A stretch of 64,000 nucleotides of DNA from positions 372,001-436,000 of the forward strand of contig JAHBWI010000004.1 in assembly GCA_019637075.1 (NCBI GenBank). Reading direction: 5' to 3'. How positions within the stretch are numbered: position 1 is the first letter of the stretch; the number at the start of each line of letters is the position of its first letter. A program made the position numbers and the translations under genes. Below are positions 1 through 64,000 of the stretch, piece by piece. The notes under the pieces were generated by a model, which did no database searches, was not told the origin of the DNA, and worked only from the letters and a program-made list of their open reading frames with translations. This DNA is from Nitrospiraceae bacterium (lineage in GTDB: Bacteria; Nitrospirota; Nitrospiria; Nitrospirales; Nitrospiraceae).

Positions 1-343
1 GGTCACTGAGGGCGATGGTCTTATTCTTGAGCACGACCCGTTCCGCGCCCAGCACGTCGAGTGCCGCAACCTTTTCCGTTCCGCCCTTCAACGACTTCGC
101 ACCGATGGTCAGGACGCGCTCGCACTCCTTCTCGACCTTGCCCTTGACCACCGGATTTACCTTCAAGATGTCCAGCAGCTTAGTCCGTGTCTCGCTGAGG
201 TGCTTTTGGAGTTCTTCTTCCGGATACTCCTTGCGGCTGGCCTCGTCCTCGCACCGGTCGATGTACTGCGTCAGGAACACGTAGAGCCGGACGAAGGTCT
301 CGGCGATTTCGATGTGCTGCGGGGTCAAGCCGGCGACGGTCAT
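1..343 (-). CDS. Hypothetical protein, 3' end outside the window
   Basis: Reads from an ATG at 343 leftwards off the edge, 114 codons visible. A strong ribosome binding site (GGGAGGTT) sits just upstream, which fixes the start. The visible part is soluble, charged and probably helical, with no signal peptide or membrane segment and no motif I recognise. It lies 13 bp downstream of the Rieske ferredoxin gene and is likely the third gene of an mrp-Rieske operon. Function unknown. Confidence 0.7.
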   Translation of the reverse strand, partial: MTVAGLTPQHIEIAETFVRLYVFLTQYIDRCEDEASRKEYPEEELQKHLSETRTKLLDILKVNPVVKGKVEKECERVLTIGAKSLKGGTEKVAALDVLGAERVVLKNKTIALSD

Positions 344-356
344 GGGAACCTCCCTC

Positions 357-662
357 TTAGAGTCGGACCTTGATGTCGGTGCCTTCCACTTTCGTTTCGT
401 AGACGGTGACTTTTGCCGATGGGTTTGTCGGACAGGCGCCCGTCTTAATGTTGAATTGCCATCCGTGCCAGGGGCAGGACACCACTTCTCCCTCGACGTC
501 CCCTTCTCCCAGCGGTCCGCCTCGGTGCGTGCAGGTGTTGTCGATGGCATAGAACGTATCGCCGAGATTGAACACTGCGATGGCCTTGCCGTTCACTTCG
601 GCCACAATGCCGCTTCCCGGCTTCACATCGGCCGTACCGGCCACTCTGACGAACTCACCCAT
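357..662 (-). CDS. Rieske [2Fe-2S] ferredoxin
   Basis: A 101-residue soluble single-domain Rieske protein. Both cluster-binding boxes are visible: CTHRGGPL near residue 44 and CPWHGWQF near residue 64, giving the 2 Cys + 2 His ligand set. There is no signal peptide or membrane anchor, so it is a cytoplasmic electron carrier of the BphF/NirD-like class rather than a cytochrome bc component. The start is set by an AGGAGG-type site just upstream. It follows the Mrp ATPase gene by 44 bp, consistent with co-transcription. The electron partner cannot be told from the sequence. Confidence 0.93.
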   Translation of the reverse strand: MGEFVRVAGTADVKPGSGIVAEVNGKAIAVFNLGDTFYAIDNTCTHRGGPLGEGDVEGEVVSCPWHGWQFNIKTGACPTNPSAKVTVYETKVEGTDIKVRL

Positions 663-706
663 AACTCCTCCTGTCTAACCTGGTCACTGCCTTGATTCGG
701 CGCGGC

Positions 707-1594
707 TCAGTTGCCCGGCGCCGGACGTTTGATCTTCTGCAACAAACTCTCGATACGGCTCTTCTTCTCGGTGCCCTCCCCACCCTGCAGCCGGGCCGCA
801 ATTTTCCCGGCGATCTCACGAAACGCCTTCGCCTGCGGCGAATCGGGATTGGCAATCACGATCGGGTTGCCGGTGTCGCCGCCGTCGCGGATTGCCGGGT
901 CGATGGGAATGCGCCCAAGAAACGGGATGCCGAGTTTTTCCGCCGCGCGCTCGCCGCCGCCATGAGAAAAGATTTCGGTCCGCTCGCCGCAGTGACCGCA
1001 GACGAAAAAGCTCATGTTTTCGACGATGCCGAGCAGGGGCACATTTACTTTCTGGAACATCATCATGCCCTTGCGCACGTCGTGCAGCGCGACCTCCTGC
1101 GGGGTCGTCACGGTCACGGCGCCGGCCAACGGCACCAGTTGCGACAGCGTCAGCTGCGCGTCGCCGGTACCGGGCGGGAGATCGATTACGAGGTAATCCA
1201 ATTCGCCCCACAGCACATCCCGGAAGAGCTGCTGGATGGCCGTGTGCACCATCGGTCCGCGCCACACGACGGCGGTGTCTTCCGGGACGAAGAATCCCAT
1301 CGAGATCAACTTGACGCCGTGGCTTTCCGCCGGCGCGATCTTGCCGTCTTTCTGTTCTGGGGTCTTTTCGACCCCCATCATCATGGGGATGTTAGGACCG
1401 TAGATATCGGCATCCAGCAAGCCCACCTTGGCGCCCGTCAGGCCCAAGGCGACGGCCAGATTGACCGAGACGGTGGATTTGCCGACGCCGCCCTTGCCGC
1501 TGCTGACGGCGATGACGTGTTTGACTCCGGGAATGATATTGGGTCTGGCGGCCGCCTCATCGTGATGGTGGCCACCTTCTGCCTGCTCTGCCAT
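707..1594 (-). CDS. mrp: Mrp/NBP35-family Fe-S cluster carrier ATPase
   Basis: A 295-residue P-loop ATPase of the Mrp/ApbC/NBP35 family, which carries and delivers iron-sulfur clusters. The deviant Walker [10 protein letters not shown] lies at residues 33-41, the MinD-type DLPPGTGD motif follows around residue 150, and a CGHCGE pair near residue 205 fits the dimer-bridging cluster site. The N-terminus has a short His-rich stretch (GGHHHDE) in place of a full DUF59 domain. A GAGGAGG site precedes the ATG. The adjacent Rieske ferredoxin is a plausible client (inference). Confidence 0.93.
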
Positions 1595-1746
1595 GTCGTC
1601 GCCTCCTCGAATGGCCCCGTTCGGCCAACGAATTCAATGGTATCTCGTCATCTTATGCCATCGCGGCGGGGAAAAGAAATGGGCCAGGAGACGCAGGAGG
1701 GGCTAGGCACAAGAGACCGCGGAACCGAACGGCCCGCGGTCCGGCA

Positions 1747-2619
1747 TTAGAACTTTTCGCGATACAGATTGTAGGTCAGTCCGACGAGGGACAGAGAATA
1801 AATCAACCACTTGGACGGATCGAAGTTGTACCACTTCGGGCCGTTGCGATAGTCGTGCGAATAGGTATGGTGATAGTTGTGGTAGCCCTCGCCGAAACTG
1901 ATGAAGGAGATGAGCCAGCTGTCCCGGCTGCTGTCCTGCTTTCCGTGCGGCTGGGTCCCGACCATGTGGCACAGGGAGTTAATCGTAAACGTGGAATTGA
2001 GCACCAACGCCGTGCGGAGCACGCCCGCCAAGAGTAGACAGCTCACACCCCCGGCCAGTCCACCGTTGACGAAGTACCCAAGAATGAACGGCACGACCAT
2101 GCCGGATGCCACGATGGGCCAGTAGTATCGGTGTTGCCACATGATCATCGGGTCTTTGCGAAACTTTTCCCCGTAGCGGTCTTCCCGGTATGGAGTGTCC
2201 ATGAACAGCCAGCCGATGTGGCTATACCAGAATCCCCTCGTGGCATTGTAGGGATCAGACTCCTCGTCCGTATGCGCATGGTGGCGAATGTGGTCGGCGC
2301 ACCAAATCAACGCCGAATTCTGCAGAGCCCATCCGCCCATGATGAGGAGGATGAACTTCACCGCCGGATGGCTTTCAAAGCTCTTATGGGAAATCATGCG
2401 ATGGTAGCCCACCGTGATACCCATTCCGGTGACGATGTAGAGGATGCCCATCAGAACCCAATCAAACGTGCTGTAGCCATGGAAGTACCAAAACAGCGGG
2501 ATACCCAGGAACGTGGCCAACGTCGTGAGGGCAAACGCGATTGTCGTACTCCAGCAGATGGTTTGAGGGGAACCGTCTGCCGAGGCAGAGGCGTCGGTCG
2601 AGGCAGTCGAAGCGATCAT
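1747..2619 (-). CDS. Membrane acyl-CoA (delta-9 type) fatty acid desaturase
   Basis: A 290-residue integral-membrane desaturase of the SCD/DesC family. The three iron-binding histidine boxes are in order: GYHRMISH, then DHIRHHAHTDEE, then EGYHNYHHTY. Hydrophobic segments flank the boxes as in the family. It probably introduces a cis double bond into acyl chains and so tunes membrane fluidity. I chose the ATG at 2619 over a GTG three bases upstream because AAAGGAG is too close to the GTG. Divergent from putA across 168 bp. Confidence 0.92.
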   Translation of the reverse strand: MIASTASTDASASADGSPQTICWSTTIAFALTTLATFLGIPLFWYFHGYSTFDWVLMGILYIVTGMGITVGYHRMISHKSFESHPAVKFILLIMGGWALQNSALIWCADHIRHHAHTDEESDPYNATRGFWYSHIGWLFMDTPYREDRYGEKFRKDPMIMWQHRYYWPIVASGMVVPFILGYFVNGGLAGGVSCLLLAGVLRTALVLNSTFTINSLCHMVGTQPHGKQDSSRDSWLISFISFGEGYHNYHHTYSHDYRNGPKWYNFDPSKWLIYSLSLVGLTYNLYREKF

Positions 2620-2787
2620 CACTCTCCTTTAGTCGTACTCGTACAGGGCGTGAACAGCGCATGGTGCTCCTGTCCTCGCATCGATGACAAACGGGGCGCA
2701 TGCTAACGGAATTGGATGCAAATTTTCAAGTAGGAACTACAGGTGTATACTGAAGAAAACGCTTTCCCACCGTGATCGAGGTGACGG

Positions 2788-5757
2788 ATGGATACCCCCC
2801 TCCTCGAAGCCAGAATCCGAGCCATCGGCGAAGAACTTGCGCGCCGTTCCGCCGGCCGTTCCCCCGGTCTGTTCGACAGCCGATGGTGGTCGCAGGCGGC
2901 GATCAACTTGGCGATGAAGGATCCGGCGTTTAAGGCGCAACTCTTCCGCTTCATCGACGTCCTCCCGGCCCTGTCGGATGACACGCGGGTCGTGCGACTG
3001 GCCGAGGAGTACTTCGGCGATGTGAGTCCGCATATCTTCGGCCTGCAGTGGGGTATGAAGGCCCTCTCCGCCACGAACCTCGGGGCCAGCCTGACCGGCA
3101 AGACGATCCGCCACCAGGTTGAGCAGATGGCCCGCACCTTCATCGCCGGAGACAAGGTGACGACGGCACTTCCGGCTCTGCGGACCCTTTGGGACGGTGG
3201 TCGTGCCTTCTCGGTCGATCTCCTCGGCGAAGCCACGGTCAGTGAGCGGGAGGCCGAGCGCTATGCGGCACATTGTCTCGGCGCGCTGCAGGAACTGGCG
3301 GATGCGTGCCGTCGTTGGCCGGAATCCCCGTTACTCGAGCGCGATCATTTAGGCCCGCTTCCACGGGTACAGCTCTCGATCAAAATTTCCGCGCTCTATT
3401 CGCAACTCGACCCGATCGATCCCGACGGCAGCTATCGCGCGGTGGCGGCTCGCTTGCGGCCGCTCATCGACCTGGCGATGAAGCTTCCCGCCTCGTTGAT
3501 TTTCGATATGGAGCAAGCTGAAACAAAGGACCTGATTCTGGGGATCTTCCGCCGACTCTTCGAAGAGCAGGCCTATCGCGGGTTTCCCTATGCCGGGATC
3601 GCTCTCCAGGCCTACCGCATCGACACGGAGCGAGACGTCAAGGATGTGATCGCGTGGTGCGAGCGGCGCGGGACGCCGATCACGGTTCGATTGGTCAAAG
3701 GGGCCTATTGGGATTCCGATACGGTGCGCTATCGGCAACGCGGTTGGCCTCCCCCGCTGTTCGAACGGAAGGCCGACACGGATCTCAACTACGAATCGCT
3801 CGTCCAGGTCTTGCTGAACCATACCGGAATCCTGCGTCCGGCATTCGGGACCCATAATCTGCGCAGCTTGGCCGTGATCGAAACGGCCGCCGAACGATTG
3901 AAGCTCCCGCCGGATGCCTGGGAATACCAGATGATTTTCGGCATGGCCGAGCCGTTTCAACATGCCATCACGAGTTGGGGGCGGCGCCTGCGGCTTTATG
4001 CGCCGGTGGGAGAGCTCCTGCCGGGGATGGCCTATCTCGTTCGCCGGTTGCTGGAGAACACTTCCAACGAGTCGTTTCTGCGGAAAGAGTATGTCGAATC
4101 GCAACCGCTGGCGGCGCTCTTGGCCAAACCGGTCGGCTCGCCGACCGAAGCGGGCCTTTCGTCTAAGCACACCATAGAAGATGAGGACACGGTCCACGCT
4201 ATGATGCGCAATGAGCCGGCTGCGGATTTTTCGCGGGAGGAGGCTCGCGCAGCCATGCGCCAGGCATTGGCACTGGTGCGAAGCAAGCTCGGCGGGAGCA
4301 TTCACCAGCCGGAGGGTGCTGTCCGCCCGAGCGGACCGGAAGCCGGCCAGGCGAATCCGAGCGATCCCACTCACCGCATTGCGACCTATCACGACTACAA
4401 CCCGAACGACGTGCCCCGGTTGGTTGAACGTGCCGCAGCTCAGGCCCGTGATTGGGCCGATCGCCCGGCTGAGGAACGGATTGCGATCGTCAAGCGCGCC
4501 GCAACTTTGCTCTGTGAACGGCGATGGGAAACGGCAGCCTGGGAGGTGTTCGAGGAAGGCAAACCCTGGCGCGAAGCCGATGCAGACCTGGCCGAAGCGA
4601 TCGATTTTCTCGAGTACTATGCAAGCCAGATGGAGCGGTTGGCCCGCCCTCAGCGGTTAGGTCGTTATCCCGGCGAGCAGAACGATCTCGTGTGGAGTCC
4701 TCGAGGGCTGACTGCCGTCATCGCCCCATGGAACTTTCCGCTCGCGATCCCGACCGGCATGGTGGCGGCAGCCCTGGTCACCGGGAATCCGGTGCTCTTC
4801 AAGCCCTCTGAACGATCCACCGCGGTCGGGTACCGATTGGCGGAGCTGTTTCACGATGCCGGGGTGCCCTCAGGCGTGCTGCAGTGCGTGCCGGGAGGGC
4901 CGGAGCTGGGCCGAGCGTTGGTGACTGCGCCGGAGGTGGCGACGATCGCCTTCACCGGATCGAAGGATGCGGGACGCTGGATTCTCCAGGCCGCAGCGAC
5001 ACCCCACCCTGACGATCGATGCGTGAAACGCGTGATCGCCGAGATGGGCGGCAAAAACGCCATCATCGTGGACGACACGGCCGACTTGGACGAGGCGGTG
5101 CTGGGCGTCGTCGCTTCCTTCACCGGCTATGCGGGGCAGAAGTGTTCGGCCTGTTCGCGTGCCGTCGTGCTGGATTCCATCTATGACGCGTTCACGGAGC
5201 GTCTGGTCGAGGCTGTGCACAGTCTCCGGATCGGTGCGGCCGAGGAGCCCGGCACGCAGGTCGGGCCGCTCATCGATGCCAAGGCGGCGGCGCGGGTGCG
5301 GCAGTATATCGATCTGGGCAGACAGGAAGGACGAGTGCTGGTCGACCGCTCCGGCGAGGGGCCTGGTTATTGCGTGGGGCCGGTAGTGTTCGGCGAGATC
5401 GAGAGCAGGCACAGGTTGGCACAGGAAGAAATTTTCGGTCCGGTCCTGTCGGTGATGCGCGCCAAATCGATCGAGGCGGCCATTGTGATCGCCAACGGCA
5501 CCGCCTATGCCCTGACAGGGGGAGTCTATTCTCGCAGTCCCCGTACGCTGGAGCTGGTACGGCGGACCTTCGACGTGGGGAATCTGTACCTAAACCGATC
5601 GATCACCGGCGCCTTGGTCGCGCGCCAGCCGTTCGGCGGGCACCGGCTATCTGGCGTGGGCGCGAAGGCCGGAGGTGAAGACTACCTGAAGCAGTTCATG
5701 GTCGCCCGCGTGATCAGCGAAAATACCCTCAGGCGAGGATTCACCCCGACCCTGTGA
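2788..5757 (+). CDS. putA: Bifunctional proline dehydrogenase / glutamate-semialdehyde dehydrogenase
   Basis: A 989-residue PutA that oxidises proline to pyrroline-5-carboxylate (FAD domain) and then to glutamate (NAD domain). Residues about 1-470 are the proline dehydrogenase, with the barrel motif VRLVKGAYWD near residue 300 and an arginine-rich substrate end (LENTSNESFLRK). Residues about 500-989 are the aldehyde dehydrogenase, with PWNFPLAIP, the glutamate in EMGGKN and the catalytic cysteine in GQKCSACSR. There is no N-terminal ribbon-helix-helix DNA-binding domain, so it is not the self-repressing trifunctional form. Its 3' end overlaps a convergent gene by 111 bp. Confidence 0.96.
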   Translation: MDTPLLEARIRAIGEELARRSAGRSPGLFDSRWWSQAAINLAMKDPAFKAQLFRFIDVLPALSDDTRVVRLAEEYFGDVSPHIFGLQWGMKALSATNLGASLTGKTIRHQVEQMARTFIAGDKVTTALPALRTLWDGGRAFSVDLLGEATVSEREAERYAAHCLGALQELADACRRWPESPLLERDHLGPLPRVQLSIKISALYSQLDPIDPDGSYRAVAARLRPLIDLAMKLPASLIFDMEQAETKDLILGIFRRLFEEQAYRGFPYAGIALQAYRIDTERDVKDVIAWCERRGTPITVRLVKGAYWDSDTVRYRQRGWPPPLFERKADTDLNYESLVQVLLNHTGILRPAFGTHNLRSLAVIETAAERLKLPPDAWEYQMIFGMAEPFQHAITSWGRRLRLYAPVGELLPGMAYLVRRLLENTSNESFLRKEYVESQPLAALLAKPVGSPTEAGLSSKHTIEDEDTVHAMMRNEPAADFSREEARAAMRQALALVRSKLGGSIHQPEGAVRPSGPEAGQANPSDPTHRIATYHDYNPNDVPRLVERAAAQARDWADRPAEERIAIVKRAATLLCERRWETAAWEVFEEGKPWREADADLAEAIDFLEYYASQMERLARPQRLGRYPGEQNDLVWSPRGLTAVIAPWNFPLAIPTGMVAAALVTGNPVLFKPSERSTAVGYRLAELFHDAGVPSGVLQCVPGGPELGRALVTAPEVATIAFTGSKDAGRWILQAAATPHPDDRCVKRVIAEMGGKNAIIVDDTADLDEAVLGVVASFTGYAGQKCSACSRAVVLDSIYDAFTERLVEAVHSLRIGAAEEPGTQVGPLIDAKAAARVRQYIDLGRQEGRVLVDRSGEGPGYCVGPVVFGEIESRHRLAQEEIFGPVLSVMRAKSIEAAIVIANGTAYALTGGVYSRSPRTLELVRRTFDVGNLYLNRSITGALVARQPFGGHRLSGVGAKAGGEDYLKQFMVARVISENTLRRGFTPTL

Positions 5758-6546
5758 TGCGGGCGCGGACTTCACGTCGACTTCCTCCAACTCTTCAGAA
5801 ATCTCGGTGACGCTCGTCCGATCTTCTTTCATGGCGGCCAGTTCCTGCCGCTCCACGTACTTGACGAGCCCCACACCCCGCGCGAACCAGGCCGTCATCA
5901 CGTCCGTGCCCACCGCGGTCTTGCGGCTGGAAGACAGGTGAATCCGCAGCGTCATACGGGCTTCCACCTTGACGGCGTCGGGATAGGTCCCGGCCGGCAC
6001 CGTGACGGCTTCCTGTCCGAGAACGGTGCTGTTGCCCCGGACATCCGCATGCTCGTTGGTACCGTCGCCGTCCATGTCGGCGCCGAAATCGATGTCGGTT
6101 CGGCTGAACTGCTGGAATGACTGCGAGACCCGCATCGGAAATCGGATGATCTGATACGGCACGAGTTGCTTCTCGAGCGGAGTACCGGGTTCGGAGCCGT
6201 AGTACACGATGCCGGCGGCGTCACGGCGGTAAAACGAATCCGACGGGCCGTGATTGCCGGGGTTCGTGTCGTGAAACACGGTGACGGTCGGACCCCCCTT
6301 CAAGGTGCGCGTCCCGCTGACCGTCGACACGTTGGTGAAGAACTTGTTTTCGATGGTTTGGAGCGGACCCTCGGAAATCTGTCCCCGATATTGCCACCTG
6401 GTACCGATGGTGTCCGGGAAGTAATCGGCGGATTGCGCGATGGCATCCGTCCCTTCCGCCTCAGCCTGCTTCAGGCCGATCGGCGCGACGGACAATGCCA
6501 AGACAAGACCGCATAAGGCCCAAGTTGAACGTGTGTGAGTCGCCAC
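5647..6546 (-). CDS. Hypothetical exported protein
   Basis: About 299 residues. I chose the GTG at 6546 because GGAGG lies seven bases upstream and the encoded N-terminus is a signal peptide (a TH-R stretch followed by LCGLVLALSVAP and an A-E-A cleavage region). The mature part begins with SADYFPDTIGTRWQY, a pattern seen in secreted beta-rich proteins, but I cannot name a family or reaction. The last 37 codons or so lie antisense to the end of putA, and that tail (from about EEVDVKSAP) looks low-complexity, so the gene may have lost an earlier stop. Confidence 0.75.
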   Translation of the reverse strand: MATHTRSTWALCGLVLALSVAPIGLKQAEAEGTDAIAQSADYFPDTIGTRWQYRGQISEGPLQTIENKFFTNVSTVSGTRTLKGGPTVTVFHDTNPGNHGPSDSFYRRDAAGIVYYGSEPGTPLEKQLVPYQIIRFPMRVSQSFQQFSRTDIDFGADMDGDGTNEHADVRGNSTVLGQEAVTVPAGTYPDAVKVEARMTLRIHLSSSRKTAVGTDVMTAWFARGVGLVKYVERQELAAMKEDRTSVTEISEELEEVDVKSAPASQGRGESSPEGIFADHAGDHELLQVVFTSGLRAHAR

Positions 6547-6656
6547 TGGTCGCCTCCTCAATCCTCTGGCACCGTAGCACACTCCCGTCGGACCGGCAAG
6601 CCACAGAGACTCGGCTTGCCTTCTGATCCGCCGCCACCCATAATTCGCCCCGTCTC

Positions 6657-7415
6657 ATGTCGATGACCGAACGATCCACGACGAGCGCGATGCAGAGCCG
6701 CCCGACGGCGCTGGTGACCGGGGCATCCGGCGGCATAGGCCGCGCGGTCTGTGTGGCGTTCGCGAGAGAGGGCTGGTGGGTCGGCAGTCACTATGGGGAG
6801 CGGCATGACGAGGCCCTGCTGACGCTGGAGGCGTTGCGGCGGGCAGGTGGCGAAGGCGCCCTCTATCAAGCCGATATTCGCCGGCGCGATCACGTCGACG
6901 CCATGGTTCAGGCCCTGTTGCGTGAGCGCCCCACCCTCTCCGCGGCAGTCTGCAATGCCGGCACGACGGGGAGCCACTTGGTCCTTCGCCATCCGGAGCA
7001 GGAATGGACGCGGATCATCGAGACGAACCTCACCGGAACCTTTCACTGTCTTCAAGCGATTGCCGGCGCCATGGGTCCGCAGGGAGGCGGAAGCATCCTC
7101 GTGGTCGGTTCCTTCGCAGCCTCGCAGGGGGCGGCAGGGCAAGCGGCGTATGCAGCCTCGAAAGCCGGTCTCATCGGCCTCGTCCGAAGCGCGGCGCGAG
7201 AATGGGCGGATCAAAAGATTCGCATCAACCTGGTCTACCCCGGCTGGAAGGCGACGAGGCTCGCCGGAAAAGCGATGCCGCACGAGGGGGCATTCAGCGA
7301 TCACCTGCTGGGCCGCCCCTCAGACCTCGACGAGGTCGCGCAGGCTATCTGCTCGCTGGCGCAGTTGACGGGCACGTCGGGACAGATTTGGAACCTCGAT
7401 AGCCGGATCGTGTGA
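6657..7415 (+). CDS. Short-chain dehydrogenase/reductase, FabG-like
   Basis: A 252-residue classical SDR. Residues 18-26 give the cofactor motif TGASGGIG, NAG follows near residue 102, a serine lies in VVGSFAASQG and the catalytic YAASK near residue 162. This is the usual Ser-Tyr-Lys active site of NADP(H)-dependent 3-ketoacyl-ACP-reductase-like enzymes. Its stop codon abuts the start of bioD, so the two are co-translated, suggesting a role in making or modifying the pimeloyl precursor of biotin. That role is inferred from position only. The gene starts 110 bp from a divergent exported-protein gene. Confidence 0.9.
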   Translation: MSMTERSTTSAMQSRPTALVTGASGGIGRAVCVAFAREGWWVGSHYGERHDEALLTLEALRRAGGEGALYQADIRRRDHVDAMVQALLRERPTLSAAVCNAGTTGSHLVLRHPEQEWTRIIETNLTGTFHCLQAIAGAMGPQGGGSILVVGSFAASQGAAGQAAYAASKAGLIGLVRSAAREWADQKIRINLVYPGWKATRLAGKAMPHEGAFSDHLLGRPSDLDEVAQAICSLAQLTGTSGQIWNLDSRIV

Positions 7416-8156
7416 ATGAGAGAGCGTCCCGTGACACAGGGCTTCTTCATAACCGGAACAGACACAGCGGTGGGCAAGACCGTCGTCACGACGGCGCTAC
7501 TCAGGCGCTTTCGTCTCAACGGGCTGACGGTCGGGGCGATGAAACCTGTGGAAACCGGCGTCGTCCCAGGTATGGAATCTATCAGCGATGCTGCGCGGCT
7601 TCGAGCCGCGGCTGAGATGCCTGAAGGAGCGGACGAGGTGAATCCCTATCGGTTCCCTACCCCGCTCGCCCCCTATGACGCCGCGAGGCTGGCCGGCGTG
7701 AGTATCGATCCCGAGCGCATGCTCCGGGCGTTCCATCGCCTCACGGCTCGATACCGGCCGCTTCTCGTGGAAGGAGCCGGCGGCCTGCTCGTCCCGATCC
7801 TGCCCGATTGGTCGATGCGGGATCTCCTGCTGGCGCTCGATCTTCCCGTGATTCTCGTCGGAAGAGCCATGCTGGGCGGAGTCAACCATGCGTTGCTCAC
7901 GCTGGAAAGCTTGTCGTGCGCAGGCTGTCGCGTGGAGGCGTTGGTCCTCACTCAGCCATCTCCCGACAATGGGCCGGATGCGCGTTTGCAGCGGGAGTCG
8001 ACGGTGGAATTGCTCAAGACTCAGGCGGGAGTGCCGGTATTCGGTCCGGTTCCCTATCGGCCGAGTCTTAGGACCCAGTGGAACGAGACGATCGAGGAGT
8101 TGGCGGAGACGACGATCTTCCGTTCCTTGGCTGACTCCCTCAGCGCAGAGAAGTAA
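7416..8156 (+). CDS. bioD: ATP-dependent dethiobiotin synthetase
   Basis: Closes the ureido ring of dethiobiotin from diaminopelargonate, CO2 and ATP in the biotin pathway. The N-terminal FFITGTDTAVGKT carries the P-loop, the lysine in MKPVETG is the substrate-binding lysine, and VEGAGGLLVP is the family glycine loop. Length 246 is normal. The ATG directly follows the TGA of the upstream reductase; a GTG at 7431 is an alternative start that would give the short N-terminus usual in the family. Biotin is needed by the nearby accB/accC products. The 3' end overlaps convergent thiE by 17 bp. Confidence 0.94.
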   Translation: MRERPVTQGFFITGTDTAVGKTVVTTALLRRFRLNGLTVGAMKPVETGVVPGMESISDAARLRAAAEMPEGADEVNPYRFPTPLAPYDAARLAGVSIDPERMLRAFHRLTARYRPLLVEGAGGLLVPILPDWSMRDLLLALDLPVILVGRAMLGGVNHALLTLESLSCAGCRVEALVLTQPSPDNGPDARLQRESTVELLKTQAGVPVFGPVPYRPSLRTQWNETIEELAETTIFRSLADSLSAEK

Positions 8157-8787
8157 GAAACCCACGCAGCGCGTCCTGCAGGTCCGGCGCAGCCAGAATT
8201 GCAGAGACCACCGCGACGCCGTCGGCGCCGGCGGCGAGAAGATCCGGAACCGTCTTCAGCGTAATCCCCCCGATCGCAAAGATCGGCAGCGTGGTCAATT
8301 CGCGCGCCTGCCTGAGTCCGTTGATCCCTACCAGCGGGTCGTGATCCGCTTTGGTCGATGTGGAAAAGATCGGCCCAAAGCCGATGTAGTCCGGCGCGGC
8401 GCTTGTCGCCGCCATGACTTGCTCCGCGTTATGGGTGGACAAACCGACCAGCTTGCCTGGACCGACGAGCTTACGGGCCTGCTCCACCGGGAGATCGTCC
8501 TGACCCACGTGCACCCCATCGGCATCGACCGCGATCGCGAGGTCGCACCGGTCGTTAATGATTAAGAGACTCCCTGTTTCCTCCGCCGCACGCCGCAGCG
8601 CCTGCGCCTGTCGATAGGCATCCCTCATCGTCGCCCGTTTGTCCCGATACTGGAACAGCCGGACACCCTGATCGGCGGCGGCTTTCAAAACATCCGTGAG
8701 TGGACGATCGGGGCGGACGGACGGATCGAGCAGGAGATAGAGCCCTTTCAGCGCATCGGTTCTGGAAGCTGGTCGCGTGGCATCCAT
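8140..8787 (-). CDS. thiE: Thiamine phosphate synthase
   Basis: A 215-residue TIM-barrel enzyme that joins the hydroxymethylpyrimidine and thiazole halves of thiamine. Family signatures seen: QYRDKR near residue 47, INDRCDLA near residue 78, VHVGQDDLP, the IGFGPIFSTSTK phosphate loop, and FAIGGI. It lies 17 bp downstream of accC on the same strand and is probably the last gene of the long minus-strand operon. No other thiamine gene is visible in the window. Confidence 0.95.
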   Translation of the reverse strand: MDATRPASRTDALKGLYLLLDPSVRPDRPLTDVLKAAADQGVRLFQYRDKRATMRDAYRQAQALRRAAEETGSLLIINDRCDLAIAVDADGVHVGQDDLPVEQARKLVGPGKLVGLSTHNAEQVMAATSAAPDYIGFGPIFSTSTKADHDPLVGINGLRQARELTTLPIFAIGGITLKTVPDLLAAGADGVAVVSAILAAPDLQDALRGFLTSLR

Positions 8788-8804
8788 CCGGGGCGGATGA
8801 CCGG

Positions 8805-10154
8805 TTAGGAGGATTGGTTGGCGAGGAACCGTTCGAGAAAGGTCGTCGATACGTACCCTTTCTGGAAATCCGGGTCGCTGAAGATGCGCTTGTGCAGGGG
8901 AATCGTGGTCTTGATGCCTTCGATCACGAACTCATTCAAGGCGCGGCGCATGCGCGCCATCGCTTCCTGGCGGTCGCGGCCGTGAGTGATCAATTTGGCG
9001 ATCATGGAATCATAGTGGGGCACGACGAGCGCGTTCGGCTCCATGGCGGAATCGACGCGTACGCCGAATCCGCCCGGCGCGGAATATTTGGTGATCTGAC
9101 CGGGACAGGGCGTGAACTTTTCCGGATCTTCGGCATTAATGCGGCACTCGAAACTGTGACCGTTCAGCTTGATGTCTGGCTGCTTGAAGGTCAGGGCCAT
9201 TCCGGCGGCGATACGGATCTGTTCCTTGATCAGATCGATGCCGGTCACCATTTCTGTAATCGGATGTTCGACCTGGATGCGGGTGTTTACTTCCATGAAG
9301 AAGAAATTGCGGTCCTTGTCGAGCAGAAATTCCACCGTGCCCACGTTGCGATAGTGGATGGCCTTTACCGCCTCCACCGCAACCCGCCCGATTTCCCGGC
9401 GCAATCGCTCATCGACCGCCGGGGACGGAGTTTCCTCGACAAGCTTTTGATGGCGCCGTTGGATGGAGCAATCGCGTTCCCCGAGGTGCACGACATGCCC
9501 CCGGTTGTCCGCAATGATTTGGACCTCGATATGACGCGGCTCGAGAAAGTACCGTTCGAGATAGACGCCGTCGTGGCCGAAGGTCGATTTGGCCTCCGCC
9601 TGCGCGGCTTGAAACGCACGGGCCAATTCTTCGGCCTTGTTGACCACCCGCATGCCGCGCCCGCCGCCGCCGGCCGAGGCCTTGATGATGACGGGAAAGC
9701 CGATGGACTTCGCCGCCTCGAGCGCATCCTGTTCGCTCCGCAACTCGCCCGGACTGCCCGGCGTGACCGGAAGCCCGCGCTTGGCGACGACTTCCCGCGC
9801 TTTGGACTTGTCGCCCATGAGGGCGATGTTTTCGGACGTCGGCCCGATGAATTTTACGCCGATCGACTCGCACACCTCGGCGAAGTGGGCGTTTTCTGAT
9901 AGAAAGCCGTACCCGGGGTGGATCGCATCCGCGCCCGTCACCTCGGCGGCGCTCAGCACATTCGGAATGTTGCGGTAGCTGAGGGCGGCTTCCGGCGGAC
10001 CGACGCAGATGTGCTCGTCGGCGGCGCGCACGTGCATTCCTGCGGCGTCGGCCTCGGAATGGATGGCGACCGTCTTGATGCCGAGTTCCTTGCAAGCCCG
10101 GATGACCCGCAGGGCGATTTCTCCGCGATTGGCAACCAAGACTTTCTTGAACAC
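8805..10154 (-). CDS. accC: Acetyl-CoA carboxylase, biotin carboxylase subunit
   Basis: ATP-dependent carboxylation of the biotin on AccB, the first half-reaction of acetyl-CoA carboxylase. The 449-residue product begins [17 protein letters not shown] (encoded by a GTG with a GGAGC-type site upstream), then shows the glycine-rich ATP loop [10 protein letters not shown], the EVQIIAD strand, and the catalytic [12 protein letters not shown]. It follows accB by 72 bp. Full length with no missing residues noticed. Confidence 0.97.
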
Positions 10155-10226
10155 AAATAGCTCCGGGATGGGTAATGAGGCTAGGAGGTGGTCGCTGGCG
10201 AACTGCCGGGTTGTGTGCGCATCCTG

Positions 10227-10805
10227 CTAGGCTGTGGCGTTCGGATCGATGAGGAACAGTGGCTGGCCATACTCGACGGGCTTGGTGCTTTCCGCCAGAA
10301 TCCTCGTGATGCGCCCATCCACTTCCGACTCGATCTCGTTCATGAGCTTCATCGCTTCGACGATACAGAGGACTTGGCCCTTCTTCACATAATCCCCTTC
10401 TTCGACATAGGGATCGGCGTCCGGCGACGGGGAGCGGTAGAACGTGCCGACGATCGGCGAGGTGATGGTGACCTGTCCGGCCGTGTCCGCGGGTGCCTGC
10501 GCCTGCGGAGCCGTGGTATGTGGGAGCGGAGCCGCCGTCGGATGCGCCGGTTCGGCGGCATGGGCAGGCGCCGAGCGGACGAACGGTTCGTGGCGCACAC
10601 GGACCCTGATTCCTCCGCGCTCGATTTCGAGCTCAGTCAGGTGGTTCCGCTTGAGCAGATCCACCAACTGCTGGATCTGCGTCGCATGGTCGGGATGGAG
10701 CAGCGCGTGATCGGCCTCGGTACCTCGCGGCGCATACGCGCTCGGGAGCACGATCGGTTTGCCTGCCGCCCTGCCTTTCTCGGATTTTTTTCGCGCCTTA
10801 CTCAA
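10227..10805 (-). CDS. accB: Acetyl-CoA carboxylase, biotin carboxyl carrier protein
   Basis: A 192-residue carrier. The C-terminal biotinyl domain has the EAMKL motif, with the biotinylated lysine at residue 153. It is preceded by an Ala/Pro-rich linker (about residues 85-115) and an N-terminal helical region (ILQQL-type, residues 45-75). The N-terminal 25 residues are unusually lysine-rich. The start overlaps the efp stop in an ATGA arrangement, indicating translational coupling. Confidence 0.95.
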
Positions 10806-11362
10806 CGCACGCGCTCCACGAAGGCTCTGGTTCGGGTGTCGATACGAATCATTTCGCCGACCTCCAGATAAAGGGGAACCTTGATGATCGCGCCGGTCTC
10901 GACAGTCGCCGGCTTGCTGCCGCCGGAGGCCGTATCTCCACGCACGCCCGGCTCGGCGTCCACGACCTTGAGTTCGATGAACGTGGGCAGGACCACGGTG
11001 ATGGGGCGATGCTCGTACACGAGAATCTTAGCCACCATGTTCTCCTTCAGAAGATCCGCGTTGTCGCCCAATTGCCCCTTCTCATACGTGAATTGTTCGT
11101 AGCTCTCCGTATCCATAAACGTATACGAGTCACCGGTGGCATACAAGAACTGCATATCCCGCTCTTCCAGATCCGGCTCGTCGAACCGCTCGCCTGAACG
11201 AAACGTCCGATCCAGCACGCTGCCGTTCAAATAGCTCTTCAACTTGGTGCGTACGAACGCCCCGCCCTTACCGGGCTTCACGTGCTGGAATTCCACGATG
11301 TAAAACGGTTGACCTTCCACCATCAGGCGGCTGCCGTTACGAAAATCTGCGGTCGAGATCAC
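10802..11362 (-). CDS. efp: Elongation factor P
   Basis: A 186-residue translation factor that relieves ribosome stalling at polyproline stretches. Domain I shows [12 protein letters not shown] with a lysine at position 32, the residue modified in EpmA-type systems; the modifying enzyme is not in this window. The C-terminus ([19 protein letters not shown]) is typical. It starts at GTG with AAGGAG nine bases upstream. It sits between aroQ and accB, a widely conserved gene order. Confidence 0.96.
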
Positions 11363-11395
11363 AACAGTACTCCTTGATACAACGATGAATCGATC

Positions 11396-11887
11396 TTATG
11401 CGCGAGGCGTTTTTTTGCGGACGGCGGTACCGGTTCGGCGCGGCGCATCCGTGGGCGCCAAATGAGCCGCCAAACCCTGGATCGCCAACAAGTACCCGCT
11501 GGGGCCGAACCCTGAAATCTGTCCCAACGCCACCCCGGCAATGAATGACTTGTGCCTGAACTCTTCCCGTTGATGAATGTTGCTCAGATGCACCTCTACC
11601 GTGGGCAGCGAGACTGCGGCAATCGCATCGCGAATGGCCACGCTCGTATGGGTGTACCCAGCCGGGTTGATGACGATACCGTCGAACCGCCCCCTGGCCT
11701 GCTGAATCCAGGTCACCAATTCCCCTTCTACGTTCGACTGCCGCGTTTCAATCGTGAGGCCCAGTTCACGGGCCAGGCGGCCGATCATCTCGTTGATCGC
11801 CGCAAGGGACGTCGTCCCATAAATCGATTGTTCGCGTGTCCCCAGAAGATTCAGGTTGGGGCCATGGAGCACCAGGAGCCGCAGCAT
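11396..11887 (-). CDS. aroQ: Type II 3-dehydroquinate dehydratase
   Basis: Dehydrates 3-dehydroquinate in the shikimate pathway. Small type II enzyme of 163 residues with the N-terminal [13 protein letters not shown], a catalytic tyrosine in IYGTTSL (residue 24), the substrate strand [11 protein letters not shown], and the histidine in [13 protein letters not shown]. The C-terminal 20 residues are a basic extension ([10 protein letters not shown]). Located 33 bp upstream of efp in the same run. Confidence 0.96.
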
Positions 11888-12014
11888 GTTTCGGTTGCAC
11901 GTTCCGGTTGTCGATTGGCTGCAGCTGATCCGGATGCTGGCAGCGGCGGCATTGTAACAGGGTGCCCAAGGAGGGTCAAACGCGATGGTGTGGGATCGGA
12001 GGCAGACGAACTCT

Positions 12015-12722
12015 TCAGAATGATACGGACCGGCCGACGCGTTTGGCTTGAATGGCGCGGAGCCATGCTTCGAGACGCGCGATGGTGGCGGCCTTGGTGT
12101 CGATGGACGATTCCTGCGGTGTGAGGGATTCAGATACGGGAGACTCCGCCGTCGGGACGCTTGCGGCGGCCATCGCGGATTCGTCGGCCGTCGCCTCCTT
12201 CTCGGCGTCGATCTTCGGCTCGACCGTCACTTCCGGCTTGCTCTCAAGGGCCGCCCGTTTCTTGGCCCGCTTGGCACGGGGGGTGTCGTCCTCGTCGGCG
12301 CCGGTGATCATTCGCTTGATCGAACGCGCTTCTTCGTCGTAGGCGTTGACGGCGAGGATGGCGCCGCAGGAGCGCAACGCGAGGTCGGCTTTCCCTTCGG
12401 CGGCGTACAACTTGGCCAGCACACGGTGAGCGCGAAGATTGTCGGGACTTTGCTTGACGACTTCTTCGAGGATGGCCTTGGCTTTGACCGGTTGATTCAG
12501 TTGGTCGTAGACGCGGCCTAATGCGGCCATGGCTGTCACGAACCCGGGGTAAACCTTGAGGCCGTCTTCCAGCACGACGGAGGCTTCCGCCCACATTCCC
12601 GCCTTGATATAGGCTTCGGCGAGCGGCATGAAGGACTTGGACTTGGGATCCTTCGCCAAGGCCGTGGCAAGACGGTCGATCTCTGCGGCGGTTTCGGCGT
12701 TGTTGCGCGGTGAAGCAGCCAC
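12015..12722 (-). CDS. Tetratricopeptide repeat protein
   Basis: A 235-residue cytoplasmic protein with three to four TPR units between about residues 10 and 130 ([53 protein letters not shown]), a charged disordered stretch rich in Glu/Ala/Pro, and a short C-terminal helix ending [14 protein letters not shown]. Starts at GTG only 3 bp after coaBC, so it belongs to the operon. TPRs mediate protein contacts; the partner is unknown. Confidence 0.85.
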
Positions 12723-12725
12723 GAG

Positions 12726-13985
12726 TTAATCCTTTCGCCGACCTCCTCCTCGCGGAGGATCGGCGCGTCGAGAAGGCCCGGCGCCTAACTCCAGTATGCG
12801 GGTCAGGATTCGGTCCGCCACCTCGCGCTTGGTGAGCAGCGGTACCTCGACCATGCCACCCGTTCGATCGAGCAGGCAGACCCGGTTGGTATCGGACCCA
12901 AATCCGGAGCCTGTAGCCGATACATCGTTGGCCACGATCAGGTCGACACGTTTAGCATGCAGCTTTTCCCGCGTATGGGCAAGGAGATCTTCTGTTTCTG
13001 CAGCGAACCCGACCAGGGTCTGGCCGGTTCGTCTACCGGCCAGCTCCTGCAGGATGTCCTCGGTCGGTTCCAGGGAGAGGCTGGTCATAGCGTCGCGCCG
13101 CTTCTTGAGCTTTTGCGCAGCCGGACGGCTGGGGCGAAAATCGGCGACCGCCGCCGCCATGATTGCCGTGTCACACCAGTCGAACCGGCTGAGAAGGGCT
13201 TTTCTCATCTCTTCGGCCGTGACCACCGACACGCGCTCGACACCGGGCGGCGCATCGAGGGCCGTGGGCCCGGAGACCAACACGACTGAGGCCCCCCGTT
13301 TCACGGCTGCTTCGGCCACGGCGTACCCCATCTTTCCTGAGGAGCGGTTCGAAACGAATCTGACCGGGTCGATGGCTTCTTGAGTGGGACCGGCACTGAT
13401 CAGGACACGGCGCCCGGCCCAGTCCCGTAAGGGCCTGAGGGCAACTTGGATCGCCGCCAATATCCGCCCGTCCTCGGCGAGCCGCCCGGTTCCAACCTTG
13501 CCGGAGGCAAGGGGCCCTTCCTCGGGATCGACGATCACGACTCCACGCTTCCGAAGTGTCGCGACATGTTCCCTGACCGACGGATGGTGCCACATATCGC
13601 CGTCCATCGCCGGCGCGATCAGCAGCGGACACGTCGCCGTGAGCAGCATGGTCGACAGGAGGTCATCCGCCAACCCGAGCGCGGCCTTGGCGAGCGTATT
13701 GGCCGTCGCCGGTGCGATCACAATCGCATCGGCCTGCTGCGGCAGACTCAGATGCAACATTTCCTGGTGCGCTTCAAATAGATCGGTGGCGACGTGGGCG
13801 TTGGAGAGGACTTCAAACGTCAGCGGAGTCACGAAACGACGAGCCCCCGCCGTCATCACGACGGACACGGCGGCGGCCTCTCGACGGAGGAGACGGAGCA
13901 ATCCCACGGCCTTATAGGCCGCGATACTCCCGGTGACGCCCAGCACGAGGCGCACACCGGTGAGTGATGGGACGGGAGGCTCCAC
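12726..13985 (-). CDS. coaBC: Bifunctional phosphopantothenoylcysteine decarboxylase / synthetase
   Basis: Two consecutive steps of coenzyme A synthesis. Residues about 1-185 form the FMN-binding CoaC flavoprotein, with TGSIAAYK and the PAMDGDMW clamp. Residues about 190-405 form the CoaB synthetase, with the dimer motif NRSSGKMGYA, the KLKKRRDA lysines, and LEPTEDIL. The conserved histidine is seen in FEAHQEMLH. Length 419 is normal; GTG start. It follows rpoZ by 9 bp, the order gmk-rpoZ-coaBC being conserved in many bacteria. Confidence 0.96.
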   Translation of the reverse strand: MEPPVPSLTGVRLVLGVTGSIAAYKAVGLLRLLRREAAAVSVVMTAGARRFVTPLTFEVLSNAHVATDLFEAHQEMLHLSLPQQADAIVIAPATANTLAKAALGLADDLLSTMLLTATCPLLIAPAMDGDMWHHPSVREHVATLRKRGVVIVDPEEGPLASGKVGTGRLAEDGRILAAIQVALRPLRDWAGRRVLISAGPTQEAIDPVRFVSNRSSGKMGYAVAEAAVKRGASVVLVSGPTALDAPPGVERVSVVTAEEMRKALLSRFDWCDTAIMAAAVADFRPSRPAAQKLKKRRDAMTSLSLEPTEDILQELAGRRTGQTLVGFAAETEDLLAHTREKLHAKRVDLIVANDVSATGSGFGSDTNRVCLLDRTGGMVEVPLLTKREVADRILTRILELGAGPSRRADPPRGGGRRKD

Positions 13986-13994
13986 GGCTTAGTG

Positions 13995-14357
13995 TTATTC
14001 CTCGGCTTCCGGCGCGGCGGCAGGCTTGGCGGTGTCGTCGACGTAGACGCTCAATTCCTTCTTGATCTCCTTGGCATCCTCGCCGGTCATCATCGCCATC
14101 CGTTCGGTTTCGCCTTCCTTCACGCGCTTGGACTCCTTCAAGGCATCCCGCGCTTCTTTCCCGCGTAGGTACTTCACTTCCTGGCGCAACACTTCGTCCA
14201 AGGCGACGGTCGTCTCCTTATTGAAGCGGGACGCGCCATGCGCCTTGGCCCCTTGAATCAAATGCTTGGCTCGCTGGGCCGCGACGATCACCAACCGGTG
14301 CCGCGAATCGAATTGGTTGATGGTGTATTCGGGTAACAGTGACAGCATGTCAACCAT
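13995..14357 (-). CDS. rpoZ: RNA polymerase omega subunit
   Basis: Small 120-residue subunit that helps assemble the beta-prime subunit. The core RHRLVIVAAQRAKHLIQG, about residues 19-36, matches omega. The C-terminus carries an extra charged Ala/Pro/Glu tail. I chose the ATG at 14357, with AAAGGAG ten bases upstream; it overlaps the gmk stop by 8 bp. The neighbours gmk and coaBC support the call. Confidence 0.9.
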   Translation of the reverse strand: MVDMLSLLPEYTINQFDSRHRLVIVAAQRAKHLIQGAKAHGASRFNKETTVALDEVLRQEVKYLRGKEARDALKESKRVKEGETERMAMMTGEDAKEIKKELSVYVDDTAKPAAAPEAEE

Positions 14358-15057
14358 GTTGCGTGGACTCCTTTGCTACGGAGGGGGTCGGCGTGGTGGC
14401 TTGCTTCCCCTCTTTGTCGAGAATGAACTTTTCTTCCAGCCACGTCATATTCAGACGTTTGGTCTTGATCCGCTCGGCCAGGAAGATGCTTTCCAATTCC
14501 TTGAGCGACTGTTTCAAATCGTCGTTACGGACGATGTAGTAATACTCGCGATAGCTCCAGACTTCTTCCTTGGCCTTTTGCAGCCGCCGCTGAATCTCCT
14601 CCGGCGCGTCGCCGGCGCGGGTCTGAAGCCTGGTGCGAAGGACGTCGAACGACGGCGGGAGGATGAAGATATAGACGGCATCCTCGAATTTCTTTTTCAC
14701 GGTCCTGGCACCTTGCACATCGATCTCGAGCAGGACGTCGATCCCCTGCTCCATCTTGTCGGTGAGCGCTTTGCGGGGCGTGCCGTAGAGATTACCGTAC
14801 ACATGGGCCCATTCGACGAACTCGTTGCGGTCGATCATTTGCCGGAACGTCGTTTCATCGGTGAAGAAATACTCCTGGCCGTTGACCTCACCCGGTCTGG
14901 GCTTGCGGGTCGTGTAGGACACGGAATGCCAGAGCCCCGGGACGGTGGCGGAAATTTGCTTACACAACGTGGTCTTTCCCGTTCCCGAAGGAGCCGAGAT
15001 GATAAAGAGAATCCCCCGTCGGACCTGTGACGGTTTCTCGTTGGAGTTTGTACTCAT
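14350..15057 (-). CDS. gmk: Guanylate kinase
   Basis: Phosphorylates GMP to GDP. The P-loop SAPSGTGKTT is near residues 21-30, followed by the GMP-binding SVSYTTRKPRPGE and YFFTDETTF, and LLEIDVQGA. Length 235 includes a C-terminal tail of about 25 residues beyond the usual ~205. Between yicC (31 bp upstream) and rpoZ (overlapping), a standard arrangement. Confidence 0.97.
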   Translation of the reverse strand: MSTNSNEKPSQVRRGILFIISAPSGTGKTTLCKQISATVPGLWHSVSYTTRKPRPGEVNGQEYFFTDETTFRQMIDRNEFVEWAHVYGNLYGTPRKALTDKMEQGIDVLLEIDVQGARTVKKKFEDAVYIFILPPSFDVLRTRLQTRAGDAPEEIQRRLQKAKEEVWSYREYYYIVRNDDLKQSLKELESIFLAERIKTKRLNMTWLEEKFILDKEGKQATTPTPSVAKESTQHG

Positions 15058-15087
15058 CGTGTCACGTCGCGCGGAACAACCCGCCGA

Positions 15088-15966
15088 TTATTCGACATTT
15101 TGAACCTGTTCCCGCAGTTTTTCCAGTTCCGCCTTCATCTGCACGACCAAGGCTGCGATGGCGGCATCGTTGGCCTTCGATCCAATGGTGTTCACTTCCC
15201 GCCCCATTTCCTGGAGCAAAAACTCCAGCGTCTTGCCGATCGACTCCTTGCTTTTGAGACTGTGGTCGAACTGTAGCATATGTGACTCAAGTCTGACCAA
15301 TTCTTCTGAAATGTCCGAGCGATCGGCAAACACGGCCAGTTCCTGGTGCAGGCGAGGCAGATCCGGGAGCTCGCTCCCCAACAGGGCCTGCACGCGTTCC
15401 TTCATCCGGTCGAAGGCCTCCTGCGCCAGCTTCGGAGCCCGTTGCGCTACGGTTTCCTTAGCTGCGCCTATGGTTTTGAGGCGCCCCTCAAGGTCCTTCG
15501 ACAGGGCCAAGCCCTCTCTGGTCCGCATTTTTTCCAGATCGCCCAGGGCTTGCCCCAGAGTCTTCAGCATGGTGGGCCCACAGTCGTCGGCGACCAACGG
15601 CTGGTCGGTCAAGGACAAAATGTCCCGGAAGCCAGCCATGACGGAAAGGTCGATTCCACCTTTGAGTCCCAGCGTCTTTTGCAGCTTTTTTAAGGCCTGG
15701 TGATACTGCTTGGCTAGACCGGCATCCAATTCAATGGATTTGGCGCCGCCGCGCCCGTTCTGGATTGACACGGTCACGTCGACTCGTCCACGCAGGCAAC
15801 GCTGTTGAACGGCCTTTCGCACTTGATCTTCGAAGGCGGCCAGTGCGCGAGGCAATTTGACGGCCACCTCCAAAAATCGATGGTTGACGGATCGCAACTC
15901 CACGATAATGGTCGTGTCCTTGACGGCCGTCTCTCGCTTGCCATATCCGGTCATGCTTCGAATCAT
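15088..15966 (-). CDS. yicC: YicC-family endoribonuclease
   Basis: The start at 15966 gives MIRSMTGYGKRE, the near-invariant N-terminus of the YicC family, and makes an ATGA overlap with the nth stop, so I prefer it to a start seven codons upstream. About 292 residues. The C-terminus shows the DUF1732-like FLLQEMGREVNTIGSKAND. Characterised family members are endoribonucleases; the substrate here is unknown. In operon with gmk directly downstream. Confidence 0.93.
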   Translation of the reverse strand: MIRSMTGYGKRETAVKDTTIIVELRSVNHRFLEVAVKLPRALAAFEDQVRKAVQQRCLRGRVDVTVSIQNGRGGAKSIELDAGLAKQYHQALKKLQKTLGLKGGIDLSVMAGFRDILSLTDQPLVADDCGPTMLKTLGQALGDLEKMRTREGLALSKDLEGRLKTIGAAKETVAQRAPKLAQEAFDRMKERVQALLGSELPDLPRLHQELAVFADRSDISEELVRLESHMLQFDHSLKSKESIGKTLEFLLQEMGREVNTIGSKANDAAIAALVVQMKAELEKLREQVQNVE

Positions 15967-16655
15967 CGCGGCAGTTTCCCCTTCCATTCACAGTCGTCGT
16001 AGATCGAGCAGGCTCCGCACTTCGGCTTGCGCGCCAGACAGACATAGCGCCCGTGCAACAACAGACGCTGGGACCCTTCGGTCCAATCCTTCTGCGGAAA
16101 CTGGGCTTGGAGATCGAGTTCGATTTTCGTCGGGTCGGTGTGGGTGGTGAGGCCAAGACGCGACGCAACTCGTTTCACATGCGTATCGACGACGATTGCC
16201 GGTTTCCCAAATGCGTTGCCCAGGATGACGTTGGCGGTCTTACGACCAACTCCCGGCAATGAAGTCAGGGCCTCCATCTCCTGGGGCACAGTGCCATCGA
16301 AGCGCTCAACCACCGCCTGCGCGCAACGGATGAGATTTCTGGCTTTGGCTTTATAAAAGCCCGTGGGTCGGATCAGTGCTTCCAGTTCGTTCGGTACAGC
16401 CGAGGCCAATTGGGATGGGGTACGATAGCGGCGGAACAGCGCCGGCGTCACCTGGTTGACCCGTTGATCCGTGCATTGGGCGGACAGGATCGTGGCCACC
16501 AATAACTCCCAGGCGTTCGCGTGATCCAGTTCGACCTTGACCCGGGGAGCTGTCGAACAGAGCGTCGTGAAAATACGGCCGGCCCGGGCATTTCGGGGCG
16601 CGCGAGCGGACCGCTGGCGTACAACTGGTGTCATCATCGGGGTGCGGCCCGCCAT
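15963..16655 (-). CDS. nth: Endonuclease III, base-excision DNA glycosylase
   Basis: Removes oxidised pyrimidines. The helix-hairpin-helix LPGVGRKTANVIL carries the catalytic lysine, the following VVDTHVKRV the catalytic aspartate, and the C-terminal C-x6-C-x2-C-x5-C cluster (CLARKPKCGACSIYDDC) the [4Fe-4S] ligands. I chose the ATG at 16655, just past the hflX stop; an upstream TTG at 16682 would overlap hflX. The first 20 residues or so are basic and not conserved, so the true start may be slightly later (ATG 16637). Confidence 0.93.
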   Translation of the reverse strand: MAGRTPMMTPVVRQRSARAPRNARAGRIFTTLCSTAPRVKVELDHANAWELLVATILSAQCTDQRVNQVTPALFRRYRTPSQLASAVPNELEALIRPTGFYKAKARNLIRCAQAVVERFDGTVPQEMEALTSLPGVGRKTANVILGNAFGKPAIVVDTHVKRVASRLGLTTHTDPTKIELDLQAQFPQKDWTEGSQRLLLHGRYVCLARKPKCGACSIYDDCEWKGKLPR

Positions 16656-16665
16656 TGTGCAGGGG

Positions 16666-18354
16666 TTACGGACGAGATGCAAGTGCCGACGGCACCGTCA
16701 CGGCATGGGATGGCTCATCCGTCCCGGCCGCGCGAGCTGCCAAGAATGCTTCAAGATGGGCCGTGAGCGGACGCAGGCTGTCCTTGCGAAGGGCGGAAAT
16801 GCTGATCGCGTGATATCGGGCGCAGAGCACCAAAGATTCATGCGCTGATAACCGGTCGCACTTGTTCAGCACGAGGACGCGCGGAATCCCGTCGACCTGG
16901 AGGGTAGAAAGAATCTCCTCGACGGACTTGATCTGCAGATCAATGTCCTTCGCGGTTACGTCCACGACGTGCAGCAGCATGTCCGCATCTCGGAGTTCCT
17001 CCAACGTCGTCCGGAAGGCGCCGACCAGATCCTTCGGCAGATCACGAATGAACCCGACCGTGTCGGTCACAATGATTTCGCGGTCTTCAGGAAAGCGTAA
17101 CCGGCGGCTTGTGGTATCGAGCGTCTCGAAGAGGCGATCCTCGGCCGACACTTGGCTGTCGGTCAGTGCGTTCAGCAACGTCGACTTGCCTGCGTTCGTG
17201 TAGCCGACGATAGACACGATCGGGAGCGAGTGACGGATGCGCCTCGATCGCCGCTGGTCCAGACTCCTGGCGATATGCGCCAACTCCCGCTCCAGATGAG
17301 CAATGCGATCGCGGATTCGCCGGCGATCGGTTTCGAGTTTGGTTTCTCCTGGTCCCCTGCTGCCGATCCCGCCGCCCAACCGGGACAACGATGTGCCGCG
17401 GCCCAGCAGCCGTGGCAAGAGGTAGCGCAGTTGCGCCAGCTCAACCTGGACCTTGCCCTCTCTCGTGTGGGCGCGGCGGGCGAAGATGTCCAGGATCAGT
17501 TGGGTGCGATCGATGACCTTGATATCCGTCACCTCCGCGATGGCGCGGGCTTGGGCGGGAGCCAAGTCTTGGTCGAAGATCAGGAGGTCCGCCCCTCGCT
17601 GCAAGGCTCTGATGACGACTTCCTTCAATTTGCCTCGTCCCAACAGGAAGCGCTGGTAGTCCTCGTGCGTCCGTTGGTGGATACGGTCCAGCACCGCGAC
17701 GCCGGCCGAGGCCGCCAGCTCGCTCAATTCCTCCAAATGCTCTTCCTGTTCGGCTCGGCTTTTTGTGCTCGCGCTCACCAGAATCGCCGATTCCTCGCCG
17801 TCCACGACGGTGAAGTGCGTATCCTTTTGAAGGAGGTCAGCGTCGAGCGCCTTCAGGAAGCTGTCGAGTTGCAGCGTGAGGTGATGCGCGGGCATGGGCT
17901 TCAGCAACTGACAAATCTGTCCCTGACTATTCGGTGGCAGGAGATGCGCGAGGTGCAGGATCGTTGGATTCCCCTCCTCGTCGACGTTGAGCGCCCCGAT
18001 AAGATCGAGCCGGAGCAGTGCGAGACTGGTCAGATCTTCCTGCGTCAACGGTTCATCGGACAAGTTCGTCCGAATCAAGCGTAGACCGCGCAAGGAACGG
18101 ATACCGGCGCGAAATTTTCCGAGTGAATCGACCGTCGGCACGCAACCGGCACCGACCAGCACCTGCTCGATCACTCCCCGGCGGGTCAGGAGGAGGCCGA
18201 TCGGGCGGCGAATTTCGCGGCTCAACTGCGTGGTGGCGCGCGCTAACTCAGGGGTCAGGACTGCGGCGGCGGGAACGCGACGGCGATACAGCCGTTCAAG
18301 GGCGGCAATATGACTGGCCTTGAGGCCGGTGGTTTGTCCGAAGATCGTCGGAAT
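16666..18354 (-). CDS. hflX: Ribosome-associated GTPase HflX, probable ATT start codon
   Basis: A 562-residue HflX: an N-terminal nucleotide-binding domain followed by a linker with the family glycine signature LSRLGGGIGSRGPGETKLE, then the G domain with GYTNAGKST, DTVGF and NKCD. HflX splits stalled or stressed 70S ribosomes. No ATG or GTG exists upstream of the conserved N-terminus. The family-typical GLKASHI and RLYRRRVP segments are encoded upstream of a TTG at 18225, and the frame first meets a good ribosome binding site (GGAGG, six bases) at an ATT at 18354. The assigned start is therefore non-canonical. Confidence 0.9.
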   Translation of the reverse strand: MPTIFGQTTGLKASHIAALERLYRRRVPAAAVLTPELARATTQLSREIRRPIGLLLTRRGVIEQVLVGAGCVPTVDSLGKFRAGIRSLRGLRLIRTNLSDEPLTQEDLTSLALLRLDLIGALNVDEEGNPTILHLAHLLPPNSQGQICQLLKPMPAHHLTLQLDSFLKALDADLLQKDTHFTVVDGEESAILVSASTKSRAEQEEHLEELSELAASAGVAVLDRIHQRTHEDYQRFLLGRGKLKEVVIRALQRGADLLIFDQDLAPAQARAIAEVTDIKVIDRTQLILDIFARRAHTREGKVQVELAQLRYLLPRLLGRGTSLSRLGGGIGSRGPGETKLETDRRRIRDRIAHLERELAHIARSLDQRRSRRIRHSLPIVSIVGYTNAGKSTLLNALTDSQVSAEDRLFETLDTTSRRLRFPEDREIIVTDTVGFIRDLPKDLVGAFRTTLEELRDADMLLHVVDVTAKDIDLQIKSVEEILSTLQVDGIPRVLVLNKCDRLSAHESLVLCARYHAISISALRKDSLRPLTAHLEAFLAARAAGTDEPSHAVTVPSALASRP

Positions 18355-18413
18355 GGCTGCCCTCCTTCCGGTCGTTTGAGCGAACAGATCAGGGAACCGG
18401 CTGCGTACCGGTC

Positions 18414-19457
18414 TCAGCGGGTCGGCAACGCAAAATCCGGGATGACCTCGCAGTCCAGACCGGTGGTCTTGCCTTGGAGCAGAGCCATGCGACCGGCTGC
18501 GGCAATCATCGCGGCATTGTCCGTACAGTAGGCCATCTTGGGCAATCCCAGGTCAATGCCCTCATCCGACGCCCGTTCGGTCAACTTGCTGCGAAGTCTT
18601 GAGTTCGCGGACACACCGCCGACCACGGCCAGGGCCCTGGCGCCGGATCGCCGCACGGCTTCGAACGATTGGCGAACCAACACATCGACGATCGCTTCTT
18701 GGTATCCGGCGGCGAGATCGGCCTGTTGCCGGGCAATCTCTTCGGGCGACATTTTTTGTAGATGGTAGAGCAAGGCCGTTTTCAAGCCGCTGAAACTGAA
18801 ATCCAGGCCCGTGGATTTTACCCTGGATCGGGGAAAGCGCACTGCAGCAGGGTCCCCGTTTCGAGCGGCCTTGTCGATCAACGGTCCGCCGGGGTAGCCG
18901 AGCCCCAACATCTGGGCTCCCTTGTCGAATGCCTCCCCCGCCGCATCGTCGATCGTTCGCCCTAGTAACCGGTAGGCCCCTGCTTCCAGAGTACGGAATA
19001 GGTGCGTGTGGCCTCCGGAGGCAACCAGCACCACACAATCTTGAGAAAAATCAGAACGGTCGATCCAGGCCGACGCGATGTGCCCTGCAAGATGACTCAC
19101 TCCGACCAGAGGAATCTCCAACGCATAAGCCAGCGCTTTCGCGTAACTCAAGCCCACGAGCAATGCGCCGGCCAGCCCAGGTCCTTGCGTTACGACTATC
19201 GCTCCGAGATGCTCGTGCGTGACGCCGGCTTCCGACAAAGCCGCTTTCACGACCGCTTCCACATTTTGAATATGCGCACGGGCGGCCAGTTCAGGCACGA
19301 CACCGCCGAATCGCTCATGCACGATTTGCTGAGAAGAAATGATGTTCGAGAGCACCCGCCCGTCCGGAGTCAGGACGGCAGCAGCCGTCTCGTCGCAGGA
19401 GGTTTCGATTCCCAGGATGGGACCGGGCGGTAGGCGCGCTTCGGCAGAATTATTCAT
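18414..19457 (-). CDS. tsaD: tRNA N6-adenosine threonylcarbamoyltransferase
   Basis: Transfers threonylcarbamoyl to A37 of ANN-decoding tRNAs. The 347-residue protein has GIETSCDETAAAVL at the N-terminus, the metal-binding histidines in VPELAARAHIQ, GPGLAGALLVG, and VASGGHTHLF. I use the ATG at 19457; an in-frame TTG at 19487 would lie inside the clpC terminator. The C-terminal FALPTR end is 59 bp from the proposed hflX start. Confidence 0.95.
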   Translation of the reverse strand: MNNSAEARLPPGPILGIETSCDETAAAVLTPDGRVLSNIISSQQIVHERFGGVVPELAARAHIQNVEAVVKAALSEAGVTHEHLGAIVVTQGPGLAGALLVGLSYAKALAYALEIPLVGVSHLAGHIASAWIDRSDFSQDCVVLVASGGHTHLFRTLEAGAYRLLGRTIDDAAGEAFDKGAQMLGLGYPGGPLIDKAARNGDPAAVRFPRSRVKSTGLDFSFSGLKTALLYHLQKMSPEEIARQQADLAAGYQEAIVDVLVRQSFEAVRRSGARALAVVGGVSANSRLRSKLTERASDEGIDLGLPKMAYCTDNAAMIAAAGRMALLQGKTTGLDCEVIPDFALPTR

Positions 19458-19482
19458 GGGATGCGGCTGGCGGCAAAAACGA

Positions 19483-19521
19483 GGCAACCCACGGAGGCCG
19501 TATGCTCCTCCGTGGGTTGCC
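19483..19521 (-). terminator. Rho-independent terminator of clpC
   Basis: A perfect 15-bp inverted repeat (19483-19497 with 19507-19521, arm GGCAACCCACGGAGG) around a 9-base loop. On the minus strand it is followed by CGTTTTT. It lies between the clpC stop and the tsaD start and so separates these units. Confidence 0.9.
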
Positions 19522-19583
19522 TGGGAATCGACGGGATCTCAAGTAAAACTCGATCCTCTCAATTAGAGAGCCGAGCCGACGCG

Positions 19584-22013
19584 TTAGACGCCGGCCATGG
19601 CTTCTTGTTCGATGAAGGCCGGCGCACCATCGCGCAAGACGACCTTGATCTTGCGATGGTCCTTGAACCGTCCCTTGATGAGTTCCTCTGAAAGCGGATC
19701 CCCGATGGCGCGTTGAATAGTCCGTCGCATCGGGCGAGCGCCGTAGAGCGGCTCGTACCCTTCCTTGATCAGCCACTGTTTGACTTCGTCGTCCACTTCG
19801 ATCGTCACACTCTTCTCCAGCAGCCGCAGGTTCAATTCGCGGAGCAGGATGTCCAGGATGCTGATCAGGTGAATCTTGTCGAGCGGGTGGAAGACCACCA
19901 TTTCGTCGATCCGGTTCAAGAATTCCGGGCTAAACGAACGGCGCAACTCCGCCAACACCTCGTCCCGCCGACGGGAGTTCTGGCCCGAGGGTTCCTCGTT
20001 CTGGAATCCCAAGGACACACCCTTTTGGATCAACTTGGTGCCGATGTTGGATGTCATGATCACGACCGTGTTCTTGAAGTCCACCTTCCGCCCGAGACTG
20101 TCCGTCAAAACACCGTCATCCAAGACCTGTAACAGGACGTTGAAGACGTCCGGATGAGCCTTTTCGATTTCGTCGAACAGGACGACTGAGTAGGGCCGAC
20201 GCCGAACCTTCTCGGTCAACTGGCCACCTTCCTCGTAGCCCACGTAACCGGGAGGTGCTCCGAACAATCGTGAACTCGTGAATTTTTCCTGGTATTCGGA
20301 CATATCGATTCGAATCAGCGCATCCTCGCTGTTGAAGAGGAATTCCGCCAATGTCCGCGCCAACTCGGTCTTGCCGACGCCGGTCGGTCCCAGGAAAATG
20401 AACGACCCGATTGGCTTCCGCGCTTCCTTGAGGCCGGCACGGGAACGCCGGATTGCACGGGCCACCGCCGAGATGGCTTCGTCCTGGCCGATGACACGCT
20501 TGTGCAGGAACTCTTCCATGCGCAGAAGCTTGTTCGACTCTTCTTCTTCCAGCTTGAAGAGCGGGATGCCGGTCATCTTGGAGACGACGTAGGCGACGTC
20601 TTCCTTGCCGATGGTCGGCTTGTGCTTTTCCTGGTTTTTCTTCCACTCCCGCTTCGATTCGTCGAGCAACTTTCGGAGCCGCTCTTCTTCTTCGCGATGG
20701 CGGACGGCTTCCTCGAAGTTCTGCATCGAGATCGCCAATTCCTTTTCGCGGGAAATCTTCTTCAACTCCTGCTCCAAGGCTTTCAATTCCGAGGGCAGCG
20801 CGTAGGTCTGAAGTTTGGCGCGAGAACCGGTTTCGTCGATCAAGTCGATCGCCTTGTCCGGCAAGAAACGGTCGGTGATATAGCGATCCGATAATTTCAC
20901 CGCCTCGACGATCGCCTCCTCGGTGATTTCAACGCCGTGATGTTCTTCGTACCGGTCACGCAGGCCCTGGATAATCCGAATGGTTTCTTCGGTGTTGGGC
21001 GGCTGCACATGGATCGGTTGGAAGCGCCGCTTGAGCGCGCCATCCTTCTCGATGTGCTTGCGGTATTCATCGAGCGTCGTCGCACCGATGCACTGGATTT
21101 CTCCACGGGACAACGCCGGCTTCAGCATGTTCGACGCATCGATCGAACCTTCCGCGGCACCGGCCCCCACCAACGTATGCAGCTCGTCGATGAAGATAAT
21201 AATGTTACCGGCCTGGACGATCTCCTTCATGACCACCTTCAGCCGTTCCTCGAACTGGCCGCGATACTTGGTGCCGGCCACGAGGGAGCCGAGGTCCAGC
21301 GCGATGACGCGCCGAGAGAGGAGATTGTCCGGAACTTCTGAAGCGACGATGCGTTGCGCGAGACCTTCGACGATGGCGGTCTTTCCTACACCCGACTCGC
21401 CGATCAGCACCGGATTGTTCTTGGAGCGGCGGCTGAGAATCTGAAGCACGCGTTCGATTTCGTCGGCGCGACCGATCACGGGATCCAACTGACCCTCTTG
21501 GGCCAATTGGGTCAGGTCACGACCAAATTCGTCGAGGGCCGGGGTATTGCTCTTGCGATCGCGCTCGCGTGGAGCGGACTTGCGCAGGAACGTCACCGTC
21601 AGCTGCCGGGCCGTCAGGAGATTCGCCCCGAGGCTGCGAAGAATCTTTCCGCCGATCCCCTCCTCCTCGCGCAGCAGACCCAAGAGCAGGTGTTCGCTTC
21701 CGATATGGTTGTGCCCGAGAAGCCGGGCTTCCTCCACGCCGTACTCGATCACCTTCTTGACCCGCGGGCTGAAGGGAATTTCGCCGAAGGTCATCGTGGT
21801 GCCGCCGCCCGGAAGGTTTCGCTCGATCTCGAGGCGAATCTGTTCGGTGGAGAGCCCCATCTTTTTCAGGATCATCAGCGCAATCCCATCCGTCTCGCGA
21901 AGGATGGCCAACACCAGGTGCTCGGTGCCCAGGTAATCGTTCTGATGGCGCTCGGCTTCTTCACGTGCCAGGATGATGATCTTGCGACCCTTGTCCGTGA
22001 ACCGTTCGAACAT
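19584..22013 (-). CDS. clpC: Clp protease ATP-binding subunit ClpC
   Basis: An 809-residue Hsp100 unfoldase that feeds ClpP. It has an N-terminal Clp-N double repeat ([30 protein letters not shown]), a first AAA+ module with GESGVGKT, a UVR-type coiled segment ([18 protein letters not shown]) as in ClpC/MecB, and a second AAA+ module with GPTGVGKT and [12 protein letters not shown]. The ClpP-docking loop region follows in the second module. It has its own sigma-70 promoter and terminator and so is transcribed apart from tsaD. Confidence 0.97.
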
Positions 22014-22102
22014 CCCGCCTCCTTATGGTGATGGGGTCTGTAAGAGAAGCCCAGACTGAGTGTTTCGTGCGCGTCAAACAGCAGGGGAAAACTGATGATG
22101 TG

Positions 22103-22131
22103 ATTCTAACTAGAGAGCTGTGGGGTGTCAA
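22103..22131 (-). promoter_or_regulatory. Sigma-70 promoter of clpC
   Basis: On the minus strand, TTGACA (22131-22126), exactly 17 bases, then TAGAAT (22108-22103). Near-consensus elements with optimal spacing, about 90 bp upstream of the clpC ATG. No CtsR-type repeat was seen. Confidence 0.85.
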
Positions 22132-22280
22132 GGTATTGAGGGAAACGTCGAAGCCCCGCAACCCCTCTCGCCATGCGGCGATCCGCGCCTCTCCCTAAGT
22201 GTCTCGTTTGACTCTTTCGGAACTCTCCCTATACAATCCCGCACCGTTTTCACGCGCTGCTCACCGAGCTAGAGCCCTTC

Positions 22281-23141
22281 ATGAAAAGCAAACACATCGG
22301 GATTCTGACCAAACCGAAATTTCCGGAAGTGAAATCCACGCTGCAGGCGGTCGTGTCATGGCTGCGAGAGCGTCACATCGAGGTCGTGCTTGACGTCACG
22401 TCGGCGGGGTTGCTCGGCGAATCAGGCGGAATACAAAAAACGCAGCTCGCCAATAAGTCCGATGTGTTGCTCGTGCTGGGCGGCGACGGGACCATGTTGA
22501 ACGCGGCACGCCTCGCCGGAGAACGGAGCATTCCGATTCTCGGGGTCAACATGGGAGGGTTGGGATTTCTGACCGAAGTGCGGCTGGAACATTTATATCC
22601 GTCATTGGAACGAGTCTTCGCAAACGATTTCGTGCTCGACGAGCGGATCATGTTGAAGACGCACATTCACCGGCACGGCGAGACGGTCGCGCAGGGAGTT
22701 GTCCTGAACGATGTCGTCATCAGCAAGGGAACCCTTGCCCGTATGATTGAGTTGAAGATCGCCATTCAGGGACAGTTCGTCACGAACCTGCGCGGCGACG
22801 GTTTGATCCTGAGTACTCCTACCGGCTCAACGGCCTATTCACTCTCAGCCGGAGGACCGATCATCAACCCTGCGGTTCGATCCGTGACCTTGGCGCCGAT
22901 CTGCCCGCACACACTGACGCACCGTCCGCTGCTGGTTCCGGCCGACGCGCAGATTGAAGTGACGTTGACAAGTAAGGATGATGGAGCGATGGCCACGCTG
23001 GATGGCCAGGTCGGTGTCGGAATCACGCAGGGTGACACGGTAGAAATCAGCGTGTCCGACTACCTGACCAAGCTTATCCGCTTTCCGGAAAGCAGTTACT
23101 ACGAGGTGTTGAGGGAAAAGCTGAAATGGGGCGACGGCTGA
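22281..23141 (+). CDS. nadK: NAD kinase
   Basis: Phosphorylates NAD to NADP. The 286-residue protein shows LVLGGDGTMLNAARL (ATP/NAD loop with the GGDG aspartate), GFLTEV, the NDVVISKG substrate motif and TPTGSTAYSLSAGGP. All conserved family residues are present. Divergent from clpC and convergent with the oxidoreductase gene 14 bp downstream. Confidence 0.96.
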   Translation: MKSKHIGILTKPKFPEVKSTLQAVVSWLRERHIEVVLDVTSAGLLGESGGIQKTQLANKSDVLLVLGGDGTMLNAARLAGERSIPILGVNMGGLGFLTEVRLEHLYPSLERVFANDFVLDERIMLKTHIHRHGETVAQGVVLNDVVISKGTLARMIELKIAIQGQFVTNLRGDGLILSTPTGSTAYSLSAGGPIINPAVRSVTLAPICPHTLTHRPLLVPADAQIEVTLTSKDDGAMATLDGQVGVGITQGDTVEISVSDYLTKLIRFPESSYYEVLREKLKWGDG

Positions 23142-23155
23142 AGCCGAGGGGTTGG

Positions 23156-24520
23156 TTACCCCCTGCCCCGCTCAATCGCCGAGAGCATTTCGGCATTACT
23201 GGCGAATTTGAATTCACCGATGGCTTCCGGAGACGAAGCCAGCTTCTTTTCCGCAGCATCCAGCACCTTCAGCCCGGCCAAATCGACCGGCCGGCTTTTG
23301 TGGTCCTTCAGCAGCGCTTCAAGTTTTCCGATCACAGAGCCCATATTGGCGCCGGTTTGCTTGGTGTCCAGGTAGCGGGCGATCACTTCCGCGCACCACT
23401 CCCCGTCACGCTTGGCAATACCGACCAAGCCTTCGCTGGCCTTGCGCGACCACCCCGCGAGGAACAGCCCATCCACCACCTTGCCGGTCTTTTCGTCATA
23501 GGCCTGGAAAAAGGCATCATCGGGATCGTTGCCGGTCTTGTTCGGGTTGGTCACGAACACGCCGTCCTTATACGGTAGGCCCACAGTCTCGTCGACCTTG
23601 TCTCCGACGGCGAAGACCACGCTATCCACCGGGAACTCATAGTACTGCTTCAGGCCGGACGCGGCGGTGTCCTCACCTTTGGGCACGAGCTTATTGTCCT
23701 CCATCTCGAGGGCGCGCACCCGGTTGTTGGCATCCACGAGGACGCGCTTCGGCGACGCAAGAAACCGGAAGCCCATCTTGGCGTCGCTGACCTTCGGCTC
23801 GCACTTCGTGAATTCGTCGGTCATGCTTTTCAACACGTCATCGGCATTCTGCCCGACGGCAGCCAACCGTTCCTTGATCCGGTCGAACTCCTTCGTGATA
23901 CCTTCCAAATCCATGTTCGCGCAGACCGCACGAATTTCCTTTGGATTGTACTTCCGTTCCACCGGCCCCCGACGGGCAATCGCCGTGACGCGTTCCACCT
24001 TCTTATAGCGGATCAACCAATGGGCGATGTCGACCATCACGTCGCCGACACCGATCACGGCCACATGTTTTCCCATATCAAAGGGACGATCACCGAACCC
24101 GGGTAGCCGATTAAAGTGGTAGACAACATCCTTGGCGTGGAAGACGCCTTTCGCACTGTCGCCCTCGACTCCGATCGCTTTGGTCCCTTGGGCGCCCACC
24201 GAGAAGGCGATGGCACTCGCCCCTAAGCTTCGGAGGTCTTCGACCGTCAGATCCTTACCCTGGCCCACCGACACGTTACCGAAGTAGCGCACGTTCGGCC
24301 GCTCCAGCATGTCCCAGTATTGTTTCTTCAGGCCCCCGCGCAGCTTCAGTTTGCTGGGGAAAATGCCGTATTCGGCCAAACCGCCGAATTTGATGTCACG
24401 ATTCAGAATGATGACTTCATGGCCGGCATCGGCCAACTTATTCGATAGTGCCATTCCTGCGGGACCGGCACCAACCACGATCACAACATGACGACCCGAC
24501 TGTGTTCCCATTGCGCTCAT
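23156..24520 (-). CDS. FAD-dependent ferredoxin-NADP-reductase-like oxidoreductase
   Basis: A 454-residue two-dinucleotide-fold flavoprotein of the adrenodoxin-reductase/glutamate-synthase-beta type. An FAD fingerprint GAGPAGMA lies near residue 18, an EYGIFPSKLKL segment after it, a second Rossmann loop IGVGDVMVDIAHWLIR near residue 155 is followed by IARRGPVE, and the C-terminal FLAGWSRKASEGLVG is the FAD pyrimidine-binding end. It probably moves electrons between ferredoxin and NADP, useful in an autotroph that runs ferredoxin-dependent carbon fixation (inference). The partner is not encoded next to it. Confidence 0.85.
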   Translation of the reverse strand: MSAMGTQSGRHVVIVVGAGPAGMALSNKLADAGHEVIILNRDIKFGGLAEYGIFPSKLKLRGGLKKQYWDMLERPNVRYFGNVSVGQGKDLTVEDLRSLGASAIAFSVGAQGTKAIGVEGDSAKGVFHAKDVVYHFNRLPGFGDRPFDMGKHVAVIGVGDVMVDIAHWLIRYKKVERVTAIARRGPVERKYNPKEIRAVCANMDLEGITKEFDRIKERLAAVGQNADDVLKSMTDEFTKCEPKVSDAKMGFRFLASPKRVLVDANNRVRALEMEDNKLVPKGEDTAASGLKQYYEFPVDSVVFAVGDKVDETVGLPYKDGVFVTNPNKTGNDPDDAFFQAYDEKTGKVVDGLFLAGWSRKASEGLVGIAKRDGEWCAEVIARYLDTKQTGANMGSVIGKLEALLKDHKSRPVDLAGLKVLDAAEKKLASSPEAIGEFKFASNAEMLSAIERGRG

Positions 24521-24708
24521 CGTCTACCCTTCAATGTGTATGGTGTATAGGAGTTGGTCGGCTAAAAAGACAAAACTCTCAAAGGATTCGCGAACATTAG
24601 CATGGGTGTGAAGAGGCTGTCAAAGCTGGACTATCGCGCGGGGCACGTCCAACACTCGATGAGAGAGGCGGACGGCAGCGGAGGCTTTTCGGATCAGTGG
24701 AGGACGTA

Positions 24709-24741
24709 CCGGGAACGTGCCTGGTTCGGCCACGTTCCCGG
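24709..24741 (-). terminator. Hairpin downstream of fumC
   Basis: An 11-bp perfect inverted repeat (CCGGGAACGTG with its complement, 11-base loop) 14 bp past the fumC stop. No T-run follows, so it is a non-canonical terminator or an mRNA 3'-end stabiliser. The remaining bases from 24521 to 24708 show nothing clear. Confidence 0.5.
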
Positions 24742-24754
24742 CATCTACTCTGAC

Positions 24755-26221
24755 CTAGCCCCCGGCGCTCCCAACCGGACCGCCTGGTTCGGTCATCCGC
24801 CAAGGATCCAGCAACTGGGTCAGGCGCTTCTCGGGCAGGACTTGCTGTTCCCGCGCAACTTGCCTCACCGTCTTGCCTGACTTATAGGCTTCCTTCGCCA
24901 ACTTAGCGGCCGCTTCGTATCCAATTTCCGGCGCCAGTGCCGTACACATAGCGAGGCTTTCCTCGATCAGGCTCTTGCACCGTTCTTCGTTGGCTTTGAT
25001 CCCTTCGATGCATTTCACCGCAAAGTTCTGGGATGCCGTGGCCAGCAGTTCAATCGACTGCAACAGGTTGTAGGCCATGACCGGGAGCATTACGATCAAC
25101 TCAAAATTGGCCGCTTGGCCTCCGACCGTCACGGTCACGTCATTGCCGATCACCTGGGCACAGACCATGGTGACGGATTCGGCGATCACCGGATTCACCT
25201 TGCCCGGCATGATGGAGGACCCGGGTTGCGTCTCCGGGAGATTGATTTCGCCGAGCCCGCAACGGGGGCCGGAACCGAGCCACCGGACGTCGTTGGCGAT
25301 TTTCATGAGGCTGACGGCGACCGTTCTCAATGCGCCGCTGGCTTCCACGAGGGAATCCTGGGCGGACTGAGCCTCAAAATGGTTGGTGGCCTCTCGGAAA
25401 TGACAGGCCGTTTCCTTCGAGATGATGGCCATGACTTTACGCGGGAACACCGGATGGCAGTTCAAGCCAGTGCCGACCGCCGTACCGCCGAGCGCCACTT
25501 CGCTCAAGGCGTCCTGGGCGCGCTTCACCCGTGCGATGCCAAGCTGGATCTGCCGGGCGTACCCGCCGAATTCCTGCCCCAACCGCACCGGCGTGGCATC
25601 CTGCAGATGGGTCCGTCCGATCTTCACCACCTTGTCGAACTCCTTCGCCTTGGCAGCCAACGCTTTGTGCAACCGCGTGAGTGCCGGCAACAGTTCTCGC
25701 CGGATGGTTTCCGACGCGGCGATGTGGATGGCGGTCGGGACCACGTCATTGCTCGATTGTCCCAGGTTCACATGGTCATTGGGATGGACGAGCTTGCTGC
25801 CTCGCGCACCGCCCAACAACTCGGTAGCCCGGTTGGAAATGACTTCGTTGGTATTCATGTTCGTGGAGGTGCCGGAGCCGGTCTGAAAAATATCCACCGG
25901 AAACTCGGCGTCCAGGCAACCATCGATGACTTCCGTTGCCGCCTGGCGAATGGCTTCCGCATGTTTTTTGTCCAACAACTTCAATGAGTGGTTGACGGAA
26001 GCGGCAGCACGCTTGATGAGGCCCATCGCCCGGATCATGGCTCGGGGAATACGGAGCGAGCTGATAGGGAAATTTTCAATGGCCCGGGCAGTCTGGACCC
26101 CGTAGTACGCATTGGTCGGGACCGGCAATTCCCCCATCGTGTCGCGCTCGATTCGTGTGCTGACGGACGGGCTCTGGGGCGTCGTTGCGGCTTTGCTCTG
26201 CTTCGTGGATGTCTTCCTCAT
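24755..26221 (-). CDS. fumC: Class II fumarate hydratase
   Basis: Interconverts fumarate and malate. The 488-residue protein has GSGTSTNMNTNEVISNRA, VHPNDHVNLGQSSNDVVPTA, GRTHLQDATP with the catalytic histidine, and the superfamily signature GSSIMPGKVNP. An aspartase is a possible alternative within this fold, since the two differ subtly, but HPNDHVN and the GTGLN loop favour fumarase. I use the ATG at 26221 (AGGAG seven bases upstream). The N-terminal 24 residues are Ser/Thr/Lys-rich and not conserved. Confidence 0.88.
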   Translation of the reverse strand: MRKTSTKQSKAATTPQSPSVSTRIERDTMGELPVPTNAYYGVQTARAIENFPISSLRIPRAMIRAMGLIKRAAASVNHSLKLLDKKHAEAIRQAATEVIDGCLDAEFPVDIFQTGSGTSTNMNTNEVISNRATELLGGARGSKLVHPNDHVNLGQSSNDVVPTAIHIAASETIRRELLPALTRLHKALAAKAKEFDKVVKIGRTHLQDATPVRLGQEFGGYARQIQLGIARVKRAQDALSEVALGGTAVGTGLNCHPVFPRKVMAIISKETACHFREATNHFEAQSAQDSLVEASGALRTVAVSLMKIANDVRWLGSGPRCGLGEINLPETQPGSSIMPGKVNPVIAESVTMVCAQVIGNDVTVTVGGQAANFELIVMLPVMAYNLLQSIELLATASQNFAVKCIEGIKANEERCKSLIEESLAMCTALAPEIGYEAAAKLAKEAYKSGKTVRQVAREQQVLPEKRLTQLLDPWRMTEPGGPVGSAGG

Positions 26222-26339
26222 CAACTCACTCCTGGCTTGACGGTCTATTCAAATCAAACAAAGAGCGCATCTTAAACGGTCGCATGGCGGAATCACAAGA
26301 GTGAGGACGTTGGGGCGGTTAGAGGTGGGTAGAAAAACG

Positions 26340-26363
26340 AAGGCCCGCCGGGGGGCGGGCCTT
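26340..26363 (-). terminator. Rho-independent terminator of hsp20
   Basis: A 10-bp GC-rich stem (AAGGCCCGCC with GGCGGGCCTT, 4-base loop) followed on the minus strand by CGTTTTTC, placed 26 bp after the small heat-shock gene. Confidence 0.88.
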
Positions 26364-26388
26364 TGCTTGGGCACGTATGGGAAAACGG

Positions 26389-26838
26389 TCAGGCCACCTT
26401 CACGTCGATCTGTTTCGGTTTTGCCTTCTCGGACTTGGGCAGGTGCAGCCGCAGCACACCATCGGTGTACCCGGCTTTCACATTGGCCTCGTCGACCGTG
26501 TCGGGAAGGGTGAACGTGCGGACGAACCGCCCGTAGGCCCGCTCAATCCGATGGTACTTCTTCCCCTTCTCCTCCTTCTCCTGCTTACGTTCGCCCTGGA
26601 TCGTCAAGACCCCATCCTCGACCGTCACGCGGACGTCTTCCTTTTTGACCTCCGGCAGCTCGACCTTGATGGCATACTCCGTCTCGGTTTCGCTGATATC
26701 AACCAATGGAGTCCAGTCTGCGACTGTCATGATCTCCTTGCCGTTCGATTGGTTGACGGCAGGGCGCACGAACATCCGATTCAAGCGATCGGACATTTCT
26801 TCCAACTCGCGGAACGGGTCCCACTTCACGATAGCCAT
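26389..26838 (-). CDS. Hsp20/alpha-crystallin small heat-shock protein
   Basis: An ATP-independent holdase chaperone of 149 residues. It starts MAIVKWDPFRELEEM, has the alpha-crystallin beta-sandwich from about residue 45 to 135 (YAIKVELPEVKKEDVRVTV, the VLTIQGERKQE strand, and GVLRLHLPKSEKAKPK), and ends in a short basic tail with an IDVKV anchor. Preceded by AAGGAGG and by an unusual inverted repeat about 40 bp upstream; followed by a strong terminator, so monocistronic. Confidence 0.95.
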   Translation of the reverse strand: MAIVKWDPFRELEEMSDRLNRMFVRPAVNQSNGKEIMTVADWTPLVDISETETEYAIKVELPEVKKEDVRVTVEDGVLTIQGERKQEKEEKGKKYHRIERAYGRFVRTFTLPDTVDEANVKAGYTDGVLRLHLPKSEKAKPKQIDVKVA

Positions 26839-26875
26839 GACTCAACCTCCTTGCGTGTGTATGGTGGCTAGTGAC

Positions 26876-26895
26876 TGTGAGCCTCACTGCTCACA
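26876..26895 (-). promoter_or_regulatory. Inverted repeat upstream of hsp20, possible operator
   Basis: TGTGAGC, six bases, GCTCACA: a 7-6-7 perfect palindrome 38-57 bp upstream of the hsp20 ATG. It is not the CIRCE element. It may be an operator or a 5'-UTR hairpin. Confidence 0.4.
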
Positions 26896-26927
26896 CCTTG
26901 GAGGTAATCTTATGCAACGGGAAGTCA

Positions 26928-26954
26928 AGGCCGGCGGCTCACAGCCGCCGGCCT
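26928..26954. other. Strong hairpin between hsp20 and a divergent small gene
   Basis: A 12-bp GC-rich perfect stem (AGGCCGGCGGCT and its complement) with a 3-base loop. It sits in a divergent intergenic region, has no T-run on either side, and no gene ends here, so it does not look like a terminator. Confidence 0.45.
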
Positions 26955-26964
26955 CACGAGACCC

Positions 26965-26994
26965 TTGACAGGAGAGGGCCAGACATTATCTATT
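26965..26994 (+). promoter_or_regulatory. Promoter of the 29-residue membrane peptide gene
   Basis: A consensus TTGACA at 26965-26970, 18 bases, then TCTATT at 26989-26994. The expected transcript would start just before the GGAAGGAG ribosome binding site of the small gene at 27024. Confidence 0.6.
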
Positions 26995-27023
26995 ACGCTC
27001 CCTAACGGAAGGAGTTGGGAGCC

Positions 27024-27113
27024 ATGTTGGAATTCTTATCGTATGCCTTGCTCGGTGGGTTTTTGATGTTCACATCCGTTGTGTTGTGGTGGTTCGTCGG
27101 CCGTACCGAGTAA
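27024..27113 (+). CDS. Small single-span membrane protein, 29 residues
   Basis: A very short gene: MLEFLSYALLGG at the N-terminus, a hydrophobic span through LMFTSVVLWWF, and a charged VGRTE end. GGAAGGAG lies nine bases upstream of the ATG and a TTGACA-type promoter about 30 bp before that. The layout (one transmembrane helix, short polar tail) resembles small accessory subunits of membrane complexes such as CydX, but the sequence is not one I recognise. It ends 7 bp from the convergent citrate synthase gene. Function unknown. Confidence 0.65.
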   Translation: MLEFLSYALLGGFLMFTSVVLWWFVGRTE

Positions 27114-27120
27114 CGTTCCT

Positions 27121-28254
27121 CTACCGTCGCTCCAACGGCACGTACGGCCGGTTGTGTTCGCCCGAGTAAATCTGGTCCGGCCGATACAGCTTGTTTTCCC
27201 GCAATTGCTCCAGCCAATGGGCCAACCATCCGCTCACCCTCGCCATGGCGAACAGCGGGGTGAACAGGTCCACCTCGATTCCCATCTTGTCGTAAATGAT
27301 CCCTGAATAGAAGTCGACGTTCGGATAAATGCCCTTGTCCTGCAGTCGCTCGGCCGCAAGCTGTTCAACCGCAACGGCCACCTCATAGAGCGGCGACGTG
27401 CCGCAGACGTTGAACAACCGGACACACAACTCCTGCAACACCGTCGCGCGCGGATCTTTCACCTTGTAGACCCGGTGTCCGAATCCCATGAGCTTTTGTT
27501 TTTGATCGAGCTTCGCTTTTACGTACCCTACCGCGTTGCCGGCCGATCCGATCTCTCTCAACATGGCGACCACTTCTTCATTGGCGCCGCCGTGCAACGG
27601 TCCTTTCAGGGCCCCGATTGCGGAAGCGACCACGGTGTAGGGATCCGCGAGCGTCGAGGCCGTGACCATACCGGCAAACGTCGATGCGTTCATCGTATGC
27701 TCTGCATGAAGAATGAGGCAATCGTCGAAAATCTCGGTCCAGAGCGGATGCGGTGCCGTTTCCGTGAGCATGTACAGAAAGTTGTCGCTGAAGCCCAGGT
27801 CGTCGCGCGGCGGGATGTACTCGTCCCCATGACGCAGCCGTGCCCAGGCGGCGACGATAGTCGGAAGTTTGGCAATCAGCCGGACGGCAGACCAATAGTT
27901 GTTCTCCACGTCCTTGACGTTTCGTCCCGGATAGAACATCCCCAGGGCCGCCACAGCGGCCTGCAGGGCGTCCATCGGATGGCCATGTTCGGGCAGGCAC
28001 TTCAGCAGATCAACGATGCGAAACTTGATGCGCCGGTGGTGCGTGATGTCCTCGGTCCACTTCAACAGTTCAGCGGTCGTCGGCAGCCGCCCGAACAGCA
28101 GGAGATAGCTGGTTTCCAGGAAGGTAGATTTCGCGCACAGTTCTTCGACTCGAATGCCGCGATACTCCAAGATACCGCGGGTGCCGTCTACGTCGCTGAT
28201 GGCTGACTTCGCCGCGGGCACACCGGCAAGGCCGGGCATGAAATCGTGGGGCAT
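27121..28254 (-). CDS. gltA: Citrate synthase
   Basis: Condenses acetyl-CoA and oxaloacetate. The 377-residue protein is the short Gram-positive/archaeal-like type. Seen are the N-terminal EYRGIRVEEL, the histidine pair around LHAEHTMNAS and PLHGGANEEV, the GFGHRVYKVKDPRA signature and the C-terminal arginine region MARVSGWLAHW. Preceded by AGGAGG. A 2-methylcitrate synthase cannot be excluded from sequence alone, but no prp genes are nearby. Confidence 0.92.
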   Translation of the reverse strand: MPHDFMPGLAGVPAAKSAISDVDGTRGILEYRGIRVEELCAKSTFLETSYLLLFGRLPTTAELLKWTEDITHHRRIKFRIVDLLKCLPEHGHPMDALQAAVAALGMFYPGRNVKDVENNYWSAVRLIAKLPTIVAAWARLRHGDEYIPPRDDLGFSDNFLYMLTETAPHPLWTEIFDDCLILHAEHTMNASTFAGMVTASTLADPYTVVASAIGALKGPLHGGANEEVVAMLREIGSAGNAVGYVKAKLDQKQKLMGFGHRVYKVKDPRATVLQELCVRLFNVCGTSPLYEVAVAVEQLAAERLQDKGIYPNVDFYSGIIYDKMGIEVDLFTPLFAMARVSGWLAHWLEQLRENKLYRPDQIYSGEHNRPYVPLERR

Positions 28255-28513
28255 GGACAGTCCTCCTCTTCAGTGCCAATCGTAGCTGACCCAGCATAGC
28301 ATGAGCGGCATGGACGACTCAGCTGTCTGCTTGAATTGGTGAAGCTCGGTTGGCATACTAATGGCGCATGACCATGGAAGACCGTCGCGAGTCCAATAGG
28401 CGGGATGGCATCCTCGTCACGCTCTGCCGGGACTTTGTGAGGGGCACCGCCCCCCACGTCCATTCGATCATTCCCTCGCCACTACACATCCGGAATATTC
28501 AGGGAGGTAGCCG

Positions 28514-28897
28514 ATGCACATGCGGGCGCTCCTAGCGATGATCACTGCGACCGGCCTCTTGCCCACGCCGCTTCTGTGGGCGGAAGAAGAAGTGGTGTTG
28601 TTCGCCGTGGTGAGCGAGATACCGAAGGACAAACTGCGGGTCGCCGCAAAGGGATTACTGGATGGCGGCGTCACGGATCTGAAGCTCCTGCCCTCGGAGA
28701 CCGTGGCAGGCAATCCCGTCTGGCGCAAGCTCGAGATTTGCCATGCCCTCAAGGCCGACGGCGTCAAAACCTCGGAAGGGTTCAAGATCTCAAATGTGCG
28801 GGTGCTGGATGCCAGCATGTTGCCCATGCCGCTGCAGGGCTTTGCCGGCGATTGTCTGTTGAAGAAAGCGTTGGAACTGGCGCCGATGGCCGATTGA
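28514..28897 (+). CDS. Hypothetical exported protein
   Basis: A 127-residue product with a signal peptide (MHMRALLAMITATGLLPTPLLWA) and a mature part of about 104 residues starting EEEVVLFAVVSE. Two cysteines (in LEICHAL and AGDCLLK) could form a disulfide. GGGAGGT precedes the ATG. I do not recognise a family. The 259 bp upstream, between this gene and gltA, shows no other supported feature. Confidence 0.75.
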   Translation: MHMRALLAMITATGLLPTPLLWAEEEVVLFAVVSEIPKDKLRVAAKGLLDGGVTDLKLLPSETVAGNPVWRKLEICHALKADGVKTSEGFKISNVRVLDASMLPMPLQGFAGDCLLKKALELAPMAD

Positions 28898-28915
28898 CGC
28901 GGCATCAAGTGCCGC

Positions 28916-29293
28916 CTACTCGGAGCAGGCTGGACAGAGAGTCGGTTCCTCGTCCCGGTCGGCCTCTTCAGCCGTTAGGGGGAATAACTGTTCACAGGAC
29001 CGGCAAGGACGAATTTCGAAATAGGCCACGCCCTGTTCGTCGATATCGGTGGGCAACAACAATTCGGTTGGATCGAAGCCCAGAATGGCCCCGTCATCGA
29101 AGCGAACGACGGCCAAGCGGTCATTGAATACCTCGAACGAAGCCTCGGTCCCCTTCCGGTCAAGCACATGCCCGATCACCACGACGGGTTGCCCTTTGCG
29201 TTTCGTTCGAAGATCTTTGAGGGTGCGCCGGTCGGGAGCGGCACAGGAAAATCGTCCGGCCTGATCGCTGGTATCGGTTCCAAACAGTGGCAT
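28916..29293 (-). CDS. Hypothetical protein with C-terminal zinc ribbon
   Basis: A 125-residue soluble protein. Residues about 35-90 look like a small beta barrel (VVVIGHVLDRKG, LAVVRFDDGAILGFD), and the C-terminal 35 residues contain CRSCEQLFP and a final CPACSE, a four-cysteine ribbon likely to bind zinc. Convergent with the preceding exported protein gene, 18 bp apart. Function unknown. Confidence 0.75.
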   Translation of the reverse strand: MPLFGTDTSDQAGRFSCAAPDRRTLKDLRTKRKGQPVVVIGHVLDRKGTEASFEVFNDRLAVVRFDDGAILGFDPTELLLPTDIDEQGVAYFEIRPCRSCEQLFPLTAEEADRDEEPTLCPACSE

Positions 29294-29392
29294 GGCAGTG
29301 GTACTCTGTGGTTGTAGCTAAGACTGGTGATGTAACACAGCGCAAAAATTATCGTCAAGCCGGCCCCATACCGGTGCCTGAAAGGGATCTCG

Positions 29393-29743
29393 ATGGCAGA
29401 AATTACGATTTATCAGAAACCCACCTGTTCCACCTGTCGCGAGGCCGTCCGCTTGGTCAGGGAAAGTGGCCAACCATTCACCGCAATCAACTATTACGAG
29501 AAGCCTTTCACGAAGGCGCAACTCAAGGGACTGCTCAAGAAAGCGGGACTCTCGCCGCGGGATGTGCTGCGGACGAAAGAAGACATCTATAAGACGCTGA
29601 AACTCTCGTCCGGCACCCAGAGCGACGACGAGTTGCTCGACCTCATGATCAAGCATCCGGATCTGATTCAACGCCCGCTGGTCGTGAAAGGCGACAAAGT
29701 GATCCTGGCCCGCCCATCCGACACGGTGGAATGTCTGCTGTAA
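29393..29743 (+). CDS. ArsC/Spx-family thioredoxin-fold protein
   Basis: A 116-residue ArsC-like protein. The active-site loop is KPTCSTCREA near residues 9-18, giving a CxxC rather than the single cysteine of classical ArsC; the C-terminal cis-proline segment IQRPLVVKG is present. It could be a glutaredoxin-linked arsenate reductase or an Spx/YffB-like redox protein. No ars genes are adjacent. It is followed 24 bp later by a small membrane protein gene on the same strand. Confidence 0.88.
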   Translation: MAEITIYQKPTCSTCREAVRLVRESGQPFTAINYYEKPFTKAQLKGLLKKAGLSPRDVLRTKEDIYKTLKLSSGTQSDDELLDLMIKHPDLIQRPLVVKGDKVILARPSDTVECLL

Positions 29744-29767
29744 TCGCCGAGCAAAGGAGGAAAGTCA

Positions 29768-30010
29768 ATGGATGGTGCGAGTCAAGCTGCGCGTATCTCG
29801 CTGCTGGGGCGAATACTGGAACGGTTGAACCTTCGATTCCCGACTCTCTTCCTTCTGTTTGCGATGTTGACGGTGGCGGACCTATTGCTGCCGGATCCGA
29901 TCCCCCTGCTCGATGAGATAGGGCTGGCGCTCCTGACGTTGTTGCTGGGAATGTGGAAGCAGCGCCGCACGGGCCGCCCCACCCGCCCCTACCGCGTCCC
30001 ACCCCACTGA
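29768..30010 (+). CDS. Small membrane protein, DUF6116-like
   Basis: An 80-residue protein with a short amphipathic N-terminus (LLGRILERLNL) and two hydrophobic segments (FPTLFLLFAMLTVADLLL and LLDEIGLALLTLLLGMW), ending in a basic tail RRTGRPTRPYR. This pattern, with D-PIP-LDE between the spans, matches a family I recall as DUF6116; function unknown. AAAGGAGG precedes the ATG. Confidence 0.8.
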   Translation: MDGASQAARISLLGRILERLNLRFPTLFLLFAMLTVADLLLPDPIPLLDEIGLALLTLLLGMWKQRRTGRPTRPYRVPPH

Positions 30011-30019
30011 CCCAAGACT

Positions 30020-31345
30020 TTACTCCGTTCCGGTGCGTGGCCACGCGCCGGTTGAGGGACGTATCCGGGCTGGTCCGGTTTCGATCGCAGCCCGTTCTTG
30101 AGGGCCGCTTCGCCGCACGAGGTTCCCGCCGTCCTGCTTGGCCTGCAGCAGCGCTCCGCAGGCATTCTTCACGACCAATTCCCATCGAACGTGCAACTCG
30201 CCGGTTCCTGCCACGCCAAGACTCAGCGTCACGGGAATGGATTCCTCCGTGCCCTCCTCCGGCGTCGTATCCTTCGGCCGAACGACGATTTGGGCACGAT
30301 GTCGCAAGACGAGATCCAACGAGGACACGGCTTTTCTCATCGACTCGAGTGACACCAACGTGTCACTGGTGGTCTTGCGGGGAAACAGGACCAAGAACTG
30401 ATCCTGATTATAGAGGAAGACTTTCCCGATCCCGCTGGAATGGACCACTTTTCTCGCCGCGTGCGCCATGATCTGGTCCCCAACCCTTCGGCCGTAAAGA
30501 TTGTTGACCTGTCGCAGTTGGTCGACCTCGAGGAGCGCCACCGCGTAGGTCTGCCCCAGCCGCTGTGTGGCCTGGGCCAGGGCCTCTCGATCCGGAAGTC
30601 CCGTCAGTTCGTCACGATGGGCTGCTCGATAACTTGCGATCACCAACGTGGTCGTCACGGCTAGGGCAGCGGTCATGAGAAAGCCCCGTGGATCCCATTG
30701 CCACCGAATGCTGAAAAAGGCAAACGCTGTCGCCACGAGCGTCCAGGCAAACCCGGTCTCAAGGGGACTCCGCGATTCCATGAAGCGAAAGACCAGCAAT
30801 CCCGTCGATAGCACGAAGGCCAGAAGACCGGGCTGTGAGAGCGGCGACCACGCGGTCCAATGCGCGGGTAGAAACGCGGTATGCAGCACCGCCACAAATT
30901 CCAGTGGTGCAAGTTGTCGAAGCCCCAACACGATCGTCGCCTGAACAAGGATGCCGACGACCCACACCATGGTTCGAGTACTGCGGATGCGGTCCTTCGA
31001 GTAGATCGTCAAGCCGAGCAGGTTCAGCGGCACCAGCAGGCCGGCTGCTTGATACAACAATTCCCATGAAATGTCGGGATGTCCATCGGCACTCACCGAG
31101 CCGGTCACTCCCAAGAGCACCAGATCGGTCAGGAGCAAAATCAGCAGGGTCAAGGCCACGCGCGCACGATCGAACAGCCAGGCAAACAGCCCCGAGAAGA
31201 GCATCACGCCGAACGGCAGCAGGTGGAGGAGCGGTTGCACCCAATGGGGAAGGCCGGTGGGCCGTAGAAACGCCAGTGCGGCCAGGACCAAGATTCCACC
31301 TGGAAACATGAACGCCACAAGCGTCGTGCGAAAGGTGAGCGGCAT
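30020..31345 (-). CDS. Membrane protein with degenerate GGDEF domain
   Basis: About 441 residues: roughly eight hydrophobic segments in residues 5-245, then a GGDEF-type domain starting at the conserved DELTGLPDREAL. The catalytic loop reads LYNQDQF (about 311-317) where active diguanylate cyclases have RYGGDEF, and no upstream RxxD inhibitory site is evident. It is therefore unlikely to make c-di-GMP and may bind GTP or act as a sensory scaffold. I prefer the ATG at 31345; a GTG at 31399 is possible. The C-terminal 30 residues are Arg/Pro-rich. Confidence 0.85.
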   Translation of the reverse strand: MPLTFRTTLVAFMFPGGILVLAALAFLRPTGLPHWVQPLLHLLPFGVMLFSGLFAWLFDRARVALTLLILLLTDLVLLGVTGSVSADGHPDISWELLYQAAGLLVPLNLLGLTIYSKDRIRSTRTMVWVVGILVQATIVLGLRQLAPLEFVAVLHTAFLPAHWTAWSPLSQPGLLAFVLSTGLLVFRFMESRSPLETGFAWTLVATAFAFFSIRWQWDPRGFLMTAALAVTTTLVIASYRAAHRDELTGLPDREALAQATQRLGQTYAVALLEVDQLRQVNNLYGRRVGDQIMAHAARKVVHSSGIGKVFLYNQDQFLVLFPRKTTSDTLVSLESMRKAVSSLDLVLRHRAQIVVRPKDTTPEEGTEESIPVTLSLGVAGTGELHVRWELVVKNACGALLQAKQDGGNLVRRSGPQERAAIETGPARIRPSTGAWPRTGTE

Positions 31346-31553
31346 GATAACGCCCAGGGTTTCGGCGCGCCGGGAAAGAGTCCTTCCGACGGAGCCCACT
31401 AGGGGACTGCCAGAAGCGTACCCGGCTCACGAAGCCAGGTGACCGTCATTTCCTGCTGTGTTTACGGCCGGTTGGGAGGATGATGCGGAAGCAGGCGCAA
31501 TCCGAGGGTGCGAGACTGAATGCGCGAGCGTGCGTCTGGACGCTTTTGAACGG

Positions 31554-32765
31554 CTAGGGGTGGTCGAGGTGACCGAATCGCAACTTGCTGGTTCCCGGTT
31601 CAACCCAAACCTTCAATCGTCCATCCAAAATACTCAGGAGCGTCTCCCCCACCAATTGCCGCCGCCAACCCCGCAAGATCGGAAGGTCCGGTTCAGGGCC
31701 ATCGGCAGCGTCATGATCGACAAGCGCTTGGAGGTCGCTGGTCGTGGCAATCAAGGTCGAGGCGATGTTGTCCGCGGAAGCTCTGGCCTTCAGCACCGCC
31801 TGCATCAACTCCAGAACTCCGGTCGATTCAGGGTCCGGCTTCCGATCGCGCGGAACCTCCGGCCATTCGGATTCAGGTCTGGCCAAGGCCTGTTGCATGA
31901 CGGCTAACAAGGCTTGGCCGTTTCGCTCCACTTCCGATCCGTACATCCCTCTCATACCGCGCAGTTGGTCGAGCGTACGCGGGGTCTGTCGCGCGAGCTG
32001 CAGCAAGACTTCGTCTCGCAACACACGGCCGCGGGGCACGTTGCGTCGCCGGGCTTCGTTCTCTCGCCAGGCAGTCAGATCGCGCAAGACCGCCGCCGCC
32101 TTCGGTTTGAGGCTATCCCATCCCCGAATTCGCTGATACCGCTCTTGAGGGTCGCGCGCCTGCGAGCCGAGCGAGGTTTCGAGACGGGAAAACTCTTCGT
32201 CGACCCAGTCCAATCGACCCAGCACCGACAGTTTCTGCCGGAGATGCTGATGCACCGGGAGCAAAAATTTCACATCGTCCAATGCATACACCAATTGGTC
32301 CTGGCTCAAAGGGCGCTGGCTCCAATTCGTGAAAGTATGGGCCTTGTCCAAGCGTACCCCTTGCACCCGCTGCACGAGATTGGCATAGGCGGTTTGGGGA
32401 CCGTACCCGACCATCGCGGCCGCAATCTGCGTGTCGAAAAAGGGCTTCGGCAGCTGGCCGGCATGGTGCGCGAAGAGTTCGAGATCCTGCCGCCCGGCGT
32501 GAAGCACCTTTTCTATACTCGCCATGCAGAGCAGCGCCCAGAAGCGCGCGATGGAAGCGGTCTGTTGCACCGCCGGAAAGTCGATGACGGCCGCGAACCC
32601 GTCTGCCGCCACCTGAATGAGCTCGAGCCGAGGTATGAAATGGTCCTCGCCCATGAACTCGGTGTCGATCGCCAGGGTCGTGACGCTCTCGAGCCGGTCG
32701 CAGAGCGCGTCGAGCGACTCCGCAGATGCGATGTAGGGGAGATCTTGAGCGGGCTTGACCATCAT
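31554..32765 (-). CDS. rnd: Ribonuclease D
   Basis: A 3'-5' exoribonuclease acting in tRNA 3'-end and stable RNA maturation. The DEDDy residues are visible in LAIDTEFMGEDHF (residues about 30-42), HAGRQDLELF and YALDDVKFLLP. An HRDC domain follows (LTAWRENEARRRNVPRG). The 403-residue length is normal. Its ATG directly follows the TAA of the upstream J-domain gene, so the two are translationally coupled. Confidence 0.94.
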   Translation of the reverse strand: MMVKPAQDLPYIASAESLDALCDRLESVTTLAIDTEFMGEDHFIPRLELIQVAADGFAAVIDFPAVQQTASIARFWALLCMASIEKVLHAGRQDLELFAHHAGQLPKPFFDTQIAAAMVGYGPQTAYANLVQRVQGVRLDKAHTFTNWSQRPLSQDQLVYALDDVKFLLPVHQHLRQKLSVLGRLDWVDEEFSRLETSLGSQARDPQERYQRIRGWDSLKPKAAAVLRDLTAWRENEARRRNVPRGRVLRDEVLLQLARQTPRTLDQLRGMRGMYGSEVERNGQALLAVMQQALARPESEWPEVPRDRKPDPESTGVLELMQAVLKARASADNIASTLIATTSDLQALVDHDAADGPEPDLPILRGWRRQLVGETLLSILDGRLKVWVEPGTSKLRFGHLDHP

Positions 32766-33392
32766 TTACTCAGGCGGACGATACTCGGATCCGCGTGCAA
32801 TGGGCGGTTCGGTATTGCTCAAACTCAAATATTCTTTCAGAAACTGGTACGCTTCGAGAATACGGCGCAGTTCTGGTTCCGAGCTCCGGTCCCCGTTCCT
32901 CGCGTCGGGATGGAGTTCCTTCGCCCGCTGCCGGAACATGGTCGTCACATCGGCCAGTGCGGTACCGAACTCCAGCCCCAGGGCTTCGTAGGCATCGTGT
33001 GCCGTGCTGATCTCGCTCCTGGGGGCGCCGGGTTCACCGCCGCCCGCAGCCTTGAGAAAATCAGCGAGGTTGATTTTACGCCGACGGCGTCTGGGTCGTT
33101 CACGCACTTCACTGTCGAGTTCGTCCCAACGGTCTTCCACGAACTCCAGCCGGGATTCCAGCCGAATGGCGCCGGAGAGGTCGTGGATCTGGAGCAATTC
33201 CTCTTCAATCTGTTGGAGCGATCGCTCTACCTCGTCGAGACCTTGCTCGACGCGGAAGAAACTGTCCACCCGCTCCTGCATCATGTAGTCGACGGCAAAG
33301 TCGATGCTGTCCGCGTTTTTGGCGCGCAACATATCGATTCGCCGGCGCATGCCGCGTTGGTATTTCGACAGCCGGTTCGCGGAAAAGCCCAC
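32766..33392 (-). CDS. Protein with C-terminal J domain
   Basis: A 208-residue protein. Residues about 1-90 are helical and charged (coiled-coil-like, QIEEELLQIHDL), then a basic stretch RPRRRRRKI, then a J domain from about residue 130 (AYEALGLEFG, AKELHPDARNG with the HPD motif, ILEAYQFLKEYL). J domains stimulate the Hsp70 ATPase, so this is probably a specialised DnaK co-chaperone. Cotranscribed with rnd. The 125 bp upstream hold nothing clear. Confidence 0.85.
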   Translation of the reverse strand: MGFSANRLSKYQRGMRRRIDMLRAKNADSIDFAVDYMMQERVDSFFRVEQGLDEVERSLQQIEEELLQIHDLSGAIRLESRLEFVEDRWDELDSEVRERPRRRRRKINLADFLKAAGGGEPGAPRSEISTAHDAYEALGLEFGTALADVTTMFRQRAKELHPDARNGDRSSEPELRRILEAYQFLKEYLSLSNTEPPIARGSEYRPPE

Positions 33393-33517
33393 GGGGTCCT
33401 ATGAGAGCAACACCCGCTCAACCAGCGAGCGGGCTGGGGGCATCTTAGCACAACGCTTTGCGGCAGGATAAGGGAGTGAAAACACAGCAACGCTCGAGAC
33501 GCTGTATCTGCAGCATC

Positions 33518-34960
33518 CTAGTGCAGATCGTCGTCGATCCTTGCACGGCGGCGCGCGACGCCGGTTTCTCGAGCTGCGGCGGCAACGGCTTTGGCGACGC
33601 GGGGGACAATCTCGCGGTCGAAGAGGCTGGGAATGATGTAGTCCTCCGACAAGGCGGTGGATGGAACGCCTTCCGCGATGGCTTGGGCCGCGGCCAGCTT
33701 CATCTGCTCGTTGATTTCTCTCGCCTGCACATCGAGCGCGCCGCGGAAGATGCCAGGGTAAGCCAGTGCATTGTTGATCTGATTGGGAAAGTCGGACCGG
33801 CCGGTTGCAAAGATGCGCGAGGCCTCGTCCCCTATTTTCGGATCGATCTCCGGATCGGGATTGGCCATCGCAAACACGATGCGATCCCCGTTCATCCGTT
33901 CCAAGTCCTCCCGCACCAGCACGTTCCCCACGGACAAGCCAATGAAGACATCTGCTCCGCGCAGCGCCTCCTGGAGTGTCCCGCGAGGGCGGTGTCGCCT
34001 GATGCAGGATTGCAGATCGGTGCGGCAGGCGCGAAGTTCTTCGGCTTCCCCCATCAAGACCACGCCTTCCTTGTCGCAGCCGACGAGATGCGAGACCCCG
34101 GCTGCCAGGAGAATGCGACAGCAAGCGGTGCCAGCCGCACCGAGACCGTTCACGACGATCCGGACATCCTCCAACTTCTTGCCGACCACCTTCAGGGCGT
34201 TCATCAGTGCCGCCAGGAGGACGACAGCCGTGCCGTGCTGATCATCATGCATGACGGGAATATCGAGGGCTGCTTTCAGCGCCCGCTCGATTTCGAAACA
34301 GCGCGGAGCCGCAATATCTTCGAGGTTGATCGCGCCGAAACCCGGTGCGATGCCCGTGACGATGCGGACGATCTCCTGGGGATCCTGGGCATTGAGGCAG
34401 ATCGGCCAGGCATCGATGCCGGCGAACTCCCTGAAGATCATGACCTTCCCTTCCATCACCGGCAAGGCGGCCTGCGGGCCCAAATTGCCCAGCCCCAACA
34501 CGGCCGAGCCGTCGGTCACCACAGCTACGGAGTTGTTCTTGATGGTGAAGGCGTAGGCTTTGGATGGATCTTTCGCAATGGCCTGGCAGACGCGGCCGAC
34601 CCCCGGTGTGTAGACCATCGACAGCACGTTTCTGGTCGTCACGGGGACCTTGCTTTGCACACGGATTTTGCCCCCGAGATGGAGCAGGAAAATGCGGTCC
34701 GATGCGGAGAGCACGTTGACCTCCGGCAGACTTTCCAGCCGCGCGAGCACCCGCTCGCCGTGCGCTTCGTTCTGCACGTCGAACGTGACGTCGCGGATCA
34801 TCCGCTCGGCATTGGCCGATACGATATCCACGGCACCGAGGTTGGCGCCTTCCTCAGCCAACGTCGAGGCCACTTTGGCAAAAATTCCGGGCTTGTTCAG
34901 GAGGGCGAGACGGACAGTCAGGCGGTAATTGGAGTAGGGACCGATATCATCCGTCGTCAC
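33518..34960 (-). CDS. NAD(P)-dependent malic enzyme with N-terminal ACT domain
   Basis: Oxidatively decarboxylates malate to pyruvate. The first 80 residues or so form an ACT-like regulatory domain (YRLTVRLALLNKPGIFAKVAS). The catalytic part shows VYTPGVGRVCQAI, TDGSAVLGLGNLG, the metal-binding AGIDAWPICL and NLEDIAAPRCFEIE, then the Rossmann loop NGLGAAGTACCR, and ANPDPEIDP. The 480-residue length fits ACT-fused bacterial enzymes. GTG start. An amino-acid or nucleotide effector is likely but unidentified. Confidence 0.93.
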   Translation of the reverse strand: MTTDDIGPYSNYRLTVRLALLNKPGIFAKVASTLAEEGANLGAVDIVSANAERMIRDVTFDVQNEAHGERVLARLESLPEVNVLSASDRIFLLHLGGKIRVQSKVPVTTRNVLSMVYTPGVGRVCQAIAKDPSKAYAFTIKNNSVAVVTDGSAVLGLGNLGPQAALPVMEGKVMIFREFAGIDAWPICLNAQDPQEIVRIVTGIAPGFGAINLEDIAAPRCFEIERALKAALDIPVMHDDQHGTAVVLLAALMNALKVVGKKLEDVRIVVNGLGAAGTACCRILLAAGVSHLVGCDKEGVVLMGEAEELRACRTDLQSCIRRHRPRGTLQEALRGADVFIGLSVGNVLVREDLERMNGDRIVFAMANPDPEIDPKIGDEASRIFATGRSDFPNQINNALAYPGIFRGALDVQAREINEQMKLAAAQAIAEGVPSTALSEDYIIPSLFDREIVPRVAKAVAAAARETGVARRRARIDDDLH

Positions 34961-35062
34961 GATGACTCTCTCACGGTGCGCGGAAAGGTCACCATTAAGT
35001 GTAGCACATGATCAACGGTGGAACCCGCTTGCGGTACCGAGGTCGGCGCTCAAGGGCATCTG

Positions 35063-37417
35063 TTATGGGCTGGAAAACCATTTGACGACGCCGAGCATGT
35101 TCGAAAAATCGTCGGTCCAGACCCCCGCCCTTGATTCGGGGCTGAAGGGAATCCAGCGCCTGTCGTTGACCACGGAACCGAAATCGGCGCGCTCGTTGGC
35201 CATCACGGCCCAGGTCGATCCGTACTTCTCGGGAATCGCGTCGTCAGGATCGTCGTCCTGCCGGAGTCCAACCACGTGGAGAGACAGAGCCAAACTGGCC
35301 AAGACCGGCGAGAGATCCAGGTAGCGGTTGGAAATGTTTACAATCACCAGGCCATGGGGCGCCAACTTTCTAAAGTACAGCGACATGGCCTCCTTGGTGA
35401 TGAGATGGACCGGCACGGAATCACTGCTGAACGCATCGAGGATGATCAAATCATAGCTGTGGTCCGGCGCCTGCTCCATGGTGAGCCTGCCGTCGCCGAT
35501 CACGACTGAAAGCTGCGCGCCTCGCTGTTTGGCATCTTCGTAGTACGTGAAGTATTGGGGATCCAGCGCGACCTTGACCACCAGCGGATCGATTTCATAG
35601 TAGGTCAACGTCTGCCCCGCCTCGACATAGTTGGCCAGCGTCCCCGCCCCCAGGCCGGTGACGGCAATATTCCGTTTCGCGTAGGGCCCCTGAAAGGAAC
35701 TGAAGAGTTGGCCGATTGGGCCGGTCCGGTGAAAATAGGTCATCGATTCGCGGCGTCGAGCCGGGTCGAGACTTTGCGCTCCATGGATGGTGTTACCGTG
35801 AATGAGCCGGTGGGAGTTTTCTTCCACACTGTGCTTCACCTTCAGCACGCCAAAAAATGACCGGTCCTGGAAGAGCACGCGGTTGCTGGTATCCAGGCTC
35901 AGCGACAGCGTACCGGCCAGCAAGATGGCGCCCAGCGTCAGCCCAAAACGCCTCGGATGGGCTACGAGAACAATGGTCGCCGCGAGGATCGGCCCATAGA
36001 TGAGTAAGGCCCAGGCCTCTTCTTGATCAAACCCGGTCACACGGGACAGGCCTTGCGCCACGGCCTGAAGGCCGTCACGGCAGAGACTGAGGACACCCCC
36101 TTCGCCAGCCGGCCGACTATCGATCCAACTGGCGAAGAGCAGCAGCGCCCCCACGGAACCGGCATACAGGAAATCGCGAGGCCAGCCGCCGGCCTTGGCC
36201 GCGACGCCCCAATCTTTGAAATGTCGCGCGAACCAAGGGCCCCAGCCTTCTTCCGGAAGCAGGAACGCGGCAACGACCAACACGATCTTATATTCCAAAA
36301 TGCTCTTGAAGAGGACCGGAGCGATGAGCCCATTGAACAGGCCGCCCAGTACACCGCCGATCGACATCAACATATAGAAGTGGGTCAAGTAGGCCGGCGA
36401 GGGTCTGGTCCTCGCCAACTCTCCGTGGCACACCAGAGCCGCCACGAATAGCGTGACGAAGTGCAGCGCAATCGTCACGGGCAACGGAAAGTTCGGCGTG
36501 TCCGGCACCATTGTAAAGGCCAAAATGAGAATCAGGACCGGCAGCGTCCTGATCATGAGCCGGTGCGAAGAGGGGGGCCATTTCGCGAACACGAAGATGA
36601 AGCTGAGCAGATACAACGTGAGCGGAATGACCCAGAGCAAGGGAATCGCGGCGAGATTCAGTGTCACGTAGGTGGTGACGCCTAACATCAGACTCGACGG
36701 CACGAAGGCCAAGGCCACCCACCAGAGCTGCAGGCGCAAGGAGGGCGCTGCGGCGGCGGTCGCGGCCGCTCGGACGGAGCTGGGACCGGAGACATGAAGC
36801 GGCGAAGAGGATCTTGCGACCAGGAAACCGCAGGCCAGGATCAGCATACTCAGGAGTACGTAGCCAATGCTCCAGAGGCCGCTCTGCGAGCCCAAGAGGC
36901 TCCCCCGCAGCGGCAACATCGGCTCGATCACCACCGGATAGCCTAACAGCGAGAGCATGCTGCCCAGATTGCTCGCCGCGTAGAGAAAGTATGGGTCCTT
37001 CGCCGACGGGTGGTCGCTCTGGGCAAACCACTTTTGCATGAGTGGCGCGGTGGTCGAGAGCGCAAAGAACGGCAATCCGATCGACACGGTGAGGAGCATC
37101 AAGAGCCAGGGGATCGGGTTCGCCTCCTTCGGCTGCACCCAGTCCGCCGCGAGTCCGATGGGGAGCGCCATGAGCGGCAGTGCCAGCACCGCGGCATGCA
37201 ACCCAATCTGTGCCTTGGTCGCAACGCGACTGGTCAGCACGTGGGCGTAACTGTAGCCCGCCAACAAGGTGGCCTGAAAAAACAACGTACAGGTATTCCA
37301 GACCGCCGGCGTGCCGCCCAGTGCGGGCAGAATCATCTTCGCGATCATCGGCTGAACGAGGAATAGTAAGAAAGCGCTGAGAAACAGAGTGGCGGCGAAG
37401 AGGTAGGGTAAGGCCAT
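35063..37417 (-). CDS. Membrane-fused spermidine-synthase-like protein
   Basis: 784 residues: about 12-14 transmembrane segments in residues 1-490, fused to a SpeE-type Rossmann methyltransferase fold in residues 500-784 (VTGLGAGTLANYVEAG, TYYEIDPLVVKVA, VIGDGRLTMEQ, LDAFSSDSVPVHL). The fold resembles aminopropyl- and methyltransferases; the membrane part suggests transport or a lipid/peptide substrate. No polyamine genes are near, and true spermidine synthase activity is doubtful. It is monocistronic between two divergently or convergently arranged neighbours. Confidence 0.85.
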   Translation of the reverse strand: MALPYLFAATLFLSAFLLFLVQPMIAKMILPALGGTPAVWNTCTLFFQATLLAGYSYAHVLTSRVATKAQIGLHAAVLALPLMALPIGLAADWVQPKEANPIPWLLMLLTVSIGLPFFALSTTAPLMQKWFAQSDHPSAKDPYFLYAASNLGSMLSLLGYPVVIEPMLPLRGSLLGSQSGLWSIGYVLLSMLILACGFLVARSSSPLHVSGPSSVRAAATAAAAPSLRLQLWWVALAFVPSSLMLGVTTYVTLNLAAIPLLWVIPLTLYLLSFIFVFAKWPPSSHRLMIRTLPVLILILAFTMVPDTPNFPLPVTIALHFVTLFVAALVCHGELARTRPSPAYLTHFYMLMSIGGVLGGLFNGLIAPVLFKSILEYKIVLVVAAFLLPEEGWGPWFARHFKDWGVAAKAGGWPRDFLYAGSVGALLLFASWIDSRPAGEGGVLSLCRDGLQAVAQGLSRVTGFDQEEAWALLIYGPILAATIVLVAHPRRFGLTLGAILLAGTLSLSLDTSNRVLFQDRSFFGVLKVKHSVEENSHRLIHGNTIHGAQSLDPARRRESMTYFHRTGPIGQLFSSFQGPYAKRNIAVTGLGAGTLANYVEAGQTLTYYEIDPLVVKVALDPQYFTYYEDAKQRGAQLSVVIGDGRLTMEQAPDHSYDLIILDAFSSDSVPVHLITKEAMSLYFRKLAPHGLVIVNISNRYLDLSPVLASLALSLHVVGLRQDDDPDDAIPEKYGSTWAVMANERADFGSVVNDRRWIPFSPESRAGVWTDDFSNMLGVVKWFSSP

Positions 37418-37555
37418 AGGCGCGCGCAGAGCCTACTGCCGGACACAAGGACTGTCAAGGAGGGATCTGCTGTTCCGCTTGCCTTTTTGAATCACGCCCA
37501 GGTGCCTCGCGTACGTGAGCATCCCGAGGAATACACCTCTTGCCAAAATGCTTCG

Positions 37556-37584
37556 TTGACATTTCTGGAAGGGTTCGCTAACCT
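37556..37584 (+). promoter_or_regulatory. Sigma-70 promoter of the lysine-rich exported peptide gene
   Basis: TTGACA at 37556-37561, exactly 17 bases, TAACCT at 37579-37584; about 57 bp upstream of the start codon. Confidence 0.75.
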
Positions 37585-37641
37585 CAGGCGCCTGTCGCGT
37601 AGTGGGCGTTTACTTACTCAACCATTCAAGGAGGGGTTTCC

Positions 37642-37812
37642 ATGAAGCGTGTCGTATTCGCATTCGTTGCGGCTGCCATCCTCGTTGCCTTCACCGCTCC
37701 GTCCTTTGCCGGCGAAGATAAGAAGAAGGAAGAGAAGAAGGGCGGCCATCTCTCCCAGACCGTGTTCGGCGATGACAAGAAGAAGGACGACAAGAAGAAG
37801 GGCGGCCACTGA
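37642..37812 (+). CDS. Small exported Lys/Asp-rich protein, 56 residues
   Basis: A signal peptide (MKRVVFAFVAAAILVAF ending APSFA) is followed by a 33-residue mature peptide made of two imperfect copies of a G-[ED]-D-KKK-[ED]-[ED]-KK-GGH unit separated by LSQTVF. Each unit ends in GGH, so metal binding is conceivable, and the mature peptide is lysine-rich with many acidic partners. GGAGGGG lies upstream of the ATG, a consensus promoter before it and a strong terminator after it, so this is a well-supported monocistronic gene. I do not recognise a family. Confidence 0.8.
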   Translation: MKRVVFAFVAAAILVAFTAPSFAGEDKKKEEKKGGHLSQTVFGDDKKKDDKKKGGH

Positions 37813-37844
37813 GCCACTGATCTCTTCGATCGTTCGTGATCTAC

Positions 37845-37888
37845 GATTGGCTCGCCTCCCCTCGCGGGGACGCGAGCCAATCTTTTTT
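37845..37888 (+). terminator. Rho-independent terminator of the small exported peptide gene
   Basis: An 11-bp stem (GATTGGCTCGC at 37845-37855 with its complement at 37872-37882), with a further CCCC/GGGG pairing in the loop, followed by TTTTTT. Confidence 0.9.
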
Positions 37889-37951
37889 CTCCGCAAGAAA
37901 GCCTATCCAGCCGCGTTGACCATCTCGAAGGCAGCGTGTTAGGGTCGGGCC

Positions 37952-40900
37952 ATGGCCGGAACATCGGGAACGGGCAAAGCCAATCGGCTTCAACACGAAA
38001 CCAGCCCCTACCTTCTTCAACACGCGCGTAACCCAGTCGACTGGTATCCCTGGGGGCCCGAGGCCCTCGCGGAAGCCCTGCGTCTGCGCCGCCCCATCCT
38101 GCTATCGATCGGCTACTCCTCCTGCCATTGGTGCCACGTGATGGAGCGGGAGTCCTTCGAAAACGAAGCGATCGCCGCGCTGATGAATGAGCATTTCATC
38201 TGCATCAAGGTCGACCGCGAGGAACGCCCAGACCTGGATGAAATCTATATGCAGGCCACCCTGGCGCTTAATCATAACCAGGGTGGATGGCCGATGACCG
38301 TATTCCTCACCCCGAACCAGCAGCCGTTCTTTGCCGGCACCTATTTTCCACCCGAAGACCGCTGGGGACGACCTGGTTTCCCAACTGTCCTGAAAAAGAT
38401 CGCGGAGTATTGGGCACAGGATCCGCAAGGGTTGGTCAACCAAGCCGCCACTCTGACAGCGCGTCTTAAGGAAGGCGCACACGCCCCCTCCCCCACGATG
38501 GTGGGCGAGGCCGAACTCGACACGGCAGTCACGCAGTTTGCCGAGGATTTCGATCCGAAGCACGGCGGATTCAGCGGCGCTCCCAAATTTCCACCTGCAA
38601 CCGGGCTTTCCCTACTCCTGCGCTGCTACGCGCGATCCGGCGACTCCCACACCCTGCACATGGTCCGTAAGACCTTGGATGAGATGGCGGCTGGCGGCAT
38701 GTATGACCACATCGGCGGAGGTTTTGCCCGCTATTCCACCGACGATCGCTGGCTCGTGCCGCACTTTGAAAAGATGCTCTATGACAATGCGCTGTTAGCG
38801 CATGTCTATGTCGAGGCCTACCAAGTAACGGGTGATTCGACGTACCACCGAATCGCCACGGAAACGCTGGACTACGTCTTGCGCGAGATGACCGCACCGG
38901 ATGGCGGATTTTACTCCTCCACCGACGCCGATTCCGAAGGGGTGGAGGGCAAGTTTTTCGTCTGGACACCAGACAGCATCCGCGCCGCCGTCTCGACGGA
39001 TGATGATGCACGACTCCTTTGCACCTACTATGACGTCACGCCAGGCGGCAACTGGGAACATACCAATGTGTTACATACGCCGCGCTCGCAGGAAGAGGTC
39101 GCCAAAGAACTAGGCCTGACCGTAGCTGACTTGTCCGAACGCCTGGACCGGCTGAAGCCGCTCCTGTACGCTGCCCGCTCCAAGCGCATTCCACCGGACC
39201 TGGACGATAAGGTGATCACCGCCTGGAATGGCATGATGATCCGAGCCATGGCCGAGGCGGGTCGCGTATTCGGAGAAAAGCGGTATGTGGAAGCGGCGCA
39301 ACGTGCGGCTGATTTTCTCCTTGCGCACCACTCGAAGCAGGATGGCCGCCTCCTCCGGACGTCGCGAGGTGGGAAGGCCCACCTAGATGCCTACCTCGAA
39401 GACTACGCTTATTTGGCCGAGAGTCTCGTCGACCTGTATGAAACACAGGGGGGCGACCGGTACTTGCGAGAGGCAGTTCGTCTCGCAGAGCGCATATTGG
39501 AAGACTTTCATGATCGTGAACACGGCGCATTTTTCACCACCGCCTCCGGCCACGAACACCTCATCATCCGAAGCCGCGAGGGGCCCGATGGCGCGACGCC
39601 CAGTGGCAATTCGGTCGCGGCCTCTGTCTTTGCGCGCCTCTCCGTGCATGGTGCCCGCGAGGATTTTCGACAAGCGGCCATCGGCGCGATTCGTGCGTAT
39701 GGCCGACCGATCGGCCGGTACCCGCGCGCGTTTGCAAAAAGTCTGGCCGTCGTCGATTTTCTCATGCAGGGCCCGATCGAATTGGCTTTCGTCGGGTCGC
39801 CCACCGACCCGGGAATGACCTCATTGAAAGGCGCAGTGGTAGCGCGTTTCCTCCCGAATCGCATTTGTGCCTACGCCGACCCGGCCACCCCGACTGAGCA
39901 TCCTCTCCTGGCCGGCAAGACTGCGGTCGATGGCAAGGCGGCACTCTACGTCTGTCGGAACTTTGCTTGCCAACGCCCCGTCACCGACCCAGCCCACGTG
40001 GCCATCATGCTCGAGACCCAATCCAGCCATGCGCGCGCCGGCCAGGAATCGGAACAGAAGGTCTTGGGTGGAGAGCGCCTTGCCGGGTCCGCCACAGGCA
40101 AGGGTACGGCCGAATTCGCTTCCAAGGCCATCCAAGCCTCAAAAGGTAGGTTACGGGAAGACTGGGCGTTCACCCGTTGCGGCAGAACTGGGTGGACGGT
40201 CAGCCGGCTTGGGTTCGGGACTTATCGGGTGGATGGCAGTCAACCGGACCACCGGCAGGCGCTCCTGCAGGCCATTCATGCAGGCTGCAATCTCATCGAC
40301 ACCAGCACCAATTATATGGATGGGGAAAGCGAGCGATTGGTCGGGGCAGTGCTGGCGGAATTGACGGGGGGTGGGACGGTCACGCGCGATCAGATGGTGC
40401 TCGTTTCGAAAATCGGCTATGTCCAGGGTCAGAATCTGGTCCAGGCCAAAGCCCGCGAGAAAGCCGGTAAACCATACCAAAACATGGTGAAATACGGTGA
40501 AGGAATCTGGCACTGCATCCATCCCGACTTTCTCGCCGATCAGCTTACGCAGTCCCTGGATCGATTGGGCATCGCGACGCTGGATGTCTGCCTGCTGCAC
40601 AACCCTGAATACTTTTTGACCGCAGCGGCCCAGGTCGAAGGAGCGGACGTGGCCGCCCTGCGCGATCAGTTTTACGAACGGCTGGAGCGAGCGTTTGAGT
40701 ATTTCGAGCGACAAGTGCTGGCCGGGCGTCTGAGCTGGTACGGGGTTTCTTCCAACACCGTCACCGCGCTCCCCACAAAGGCAGACGCGACGTCGCTTTC
40801 CCGCATGTTGGCCGCTGCACAACGGGCAGCCGAGCGGCTGGAACGGACGGCCCATCACTTTGCGGTGATCCAGTGCCCGATGAATCTGTGCGAAGCAGGC

Positions 40901-41638
40901 GCGGCGCTCGTGCCGAATACAGGCGCCAATGGAGACGAGTCCCTCCTTCAGGTTGCGCAGCAAAACGACGCCGCAGTCCTGGTCAACCGCCCGCTCAACG
41001 CCATGCCCCGCGCCGGCGGCGGTATCGTCCGCCTTGGGGATGTCGAACTCGTCTCCCACCATGTGGATTTCGAAGAACAACGGCGCAAGGTGGCTGGCTT
41101 GGAAGAGGAATACCGGAAGGACGTCGCGCCGGCGGTTCAACAGGGCGGCCATGGCATGTTGCCCAGCGACTTTTTCCGTTGGGCGGAGGAACTCGGGCGC
41201 ATTCGTCCCCAAATTCAAGGCATTGAACAGTGGGAACAGATCGAGCAACAGATGGTGGCCCCGCACGTCAATCAAGTGTTGCGAGCTTTGGGCAATGCCT
41301 TTACGGGCGAGATGGCAGAGCGGTGGGAATCCTGGCGTGACCGCTACTTGCCGGAGTTGGTCAAGCTGCTGAAAGAACTCCATGCGGAAGCGGCGGAACG
41401 GAGTCGCGTGCGCGCCACCGATCTGCATCGACAAATCAATCCGTTTCTTGCCTCCTCGCGCCGCGGGGCCTCGCTCTCGCAGAAAGCCCTCTGGGCCTTG
41501 GCCAGCACGCCCGGCGTGACCACGGTCTTGAACGGGATGCGCACACCAGCTTACGTCAGCGATTCGATGGACGTGCTGACCTGGGCACCGATGGATCAGC
41601 CGATTCGCCTGTTCGAGCACTTTGCCGCAAAGAAGTGA
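37952..41638 (+). CDS. DUF255 thioredoxin-like / aldo-keto reductase fusion protein
   Basis: 1228 residues with two normally separate proteins joined. Residues about 9-640 are a DUF255 (YyaL/SPATA20) protein: thioredoxin-like part with [14 protein letters not shown], then a six-hairpin-glycosidase-like (alpha/alpha) domain ([10 protein letters not shown] marks the end near 685). Residues about 733-1225 are an aldo-keto reductase: [13 protein letters not shown], and the tetrad Asp/Tyr in [12 protein letters not shown], Lys in [11 protein letters not shown], His in LLHNPE. Both halves look intact. The substrates are unknown. The start codon is poorly supported by a ribosome binding site. Confidence 0.9.
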
Positions 41639-41736
41639 CTTGCCTGATTCGCCGGATTTGATTATTCTGGGCCCGTTCTTTCCTCTCCGTACCATCTCAT
41701 GGGAGGCCGCTCTTCAACTTACGCTTGGAGGTGTTC

Positions 41737-42312
41737 ATGATCCGCATGCGTCCACTCGCCTTGGTGGGGCTTCTCGCCTTTACCGGCGGGACCGTCCTCG
41801 ACGGCTGTGCCAGCAAATCGGGAACGAGCGGAGGCAATACCGCCAGCATTCCGAAACCCCGGACCGAGGAACGTATCGCGGCGCCGGTAGTCAAAGAAAT
41901 CGAACCTCCGGCCGCACCGGCCCCCGCCCCGCTTCGATCCGTCGAAATGGCGGCGCGTAACGCAACCGGCCAGCAGAACATCCCTTTCCCCGACGTCTTG
42001 TTCGACTTCGATCAATATGTCCTGCGCGATGATGCTTTGACGACGGTCGAGGCCAATGCCAAACGCCTCAAGGATAACGGGGTCAAGAAGATCCTGCTCG
42101 AAGGGCGCTGCGACGAAATCGGTACGGCTGAATACAACATGGTCCTCGGCGAACGCCGTGCGTCCCATGTGAAGCGCTATCTCGAGAACCTGGGCATCGA
42201 CAACCTGCAGATCGAAGTCACCAGCTACGGAAAAGATCGGCCTCTCTGCCTGCAGCACAATGCCTCTTGCTGGCAGAAGAACCGCAGCGTGCACTTCGTC
42301 GTACGAGACTAG
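41737..42312 (+). CDS. pal: Peptidoglycan-associated OmpA-family lipoprotein
   Basis: A lipoprotein with signal peptide, a lipobox ending LDGC, a Pro/Ala-rich linker and a C-terminal OmpA-like domain (residues about 85-190: FPDVLFDFDQYVL, LLEGRCDEIGTAEYN, GERRASHVKRYL). Pal anchors the outer membrane to peptidoglycan through diaminopimelate. The last segment has two extra cysteines (PLCLQHNASCWQ). The ATG at 41737 is chosen because GGAGG lies six bases upstream. No tol genes are in the window. Confidence 0.92.
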   Translation: MIRMRPLALVGLLAFTGGTVLDGCASKSGTSGGNTASIPKPRTEERIAAPVVKEIEPPAAPAPAPLRSVEMAARNATGQQNIPFPDVLFDFDQYVLRDDALTTVEANAKRLKDNGVKKILLEGRCDEIGTAEYNMVLGERRASHVKRYLENLGIDNLQIEVTSYGKDRPLCLQHNASCWQKNRSVHFVVRD

Positions 42313-42322
42313 CATTGCCTCA

Positions 42323-42351
42323 CCCGGGCGGGATGCGATATCCCGCCCGGG
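42323..42351 (+). terminator. Hairpin downstream of pal
   Basis: A 12-bp perfect stem (CCCGGGCGGGAT and its complement, 5-base loop), 11 bp past the pal stop. Only a short T-containing stretch follows (CTCGTTGT), so termination may be inefficient. Confidence 0.6.
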
Positions 42352-42360
42352 CTGCTCGTT

Positions 42361-42377
42361 GTAACACAGATTTTACG
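42361..42377 (+). promoter_or_regulatory. Possible Pho-type box upstream of the CBS gene (weak)
   Basis: GTAACA at 42361 and TTTACG at 42372, in the 11-bp phase of the stronger boxes further right. Only two half-sites and far from the start codon, so weak support. Confidence 0.3.
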
Positions 42378-42492
42378 TCCCCCTGAGATTCCCTCAATTC
42401 TCTTCTGCCATCCTTTCGCATCGGCGTACAGCGAGGTTCCGCGATCATGCCGGCCTCGAGCATTCTCTCAACCAGACGCGAGGAGGATCAGG

Positions 42493-42876
42493 ATGGTTAG
42501 AATCGGTCAGCTGATGAGCAGATCGTTGGTCACGGTCCAGGTGGGTACGACCGTCATGGAAGCGGCCAAGGTCATGGGCGAACGGAAGATCGGCAGCGTC
42601 TTCGTCGAGCGAAACGACCAAGTCATTGGAATCGTGACCGAGCCGGATATCGTTCGAAAGGTCGTGGGCACGAGCAAGCCGCCCTACTTCACGCAGGTCG
42701 AATCAATCATGAGCAGCCCTGTGATCTGCATCGACGAGCGACGGTCGGTGACGGAGGCCGCCGATCTCATGCAACAGCACCAGACCAGGCACCTGGCGGT
42801 GTCCCAATCCGGCGCGATTGTGGGGGTCTTGTCCGTGCGAGACCTGCTCCATCCCGTCTCGATCGACGACTTCTGA
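42493..42876 (+). CDS. CBS-domain pair protein
   Basis: A 127-residue protein made only of two CBS motifs (residues about 8-60 and 72-125: TVMEAAKVMGERKIGSVFV; SVTEAADLMQQHQTRHLAV). Such pairs bind adenine nucleotides and act as energy sensors, or regulate a partner enzyme or channel. No partner is fused. It sits between pal and the PstS-like gene. AGGAGGA precedes the ATG. Confidence 0.92.
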   Translation: MVRIGQLMSRSLVTVQVGTTVMEAAKVMGERKIGSVFVERNDQVIGIVTEPDIVRKVVGTSKPPYFTQVESIMSSPVICIDERRSVTEAADLMQQHQTRHLAVSQSGAIVGVLSVRDLLHPVSIDDF

Positions 42877-42989
42877 CGGGATGAAGAAGAACGCCGCGAG
42901 GCTGGCTCTGACTTGAGCCATGCTTATCCTGCCGGTTCTGACGGAATCGACTCGCGTTCCAGATCCCTTCCTTGCTTCGCTCTCCAGAA

Positions 42990-43017
42990 TTAACAATTCG
43001 GTAACAATCTGGTCACC
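42990..43017 (+). promoter_or_regulatory. Pho-type box upstream of the PstS-like gene
   Basis: TTAACA at 42990, GTAACA at 43001 and GTCACC at 43012: three half-sites at exactly 11-bp steps, ending 77 bp before the start codon. Confidence 0.7.
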
Positions 43018-43093
43018 GCCTTGCAATCCTGGTTCGGCACCCTGACCATCAGGAATCAACACAGCAATGATGGTCCACGCCACGAGGTGAGGC

Positions 43094-44203
43094 ATGATGA
43101 CGAAGCGGCAGGTTCTCTATGAAACGGGATGGGGATGGTGGACCGTCGCCATCGTAACCGGTCTAGCAGTGTGGTCGAGCGGGAACTTCAGGGCAAATGC
43201 GGAACAAGCAGGCCCGATGACCGCGGTCACCTTAGATGCCCGCCTTACCAATTACACTGCGAATGAGCCGGTCTCCGGGCATGTTCGAGTTCAAGGCTCA
43301 GAAACCATGCTGCCCCTCATGCAGCGCGTCGCGGCGGAATTCCGGAGACGCCAACCGCAAGCCGGAATCGACGTCACCGGCGGCGGTTCGGCCAAAGCCA
43401 TTGAGCAACTGGTCCAACCTCCGCTCAAATCAACGGGTAAGATCCACCTGAAAGAAGAGCGCCACACCCCTGCCCTGGTTGTGGCTTCGTCCCGTCCACT
43501 CACGCAATCAGAGATCGCACAGTTTACCGCTCAACACGGTCATGCCCCATTGACAGTCGCCGTGGCGGTTGATGCAGTGGCACTCTATGTGCACAAGGAC
43601 AATCCGATCGAAGGCCTCACGCTCAAGCAGGTCGATGCGATCTTCTCCTCGACCCACAACCGCGGGCTACCCGACGACATCAAGCGATGGGATCAACTCG
43701 GGCTCGACAGCAAGTGGAGCCATTCTCCGATCCGCCTATACGGCCGAGATAGAAAATCCGGCACACGCGGCTTCTTTCAGGAGCATGTATTGGCCGGGGG
43801 GGATTTCAGTCCCGGCATACAGGAAGAACCGGGAGCCGCCTCATTGATTCTCGCGCTGTCGCGAGACCCGCTGGGCATCGGTTACAACGGCCTTGGCTTG
43901 ATGAGTTCGAGCGTCCGTGTAGTGCCGCTGGCGGAAGGCTCAGGACAGCCATTTGTTACACCCTCGGCCGCCACCGTTGCGGATGAGACCTATCCCCTGC
44001 GACGGCTGCTGTATCTCCATTTCGACAAGGCCCCGAGCGAACCCCTGCCTGGAGTGGTGACGGAGTTGGTGCAGTTCATCACAAGTCGTGATGGGCAAGA
44101 GGCGGTAGTGCGGGCTGGATTTTTTCCGCTTCCGATCTCTGAAATCGACAAGGGTCAGCTGGCATTGAAGCCGAATGCTGCCCCGATCGCCCCGACGCCC
44201 TAG
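43094..44203 (+). CDS. PstS-like periplasmic phosphate-binding protein
   Basis: A 369-residue exported protein, signal peptide about residues 15-37 (WWTVAIVTGLAVW). The mature part has VRVQGSETMLPLMQRV, VTGGGSAKAIEQL, VDAVALYVHKDNP, the IRLYGRDRKSGTRGFF loop that hydrogen-bonds phosphate in PstS, and GIGYNGLGLMSS. A paralogue of pstS at 56748, but no permease genes are next to it, so it may deliver ligand to PstCAB or act as a scavenger. A three-site Pho-type box lies upstream. Convergent with a lipoprotein gene. Confidence 0.88.
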   Translation: MMTKRQVLYETGWGWWTVAIVTGLAVWSSGNFRANAEQAGPMTAVTLDARLTNYTANEPVSGHVRVQGSETMLPLMQRVAAEFRRRQPQAGIDVTGGGSAKAIEQLVQPPLKSTGKIHLKEERHTPALVVASSRPLTQSEIAQFTAQHGHAPLTVAVAVDAVALYVHKDNPIEGLTLKQVDAIFSSTHNRGLPDDIKRWDQLGLDSKWSHSPIRLYGRDRKSGTRGFFQEHVLAGGDFSPGIQEEPGAASLILALSRDPLGIGYNGLGLMSSSVRVVPLAEGSGQPFVTPSAATVADETYPLRRLLYLHFDKAPSEPLPGVVTELVQFITSRDGQEAVVRAGFFPLPISEIDKGQLALKPNAAPIAPTP

Positions 44204-44210
44204 TCAAGAT

Positions 44211-45146
44211 TCAAGGACCCGTAGGTTTGTTCGGCGACTTTCCGCGCGGCGCTTTTCGGTCAAGCTCCTGACGCAGCTTCGTCACGTCCTCCTTCAACGC
44301 CTCAATCATCTTGCGTTGCTCTTCAACGAGCCGGCGCAGATCAAGATTCGAATGGGTCAGCTCCTGAATCTGAAGACTCAGTTCATCAGTTTGCTGCCGA
44401 GGTTGCAGGCTTTCACCGGCTGTGACCGGGCTGCCCGGAGGGAGGCCAGCGCTGGGACCGTCCCCCACCGAGGTCGCCCCACCGGCTGCAGGCGGTCTCT
44501 TGGCGGAGGCCAACACGTCCGCCACGGTTACTGAGAGGTGAACCCTCTCGAATGGGGCCCAGCGCGGCTCCTCCGCGTCCGGAACCATGGCGGCAGCGGC
44601 CGGGCGATTGACCCAGAGTTTCATTCCTTTGTTGTCGCGCACATCCCGTTCCTCTCCCCCGCCTGTATCAGCCCTCGCGAATTCGGCATGGTCTTGAAGC
44701 ACAACGTGCAGATAGCGACCTCGCAGGAACAGCGCTCCGGCGATTCGGTCATCGCTTGCGCCCTTCCTGGTTCCGATCAGTTGAAACGCGATTCGCTCGC
44801 CCCTTCCCGCATCCTTGAGGCCGTCGGCGATCGGACCGGCAATGGCCTCGAGTTCAGCTTGTGAAAAGACCGGGACCGCGCGGGGTTGCTCAAGAAGTCC
44901 CACCAAGGTCCCGCTCCAACCACTGACCTGCAGCGGTTCCAGAAGCAGCCGGACATCCTCCGCCGACAGGCTGGCGGGATGATTGTTCGCCACTGGTGAC
45001 GCGGCACGCCGGAGACTCGGATCAGGTTCGACGGCAACTCGGACTCCACCCCGATCAAGCAATACCCGCTCGGCTTGCAACAGACTGCAGCCGGGGACCA
45101 AACAGAGGACGACGGCAATCAGAAGCAACTTCCGGCAGTGTCTCAT
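44211..45146 (-). CDS. Lipoprotein with coiled-coil C-terminus, paralogue A
   Basis: About 311 residues from the ATG at 45146 (AAGGAG upstream). A signal peptide ends with lipobox VPGC near residue 20. A conserved region follows (NNHPASLSAEDVRLLLEPL, QVSGWSGTLVGLLEQPR, PVFSQAELEAIAGPIADGL), then VRDNKGMKLWVNRP, a Pro/Ala-rich linker and a C-terminal coiled coil (LSLQIQELTHSNLDLRRLV). Same architecture as the gene at 50788. Third gene of the porin-Slp-lipoprotein operon. I cannot assign a function; a periplasmic or outer-membrane role in phosphate uptake is inferred from context. Confidence 0.85.
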   Translation of the reverse strand: MRHCRKLLLIAVVLCLVPGCSLLQAERVLLDRGGVRVAVEPDPSLRRAASPVANNHPASLSAEDVRLLLEPLQVSGWSGTLVGLLEQPRAVPVFSQAELEAIAGPIADGLKDAGRGERIAFQLIGTRKGASDDRIAGALFLRGRYLHVVLQDHAEFARADTGGGEERDVRDNKGMKLWVNRPAAAAMVPDAEEPRWAPFERVHLSVTVADVLASAKRPPAAGGATSVGDGPSAGLPPGSPVTAGESLQPRQQTDELSLQIQELTHSNLDLRRLVEEQRKMIEALKEDVTKLRQELDRKAPRGKSPNKPTGP

Positions 45147-45286
45147 CGCGAGCTGACTCCTTCTCGGGTCATCGGAGCTAAACGCGTAATGGCGCTCCAC
45201 GCTGCAGCAGGGACGGCCGCTATGGATGATGGGTAGACTCGAACGAGGGCTGGCGTTGTACTGACCACGAAGCAGGAAACGTATGG

Positions 45287-45829
45287 TCAGTGACCGGACA
45301 GGCAGAAGGTGGATTCCTCAAGTGGCTCATACCCACCTCCGATGTTGTGAGGAAATTCGGAGATCTGCTGCCGCCCGGTCAACCAGATGTGCACACATTG
45401 GGCATTGACCGATGGCAATGACCGCTGCACATCGTCGACCGACACGGATTGAGGCGACTCGGTCGTCCCGATAACGATCAACTTGTTTTCCGGCGCCAGG
45501 GCCTTCGCAGGAATCTTTCCGGAAAAGCGAATCACCATCTCGCCGTTGCGCTTGCCTACCTCGCGCGGACCATACGCGGGATGATCGACGATCGGCAGTT
45601 GAAAGGCCACGATTCGCAGCCCATCCGCGCTTGAATCGGCTTGCAAGATGCGTCCGCCCAATTGCACCTTGGTGCCGATCTTGGTGGAAGGAGAGGAGCG
45701 CCAGGCGGAAAAATCAAAGTTCTGATCCACTCCAGACAGCGTCTCGGCGGGAAACAGTTGGGTCGTACCGCATGAAGACAGCAACGGCAGGGCTGCGAGC
45801 ACGACGATCAGGCGAGACAAGCTGGACAT
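45287..45829 (-). CDS. Slp-family outer-membrane lipoprotein, copy 1
   Basis: About 180 residues from the ATG at 45829 (AAGGAG upstream). Signal peptide with lipobox LLSSC, then an Slp-type beta domain: FDFSAWRSSP, KVQLGGRILQADSSADGLR, AFQLPIVDHPAYGPREVG, RFSGKIPAKAL and CVHIWLTG. The family is named after the E. coli starvation-inducible lipoprotein; its biochemical role is not established. Lies 47 bp downstream of porin 1. Paralogues at 48372 and 49209. Confidence 0.88.
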   Translation of the reverse strand: MSSLSRLIVVLAALPLLSSCGTTQLFPAETLSGVDQNFDFSAWRSSPSTKIGTKVQLGGRILQADSSADGLRIVAFQLPIVDHPAYGPREVGKRNGEMVIRFSGKIPAKALAPENKLIVIGTTESPQSVSVDDVQRSLPSVNAQCVHIWLTGRQQISEFPHNIGGGYEPLEESTFCLSGH

Positions 45830-45876
45830 GGCGACAGACTCCTTCTGCCCTCCAAGGGCGCGACCGTGATTGCAGC

Positions 45877-47349
45877 TTACATGAAACGGATCTGCCACTG
45901 CACGAGAAATGCGTTCTGCGCAAAGGGGTCACCGATCCCCGTCGTCGGATCGACCACGGCTCCGGGACCGTTGCCCGAATGGTGGCGGAATTCGTAGTTG
46001 ATCTGCAACTTCGACTGAACCTTGGGCGGGAAGTTCTCGAAGTAGTATGTCAGCCCGACGATGGTCCTCGTATAGAGATCGTTCCCCAGTCTGGTATTGG
46101 GATCGAATTGCTCATACATGACGACCGGCTCGAAATTTTCGAAGATGCCGTCGGTGATCAAATACTTTGCCAGCACATACCAGGTGCGGCGTTGCACACC
46201 CGGGGCACCGGATCCGCCGCATATGGCCTGCACATCGCAGGCACCGTTCGCGGGACGCCCGATCGTCGTCTGATTGGCGCCATCATGTCCTTGCCAAAGT
46301 TCCCCCTGGACCATGAACCCGGGCAGGATTTTTGACGTATAGCGAAAATCTAGGCCGTAGCGGTCGAAGCTGCCCTTGCCGCGGCCGTTGATGTTGGTAT
46401 TCGCATTGTTTGATTCTCCGACGATCGTCGTGAAGCTGACAAACGAGACATCGCTGCCGAACAAACGGACACGGCTGTAGAAACTCTTGGGCGCATTCGC
46501 CCCGGTCGCATTGGCATGGTAGTTGTTGTTGTTCATGACGCCCGCGACATACTCGAGCCGATTGAAGAGCCTTCCACGCATATCGACGAAGAAATCACGC
46601 TCCTGAAGAAAGTCGACCGCACCGGCCGAGCCCGTGCGGTTGCCGGCGCCGTTTCCCACCGACGTGAGATAGGGGGAACTAATCACATCCCGCAAACCGC
46701 CCGAGGTTTCCGTGAAGATGCCGAAGGGCATCCGGAAGATACCCATGCGGATGAAGTTCAGGTTGGGGGCCAAGGACTGAAAGGGCCGGAAGTCGATATA
46801 GCTTTCGCGAAAGAAGGTCGCCGCCGTCGGCTGTCCGGTCGCCGCGCCACTCCCACCGGTCGGCGTCTCTCGCCCAAAATTGATGCTTTGAAATTCGAAC
46901 AGGGCATGCCACCGCGGCAGAGTATCGCTCAGACGGCCCCAGAAGATGATTTCGGACCGTCGGATCGAAAAGTTATCTTGGCTTTTGCCTTCCGGCACGT
47001 GGGCGTCTTGATGGGTATAGAGAAACTGGAGCGCGTTCAAACCGACATTTACCTTGTCCCGTAAAATCGGCAGCAATTCGATTTTGGTCTTCCAATCCTC
47101 GAGAGCGTCGATACGTTTGTCGCGTTCGGTCCCCCGATATTCTTGTTCGGCTCGAATCTGGATCCACTCGTCCATCGTGATCACCCCCTTTTGGAGGAGT
47201 AAATCCTCGACGGGGGTGCCGCCCGCAGGAATATCGGCCTGCTGGGAACTTGGCTGATGGTCCGCGCCCTGCGCCCCAAGAGGAGTCGAGATCAGCGCGA
47301 TTGCACTACACATCGACATAGCCAGGACAAACGAACGGATGCTCCCCAT
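45877..47349 (-). CDS. Outer-membrane porin, phosphate-selective porin O/P type, copy 1
   Basis: A 490-residue exported protein: signal peptide (FVLAMSMCSAIALIS...AQG), a short coiled coil (RDKRIDALEDWKTKIELL), then a beta-barrel rich in aromatic, alternating strands: SIRRSEIIFWGRLSDTLP, FFRESYIDFRPF, IRMGIFRMPFGIFTETS, FDRYGLDFRYTSKIL and C-terminal QNAFLVQWQIRFM ending in Met after aromatic Phe. Resembles OprP/OprO-type porins. Ligand selectivity is inferred from its phosphate context. AGGAGG precedes the ATG; first gene of a three-gene operon behind a Pho-type box. Confidence 0.85.
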   Translation of the reverse strand: MGSIRSFVLAMSMCSAIALISTPLGAQGADHQPSSQQADIPAGGTPVEDLLLQKGVITMDEWIQIRAEQEYRGTERDKRIDALEDWKTKIELLPILRDKVNVGLNALQFLYTHQDAHVPEGKSQDNFSIRRSEIIFWGRLSDTLPRWHALFEFQSINFGRETPTGGSGAATGQPTAATFFRESYIDFRPFQSLAPNLNFIRMGIFRMPFGIFTETSGGLRDVISSPYLTSVGNGAGNRTGSAGAVDFLQERDFFVDMRGRLFNRLEYVAGVMNNNNYHANATGANAPKSFYSRVRLFGSDVSFVSFTTIVGESNNANTNINGRGKGSFDRYGLDFRYTSKILPGFMVQGELWQGHDGANQTTIGRPANGACDVQAICGGSGAPGVQRRTWYVLAKYLITDGIFENFEPVVMYEQFDPNTRLGNDLYTRTIVGLTYYFENFPPKVQSKLQINYEFRHHSGNGPGAVVDPTTGIGDPFAQNAFLVQWQIRFM

Positions 47350-47419
47350 GTGCGGAATCCTCCTGCAGGAATGGATCGGAATTGCGGATCACAGCCTAAA
47401 GAAGGAATATGGACGAGGG

Positions 47420-47447
47420 GTTACGCGAATGTTACGGGCGTGTAACA
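47420..47447 (-). promoter_or_regulatory. Pho-type box upstream of porin operon 1
   Basis: Half-sites begin at 47420 (GTTACG), 47431 (GTTACG) and 47442 (GTAACA): 11-bp phase. On the reporting strand they read TGTTAC, CGTAAC, CGTAAC. About 70-100 bp upstream of the porin ATG. Confidence 0.75.
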
Positions 47448-47497
47448 AACGTGAAAGATTGAAACAGAGAATGGAAATACGGGACTGGAAGCGTCGG

Positions 47498-48214
47498 TTA
47501 AGCCGGCGTCCGCAGTTTGTAGCCGACGCCTCTGATCGTGACGATCAGCCTGGGTTTGGACGAATCCTCCTCGATCTTCTGCCGCAGGGCGTGAATGTGC
47601 ACATCCAGAGCATGTTCTTCCAAGGCAAAATCCTCTCCCCACACCCGGTTCAGCAGTTCCTGCCTGGTCAGCACGATCTCAGGTGATTCGAGGAATTGAC
47701 GCAGGATCTGAAATTCCCGAAGCGTCAGTTCAACCGGCTTGTCCCCGATCCTGACCTCATGCCGTGCAATATCCATCTGGACGGGACCGCAATGTAACGG
47801 AGCACTACCCGCGCGCGCGCTCGGGCGTCGACGCAAAATTGAGCGGATGCGTGCCACGATCTGGCGGACACTTTGATTGCAGAGGCACCCGTCAAGCCCC
47901 TGGTCGAGTTCGGCGATACAGTCGTCTTCCTGAACCATCGTCTCCGGTGATTCGATACTGATGAATGGCACGCGGCTCAGCGCCGGATGGTTGCGCGCGG
48001 AATGCCAACTTCGGATGTGCCGATCAACCAGAACCAACGCCGGCTTGGACTTTTGTGCATAGGCAAGCGCAGCCTGTGGGTCGGGCAGGAGGACCAGCCG
48101 GCAGTTCATGCCCAGGAGCCCTTTCTGGAGCATTCCTTCTAAGGACTCGTTGGCCGAAAGCAGAAGCAGCGTATCGCCGGCGGCTCGTTCAATGGTGTGT
48201 TCAAGCGTCGTCAC
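47498..48214 (-). CDS. OmpR/PhoB-type regulator with degenerate receiver
   Basis: 238 residues. The C-terminal winged helix (about 145-238: LTLREFQILRQFLES, HALDVHIHALRQKIEE, VTIRGVGYKL) is intact and PhoB-like. The N-terminal receiver aligns to the normal fold but has lost key residues: the acidic pair is Ser/Ala (LLLSANES), the Thr is Glu (FISIESPE), the Lys is Asn/Gln (CLCNQSV); only the Asp at 64 (LVLVDRHI) remains. It should not be phosphorylated normally. GTG start. A Pho-type box lies 50-80 bp upstream. Confidence 0.88.
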   Translation of the reverse strand: MTTLEHTIERAAGDTLLLLSANESLEGMLQKGLLGMNCRLVLLPDPQAALAYAQKSKPALVLVDRHIRSWHSARNHPALSRVPFISIESPETMVQEDDCIAELDQGLDGCLCNQSVRQIVARIRSILRRRPSARAGSAPLHCGPVQMDIARHEVRIGDKPVELTLREFQILRQFLESPEIVLTRQELLNRVWGEDFALEEHALDVHIHALRQKIEEDSSKPRLIVTIRGVGYKLRTPA

Positions 48215-48265
48215 GATCGTATCGCTCGTCCTTCATCCAGTATGGAGGAACCTTGTTTCTTCGCC

Positions 48266-48293
48266 GTCAGAATGCTGTTACGGGATCGTAAAT
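48266..48293 (-). promoter_or_regulatory. Pho-type box upstream of the degenerate-receiver regulator
   Basis: GTCAGA (48266), GTTACG (48277), GTAAAT (48288): 11-bp phase. Suggests autoregulation. Confidence 0.65.
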
Positions 48294-48305
48294 TCGGATG
48301 CTGAT

Positions 48306-48333
48306 GACCTGCCACGCATACGCGTGGCAGGTC
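48306..48333 (-). terminator. Hairpin downstream of slp copy 2
   Basis: A 12-bp perfect stem (GACCTGCCACGC and its complement) with loop ATAC, 38 bp after the slp copy 2 stop. No T-run on the minus strand. Confidence 0.55.
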
Positions 48334-48371
48334 GTGGCACAGCGGATGACGTCCCTTTTCCTGGACTGCGG

Positions 48372-48941
48372 CTATTTTTTCGGTACGCACGAGGTTGCCT
48401 GAGGGGAAACGGTCTCCCGGACTCCAGCGCCATCCTTGGTTTCAACTGCCTGTTCCGATCCCGCTCTCCAGATGTGAATGCAGTCGGCCACCAGATACGG
48501 TTCGGACTTCGGATCTCCCTTTACGATGACTGGCTTGCGGCCGCTCGTGGTGCCGACGACAACGAAGCTGTCTCCACTCTTTGCGGCTTCAGCGCTCAAT
48601 TCCCCCGGATACAGCAGAGCAAACTCAAAATCTCCTTTGCGCGTTCCGGCCTCTTTCGGCCCATACACCGGCGAACTCGAGATCGGCAACTGCTCAGCAA
48701 CGATCAACCACCCCTTGCCGTCATTCGTCACTTGCACGATGCGACCGCCCAATTCCACCTTCGTGCCGGAATCGGATTTTCCCGTGTTGTTCGTCGGAGA
48801 AGCTTCTCGCCAGGCTTGAAAATCGAACGTCGGAGCCAGTTTATCCCGATACTCCGAAGGGATCGGCGAGTGGCTGGTGCAGGCCGGCAGCAATGCGGGC
48901 ACGGCAAGTAGTAGACTGATGGCGTAAGACTTCTGTTTCAT
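48372..48941 (-). CDS. Slp-family outer-membrane lipoprotein, copy 2
   Basis: About 189 residues from the ATG at 48941 (AAAGGAG upstream). Signal peptide with lipobox PALLPAC, then the Slp domain: FDFQAWREASP, KVELGGRIVQVTNDGKGW, AEQLPISSSPVYGPKE, LLYPGELSAEA and CIHIWRAG. It carries a C-terminal extension ending SVPQATSCVPKK-like residues with one cysteine. Divergent from copy 3, sharing the strongest Pho-type box. Confidence 0.88.
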   Translation of the reverse strand: MKQKSYAISLLLAVPALLPACTSHSPIPSEYRDKLAPTFDFQAWREASPTNNTGKSDSGTKVELGGRIVQVTNDGKGWLIVAEQLPISSSPVYGPKEAGTRKGDFEFALLYPGELSAEAAKSGDSFVVVGTTSGRKPVIVKGDPKSEPYLVADCIHIWRAGSEQAVETKDGAGVRETVSPQATSCVPKK

Positions 48942-49058
48942 GGGCGCTCCTTTGCATGGGTTGTCTGATTCGGCTGAAGATCGACGACCTTCGGCCACGG
49001 TTTCTCCAGAGACTCCAAAATCTTCATATTTGTAAGCTTGTTGCCACCGGTACCCGGT

Positions 49059-49097
49059 GTTACACTTCAGTTAAACGAATGTTACACACGTGTTACA
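49059..49097. promoter_or_regulatory. Four-site Pho-type box between slp copies 2 and 3
   Basis: GTTACA (49059), GTTAAA (49070), GTTACA (49081), GTTACA (49092): four half-sites at exactly 11 bp. The clearest box in the window. Confidence 0.88.
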
Positions 49098-49208
49098 AAG
49101 ATGCATCAGCCGAACCTGCTTCACATGATCGAGTCGGCGCCTTGTACGGCAGCATCGAGGGTCAAGGTCATGGTCCACAATCTACCTGTCCGGCCGAGGA
49201 GGTTCACG

Positions 49209-49745
49209 ATGAGAGTACTTTCTGTCGGAGTGCTGGCCTGCTCAGCACTCATGGCTTCGGGCTGTTCCACCCCTACGCTGTTTCCTCCCGGTGCTACGAG
49301 CGACGCGACTCCCGTTGAATTCGGCGTCGTTCGAGCACAACCGGACGTGTTCAAGGGGCGCGTCGTCCAGTTGGCCGGTCGTATTGTCGGCGTCGAAGAA
49401 TCGAACCATGGATACCAGATCAGAGCTCAGGAGCTTCCTCTGGAACAACATCCGGTCTACGGGCCCGGAGAAGCGCGTGGACGCACCCCTGAATTTGCGA
49501 TTGCCTACAGCGGTAAGCTCGACCCATCCGCCCGTTGGTACGGCAACAAGTTCGTGGTGGTCGCCGTTGCCCAAGGCACGCAGGACGTGACCGTGGATGG
49601 GAATGTCCGCAATGAGCCGTATGTGGTCGCCACGTGCATGCATATCTGGAAGACCGGCGAGTACGGGTCCTATGGCCTCGGCGATTTTCCCCATACGACC
49701 GACGGCTACTATCCGCTGGAACACGACACGTACTGCGTAAACTAG
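49209..49745 (+). CDS. Slp-family outer-membrane lipoprotein, copy 3
   Basis: 178 residues from the ATG at 49209 (GAGGAGG upstream); an upstream in-frame start at 49038 would begin inside the regulatory box region and is rejected. Signal peptide with lipobox MASGC, then the Slp domain: VFKGRVVQLAGRIVGVEE, AQELPLEQHPVYGPGEARG, IAYSGKLDPSA and CMHIWKTG. The C-terminus ends in a Tyr-rich HTTDGYYPLEHDTYCVN. Of the three copies this and copy 1 share the C-terminal cysteine near the end (TFCLSGH in copy 1). Confidence 0.88.
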   Translation: MRVLSVGVLACSALMASGCSTPTLFPPGATSDATPVEFGVVRAQPDVFKGRVVQLAGRIVGVEESNHGYQIRAQELPLEQHPVYGPGEARGRTPEFAIAYSGKLDPSARWYGNKFVVVAVAQGTQDVTVDGNVRNEPYVVATCMHIWKTGEYGSYGLGDFPHTTDGYYPLEHDTYCVN

Positions 49746-49756
49746 GTTCAGCGCGC

Positions 49757-49786
49757 GACGCAGGTCTCCTCACGGAAGCCTGCGTC
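49757..49786 (+). terminator. Hairpin downstream of slp copy 3
   Basis: An 8-bp stem (GACGCAGG with CCTGCGTC) and 14-base loop, 12 bp past the stop. No T-run; weak evidence. Confidence 0.4.
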
Positions 49787-49820
49787 CCATTCCCGCCGGC
49801 CTCGTCGGTTTTCCCACTTT

Positions 49821-50684
49821 CTACAAGTGTGTTTTCGGGTTCTTCTCCGGAACCTCGGTGAAGCGACAGGCTGGGACATAGCCGTCTCGGCATGAGCGGT
49901 CGTAGTCCTTCAGAGCGCCAGCCGTATCACCCAATATCGAGCGAGCCACACCCCGGTTGTAGACCAACACCTCATCGGAGACGCCCAACTCAATCGCGCG
50001 TGAAAAATCCCGTTCCGCCCGCTCATACTCGCCGGTCAGCATGGAGACGAGACCACGGCTCTGGTACACAGCCGGCATGTCGGCGTTCAGACGCGCCGCT
50101 CGATCCAAATCACGCGCGGCACCATCGAAGTCCTGCCGCATGGCAAGCACCACCGCACGGTTGGCGAAAATCGTTGCATCCTGCCGATTCAATTGCGCGG
50201 CAGTGTCGAAATCTCGAAGAGCGTCTTCTAACTGAGCGAGATGGCGAAGGGCTTGCCCACGATGGTTGAGGAGTCGTGCCGAGGGAGGTCCGAGCCGAAG
50301 CGCATCGTTGAAGGCATCCAACGCCTGCCGGTAGCGCCCGGACTCCAGGTAGACCGCTCCGAGATTACCCCGGTACAAAGGCTGCTGAGGATCCAAACGC
50401 ACCGCTTCGGTAAAATCGCGGATCGCCTGTTCTCTTGCACCTTGCGTGCTGTAGATGAACCCGCGGGCGTTCCACGGTTCCGGGTTGGTGGGCGAGAAAA
50501 CGATCGCGCGAGATGCGGTCTCGAGCGCACGTTCGACTTGACGCTGTTGGAACTCCGTCCGGCATTGGGACAAGAGTGCAGCCATCGGGTCCTGGGAGGC
50601 CATGGGCGGGACAGTCGTCGTACAGCTCCATTGCAGGGCGATGGACAAACTGATTCCAAGCCCCAATCCAACGCGCCAAACCAT
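49821..50684 (-). CDS. Exported TPR-repeat protein
   Basis: About 287 residues from the ATG at 50684 (AAAGGAGGAG upstream). A signal peptide is followed by a cysteine (ALQWSC), not a good lipobox. Then about six TPR units: NPEPWNARGFIYSTQG, QPLYRGNLGAVYLESG, SARLLNHRGQALRHLA, DATIFANRAVVLAMRQ, MPAVYQSRGLVSMLTG and DEVLVYNRGVARSILG. A periplasmic scaffold is likely. Own Pho-type box upstream, so part of the phosphate-starvation set (inference). Confidence 0.85.
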   Translation of the reverse strand: MVWRVGLGLGISLSIALQWSCTTTVPPMASQDPMAALLSQCRTEFQQRQVERALETASRAIVFSPTNPEPWNARGFIYSTQGAREQAIRDFTEAVRLDPQQPLYRGNLGAVYLESGRYRQALDAFNDALRLGPPSARLLNHRGQALRHLAQLEDALRDFDTAAQLNRQDATIFANRAVVLAMRQDFDGAARDLDRAARLNADMPAVYQSRGLVSMLTGEYERAERDFSRAIELGVSDEVLVYNRGVARSILGDTAGALKDYDRSCRDGYVPACRFTEVPEKNPKTHL

Positions 50685-50748
50685 ACTCTCCTCCTTTGGA
50701 ATGCCAATCGGTGCGTGCACCTGACTGGCTGGAGAGTATGGGATTCGT

Positions 50749-50787
50749 GTTACCCGACTCCCAAGGACGGGTTAACTCCGCGTTAAC
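50749..50787 (-). promoter_or_regulatory. Pho-type box upstream of the TPR gene
   Basis: Half-sites begin at 50749 (GTTACC), 50771 (GTTAAC) and 50782 (GTTAAC): 22 bp then 11 bp apart, all in one 11-bp phase. The last overlaps the stop codon of the upstream lipoprotein gene. Confidence 0.7.
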
Positions 50788-51801
50788 TTATTCCGCAGAC
50801 GGCTTGACGGCAGGTTTACGGGTGGGACTCTTGACCGAACCTTTGGAGGCTTTCAGTTCCTCGCGCAGTTGGCGGAGTTCGTTCTTCAATTTGTCCAATT
50901 CAGAAGTCTGTTGCTCCAGCTGCGTGCGGAGCTTTTGATTGGCCATGTCGAGGTCACTGACCTTCTGCTGCACATTCAGCCCACCGTCGCGGGATGCTGG
51001 AGCCGACGCCCCCACGGGGGAAGTGGGCGCGGGCGAGGCAGGTGGGGAGGCTGGCGCGGCAATGTCTGGCTTGGCGGGAACACTGCTCGGTTGCAAGGCC
51101 GCCAGTACATCACGAACTCTCATTGAAACATGAACCTTCTCAAAGGTACTCCACCGGGGCTCCTGCCCCTCAAGCAGAGAGGCGGCCTGCGCCGGCCGCA
51201 CGATCCAGAGCTTCATGCCCTTCGTATCACGAGGGTCACGGCGTTCGCCTCCTCCCGGATCGGCCTGTTGGAAAATATAGTGATCGACGAGGATGAAGTG
51301 CAGGACTCCGTCGCGGATGAACATGCTGCCCGCGGTGCGGTCCGTATCGTAGCGTGCCGAAGGATTTTGCAGCGAAAAGAAGACCCGTTCTTTTGGGCCG
51401 GCCTCCGCAAACGCCCGTGCGAACGGTTCCGCCAGCGCCGTCAGCTCGCTGCCGGCAAACACCGGGACAGGCCGCGGATTATCGAAGACCCCGACGACGA
51501 TGCCGCTCCATCCCGACACCTCGATCGCTCCCAACAGCGTGCGTACCTCCTCGGCGGTGAGTTTCGCAGGATGGGCATTCAGGATCGGCGGAACGGCGGT
51601 CTCCGTGGTGCTCAGGTCGGATTCCACGCCGAGCTGCACGCCTTTGGTTTCGTGCGTGACCCGTTGGATCAACGGCGCAGTACAACCGCTCAGGTAGAGG
51701 GCCGCCACCATGATCAGGGGCGCAACGGTGAACTGCTTGGGGAGACGGAAGAGGGAGCGCTGCGGATGACAGTCACACACGGGAAGGGATAATGGCTTCA
51801 A
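50788..51801 (-). CDS. Lipoprotein with coiled-coil C-terminus, paralogue B
   Basis: 337 residues. Signal peptide with lipobox YLSGC near residue 40, then the same conserved block as paralogue A (LNAHPAKLTAEEVRTLLG, IEVSGWSGIVVGVFDNPR, PVFAGSELTALAEPFARA, RDTKGMKLWIVRP), a Pro/Ala-rich linker and a coiled coil (DLDMANQKLRTQLEQQTSEL). Starts at TTG with GAGG six bases upstream; the N-terminus before the signal peptide is long and uncertain. Third gene of porin operon 2, mirroring operon 1. Function unknown. Confidence 0.83.
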   Translation of the reverse strand: MKPLSLPVCDCHPQRSLFRLPKQFTVAPLIMVAALYLSGCTAPLIQRVTHETKGVQLGVESDLSTTETAVPPILNAHPAKLTAEEVRTLLGAIEVSGWSGIVVGVFDNPRPVPVFAGSELTALAEPFARAFAEAGPKERVFFSLQNPSARYDTDRTAGSMFIRDGVLHFILVDHYIFQQADPGGGERRDPRDTKGMKLWIVRPAQAASLLEGQEPRWSTFEKVHVSMRVRDVLAALQPSSVPAKPDIAAPASPPASPAPTSPVGASAPASRDGGLNVQQKVSDLDMANQKLRTQLEQQTSELDKLKNELRQLREELKASKGSVKSPTRKPAVKPSAE

Positions 51802-51812
51802 GAGATCCTCAT

Positions 51813-52157
51813 CTATTTACATGCGAACTGAATGGCCCATTGTTTTTCTTTCGACACTTGTCCATTGCCGGAGACCTGACCTTTCCACGCCCGGTCGACC
51901 GCCTGGCTGATGCGTGGAACCTGGCCTTCACGCAAGACACGATAGCCGCCGGGGCACTTCCCCTCAAGGAGGCGAAGTGCATCCCGACGGCCCTCTGATG
52001 CCAACACGTCCTCGTCATCGAAGTAGGGATAGGCTACGGTACCCCGGTCCCCAGAGTCAGCCAAAAACTTGGCTGAATTTCCGCATCCTGTCAACTCAAG
52101 CAGGCAGACACCGACCAGTAAGATCGTGGCGCCCCTGTTCCCTCTACGACTACACAT
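51813..52157 (-). CDS. Small lipoprotein
   Basis: 114 residues. Signal peptide (NRGATILLVGVCLLEL) with lipobox LTGC, a mature part starting GNSAKFLADSGDRG, a middle CPGGYRVLREGQVPRIS and a basic/Gln C-terminus ending QWAIQFACK. It begins 2 bp after the porin 2 stop, so coupled. Occupies the position that Slp copy 1 takes in the first porin operon but shows no clear Slp similarity. Not recognised. Confidence 0.75.
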   Translation of the reverse strand: MCSRRGNRGATILLVGVCLLELTGCGNSAKFLADSGDRGTVAYPYFDDEDVLASEGRRDALRLLEGKCPGGYRVLREGQVPRISQAVDRAWKGQVSGNGQVSKEKQWAIQFACK

Positions 52158-52159
52158 GC

Positions 52160-53596
52160 TTACTGATAACGGATCTGGAACTGGACCAAAAACGCGTTCT
52201 GTGCGAATGGATCGTTGTTGGCCACCGTAGTCGCAGGTCCCGTTCCCTGGTGATGCCGGAATTCGTAGTTGACCGACAACTTGCTTTGGATTTTCGGGGG
52301 AAGATTCTCGAAATAGTAATTGAAGCCGACGATCGTCCGCGTGAACATGTCGTTCGATACGGCCGTGTTCGGATCGAATTGTTCGTACATGACGACGGGC
52401 TCGAAATCCTTGAGCGGGCCGCTGGAGATCAGGTACTTGGCCAACACGTACCACGTCCGTCTCTGAACACCCGGTGCCCCGGACCCACCGCAGAACGCAC
52501 GATTCAAACAGTCACCTTGGGCCGGTGTGCCGACGATGGTCGGATTCGAACCATCATGCCCCTGCCACACTTCGCCCTGGATCATGAACCCCGGCAGCCA
52601 GCGCGAGGTATAGCGCGCATCGAGTCCGTAGCGATCGAAGGAGCCCTTGCCGCGGCCGTTGATGAAGGTGCCGGTATTGTTGCTCTCCCCGCCCAACACG
52701 GTCATGCTCACGAAGGAAATATCCGTGAAGAAATACCGCAGCCTGCCGTACCCGACCTTCGGGCCGTTACCGCCCAAGATATTGGCCTGGTAGTTGTTGT
52801 TGTTCATGATGCCGCCGACGTAGTCCAGCTTATTGAACAACGTACCACGCATGTCAACGAAATAATCGCGCTCATGGATCAGTTCGATCGGACCGCCGGT
52901 ACCGTTCGTCGTCGTCCCGCCGCTGCCGACGGAGGTGAGGTACGGCGAGCTGATCACGTCGCGCAGACCGCCGGAGGTTTCCGTGAAGATACCGAACGGC
53001 ATACGAAAAATACCCATCCGAATGAAATTGAGGTTCGGGGCAAGACTCGGAAACGGTCTGAAATCGATGTATGATTCGCGAAAGAACGTCGCTGCAGTCG
53101 GCACGCCGCCTGCCTTCGCGGAGCAATTGCCGCCGGGTGAGTTGCTACAATCGGGGGTATTGTTCGTCAAATTGATGCTCTGGAACTCGAACAGCACGTG
53201 CCATTTGGGAATGAACTCGTTGATCTTGCCGTAAGCCAGTAACTCAGATCGCCGGATCGAGAAATTATCCTGGCTGCGCCCCTCTGCGGTTTTGGCATCC
53301 TGGTGCGTATAAAGAAATTGCAACGCGTTCAATCCGAAGTTCACCTTGTTGCTGAGCAGCGGGAGCCGCTCGACCTTGGTCTTCCACTCTTCAACCACGC
53401 TCAGGCGCTTTTCATAACTTGCGAGCGGGTCCTCCACAACTGGGGTCAAAGACGATGATGAGGCCGCTTGAACCGTCTGAACCGGCTTCTGTGGGTCCGT
53501 CCCTGACGACGTTTGAGCCGCCGCCTGCTCGGCCGAGAAGAGAGCCACGCACAGGACCCCGGCACCAGTAAATAACCTACTCCACTGCTCGCGCAT
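52160..53596 (-). CDS. Outer-membrane porin, phosphate-selective porin O/P type, copy 2
   Basis: About 478 residues from the ATG at 53596 (ATAGGAGG upstream); a longer in-frame start is rejected because it would extend into the Pho-type box. Signal peptide (LFTGAGVLCVALFS..AAAQ), Ala/Gln-rich linker, coiled coil (YEKRLSVVEEWKTKVERL), then the barrel, closely similar to copy 1 strand by strand (SIRRSELLAYGKINEFIP, IRMGIFRMPFGIFTETS, FDRYGLDARYTSRWL), ending QNAFLVQFQIRYQ. First gene of operon 2. Confidence 0.85.
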   Translation of the reverse strand: MREQWSRLFTGAGVLCVALFSAEQAAAQTSSGTDPQKPVQTVQAASSSSLTPVVEDPLASYEKRLSVVEEWKTKVERLPLLSNKVNFGLNALQFLYTHQDAKTAEGRSQDNFSIRRSELLAYGKINEFIPKWHVLFEFQSINLTNNTPDCSNSPGGNCSAKAGGVPTAATFFRESYIDFRPFPSLAPNLNFIRMGIFRMPFGIFTETSGGLRDVISSPYLTSVGSGGTTTNGTGGPIELIHERDYFVDMRGTLFNKLDYVGGIMNNNNYQANILGGNGPKVGYGRLRYFFTDISFVSMTVLGGESNNTGTFINGRGKGSFDRYGLDARYTSRWLPGFMIQGEVWQGHDGSNPTIVGTPAQGDCLNRAFCGGSGAPGVQRRTWYVLAKYLISSGPLKDFEPVVMYEQFDPNTAVSNDMFTRTIVGFNYYFENLPPKIQSKLSVNYEFRHHQGTGPATTVANNDPFAQNAFLVQFQIRYQ

Positions 53597-53690
53597 GTAC
53601 AGTCCTCCTATGATGAGTGTGACGACGAATACGCCGCCTAAAACGCTTCCGATGAATCCCGTTGGTTGCTGCACCGTGGTACAGCTGCGC

Positions 53691-53729
53691 TGTAACGATG
53701 CATTCAGTCATGTGTTAGGACTGTGTAAA
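53691..53729 (-). promoter_or_regulatory. Pho-type box upstream of porin operon 2
   Basis: On the plus strand TGTAAC (53691), TTCAGT (53702, poor), TGTTAG (53713), TGTAAA (53724), each 11 bp apart; on the reporting strand these read TTTACA, CTAACA, ACTGAA, GTTACA. About 95-135 bp upstream of the start. Confidence 0.7.
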
Positions 53730-53812
53730 CTCCGTGAGCCTGCCGGTTGAGCGATCCTTCCTAGACCCGCTCGCAGCCTCCTGAACTATCGCTTCTCGTA
53801 TGGATACGGACG

Positions 53813-54262
53813 TCAACGCTTACTCCTGAACGTCAGAGCGAGTCGGTACCCGACGCCCCATATCGTTTCGGCAATCTCGTTCTCCTCGGCTTCGCGCAGC
53901 TTGTGTCGGAGCTTCGCCATATGGACATCGATGGTTCTGGCGGTGACGAAGAGATTTTTCCCCCATACGAGGCCCAAGAGTTCTTCACGGCGAAAGACCT
54001 TGCCGGGTTGTTCCGCCAAGGCCCAGAGCAGATCGAATTCACGGCGCGTCAGACGTATCAGGCGCCGACGTAACGTCACGGCCCGTTGCTCCCGAACGAG
54101 TATCAGCGGCCCGACGGTGAGACAGGTCCCAGCCGGCGGGTGGTGCTTTAGCGACGACTTCAGCGTGTGTTCGCGCACCTGTCTGCCCGTCTTCCCCAGT
54201 CTCACCCTCACCTCGCGTCGCTCCCGATCACGCGACAGGGTCGGGCGGCCGCAATGCGTCAT
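53813..54262 (-). CDS. Receiver-less PhoB-type winged-helix regulator
   Basis: 149 residues. A basic, probably disordered N-terminus (residues 1-45), then an OmpR/PhoB winged helix (about 48-145): LTVGPLILVREQRAVTLRR, LTRREFDLLWALAEQPGK, RREELLGLVWG, RTIDVHMAKLRHKLRE and IWGVGYRLAL. No receiver domain exists upstream in the sequence; a two-site Pho-type box lies 75-95 bp before the ATG and marks the promoter. Binding-only regulator; it could bind the same boxes as PhoB, as activator or competitor (inference). Confidence 0.85.
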   Translation of the reverse strand: MTHCGRPTLSRDRERREVRVRLGKTGRQVREHTLKSSLKHHPPAGTCLTVGPLILVREQRAVTLRRRLIRLTRREFDLLWALAEQPGKVFRREELLGLVWGKNLFVTARTIDVHMAKLRHKLREAEENEIAETIWGVGYRLALTFRSKR

Positions 54263-54337
54263 CGCCGCCCTGCCCGTTCCCTGCTCCAGAACTCGCGCTG
54301 ATGTACCTTGTCGAAAATGCGGGCTTCGTCACCGGAA

Positions 54338-54354
54338 GATTAATGTTGTGTTAA
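54338..54354 (-). promoter_or_regulatory. Pho-type box upstream of the receiver-less regulator
   Basis: On the minus strand TTAACA (54354-54349) and TTAATC (54343-54338), exactly 11 bp apart. Confidence 0.6.
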
Positions 54355-54378
54355 CTCCCACCGGAGCCGGCGGAAGAA

Positions 54379-54406
54379 TTAACCAAGCCCTAACCTTGGG
54401 TTAAAC
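54379..54406 (+). promoter_or_regulatory. Pho-type box upstream of psiE
   Basis: TTAACC (54379), CTAACC (54390), TTAAAC (54401): 11-bp phase, about 115-143 bp before the psiE ATG. Confidence 0.7.
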
Positions 54407-54521
54407 GAGACGGAACAACGCGGCGGTAGCTTGCTGATGACACAGCGGTGAGAAGGAGCGGGGTCAGTCAGCCACTGTCGGCCGGAGTCCTGCACAACAG
54501 ACAACGAAGGAGCGACGGAGA

Positions 54522-55025
54522 ATGACGCTATCGAACGTGCGGCATGCCTTGAACAGGATTCCAGCCTCGGTCGAGCAAGCGGCGGAGTGGGACATCACGG
54601 AGCTGTGGGTCAAGGTCATCAGGGTTGTCCTGAGCCTTCTCATTTTCACCATTCTTGTTGCGCTGACCGGAGGGGTCATCAAGACGTTCCTGGATATCCG
54701 TCTCTTGTTTTCCGGTCCCGTCGAGGTGGGGTTGCGGCAGGTGATCGTCGATACCCTGATTCTTCTGGCCGTCGTGGAGGTGTTCAAGACCACGCTCACC
54801 TATCTATCCGAAGGCCGGGTCAAGGTCACCTTCATCGTCGACACCATCTTGGTCGTGATGCTCACTGAAATCATTTCCATATGGTTCAAGGACGCCGATT
54901 TGCACAAACTGATGCTGCTTGGCGGGATCGTGTTGACTCTCGGGGTCATGCGGGTGGTCGCGGTCCGCTGCAGCCCGACACAGGGCGACAGCGCCGGAAG
55001 AACGTCGGCTGGAGAGGGCTTCTAG
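54522..55025 (+). CDS. psiE: PsiE-family phosphate-starvation-inducible membrane protein
   Basis: 167 residues with about four hydrophobic segments (VIRVVLSLLIFTILVAL, VIVDTLILLAVVEVF, FIVDTILVVMLTEII, LMLLGGIVLTLGVMRVV) typical of the PsiE family. Its name comes from PhoB-dependent induction in E. coli; function unknown. GAAGGAG precedes the ATG. The phased box upstream fits phosphate control. Followed 55 bp later by a small winged-helix protein on the same strand. Confidence 0.85.
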   Translation: MTLSNVRHALNRIPASVEQAAEWDITELWVKVIRVVLSLLIFTILVALTGGVIKTFLDIRLLFSGPVEVGLRQVIVDTLILLAVVEVFKTTLTYLSEGRVKVTFIVDTILVVMLTEIISIWFKDADLHKLMLLGGIVLTLGVMRVVAVRCSPTQGDSAGRTSAGEGF

Positions 55026-55080
55026 TCCTTTTATGATGACGCGACAGCTGTCAGAAGGTCATTACGAAAGGAGGAGGACG

Positions 55081-55311
55081 ATGGGGACAATCACCAGCAG
55101 CGAAACGATCATTCTCGACTTGCTGCGGTTGAGAAAGTCGCTCCGGATGGAACAGGTGATCGAGTTGGCGCCGGAACTGACCTGGAACCAGGTCTTCACG
55201 ACGATTGATAGCCTCAGCCGCCGTGGAGAAATTGCCTTGCTACGGCGTGGGTTCGAATATGAAGTCGCCTGGCTGCCGGTCCGCGGCCAGGCTGTGGCCT
55301 GCTCCGCCTAA
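55081..55311 (+). CDS. Small winged-helix-like protein
   Basis: 76 residues from the ATG at 55081 (AAAGGAGGAGG upstream, which rejects an in-frame start 16 codons earlier). Predicted helices ETIILDLLRLRKSL, MEQVIELAPELTWNQVFTTI and DSLSRRGEI followed by a beta wing (ALLRRGFEYEVAWLPV), the layout of a minimal DNA-binding winged helix. Likely cotranscribed with psiE. No family name recognised. Confidence 0.75.
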   Translation: MGTITSSETIILDLLRLRKSLRMEQVIELAPELTWNQVFTTIDSLSRRGEIALLRRGFEYEVAWLPVRGQAVACSA

Positions 55312-55473
55312 CCTCCGCCGCCCATGTGCGGTTCACTCCGCACAGCGGTTGACGCCTTCCATTTTTCTGAAAGCCGCCACAGCCGTATCCCTTGTCACGA
55401 AAGGTTTAGCGGGCATGGGGCATCCCGTTGCCATCGCCGGGGCCGCTCCCTATGTCTACTTCAAACGGAAAGG

Positions 55474-56131
55474 ATGGTTGAATTGACCGTGACCAATGCA
55501 CCCCCCACCTACCCTGCCGAGGTGCTGTCGGATCTTGATCAAACCAGGTCCCGCCGTATTTGGTCTCTGCTGAAGATAATCCAATCGGGATGGCGGACTT
55601 CATGTCGATGACACGTTTGGATCAACCGAACCTCAAGAATCCACCGATGCAACCTTTTATCCCGGAACCGGTCGTTTCCAATGACATCTTGGCCTCAGTC
55701 AGTCAGGGAGACCTCCTGCTGTACCATGCGACGGCTACATCGCATTCAAGATGGATGCGATGGTCGATAAAGACTGTATCCAGGCGCTGTATCGCGCATC
55801 GCAAGTCGGGGTGACGATTGATTTGCACATCCGAGGGATCATCTGCTGCCTGCGTCCCGGGATTCCCGGCGTGAGCAACGCGATCCGTGTCCGCTCGGTC
55901 GTGGGCCGCTTTCTCGAACACGCGCGGATCTACGGCTTCCGTAATGGGGGAGAAAACGATCTGTTTCTGGGCAGTGCGGATCTCATGCTGCAAAATCTCG
56001 ACCGCCGGGTTGAACTGCTCTTTCCAGTGCGTGATCCCTCGCGGGCGGTCGACAGGGACCGGGCGACCGTCTTCAACTCACAGGAATACTTGCTCCAACG
56101 CAGAGGCGTGCATTGCTGGTCGAAACGGTAG
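55474..56131 (+). pseudogene. Decayed polyphosphate kinase (ppk1) remnant
   Basis: Pieces of PPK1 in three frames. From 55474, a short piece LTVTNAPPTYPAEVL resembling the PPK1 middle domain; from about 55557 in another frame, YLVSAEDNPIGMADFMSM, RLDQPNLKNPPMQPF and [16 protein letters not shown]; from about 55733 in a third frame, [61 protein letters not shown]. Missing are the N-terminal half and, between pieces two and three, the block carrying the first catalytic phospholipase-D-like domain. It cannot make active enzyme. The 160 bp before it (55312-55473) also translate to fragments I cannot place. Confidence 0.85.
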
Positions 56132-56223
56132 GGGGGCGGTGGGGTACCCTGGGGAAAAGACCGCATGGGGTCGTCCGCCCGATCCAAGGGACGGATCGGA
56201 CGGCTGCCCCGTCACGCGAGCGA

Positions 56224-56463
56224 CTAGGAGTAGGAGTTGGCGTCTTCTCCGATCCGCCTCGTGCGGCGCGGCGCGCTCCCGGGATCCGATCGTTCCACCG
56301 TGAAGCGGGGTTGGCGGCCCAACCGCGGCCTGATTGCCCTCCGCTGCATATCGATACGCGGATCCCGCACGGAACCGCAATTGATGCATCGTACGAGCTT
56401 CAAGTCACCGCATCCCACATACAAATCCGCAACCAGCAACCCAGCACAACGTTCGCAGGACAT
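56224..56463 (-). CDS. Small zinc-ribbon protein
   Basis: 79 residues from the ATG at 56463 (AAGGAGG upstream). The N-terminal half has MSCERCAGLLV and LVRCINCGSVRDPRI, two CxxC knuckles about 25 residues apart that should bind one zinc; the C-terminal half is basic and likely unstructured. This type of small CxxC/CxxC protein is common in Nitrospira-like genomes to my knowledge. Function unknown; may bind nucleic acid. Confidence 0.78.
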   Translation of the reverse strand: MSCERCAGLLVADLYVGCGDLKLVRCINCGSVRDPRIDMQRRAIRPRLGRQPRFTVERSDPGSAPRRTRRIGEDANSYS

Positions 56464-56619
56464 CGTACATTCCTCCTTGAGTGATGGCCTGCTGCATGAT
56501 CCTCCTCCCACGTCACCGGCTCATGTGGCCCGACTCAAGAGCTTGTTACATTGCGAGAGTCCGACCCCAGGCCTCCGTGATGAACCCCGGCAGCGATGCC
56601 GCCCTGTGAATTCGAGGAA

Positions 56620-56647
56620 TTAACACGCGCTTAATGTGTCGGTAAGC
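56620..56647 (+). promoter_or_regulatory. Pho-type box upstream of pstS
   Basis: TTAACA (56620), TTAATG (56631), GTAAGC (56642): 11-bp phase. A TACACT at about 56667 could be the -10 element. Confidence 0.72.
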
Positions 56648-56747
56648 CCTGCGCAATGTCGCCGGCTTACACTGCATCTGCTCATCGTGCAGTCATCCAT
56701 ACGGTAATCATTCACTTCTTCGTTCATTCATGGGGAGGCATCCGGTT

Positions 56748-57761
56748 ATGTTCGAATTGTCGCGACGTCAAATGATGGCCGCTGTGACCGTCACCGTGCT
56801 GGGTCCGTTCTTGACGATGACTTGGGCCCATGCAGAAGGAGCCGCGGGCCAATCCAAGGCGCAACAGGTTGATCCGGCGCTCAAGTCGTATGCAAAGGTC
56901 AGTGGCGTATCCGGCACGCTCAACAGCATCGGATCCGACACGTTGAACAACTTGATGACGCTCTGGGCAGAAGGGTTTCATCGGCAATACCTGAATGTGA
57001 AGATTCAGGTAGAAGGCAAGGGATCGAGCACGGCGCCCCCCGCTCTCATCGAAGGCACCGCGCAGCTCGGGCCGATGTCCCGCCAGATGAAAGCGAGTGA
57101 GGTTGACGCCTTCGAAGCGAAATTCGGCTACCCTCCCACCGCCTACCCGGTCGCGATCGATGCCTTAGCAGTGTTCGTCAACAAAGATAACCCTGCGGCC
57201 GGCCTGACGCTTCAGGAAGTCGACGCAATCTTCTCGAAATCCCGCCGCCAAGGCCATCCCAACGACATAGCCAAGTGGGGACAGGTCGGCCTCACCGGCG
57301 AATGGGCTGCGGCGCCGGTCAGCCTGTACGGCCGAAATTCCGCCTCCGGCACCTACGGTTTTTTCAAGGAACATGCGCTCAAGAATGGGGACTACAAAGA
57401 CGAGGTCAAGGAACAGCCCGGGTCGGCCTCCGTGGTGCAAGGCATTACCGAGGACCGGTTTGGGACGGGCTACAGCGGGATCGGGTACCTCACCTCCGGC
57501 GTCCGGATGGTGCCGCTTGCCGCCAAAGCCGGACAGCCATTCGTGGAACCGTCGCTGGAGAACACCAAGAACGGCAGCTATCCGCTCTGGCGCTATTTGT
57601 ATGTCTATGTGAACCAAGCTCCGGGCAAACCGTTGTCGCCGATCGTGAAAGAGTTCCTGAAATACGTCTACAGCCGCGAGGGACAGGCAGACGTGCTGAA
57701 GGACGGCTACTTCCCTCTCGATGGGACCGTGACAGAGAAGCAATTGTCGGTAATCAAGTAA
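56748..57761 (+). CDS. pstS: Phosphate ABC transporter substrate-binding protein
   Basis: 337 residues from the ATG at 56748 (GGGGAGGC upstream). The N-terminus [11 protein letters not shown] with a following hydrophobic stretch to AHA looks like a Tat signal. The mature part has [71 protein letters not shown] (phosphate-binding loop) and [12 protein letters not shown]. Leads pstSCAB-phoU-ppx. Captures phosphate in the periplasm for PstCAB. Confidence 0.95.
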
Positions 57762-57778
57762 GAGCGCGGAAGAGTCTC

Positions 57779-59983
57779 ATGGTATCACCGGCCCGCCGAC
57801 GATTCTTGATCGACCGCCTCGCTGGATCTGTCATTTCCATCGGCGGGCTGGCTACGATTGCCTGTATCCTCGCAATCTTCTTCTTTCTCTTTCGGGAAGT
57901 GACTCCCCTGTTCACCGCTCCGACGGCCAAACCCGTGCAACGACTGGCCTTGCCTGCCTTCTTGATGGCCGAGGGGCCGGCCCAGTTGGGCGTGGACGAT
58001 CGCCGAAAGGTCGGTTATCTCCTCACTGCCGGCGGGCTGTATTTCGTGGATCTCACGACGGGGCAACCAGTCCCGGTCGACATGCCTCCGTCACTGAAGG
58101 AACGGCGAATGACAGCCCTGGCACATGGCGGCGGGAAGTCCACCCGCTATGTCGCTGGCACCGCCGACGGCGACATCCTGTTTCTCAAGCTAGGGGTGAG
58201 GAGCACCTTCGACGAATCAGGTCAGCGGGTTACCACCCCGGTCATCAGCGCCGGCGCGGCAGTGCACGTGACGGATGCTCCGATCAGCGCCCTTACTTAC
58301 CGAGCCCAGGATGGCGACAGCAGCCTCGTCGTGCTGACGGAAACCGGCAGTCTGCTCGTCGGCCGGCACCTTGATGACAGTCGCCCGATCGATCCTTCTA
58401 GTTTGAGTGTCGTCATGGAGCCGGGAACGTTGATGACCGAGGTGGCGCTCGATACCACATCAGAGAATCTTTATTTGGGCACCAGCGACGGGAGAGTCGT
58501 CCACGTGGTTCTGACAGACGGCCAACCGCTGGTGACAAAGGGCTACTACCAGACGGGGTCGCCCGAGCAGTCCGTGACCAAGCTGGATTTTTTGAACGGC
58601 GGCCGCACCCTGGTCGTCATGACGTCCGGAGGCACCGTCGCGGCGTGGGGACTCGTCCGTCCCCCCGACGACCCATCACGCTGGGTGCTTCAGCGGACGC
58701 ATGAGTTTCGATCCCATGCTGCTCCCGTGACGGCCTATGCGCCGTTTCAGCTGGTCAAGGGGTTCGCTACGGCTGACGCGATGGGTCAAATTCAGATCCA
58801 TCACTCCACGTCGGAACAGACCTGGATCAAGCTGTCGAACGGCACGTCGGCGGTCAAAGCGCTGGCCCTCGCCCCCAAAGGCGACGGCCTGTTGGCTTAC
58901 GACGCGCTGGGCCGGCTGACCCTGTACGACTTGCATAACACCTATCCCGAGGTCACGTGGCAGACCCTCTTCGGCAAGGTCTGGTATGAAGGGTATGACC
59001 GTCCTCAGCATGTGTGGCAATCCTCGTCCGGGTCGGATGAATTTGAACCCAAGCTCGGGCTGATTCCTTTGGCCTTCGGCACGCTCAAAGGCACGATCTA
59101 CGCCCTATTTCTTGCCATTCCCGTGGCGATTCTCGCCGCAATCTACACCTCTCAGTTCATGCACCCGACGTATCGGGCCAAGATCAAACCGACGATCGAA
59201 GCCATGGCGGCGCTGCCGACCGTCGTGTTGGGGTTCCTCGCAGGCCTCTGGCTTGCGCCCCTGCTCGAACGGCTCTTTCCGGCACTCATCGGGATGGCCC
59301 TCTCGGTTCCGATCGTCGTCATCGCTTGCGCTCTCCTCTGGCACCTGGTGCCGCAGCACGTGAAGGGGAGACTCACGCAGGGAACCGAATCATTGCTGCT
59401 CGTTCCGGTCATCGCGCTGACCATCGGGGCCTGCCTCTGGTCCAATCAACTCCTCGACCACATCTTGTTCGCCGGAAACTACAAGGCCTGGTTGCTGGAT
59501 CGGCTCGGGATTCAATACGACCAACGTAACGCCTTAGTCGTCGGCATCGTAATGGGCTTTGCCATCGTCCCCGTAATTTACAGCATCGCGGAAGAAGCCC
59601 TCTCCAATGTTCCGAAAACACAGATTGCCGGATCGCTTGCGCTGGGGGCCACCCGCTGGCAGACCGTCGTGCGCTTGGTGCTGCTGGCGGGAAGCCCAGG
59701 CATTTTTTCGGGCATCATGATCGGGTTCGGGCGGGCCATCGGGGAAACCATGATCGTCTTGATGGCGACAGGAAACACACCACTCCTGGATTGGAACTGG
59801 GCCAACGGCTTCCGCACCCTGTCGGCGAATATCGCGGTCGAGATTCCGGAGGCACCCCAGGGCGGAAGCCTCTACCGTGTGCTGTTTCTGGCGGCGCTGC
59901 TCCTGTTCGTCGTGACCTTCATCATCAACTCGATCGCCGAGATCGTGCGCCAACGGCTCAGGAGCAAGTACAGCCATGGATGA
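57779..59983 (+). CDS. pstC: Phosphate ABC transporter permease with periplasmic propeller insertion
   Basis: 734 residues, more than twice the usual PstC. One transmembrane helix (about 18-42) is followed by about 380 periplasmic residues with repeated beta strands resembling a WD40-like propeller (TAGGLYFVDLTTG, YVAGTADGDILFLKL, LYLGTSDGRVVHVVL, LLAYDALGRLTLYDL). The PstC permease core starts near residue 430 (LIPLAFGTLKGTIYALFL) and includes the EALSNVP...ASLALGATRWQT loop that docks on PstB. Large insertions of this type exist in other PstC proteins. It starts 17 bp after pstS. Confidence 0.93.
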   Translation: MVSPARRRFLIDRLAGSVISIGGLATIACILAIFFFLFREVTPLFTAPTAKPVQRLALPAFLMAEGPAQLGVDDRRKVGYLLTAGGLYFVDLTTGQPVPVDMPPSLKERRMTALAHGGGKSTRYVAGTADGDILFLKLGVRSTFDESGQRVTTPVISAGAAVHVTDAPISALTYRAQDGDSSLVVLTETGSLLVGRHLDDSRPIDPSSLSVVMEPGTLMTEVALDTTSENLYLGTSDGRVVHVVLTDGQPLVTKGYYQTGSPEQSVTKLDFLNGGRTLVVMTSGGTVAAWGLVRPPDDPSRWVLQRTHEFRSHAAPVTAYAPFQLVKGFATADAMGQIQIHHSTSEQTWIKLSNGTSAVKALALAPKGDGLLAYDALGRLTLYDLHNTYPEVTWQTLFGKVWYEGYDRPQHVWQSSSGSDEFEPKLGLIPLAFGTLKGTIYALFLAIPVAILAAIYTSQFMHPTYRAKIKPTIEAMAALPTVVLGFLAGLWLAPLLERLFPALIGMALSVPIVVIACALLWHLVPQHVKGRLTQGTESLLLVPVIALTIGACLWSNQLLDHILFAGNYKAWLLDRLGIQYDQRNALVVGIVMGFAIVPVIYSIAEEALSNVPKTQIAGSLALGATRWQTVVRLVLLAGSPGIFSGIMIGFGRAIGETMIVLMATGNTPLLDWNWANGFRTLSANIAVEIPEAPQGGSLYRVLFLAALLLFVVTFIINSIAEIVRQRLRSKYSHG

Positions 59984-59992
59984 GGTACCGGT

Positions 59993-61621
59993 ATGAATCG
60001 ATTCTGGCGCGGCGGAGAATTGTTCGTCTGGTTGACGGCCTCGGGCGTCGCGGTCAGCCTGCTGATGGTCGGAGGAATGTTGGCTCTCATCATGGTCCAC
60101 GGCTTAGGTCAATTTTGGCCGGCACCGCTGCAGGAAGTCACCTTAAAGAACCGTCAGATTCTCATCGGCGAGGCCATCGGCCAGGAGCGAATGCCGGGTT
60201 CCGTGACCGCGGAACACCCGGAAGGGCTCCGACGCATTCGCTTCAAGGTCGGCAATCGCGATACATTCGGCACAGATTTCCGGTGGGCCAACGAGACGGA
60301 TATCGAGTCACGCGCCACCCCCGGCGACCTAGTTTTCGTCGAACGCCGGGAGTGGGGACCGGCCTACGGCAGAGTTCAGGGTCTCACCCATCGGGAAGCG
60401 GGTGACATCCCGATCGTTGAAGACTGGCCTCAGATCCTTGCTCATCTCGCCTCCGCCACGGAGTTGCGACATCGCATCGAGCGCATCGAACGGGAAGATA
60501 TCGGCGAGATCAATCAGCGTATCGAGGCCGCGAGCCTTCAGCGCCGGGCCCTTTCTTCGGAAATGGCCGGGACGCCACATGCAGAGACACAAGATCGGGC
60601 ACTGGCCGGTCGGATGGCCGAACTCGAGCACGAGTATCAGGTGAAAACGGGAGAGCTGGAGGACCTACACCGACGTGCCGACAACGAACACCTCCTCCTC
60701 AGTCTGTCCAACGGGAAACGGATCAGCATCCCGCTCTCGCAGATCGTCTCGCTCATGCGTCCGAACGAGATGAATGGGCTCGACAAAACCAAGGCCTATC
60801 TCGGCAACCTCTGGACGTTCCTCTCCGGCGAGCCTCGTGAGGCCAATACGGAGGGGGGCATTTTCCCGGCCATCTTCGGCACGGTGTTAATGGTCTTTCT
60901 CATGACGCTGGCGGTGATGCCATTCGGCGTGATGGCGGCGATCTACCTTCGGGAGTATGCCAAGCAAGGGGTGATGGTGAGGCTGGTGCGGATCGCGGTG
61001 AATAATTTGGCCGGCGTCCCCTCCATCGTATTCGGGGTGTTCGGACTCGCATTCTTCATCTACGCGTTGGGAGGATCGATCGACCGCTGGCTGTTCCCGG
61101 AATCTCTTCCCAACCCGACCTTCGGCACAGGCGGAATTCTCTGGGCCTCCCTCACATTGGCCCTGTTGACGGTGCCGGTCGTCATCGTTGCGACGGAGGA
61201 AGGCCTGTCGGCCGTCCCTCGGGATTTTCGGGAAGGCTCAGTCGGGCTCGGCGCAACCCGTTTTGAAACGATTTGGCACGTCATCCTCCCCTGTGCGTTG
61301 CCGGGTATCCTGACGGGATTGATTTTGGCCATGGCACGAGCGGCCGGTGAAGTCGCTCCCTTGATGCTGACAGGTGTCGTGAAACTGGCGCCGTCACTCC
61401 CGCTCGACGATCACTTTCCGTTCCTCCATCTCGATCGGAAATTCATGCATCTCGGATTCCACATTTATGACGTCGGGTTTCAGTCACCCAACGTCGAAGC
61501 CGCGAAACCGATGGTGTATATGACAACGCTTGTCTTGATCGTGGTGGTCATCACGTTGAATTGTGTGGCGGTCGTGTTGCGCAACCGCTTGCGTAAGCGC
61601 TATGCCGGCTCGGCAGTCTGA
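59993..61621 (+). CDS. pstA: Phosphate ABC transporter permease with coiled-coil insertion
   Basis: 542 residues versus about 280-300 in ordinary PstA. One N-terminal membrane helix ([20 protein letters not shown]), then about 250 periplasmic residues including a coiled coil near 155-230 ([37 protein letters not shown]), then the permease core from about residue 293 ([19 protein letters not shown]) with the [20 protein letters not shown] loop. Starts 9 bp after pstC. Its insertion may pack against the PstC insertion. Confidence 0.93.
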
Positions 61622-61640
61622 CATGTTGGAGGACCCGCAC

Positions 61641-62504
61641 ATGGAACAAGGATCCAGTACACTCCCGGGCGTCAGCCCGGACATCTCGGCCCGGGCCAAA
61701 GCGCCTTCCCTCCGCCCTTCCGTCGACAAGACCCCCTTGCCGCAACCCGCGAGCAGCAAAATGCAGGTCCGAACCCTGGACTTTTTCTACGGCAAGGCGC
61801 AAGCCCTCTTCAAGGTGAACCTCACGATCCGCAAGAATTCGGTGACGGCATTCATCGGGCCGTCCGGCTGCGGAAAATCGACGCTCCTACGTTGCCTGAA
61901 TAGGATGAACGATCTCGTAGAAGGCGCGAGAGCCGTTGGCCGCGTGGAGCTGGACGGGACCGACATTTACAGCCCGCACATCGACGTCACGGACCTTCGC
62001 AAACGGGTCGGCATGGTGTTCCAAAAATCCAATCCATTTCCCAAATCCATCTATGACAACGTCGCCTACGGTCCGCGTTTGCATGGAACCAAGAGTCGCG
62101 CGACACTGGACCACCTGGTACAGACAAGCTTGCAAGGCGCAGGCTTGTGGGAGGAGGTCAAGGATCGATTGGCGCAGAGCGCCCTTGGCCTCTCCGGCGG
62201 GCAGCAGCAGCGTCTGTGTATCGCACGGGCGCTTGCTGTTCAGCCGGAAGTCATTCTAATGGATGAGCCCTGTTCGGCCCTGGATCCGATCGCCACGGGC
62301 AGGATCGAAGAACTCATCTTTACCTTGAAGGATCGTTACACGGTCGTGATCGTCACCCACAGCATGCAACAGGCGGCGAGAGTCTCGGACCAGTGCGGCT
62401 TCTTCCTCATGGGCGAATTGGTGGAGTTCGGCGATACCAAATCGATCTTCACCATGCCGAAGGACAAGCGGACGGAAGACTACATCACCGGGCGGTTCGG
62501 GTAG
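61641..62504 (+). CDS. pstB: Phosphate ABC transporter ATP-binding protein
   Basis: 287 residues from the ATG at 61641 (GGAGG upstream). The first 40 residues are a disordered Ser/Pro-rich extension not usual in the family. The core has GPSGCGKST (Walker A), [32 protein letters not shown] (signature plus), VILMDEP (Walker B), SALDPIATG and [13 protein letters not shown]. Drives PstCA. Short gap to pstA and phoU. Confidence 0.96.
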
Positions 62505-62526
62505 GATTCACAAGGAGGCCGTGCCC

Positions 62527-63195
62527 ATGCAGCGACATTTCGATCACGACCTGGCCCAGTTGAAAGACCATCTTCTTCGAATGGGCGCCATGGTGGAGCA
62601 TCAAATTCAGCGGGCCCTGGAGTCCCTGGTCGAGCGCGATTCCGACACCGCCATTTCGGTCATCGAGCGTGACCATGAGGTCAACGCTCTGGACGTCGAA
62701 ATCGACGACACTTGCATCAAGCTGCTGGCCACTCAGCAACCCACCGCGCGGGATCTTCGCTTCGTCAGCACCGCCATGAAGATTTCCTCTGAGCTCGAGC
62801 GCATGGGAGACCTGGCGGACAACATCGCCCAACGCGCGCTCGAGCTGAACGGGGAACCGCAACTCAAGCCCTATATCGACATTCCCAGGATGGCGAATTG
62901 GACGATGCGGATGGTCAAGGAATGCTTGGACGCCTTCGTCAATTCCGACCCCGTCCTTGCGCGAAAAGTCTGCGTGGACGACGATGTCGTCGACAGCATC
63001 AATGAACAGTTGTTTCGGGAACTGCTCTCCTTTATGCTGGAGAACCCGGCGACGATCACCAGAGCGATCCGGCTCACGTTTGTGGCCAAATCCCTCGAGC
63101 GAATCGCCGATCACGCCACCAACATCGCCGAACTCGTGGTGTATATGGTGGAGGGGAAAAACATCCGGCACGTTGCTCCGTCCGCGCCGCTCTGA
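62527..63195 (+). CDS. phoU: Phosphate uptake regulator PhoU
   Basis: 222 residues: two PhoU three-helix repeats (about 12-100 and 118-205) with the metal-binding motifs ERMGDLADNIAQRA and LERIADHATNIAELV. PhoU damps Pst transport and, in many bacteria, phosphate-sensor signalling. I use the ATG at 62527 over a GTG at 62521 because AAGGAGG is too close to the latter. Its usual partner PhoR is not visible here. Confidence 0.95.
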   Translation: MQRHFDHDLAQLKDHLLRMGAMVEHQIQRALESLVERDSDTAISVIERDHEVNALDVEIDDTCIKLLATQQPTARDLRFVSTAMKISSELERMGDLADNIAQRALELNGEPQLKPYIDIPRMANWTMRMVKECLDAFVNSDPVLARKVCVDDDVVDSINEQLFRELLSFMLENPATITRAIRLTFVAKSLERIADHATNIAELVVYMVEGKNIRHVAPSAPL

Positions 63196-63202
63196 CTGAC
63201 GC

Positions 63203-64000
63203 ATGCCCAAGCTGGCCGTCCTCGACATCGGAACCAACTCCATCCACATGGTGCTGGCCGAGGTCCAACCCGACTATTCCTATAAAATCCTCGACCGCTT
63301 CAAGGACATGACCCGTCTGGGAGACGGCGTCTTTACCACCAAGCGCCTCTCGGATCAGGCCATGACGCGAGGGCTGGACGTGATCAAAACTCTGGTCACC
63401 CTTGCCCGCAACAAGGGCTATGAACGCATCGAAGCGGTCGCAACCAGCGCGGTCCGTGAAGCCCGCAACGGCGGAGAATTCCTCGATCATGTGGCTCAAC
63501 AGACCGGTCTCGTGGTTCGCGTCATCACCGGCGCGGAAGAAGCACGACTCATATTTCTCGGCGTTCAGAACAGTGTGGCATTGCCGGACCAGCCCACGTT
63601 GATTATCGACGTCGGCGGCGGCTCTGTGGAGCTGATCGTCGGGAATCGGGAGAAGATCAACCACGCCCGCAGTCTGAAGCTCGGCGCGATCCGGATGAAA
63701 GATTTGTATCTGCTCAAGACTCCGCCGTCGAAATCCATGTTGCGCGAGTTGGAAGAGGCCGTCGATCGACAACTCAAGGCGGCGCTTGGCCCCTACAAGA
63801 GCAAACGCATCGAGAGCGTGATCGCCACCTCCGGCATGGCGGCCAACCTAGCGGAGGTCATTTACCTCCAGCGCGCCGGACGCCCCCTGCCGCAGCTGAA
63901 CCTGGCCACGGTCACGGTGAAGGAAATTGTCTCGGTCGAAAAGCGGCTGGCCGACGCGCCCTTGAAGGCCAGGTTGGATATCCCAGGGCTTGACCCCAAA
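63203..64000 (+). CDS. ppx: Exopolyphosphatase / Ppx-GppA family, 3' end outside the window
   Basis: 266 codons visible. The ASKHA ATPase fold is evident: N-terminal LAVLDIGTNSIHMVLAEV, the AVATSAVREARNG strand, EEARLIFLGV, IDVGGGSVELIVG (the second phosphate loop) and SGMAANLAEVIYL. It hydrolyses polyphosphate or pppGpp. Seven bp after phoU, the last visible gene of the pst operon. Interesting beside a decayed ppk1. Confidence 0.93.
   Translation, partial: MPKLAVLDIGTNSIHMVLAEVQPDYSYKILDRFKDMTRLGDGVFTTKRLSDQAMTRGLDVIKTLVTLARNKGYERIEAVATSAVREARNGGEFLDHVAQQTGLVVRVITGAEEARLIFLGVQNSVALPDQPTLIIDVGGGSVELIVGNREKINHARSLKLGAIRMKDLYLLKTPPSKSMLRELEEAVDRQLKAALGPYKSKRIESVIATSGMAANLAEVIYLQRAGRPLPQLNLATVTVKEIVSVEKRLADAPLKARLDIPGLDPK

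Follow-up and report, generated by a model that had tools for sequence, protein, structure and literature searches.

A PhoB-family regulator with a degenerate, probably phosphorylation-incompetent receiver in the Pho regulon of Nitrospira-type bacteria

The 64,000-nucleotide stretch of DNA analysed here (the window) encoded, within a phosphate locus, a PhoB-like regulator (RR*) that, judging from its sequence, is probably a phosphorylation-incompetent pseudo-receiver transcription factor of the PhoB family. On balance, we favour a role for RR* as a phosphorylation-independent second-tier activator that would be induced as part of the Pho regulon, set mainly by its own abundance and placed in a feed-forward loop. 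RR* represents a family of atypical response regulators for which we know of no earlier description, and we would file it as such and not as PhoB.

A Pfam search of RR* returned Trans_reg_C (PF00486) as its sole match (residues 159-234, 96.3 bits against a gathering cut-off of 26.2 bits) and no receiver domain. This bore out the complete winged helix claimed in an earlier interpretation of the DNA from its letters alone (the sequence-only reading), and the same OmpR/PhoB-type match was present in 44/44 family members, just three of which matched the Pfam receiver model, even at an E value of 0.01. An AlphaFold2 model (pLDDT 87) comprised a receiver fold and a winged helix, with a pTM of 0.55 that leaves the arrangement of the two domains unsure. 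The closest PDB folds were OmpR/PhoB regulators, the atypical RitR, HP1043 and GlnR being among the matches. TIGR02154 (PhoB equivalog) was the best-scoring family listed, at 114.7 bits for RR*, far under the cut-off of 296.2; the canonical PhoB of the same genome, at 235.9 bits, likewise fell under it.

Alignment with RegX3 and with its own family indicated that RR* has lost its phosphorylation pocket. The acidic cluster E/D/E was replaced by S20/A21/N22, the conserved Thr by E88, the Lys by C112 and the aromatic residue at K-3 (the switch Tyr) by G109, with Asp64 retained at the phosphoacceptor position. Having S20/A21, D64, E88 and C112 where a canonical phosphorylatable receiver has an acidic pair, Asp, Thr/Ser and Lys, RR* is a pseudo-receiver in the sense of PMC12632262, i.e., a receiver fold minus key catalytic residues. 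The sequence-only reading had thus identified these residues correctly, and the check that it proposed, structure prediction combined with alignment, confirmed that they are missing from a domain still predicted to fold as a receiver. None of the 48 aligned family members, the window gene included, kept the acidic pair or the Lys; the Thr position held Ser in four and Thr in none, position 112 was Cys in 36/48, and the switch aromatic was absent throughout. The phosphoacceptor position was D in 40 and E in 7 of the 48, and the adjoining Arg65 was Arg in 46. As every aligned member has lost both the acidic pair and the Lys, so that close homologues have no intact pocket at these positions, sequencing error and misalignment were ruled out as causes of a loss common to the whole family. 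The earlier proposal that switching of RR* by a kinase is improbable is likewise supported.

We searched 175 genomes of the same family as the source at the protein level and found close, short-form, full-length RR* homologues in 67 of them (the source genome included), spanning eleven genus groups; absence calls come from this one similarity search of partly incomplete assemblies. A scan of a genome collection yielded 53 RR* loci, of which 49 (L040-L088), including N. moscoviensis and N. defluvii, came from bins that almost without exception bore the label Nitrospira or Nitrospirota; our host label "Nitrospira-type" rests on the relatives. In a maximum-likelihood tree the family formed a single clade separate from canonical PhoB (100/99 support). 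Mean identity within it was 94% for the recognition helix, 72% for the winged helix and 41% for the receiver. In 12 of 13 close pairs dN/dS was 0.05-0.31 for the receiver and 0.015-0.13 for the winged helix; the exception, the very close pair L055/L056, gave 0.53 for the receiver on very few changes. Since these values are well under 1, the degenerate receiver is maintained by purifying selection, and a pseudogene was rejected for both domains. The literature searched, which left most subscription journals outside, contained no account of this family or of any pseudo-receiver belonging to a Pho regulon.

The window contained a PstS-like gene, a pair of type-B porins, lipoproteins of the Slp and LpX kinds and an operon that we take to be pstS-C-A-B-phoU (Table 1). 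Among 50 loci with RR* homologues, a PstS-like gene was nearby in 40, type A porins in 38, type B porins in 7 and the lipoprotein LpX in 34; 25 loci had a CBS protein, and some a pstSCAB-phoU operon. The porin-like gene 3' of RR* had no Pfam or NCBIfam match, and its product may, by context, be a phosphate porin. Porin, Slp and LpX genes were present in at least two copies within 44211-53674, which suggests duplication of a phosphate-envelope cassette. A PhoB-type winged helix for which no receiver was found upstream in any frame was encoded directly before the second porin, and a 106-aa relative precedes a porin in locus L047; the window protein may be a second kinase-independent regulator of the phosphate locus. 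Some pst loci contained "type B" regulators that mirror RR* in having an intact receiver and a degenerate winged helix (L083:8061-8753, L061:1576-2409, L052:3587-4291 and, possibly, L093:14621-15379 in the source genome). Their co-occurrence with RR* was common in one genus and not strict, and an obligate pairing was rejected because RR* was missing from some genomes with type B and because no close type-B match was present in several RR* genomes, the source included.

Table 1. Features of the window; box scores are given as matrix 1 / matrix 2.
Feature	Position	Strand	Details and basis
CBS-domain gene	42493-42876		Pho-type box in front
PstS-like phosphate-binding protein (PBP_like_2)	43094..44203	+	Pfam
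Porin-like outer-membrane gene, 3' of RR*	45877..47349	-	cluster porinB
RR* (PhoB-like regulator)	47498..48214	-	238 aa, GTG start; ORF listing, PF00486, alignment, AF2
RR* domains	residues 14-129; about 140-236		pseudo-receiver; winged helix
Cys112 codon	47879..47881	-	receiver Lys position; alignment
Asp64 codon	48023..48025	-	phosphoacceptor Asp position; alignment
Slp lipoprotein genes, divergent	48372-48998; about 49209-49745	-; +
TPR-like gene	49821-50720		Pho-type box in front
Second porin	52160-53674		Pho-type box in front
Receiver-less PhoB-type winged helix	53813..54262	-	149 aa; PF00486, 87.9 bits
Gene 54522-55025	54522-55025		Pho-type box in front
pst operon: pstS (56730-57761), pstC, pstA, pstB, phoU (62521-63195)	56730..63195	+	ORFs, clusters; product names presumed
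Box before CBS-domain gene	42357..42390	+	15.1 / under threshold
Box before PstS-like gene	42986..43019	+	27.4 / 31.3; best in window
Box before porin 45877..47349	47417..47450	-	GTTAC-N6-GTAAC-N6-GTAAC; both matrices
Box before RR*	48263..48296	-	TTTAC-N6-GTAAC-N6-CTGAC; 15.3 / 13.9
Box between divergent Slp genes	49067..49100	-	both matrices
Box before TPR-like gene	50757..50790	-	both matrices
Box before second porin	53700..53733	-	both matrices
Box before receiver-less regulator	54325..54358	-	24.9 / 20.7
Box before gene 54522-55025	54375..54408	+	18.5 / 12.6
Box before pst operon	56616..56649	+	22.3 / 13.9

Many of these genes were preceded by a Pho-type box, consisting of three units of GTTAAC-like direct repeats with an exact 11-bp period. 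Of 212 upstream regions, 30 carried GTTAAC at spacing 11, and no six-mer so spaced was present in more than 3 of the 170 controls; an unrelated CTTCTT-like repeat, spaced by 12 and 15, was present in up to 11 controls. When the window was scanned with a matrix built from other genomes, the window itself being left out (matrix 1), ten separate sites scored 14.4-27.4, all within 42.3-56.7 kb, and the best score in the reversed window was 5.5. A further matrix (matrix 2), derived from ten genomes that lack a close RR*, recovered nine of the ten, plus one weak site outside the locus (8.4 at 24594), with a best score of 7.4 in the reversed window. Using a threshold exceeded by 0.5% of background 300-bp stretches, matrix 2 marked an upstream box for 46/51 RR* genes, 51/57 PstS-like genes, 12/14 genes of the 54522 type and 15/24 CBS genes, for none of 40 LpX genes, for no PstC/A, PhoU, YyaL, Pal and other genes, and for none in most controls. 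Where RR* and PstS genes are divergent, sites can be shared; many RR* genes had their own box near the start. A hand-made pattern allowing one mismatch gave 6 matches genome-wide against 8 for its reversed control, and its four exact matches were the sites from which it was made; we therefore rely on the matrix scans alone. The box that the sequence-only reading had noted in front of RR*, 48 bp before the GTG start, proved real, as both matrices that scored it were not trained on the window. This box in its promoter and the conserved phosphate locus support the placement of RR* in the Pho regulon.

The source genome also encoded, elsewhere, an intact PhoB-like regulator beside a PhoR/PnpS-like kinase. 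A Pit-type phosphate transporter adjoined this pair as well (L094), and a weak Pho-type box (L094:3809-3842, score 9.8) lay ahead of the neighbouring genes, which we take to be DUF47 and Pit. Orthologues of this canonical PhoB were found in 165 of the 175 genomes; for good genomes the count was 113 of 114, and for those that carry RR* it was 66 of 67. Some genomes had a second intact PhoB gene ~3-10 kb from RR* (L158:14109-14819, L156:5779-6489). The same boxes occurred in ten genomes without a close full-length RR*, eight of which show canonical PhoB and two of which (G053, G101) have a relative of the family that is diverged or membrane-bound. When exact patterns were counted, box and RR* did co-occur beyond chance expectation (odds ratio 7, p 3e-7, without correction for kinship). 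The ten genomes carrying the box without a close RR* weakened the idea of an RR*-specific operator, and as the boxes occur without RR* and canonical PhoB is near-universal, they are most likely bound by PhoB.

PhoB touches bases through T194, V197, R201 and R219 (PMC3264566). The equivalents V205 and R228 were kept in RR*, with Ala in place of T194 and Ser or Ala in place of R201; the source genome's own PhoB kept the first three contacts (T194, V197 and R201). The alteration of two of four base contacts argues for a DNA specificity differing from that of PhoB. W184, G185, E191 and D192 of PhoB are needed for, or contact, RNA polymerase (PMC3973317), and the transactivation-loop residues of RR* that align with them (W192, G193, E199 and E200) were invariant. 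Given the changed base contacts together with the invariant polymerase-facing loop, we read RR* as an activator with its own specificity.

We postulate that phosphate starvation would switch the canonical PhoR/PhoB pair, and that PhoB~P would bind the 11-bp-period boxes ahead of RR*, PstS genes and porins. Newly made RR*, its receiver no longer needing phosphate, would be active at once and could, as a second-tier activator, turn on genes for phosphate uptake or for the envelope by way of its family-invariant recognition helix; its activity would be set mainly by its abundance, as in a feed-forward loop. In this scheme we infer the binding of PhoB to the boxes, the dimerisation and activation by RR* without phosphate, and the promoters that RR* targets. 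The sequence-only reading had envisaged a regulator that works constitutively or through its abundance, with a positive or negative loop as the result. Control by abundance is supported by the regulator's own box; the self-loop is the weaker part, because the boxes are also present in genomes without a close RR*, which makes PhoB their simplest owner, and because RR* departs from PhoB at two of the four base contacts. A feed-forward arrangement, with PhoB inducing RR* and RR* acting downstream or alongside, would fit better. Pseudo-receiver regulators may work through abundance, partner proteins, redox cysteines or ligands (PMC12632262); for RR*, abundance appears to have the most direct sequence support, namely the box. 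Abundance control alone leaves the conservation of the receiver unexplained.

RR* could instead be a direct sensor, with cysteines at the site of the former pocket modulating DNA binding as a redox or metal switch. C99 (helix alpha4) and C112 (the Lys position) occurred together in 32/48 members, often with a third Cys at 94 (all three in 28/48), the C-x4-C-x12-C pattern was also present in the divergent member L155, and redox-switched atypical regulators exist (RitR, HP1021; PMC12632262, PMC5965902). However, one sub-clade (L080, L083-L085, L087) lacked C99 and C112, the membrane-bound relatives lacked the motif, the window gene lacked its first Cys, and the positions are unlike those in RitR (linker) and HP1021 (alpha1-beta2 loop); we consider such a switch unlikely. 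That the pocket was rebuilt in this way so as to read phosphate starvation and redox/metal state together seems to us a little less likely again; if true, one transcription factor would integrate these signals in nitrite oxidisers. Alternatively, RR* might occupy the same boxes as PhoB, as a competitor or heterodimer partner that damps or tunes the regulon. Such a box precedes its gene, its winged-helix fold is that of PhoB and WhiI/BldM provide a precedent for heterodimers (PMC12632262, PMC4125116), but its nearly invariant recognition helix differs from PhoB at T194 (Ala) and R201 (Ser/Ala), leaving this reading a small chance.

An inefficient but real phospho-switch, with Asp64 still phosphorylated despite the missing residues, would be consistent with Asp or Glu at position 64 in 47/48 members and with reports that pocket substitutions do not always abolish phosphorylation chemistry, so that it may be slow or unusual in some pseudo-receivers (PMC12632262). 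Every member has lost the acidic pair, the Lys and the switch aromatic, and only four keep Thr/Ser; we regard this reading as very unlikely. The faster divergence of the receiver might also point to a decaying paralogue without function, a reading to which we give almost no credence given purifying selection on both domains, the conservation of the recognition helix and retention across so many genomes and genus groups.

The RR* clade also contained relatives of ~470-550 aa (L152:4469-6049, L153:4193-5701, L154:4564-6207, L157:4800-6200, L159:5195-6703) that combine a secreted-looking N-terminal part, a hydrophobic stretch (VPLPA/PEP-CTERM-like in L154), a pseudo-receiver and a winged helix. 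They adjoined PEP-CTERM-like and exopolysaccharide genes, where there were no Pho boxes, and look like membrane-bound one-component regulators. How pseudo-receivers switch has been called a mystery (PMC12632262), and the RR* clade amounts to a natural experiment, in which a single regulon with a single set of boxes can be compared in the presence and absence of a pseudo-receiver regulator across 175 related genomes, intact PhoB serving as internal control. In the literature searched, we found no relevant work on how Nitrospira regulates its Pho genes; for this major nitrite-oxidiser group, the RR*/PhoB scheme would be a first regulatory model of phosphate control. Part of Nitrospira-type phosphate control probably runs through a regulator made on demand, not switched by a kinase.

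Phosphorylation-independent OmpR/PhoB regulators are already known, and RR* does not amount to a new type of system. ChxR (Chlamydia) and HP1043 (Helicobacter), the latter among the fold matches of RR*, are atypical members of the OmpR/PhoB group that work independently of phosphorylation (PMC3960148), as RR* probably does; they lack the phosphoacceptor Asp (ChxR, PMC3960148) that RR* keeps as Asp64, and their regulons differ. With RitR and HP1021, RR* shares a degenerate receiver with cysteines, but the positions do not correspond: in the 48-member alignment there was no conserved RitR-type linker Cys, and the HP1021-type Cys (alpha1-beta2 loop, DD+19) was not conserved, Cys38 of the window gene being Tyr in 43/48 members. 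Like GlnR, which controls nitrogen genes in actinomycetes and whose retained Asp is reported to matter for dimer formation and not for phosphorylation (PMC12632262), RR* is an atypical OmpR/PhoB regulator of a nutrient regulon with a retained Asp; unlike GlnR, it serves another regulon and has a phosphorylatable paralogue within it. RR* resembles PhoB of the E. coli type in domain order, in its winged helix with transactivation loop, and in sitting among pst genes with direct-repeat boxes of 11-bp period, and it differs in lacking a receiver pocket, in two of four base contacts, in forming a separate clade and in coexisting with an intact PhoB.

Follow-up and report, generated by a model that had tools for sequence, protein, structure and literature searches.

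The window, by which we mean the whole 64,000-nucleotide stretch of Nitrospiraceae DNA that was analysed, contains a receiver-less PhoB-like regulator gene, hereafter WH, in the midst of a phosphate island. The genome itself is labeled G000, and other G numbers denote relatives. The genes on which the argument draws are as follows:

53813..54262, minus strand: WH, receiver-less PhoB-like regulator gene (start uncertain: ATG 54262, GTG 54211/54205, or GTG 54178)
53840..54058, minus strand: OmpR/PhoB winged-helix DNA-binding domain of WH (Pfam stretch, PF00486, E 4.8e-25)
54522..55025, plus strand: psiE, divergent neighbor of WH (PF06146, E 1.2e-11)
52160..53674, minus strand: presumed OprP-like porin, next cassette gene after WH (start may be internal)
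50788..51801, minus strand: cassette gene, predicted lipoprotein (by eye) with a coiled-coil-like end
49821..50720, minus strand: cassette gene, TPR protein
49191..49745, plus strand: cassette gene, Slp-family lipoprotein (PF03843, E 4e-10; start approximate)
47498..48214, minus strand: P0002, PhoB-like regulator with a pseudo-receiver (three-half-site box by eye at about 48264-48292)
45877..47349, minus strand: paralogous OprP-like porin of another cassette (box upstream at about 47419-47447)

Counted from the ATG, the WH open reading frame encodes 149 amino acids, and the product contains one accepted Pfam domain, Trans_reg_C, at residues 69-141 (E 4.8e-25); GerE, with E 0.017, falls short of the Pfam cut-off. 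An AlphaFold model of the 121-amino-acid version, built from a 7-sequence alignment (mean pLDDT 75.4), has the fold expected of an OmpR/PhoB effector domain, with four strands at the N-terminus and the accompanying helices, and a disordered tail below 50. The top Foldseek matches to this model are the effector domains of ArlR, YycF, and PhoB, with the PhoB-pho box complex 1gxp third in the list (32% identity to chain A), so that Pfam, AlphaFold, and Foldseek all place WH with the C-terminal winged-helix effector domains of the OmpR/PhoB family. An N-terminal receiver domain is absent from WH and from all five of its orthologues. The gap between WH and psiE (54263-54521), which holds conserved boxes, measures 259 bp, less than a receiver needs, and there is consequently no room for one upstream. 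The domain ends at residue 141 of 149 with no further Pfam domain, which does not fit a ToxR-like layout, where a membrane-spanning segment comes after an N-terminal winged helix, and no hydrophobic stretch was found in WH by eye. A sequence-only reading of this DNA had described WH as a winged helix with a basic tail, with no receiver lost outside the gene. The winged helix and the missing receiver are borne out by the Pfam result, the short gap, and the short frames of the five orthologues, while the tail is as uncertain as the start codon. Alignment with the orthologues begins only at the first strand, about residue 47, so the basic tail is perhaps untranslated, and translation may instead begin at GTG 54178 to give 121 amino acids.

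The gene order shows WH leading a porin-TPR-Slp cassette that lies as an insertion within a conserved pst/psiE island. The WH-side porin, called OprP-like here, has no Pfam match; its orthologue adjoins WH in all five relatives at 60-82% identity. The porin is thus the next gene after WH in six of six genomes, and the lipoprotein, TPR, and Slp genes follow in five of the six; the G035 contig stops within the TPR gene. In four of the six (G000, G035, G036, and G037) psiE faces WH, which, together with the constant porin, upholds the conserved synteny that the sequence-only reading had proposed to look for. Genes for pst and phoU lie near WH in every one of the six, those of G004 and G152 being of a different type. 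A close orthologue of the cassette Slp protein (at least 66% identity; 66-75%) was found in 5 of 175 genomes, all of them WH carriers, while G169 and G172 encode Slp homologues of 50-51% and have no short WH match among the matches listed. Ten further islands, a non-random set selected for psiE matches near regulators or of high rank, gave no match to the WH-cassette genes, and in 7 of the 10 psiE faces a full-length regulator of the P0002 type. These regulators were considered as WH orthologues and rejected, since the positional counterparts fall in a different clade of the tree described below.

The island itself contains two tandem paralogous cassettes, at 43094-47349 and 49191-53674, each made up of porin, Slp-family lipoprotein, and related lipoprotein genes with a PhoB-like gene alongside. 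The likeness between them is about 33-45% for the two Slp genes and for the lipoproteins w50788 and w44211, and about 60-70% for the porins. A 92-amino-acid open reading frame without a Pfam match (55033-55311) lies between psiE and pstS and recurs in 14 of the 15 relatives' islands examined.

Clear WH matches are present in 6 of 175 family genomes (G000, G035, G036, G037, G004, and G152), the five orthologues from relatives matching at E 1.2e-28 or better with 46-65% identity. Their stop-to-stop frames are short, at 129-159 codons against 171 in G000, whereas the weaker matches beyond these six genomes lie mostly in frames of at least 227 codons, the shorter exceptions among the matches listed being G008 (105), G107 (164), and G078 (204 codons). 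The sequence-only reading had named a receiver in the orthologues as the finding that would expose a truncation in the assembly; with independent short orthologues in five other genomes, an assembly error is refuted. Between G036 and G037, the closest pair, WH has a dN of 0.044 and a dS of 0.167, and the resulting dN/dS of about 0.26 points to purifying selection on the gene. A tree built from 65 DNA-binding domains, in which alignment columns are few and long branches are flagged, places the receiver-less proteins on a branch of their own (98/96), outside both the canonical PhoB clade (98/97) and the P0002 family (94/83). The tree retained 65 of 76 rows, those dropped being the rows of the R3 family (see below) together with x.L114, x.L110, x.L047, x.L044, and x.L043. 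Because WH does not group with the PhoB that is paired with PhoR, it does not qualify as a PhoB orthologue.

Beyond the family, a profile search of 395 genomes of the phylum, a sample drawn without G035 and G004, gave scores above 150 bits in only five (G036, G037, G152, G000, and G008), scores that are inflated because the profile contained all five; the next best match reached 109.6 bits and lies inside a 243-codon frame. A broader search of genome contigs returned two matches, from Arachnia and Anaerolineae, both about 40% identical to WH, the former within a 272- or 287-codon frame and the latter at the end of its locus; both were then set aside. The G008 protein (L050 9913-10221), a stand-alone winged helix of 102 amino acids, joins the WH branch on a very long branch of its own; its neighbors, named by eye, are ExbB/TonB-like and metal-ATPase genes, and no phosphate gene was observed among them. 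The protein stayed in the tree and the alignment but was left out of the orthologue count. It could be argued that WH is a functionless remnant of a truncated response regulator or a product of misassembly, as it is sparse (six of 175 genomes) and its start and tail are poorly conserved. With the gene short in six of six genomes, its context conserved, its dN/dS about 0.26, and its clade distinct, such an origin is very improbable. That WH is a conserved, receiver-less PhoB-like regulator is, by the same evidence, close to certain.

This genome has other PhoB-like regulators. P0002 was claimed, with WH, to make up a pair of phosphorylation-independent PhoB-like proteins; it is, however, not receiver-less, as it carries a pseudo-receiver without the acidic pair and the Lys. 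In all 17 aligned members of its family these residues are missing and the Asp is kept, which makes P0002 a pseudo-receiver regulator, whereas WH has no receiver whatsoever. A recent loss of the receiver from P0002 through cassette duplication was considered as the origin of WH and not adopted, although the neighboring genes look duplicated, because the tree does not nest WH within the P0002 clade. The claim that no ordinary phoB/phoR is in view applies to the window and fails for the genome: near 525 kb on contig C3, a full-length PhoB with an intact receiver (EDE, D, K) adjoins a PhoR-like kinase (matched by TIGR02966 at E 4.4e-93, which is below the curated cut-off). The distant PhoB that the sequence-only reading had supposed does therefore exist. 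A PiT permease gene and a DUF47 gene, both named by eye, lie next to this phoB-phoR pair, and the four genes occur together in five of five relatives examined, a count made without stretch L132 (G035). The apparent oddity of two such proteins without phoBR is weakened by the presence of the pair elsewhere in the genome and because pseudo-receiver regulators are a known class (PMC12632262).

Two further regulators were observed in passing. Beside pstS in relatives lies a family, R3 (L045 9956-10648, L047 5934-6674, and L107 8406-9098, for example), that is the mirror image of P0002: in eight aligned relatives the receiver residues are intact (IEDE, D, K) and the winged helix is decayed. The family is absent from the window at 55311-56730, and a search for an R3 remnant at 55200-56730 gave no significant match. 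About 3.6 kb past the window end, a response regulator that matches Trans_reg_C weakly, at 45.6 bits (L006 6621-7379, near 439.7 kb on contig C4), lies beside polysaccharide-export-like genes, named by eye.

Tandem half-sites of the GTTAAC type, spaced by 11 bp, are found at nearly every promoter of the island, that of WH included:

54327..54355, minus strand: box toward WH, three 11-bp-spaced half-sites GTTAACA, ATTAATC, GGTGACG
54378..54406, plus strand: box toward psiE, three half-sites ATTAACC, CCTAACC, GTTAAAC
53692..53730, minus strand: box between WH and the porin, TTTAC, CTAAC, CTGAA, GTTAC at 11-bp spacing
50771..50788, no strand assigned: strongest box, GTTAACT N4 GTTAACT, between the lipoprotein and TPR genes
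49058..49097, no strand assigned: array of GTTACA/TGTAACA half-sites upstream of the Slp gene
56619..56647, plus strand: box upstream of pstS, ATTAACA, CTTAATG, GGTAAGC

The single Pho-type box previously placed at 54338-54406 is real and conserved, but it is in fact two boxes, one directed toward WH and one toward psiE. Both have counterparts in G035-G037, where the first two half-sites of the WH box are conserved, as are the box between WH and the porin and the pattern upstream of pstS. The strongest box has counterparts in G036, G037, G004, and G152, and a four-half-site array precedes WH in G004 and G152, the two genomes in which it has no facing psiE. Allowing at most one mismatch, the pattern GTTAAYN5GTTAAY occurs at four distinct sites in the 4.06-Mb genome, three of them within 11.4 kb of the island, compared with 21 genome-wide matches to the control pattern read backward. 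The single match outside the island, with one mismatch, is at positions 4158-4174 of contig C15. A weight matrix made from the half-sites of the WH-psiE gap in six genomes found seven sites scoring at least 11.4 in the 20.4-kb island (a count that includes two training sites, at 54327-54406), none in the remaining 42.9 kb of the window, and seven in 200 kb of background. With the threshold lowered to 10, a spacing of 11 gave 10 sites in the island, and spacings of 7-10 and 12-16 gave 0-5.

The tandem direct-repeat Pho-type box at its promoter, with half-sites like those of psiE, the porin, and the pst genes, indicates that WH most likely belongs to the Pho regulon of the island, a prediction that we hold with considerable confidence. 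A box scoring above 10 bits before the DUF47 gene in two of six loci (G000 and G004) weakly suggests PhoB as a reader of these boxes. No box type was observed to be confined to WH genomes. Relatives lacking WH retain the psiE box, which thus does not depend on WH; this box is most likely read in the first place by PhoB or P0002.

It is conceivable that WH is only a target of nearby Pho boxes and itself reads another site, controlling only the cassette or something else. The persistence of the psiE box without WH, the separation of the WH clade from those of PhoB and P0002, and two substitutions, Lys for Arg201 and Trp for the minor-groove residue Arg219 in what we take to be PhoB numbering, are in keeping with this. 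Yet by eye there is no second conserved repeat in the WH-psiE or WH-porin gap, and T194 and V197, on the same assumed numbering, are kept (the latter being Ala in the WH of G152), which makes a separate site unlikely. The Trp at position 219 was set aside as a hallmark of WH, as other full-length regulators in the set share it.

Alternatively, the bare winged helix might fill Pho boxes while making poor contact with RNA polymerase, damping PhoB output as a negative feedback. WH is itself expressed from these boxes. Its sequence has no D192 and, G152 apart, no E191, presumably the corresponding positions of the sigma-contact loop; W184, G185, V190, and E177, numbered likewise, are nevertheless kept, and the position of WH just upstream of the porin fits a cassette activator. 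The alignment further reveals that the local canonical PhoB is itself without V190, E191, and D192, so losses of this kind cannot tell an activator from a brake. The roles of PhoB residues in activation and DNA contact are treated in PMC3973317 and PMC3348028, according to which E191 and D192 of the sigma-contact loop are important for activation by E. coli PhoB. The contact between receiver and polymerase that is modeled in PMC3348028 is missing from a free domain. Taken together, a damping role appears doubtful, if slightly less so than a separate site.

The reading that we prefer, with a probability of about 0.5, is that WH is a PhoB-like activator that does not respond to phosphorylation, that belongs to the Pho regulon, and that strengthens or lengthens the response according to its amount. 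As a free-standing effector domain without a receiver of its own, it would have no off-switch, and its activity would be set by its amount and not by phosphorylation. In phosphate shortage, the ordinary PhoB/PhoR pair would turn WH on, and WH would occupy these arrays in head-to-tail order, either by itself or together with PhoB or P0002, acting mainly to amplify or prolong expression of its own cassette (porin, TPR protein, and Slp lipoprotein) and of neighboring genes. Once made, it would be a feed-forward activator needing no signal. Binding of WH to the predicted boxes of the island is somewhat more likely than not, though without a receiver dimer it may be weak; that WH amplifies rather than competes is a tentative call, put just short of even. 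For E. coli PhoB on pho box DNA, affinities of 440 nM for the unphosphorylated and 9.7 nM for the phosphorylated full-length protein are quoted in PMC3264566, which gives 63 nM for the free DNA-binding domain, 7-fold better than the unphosphorylated full-length protein. For CmrT, control through the quantity of a constitutively active regulator has been proposed (PMC12632262). A bolder and quite improbable extension is that regulator parts have been pulled apart in one type of island, with a working-type receiver and decayed DNA-binding domain in R3, a dead receiver in P0002, and none in WH. On this view, PhoB, P0002, and WH would share three- and four-half-site boxes in mixed head-to-tail arrays, and the length of the Pho state would be governed by dose instead of by the phosphate signal, as in a latch or memory.

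Stripping PhoB of its receiver is something done in the laboratory, and WH would be a conserved equivalent from nature, integrated into the Pho regulon. If this is correct, WH shows evolution's use of a regulator without an off-switch, and Pho control in nitrifier relatives becomes testable. The present analysis also supplies a predicted Pho box and regulon for this group.

With the PhoB effector domain, WH shares the winged-helix fold, a PhoB-like recognition helix, and 11-bp tandem boxes, and it differs from PhoB in having no receiver and in belonging to a clade separate from that of the genome's own PhoB. ToxR/CadC and SARP proteins likewise carry a Trans_reg_C winged helix without a receiver, fused to membrane or other domains, whereas WH is the domain alone. 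The pseudo-receiver OmpR/PhoB regulators ChxR and CmrT are, like WH as proposed, not switched by phosphorylation, CmrT being expression-controlled in its published model (PMC12632262), but they keep the receiver fold, by which ChxR dimerizes, and WH has none (PMC12632262, PMC3960148); their counterpart here is P0002 rather than WH. Receiver-less winged helices and pseudo-receiver regulators are already known kinds, and in the open-access literature we found no report of a Pho regulator without a receiver from Nitrospirota. To the extent covered by the searches, what is new is that a conserved PhoB-like domain stands alone, is itself under Pho-type boxes, and shares its island with a gene for a pseudo-receiver regulator.
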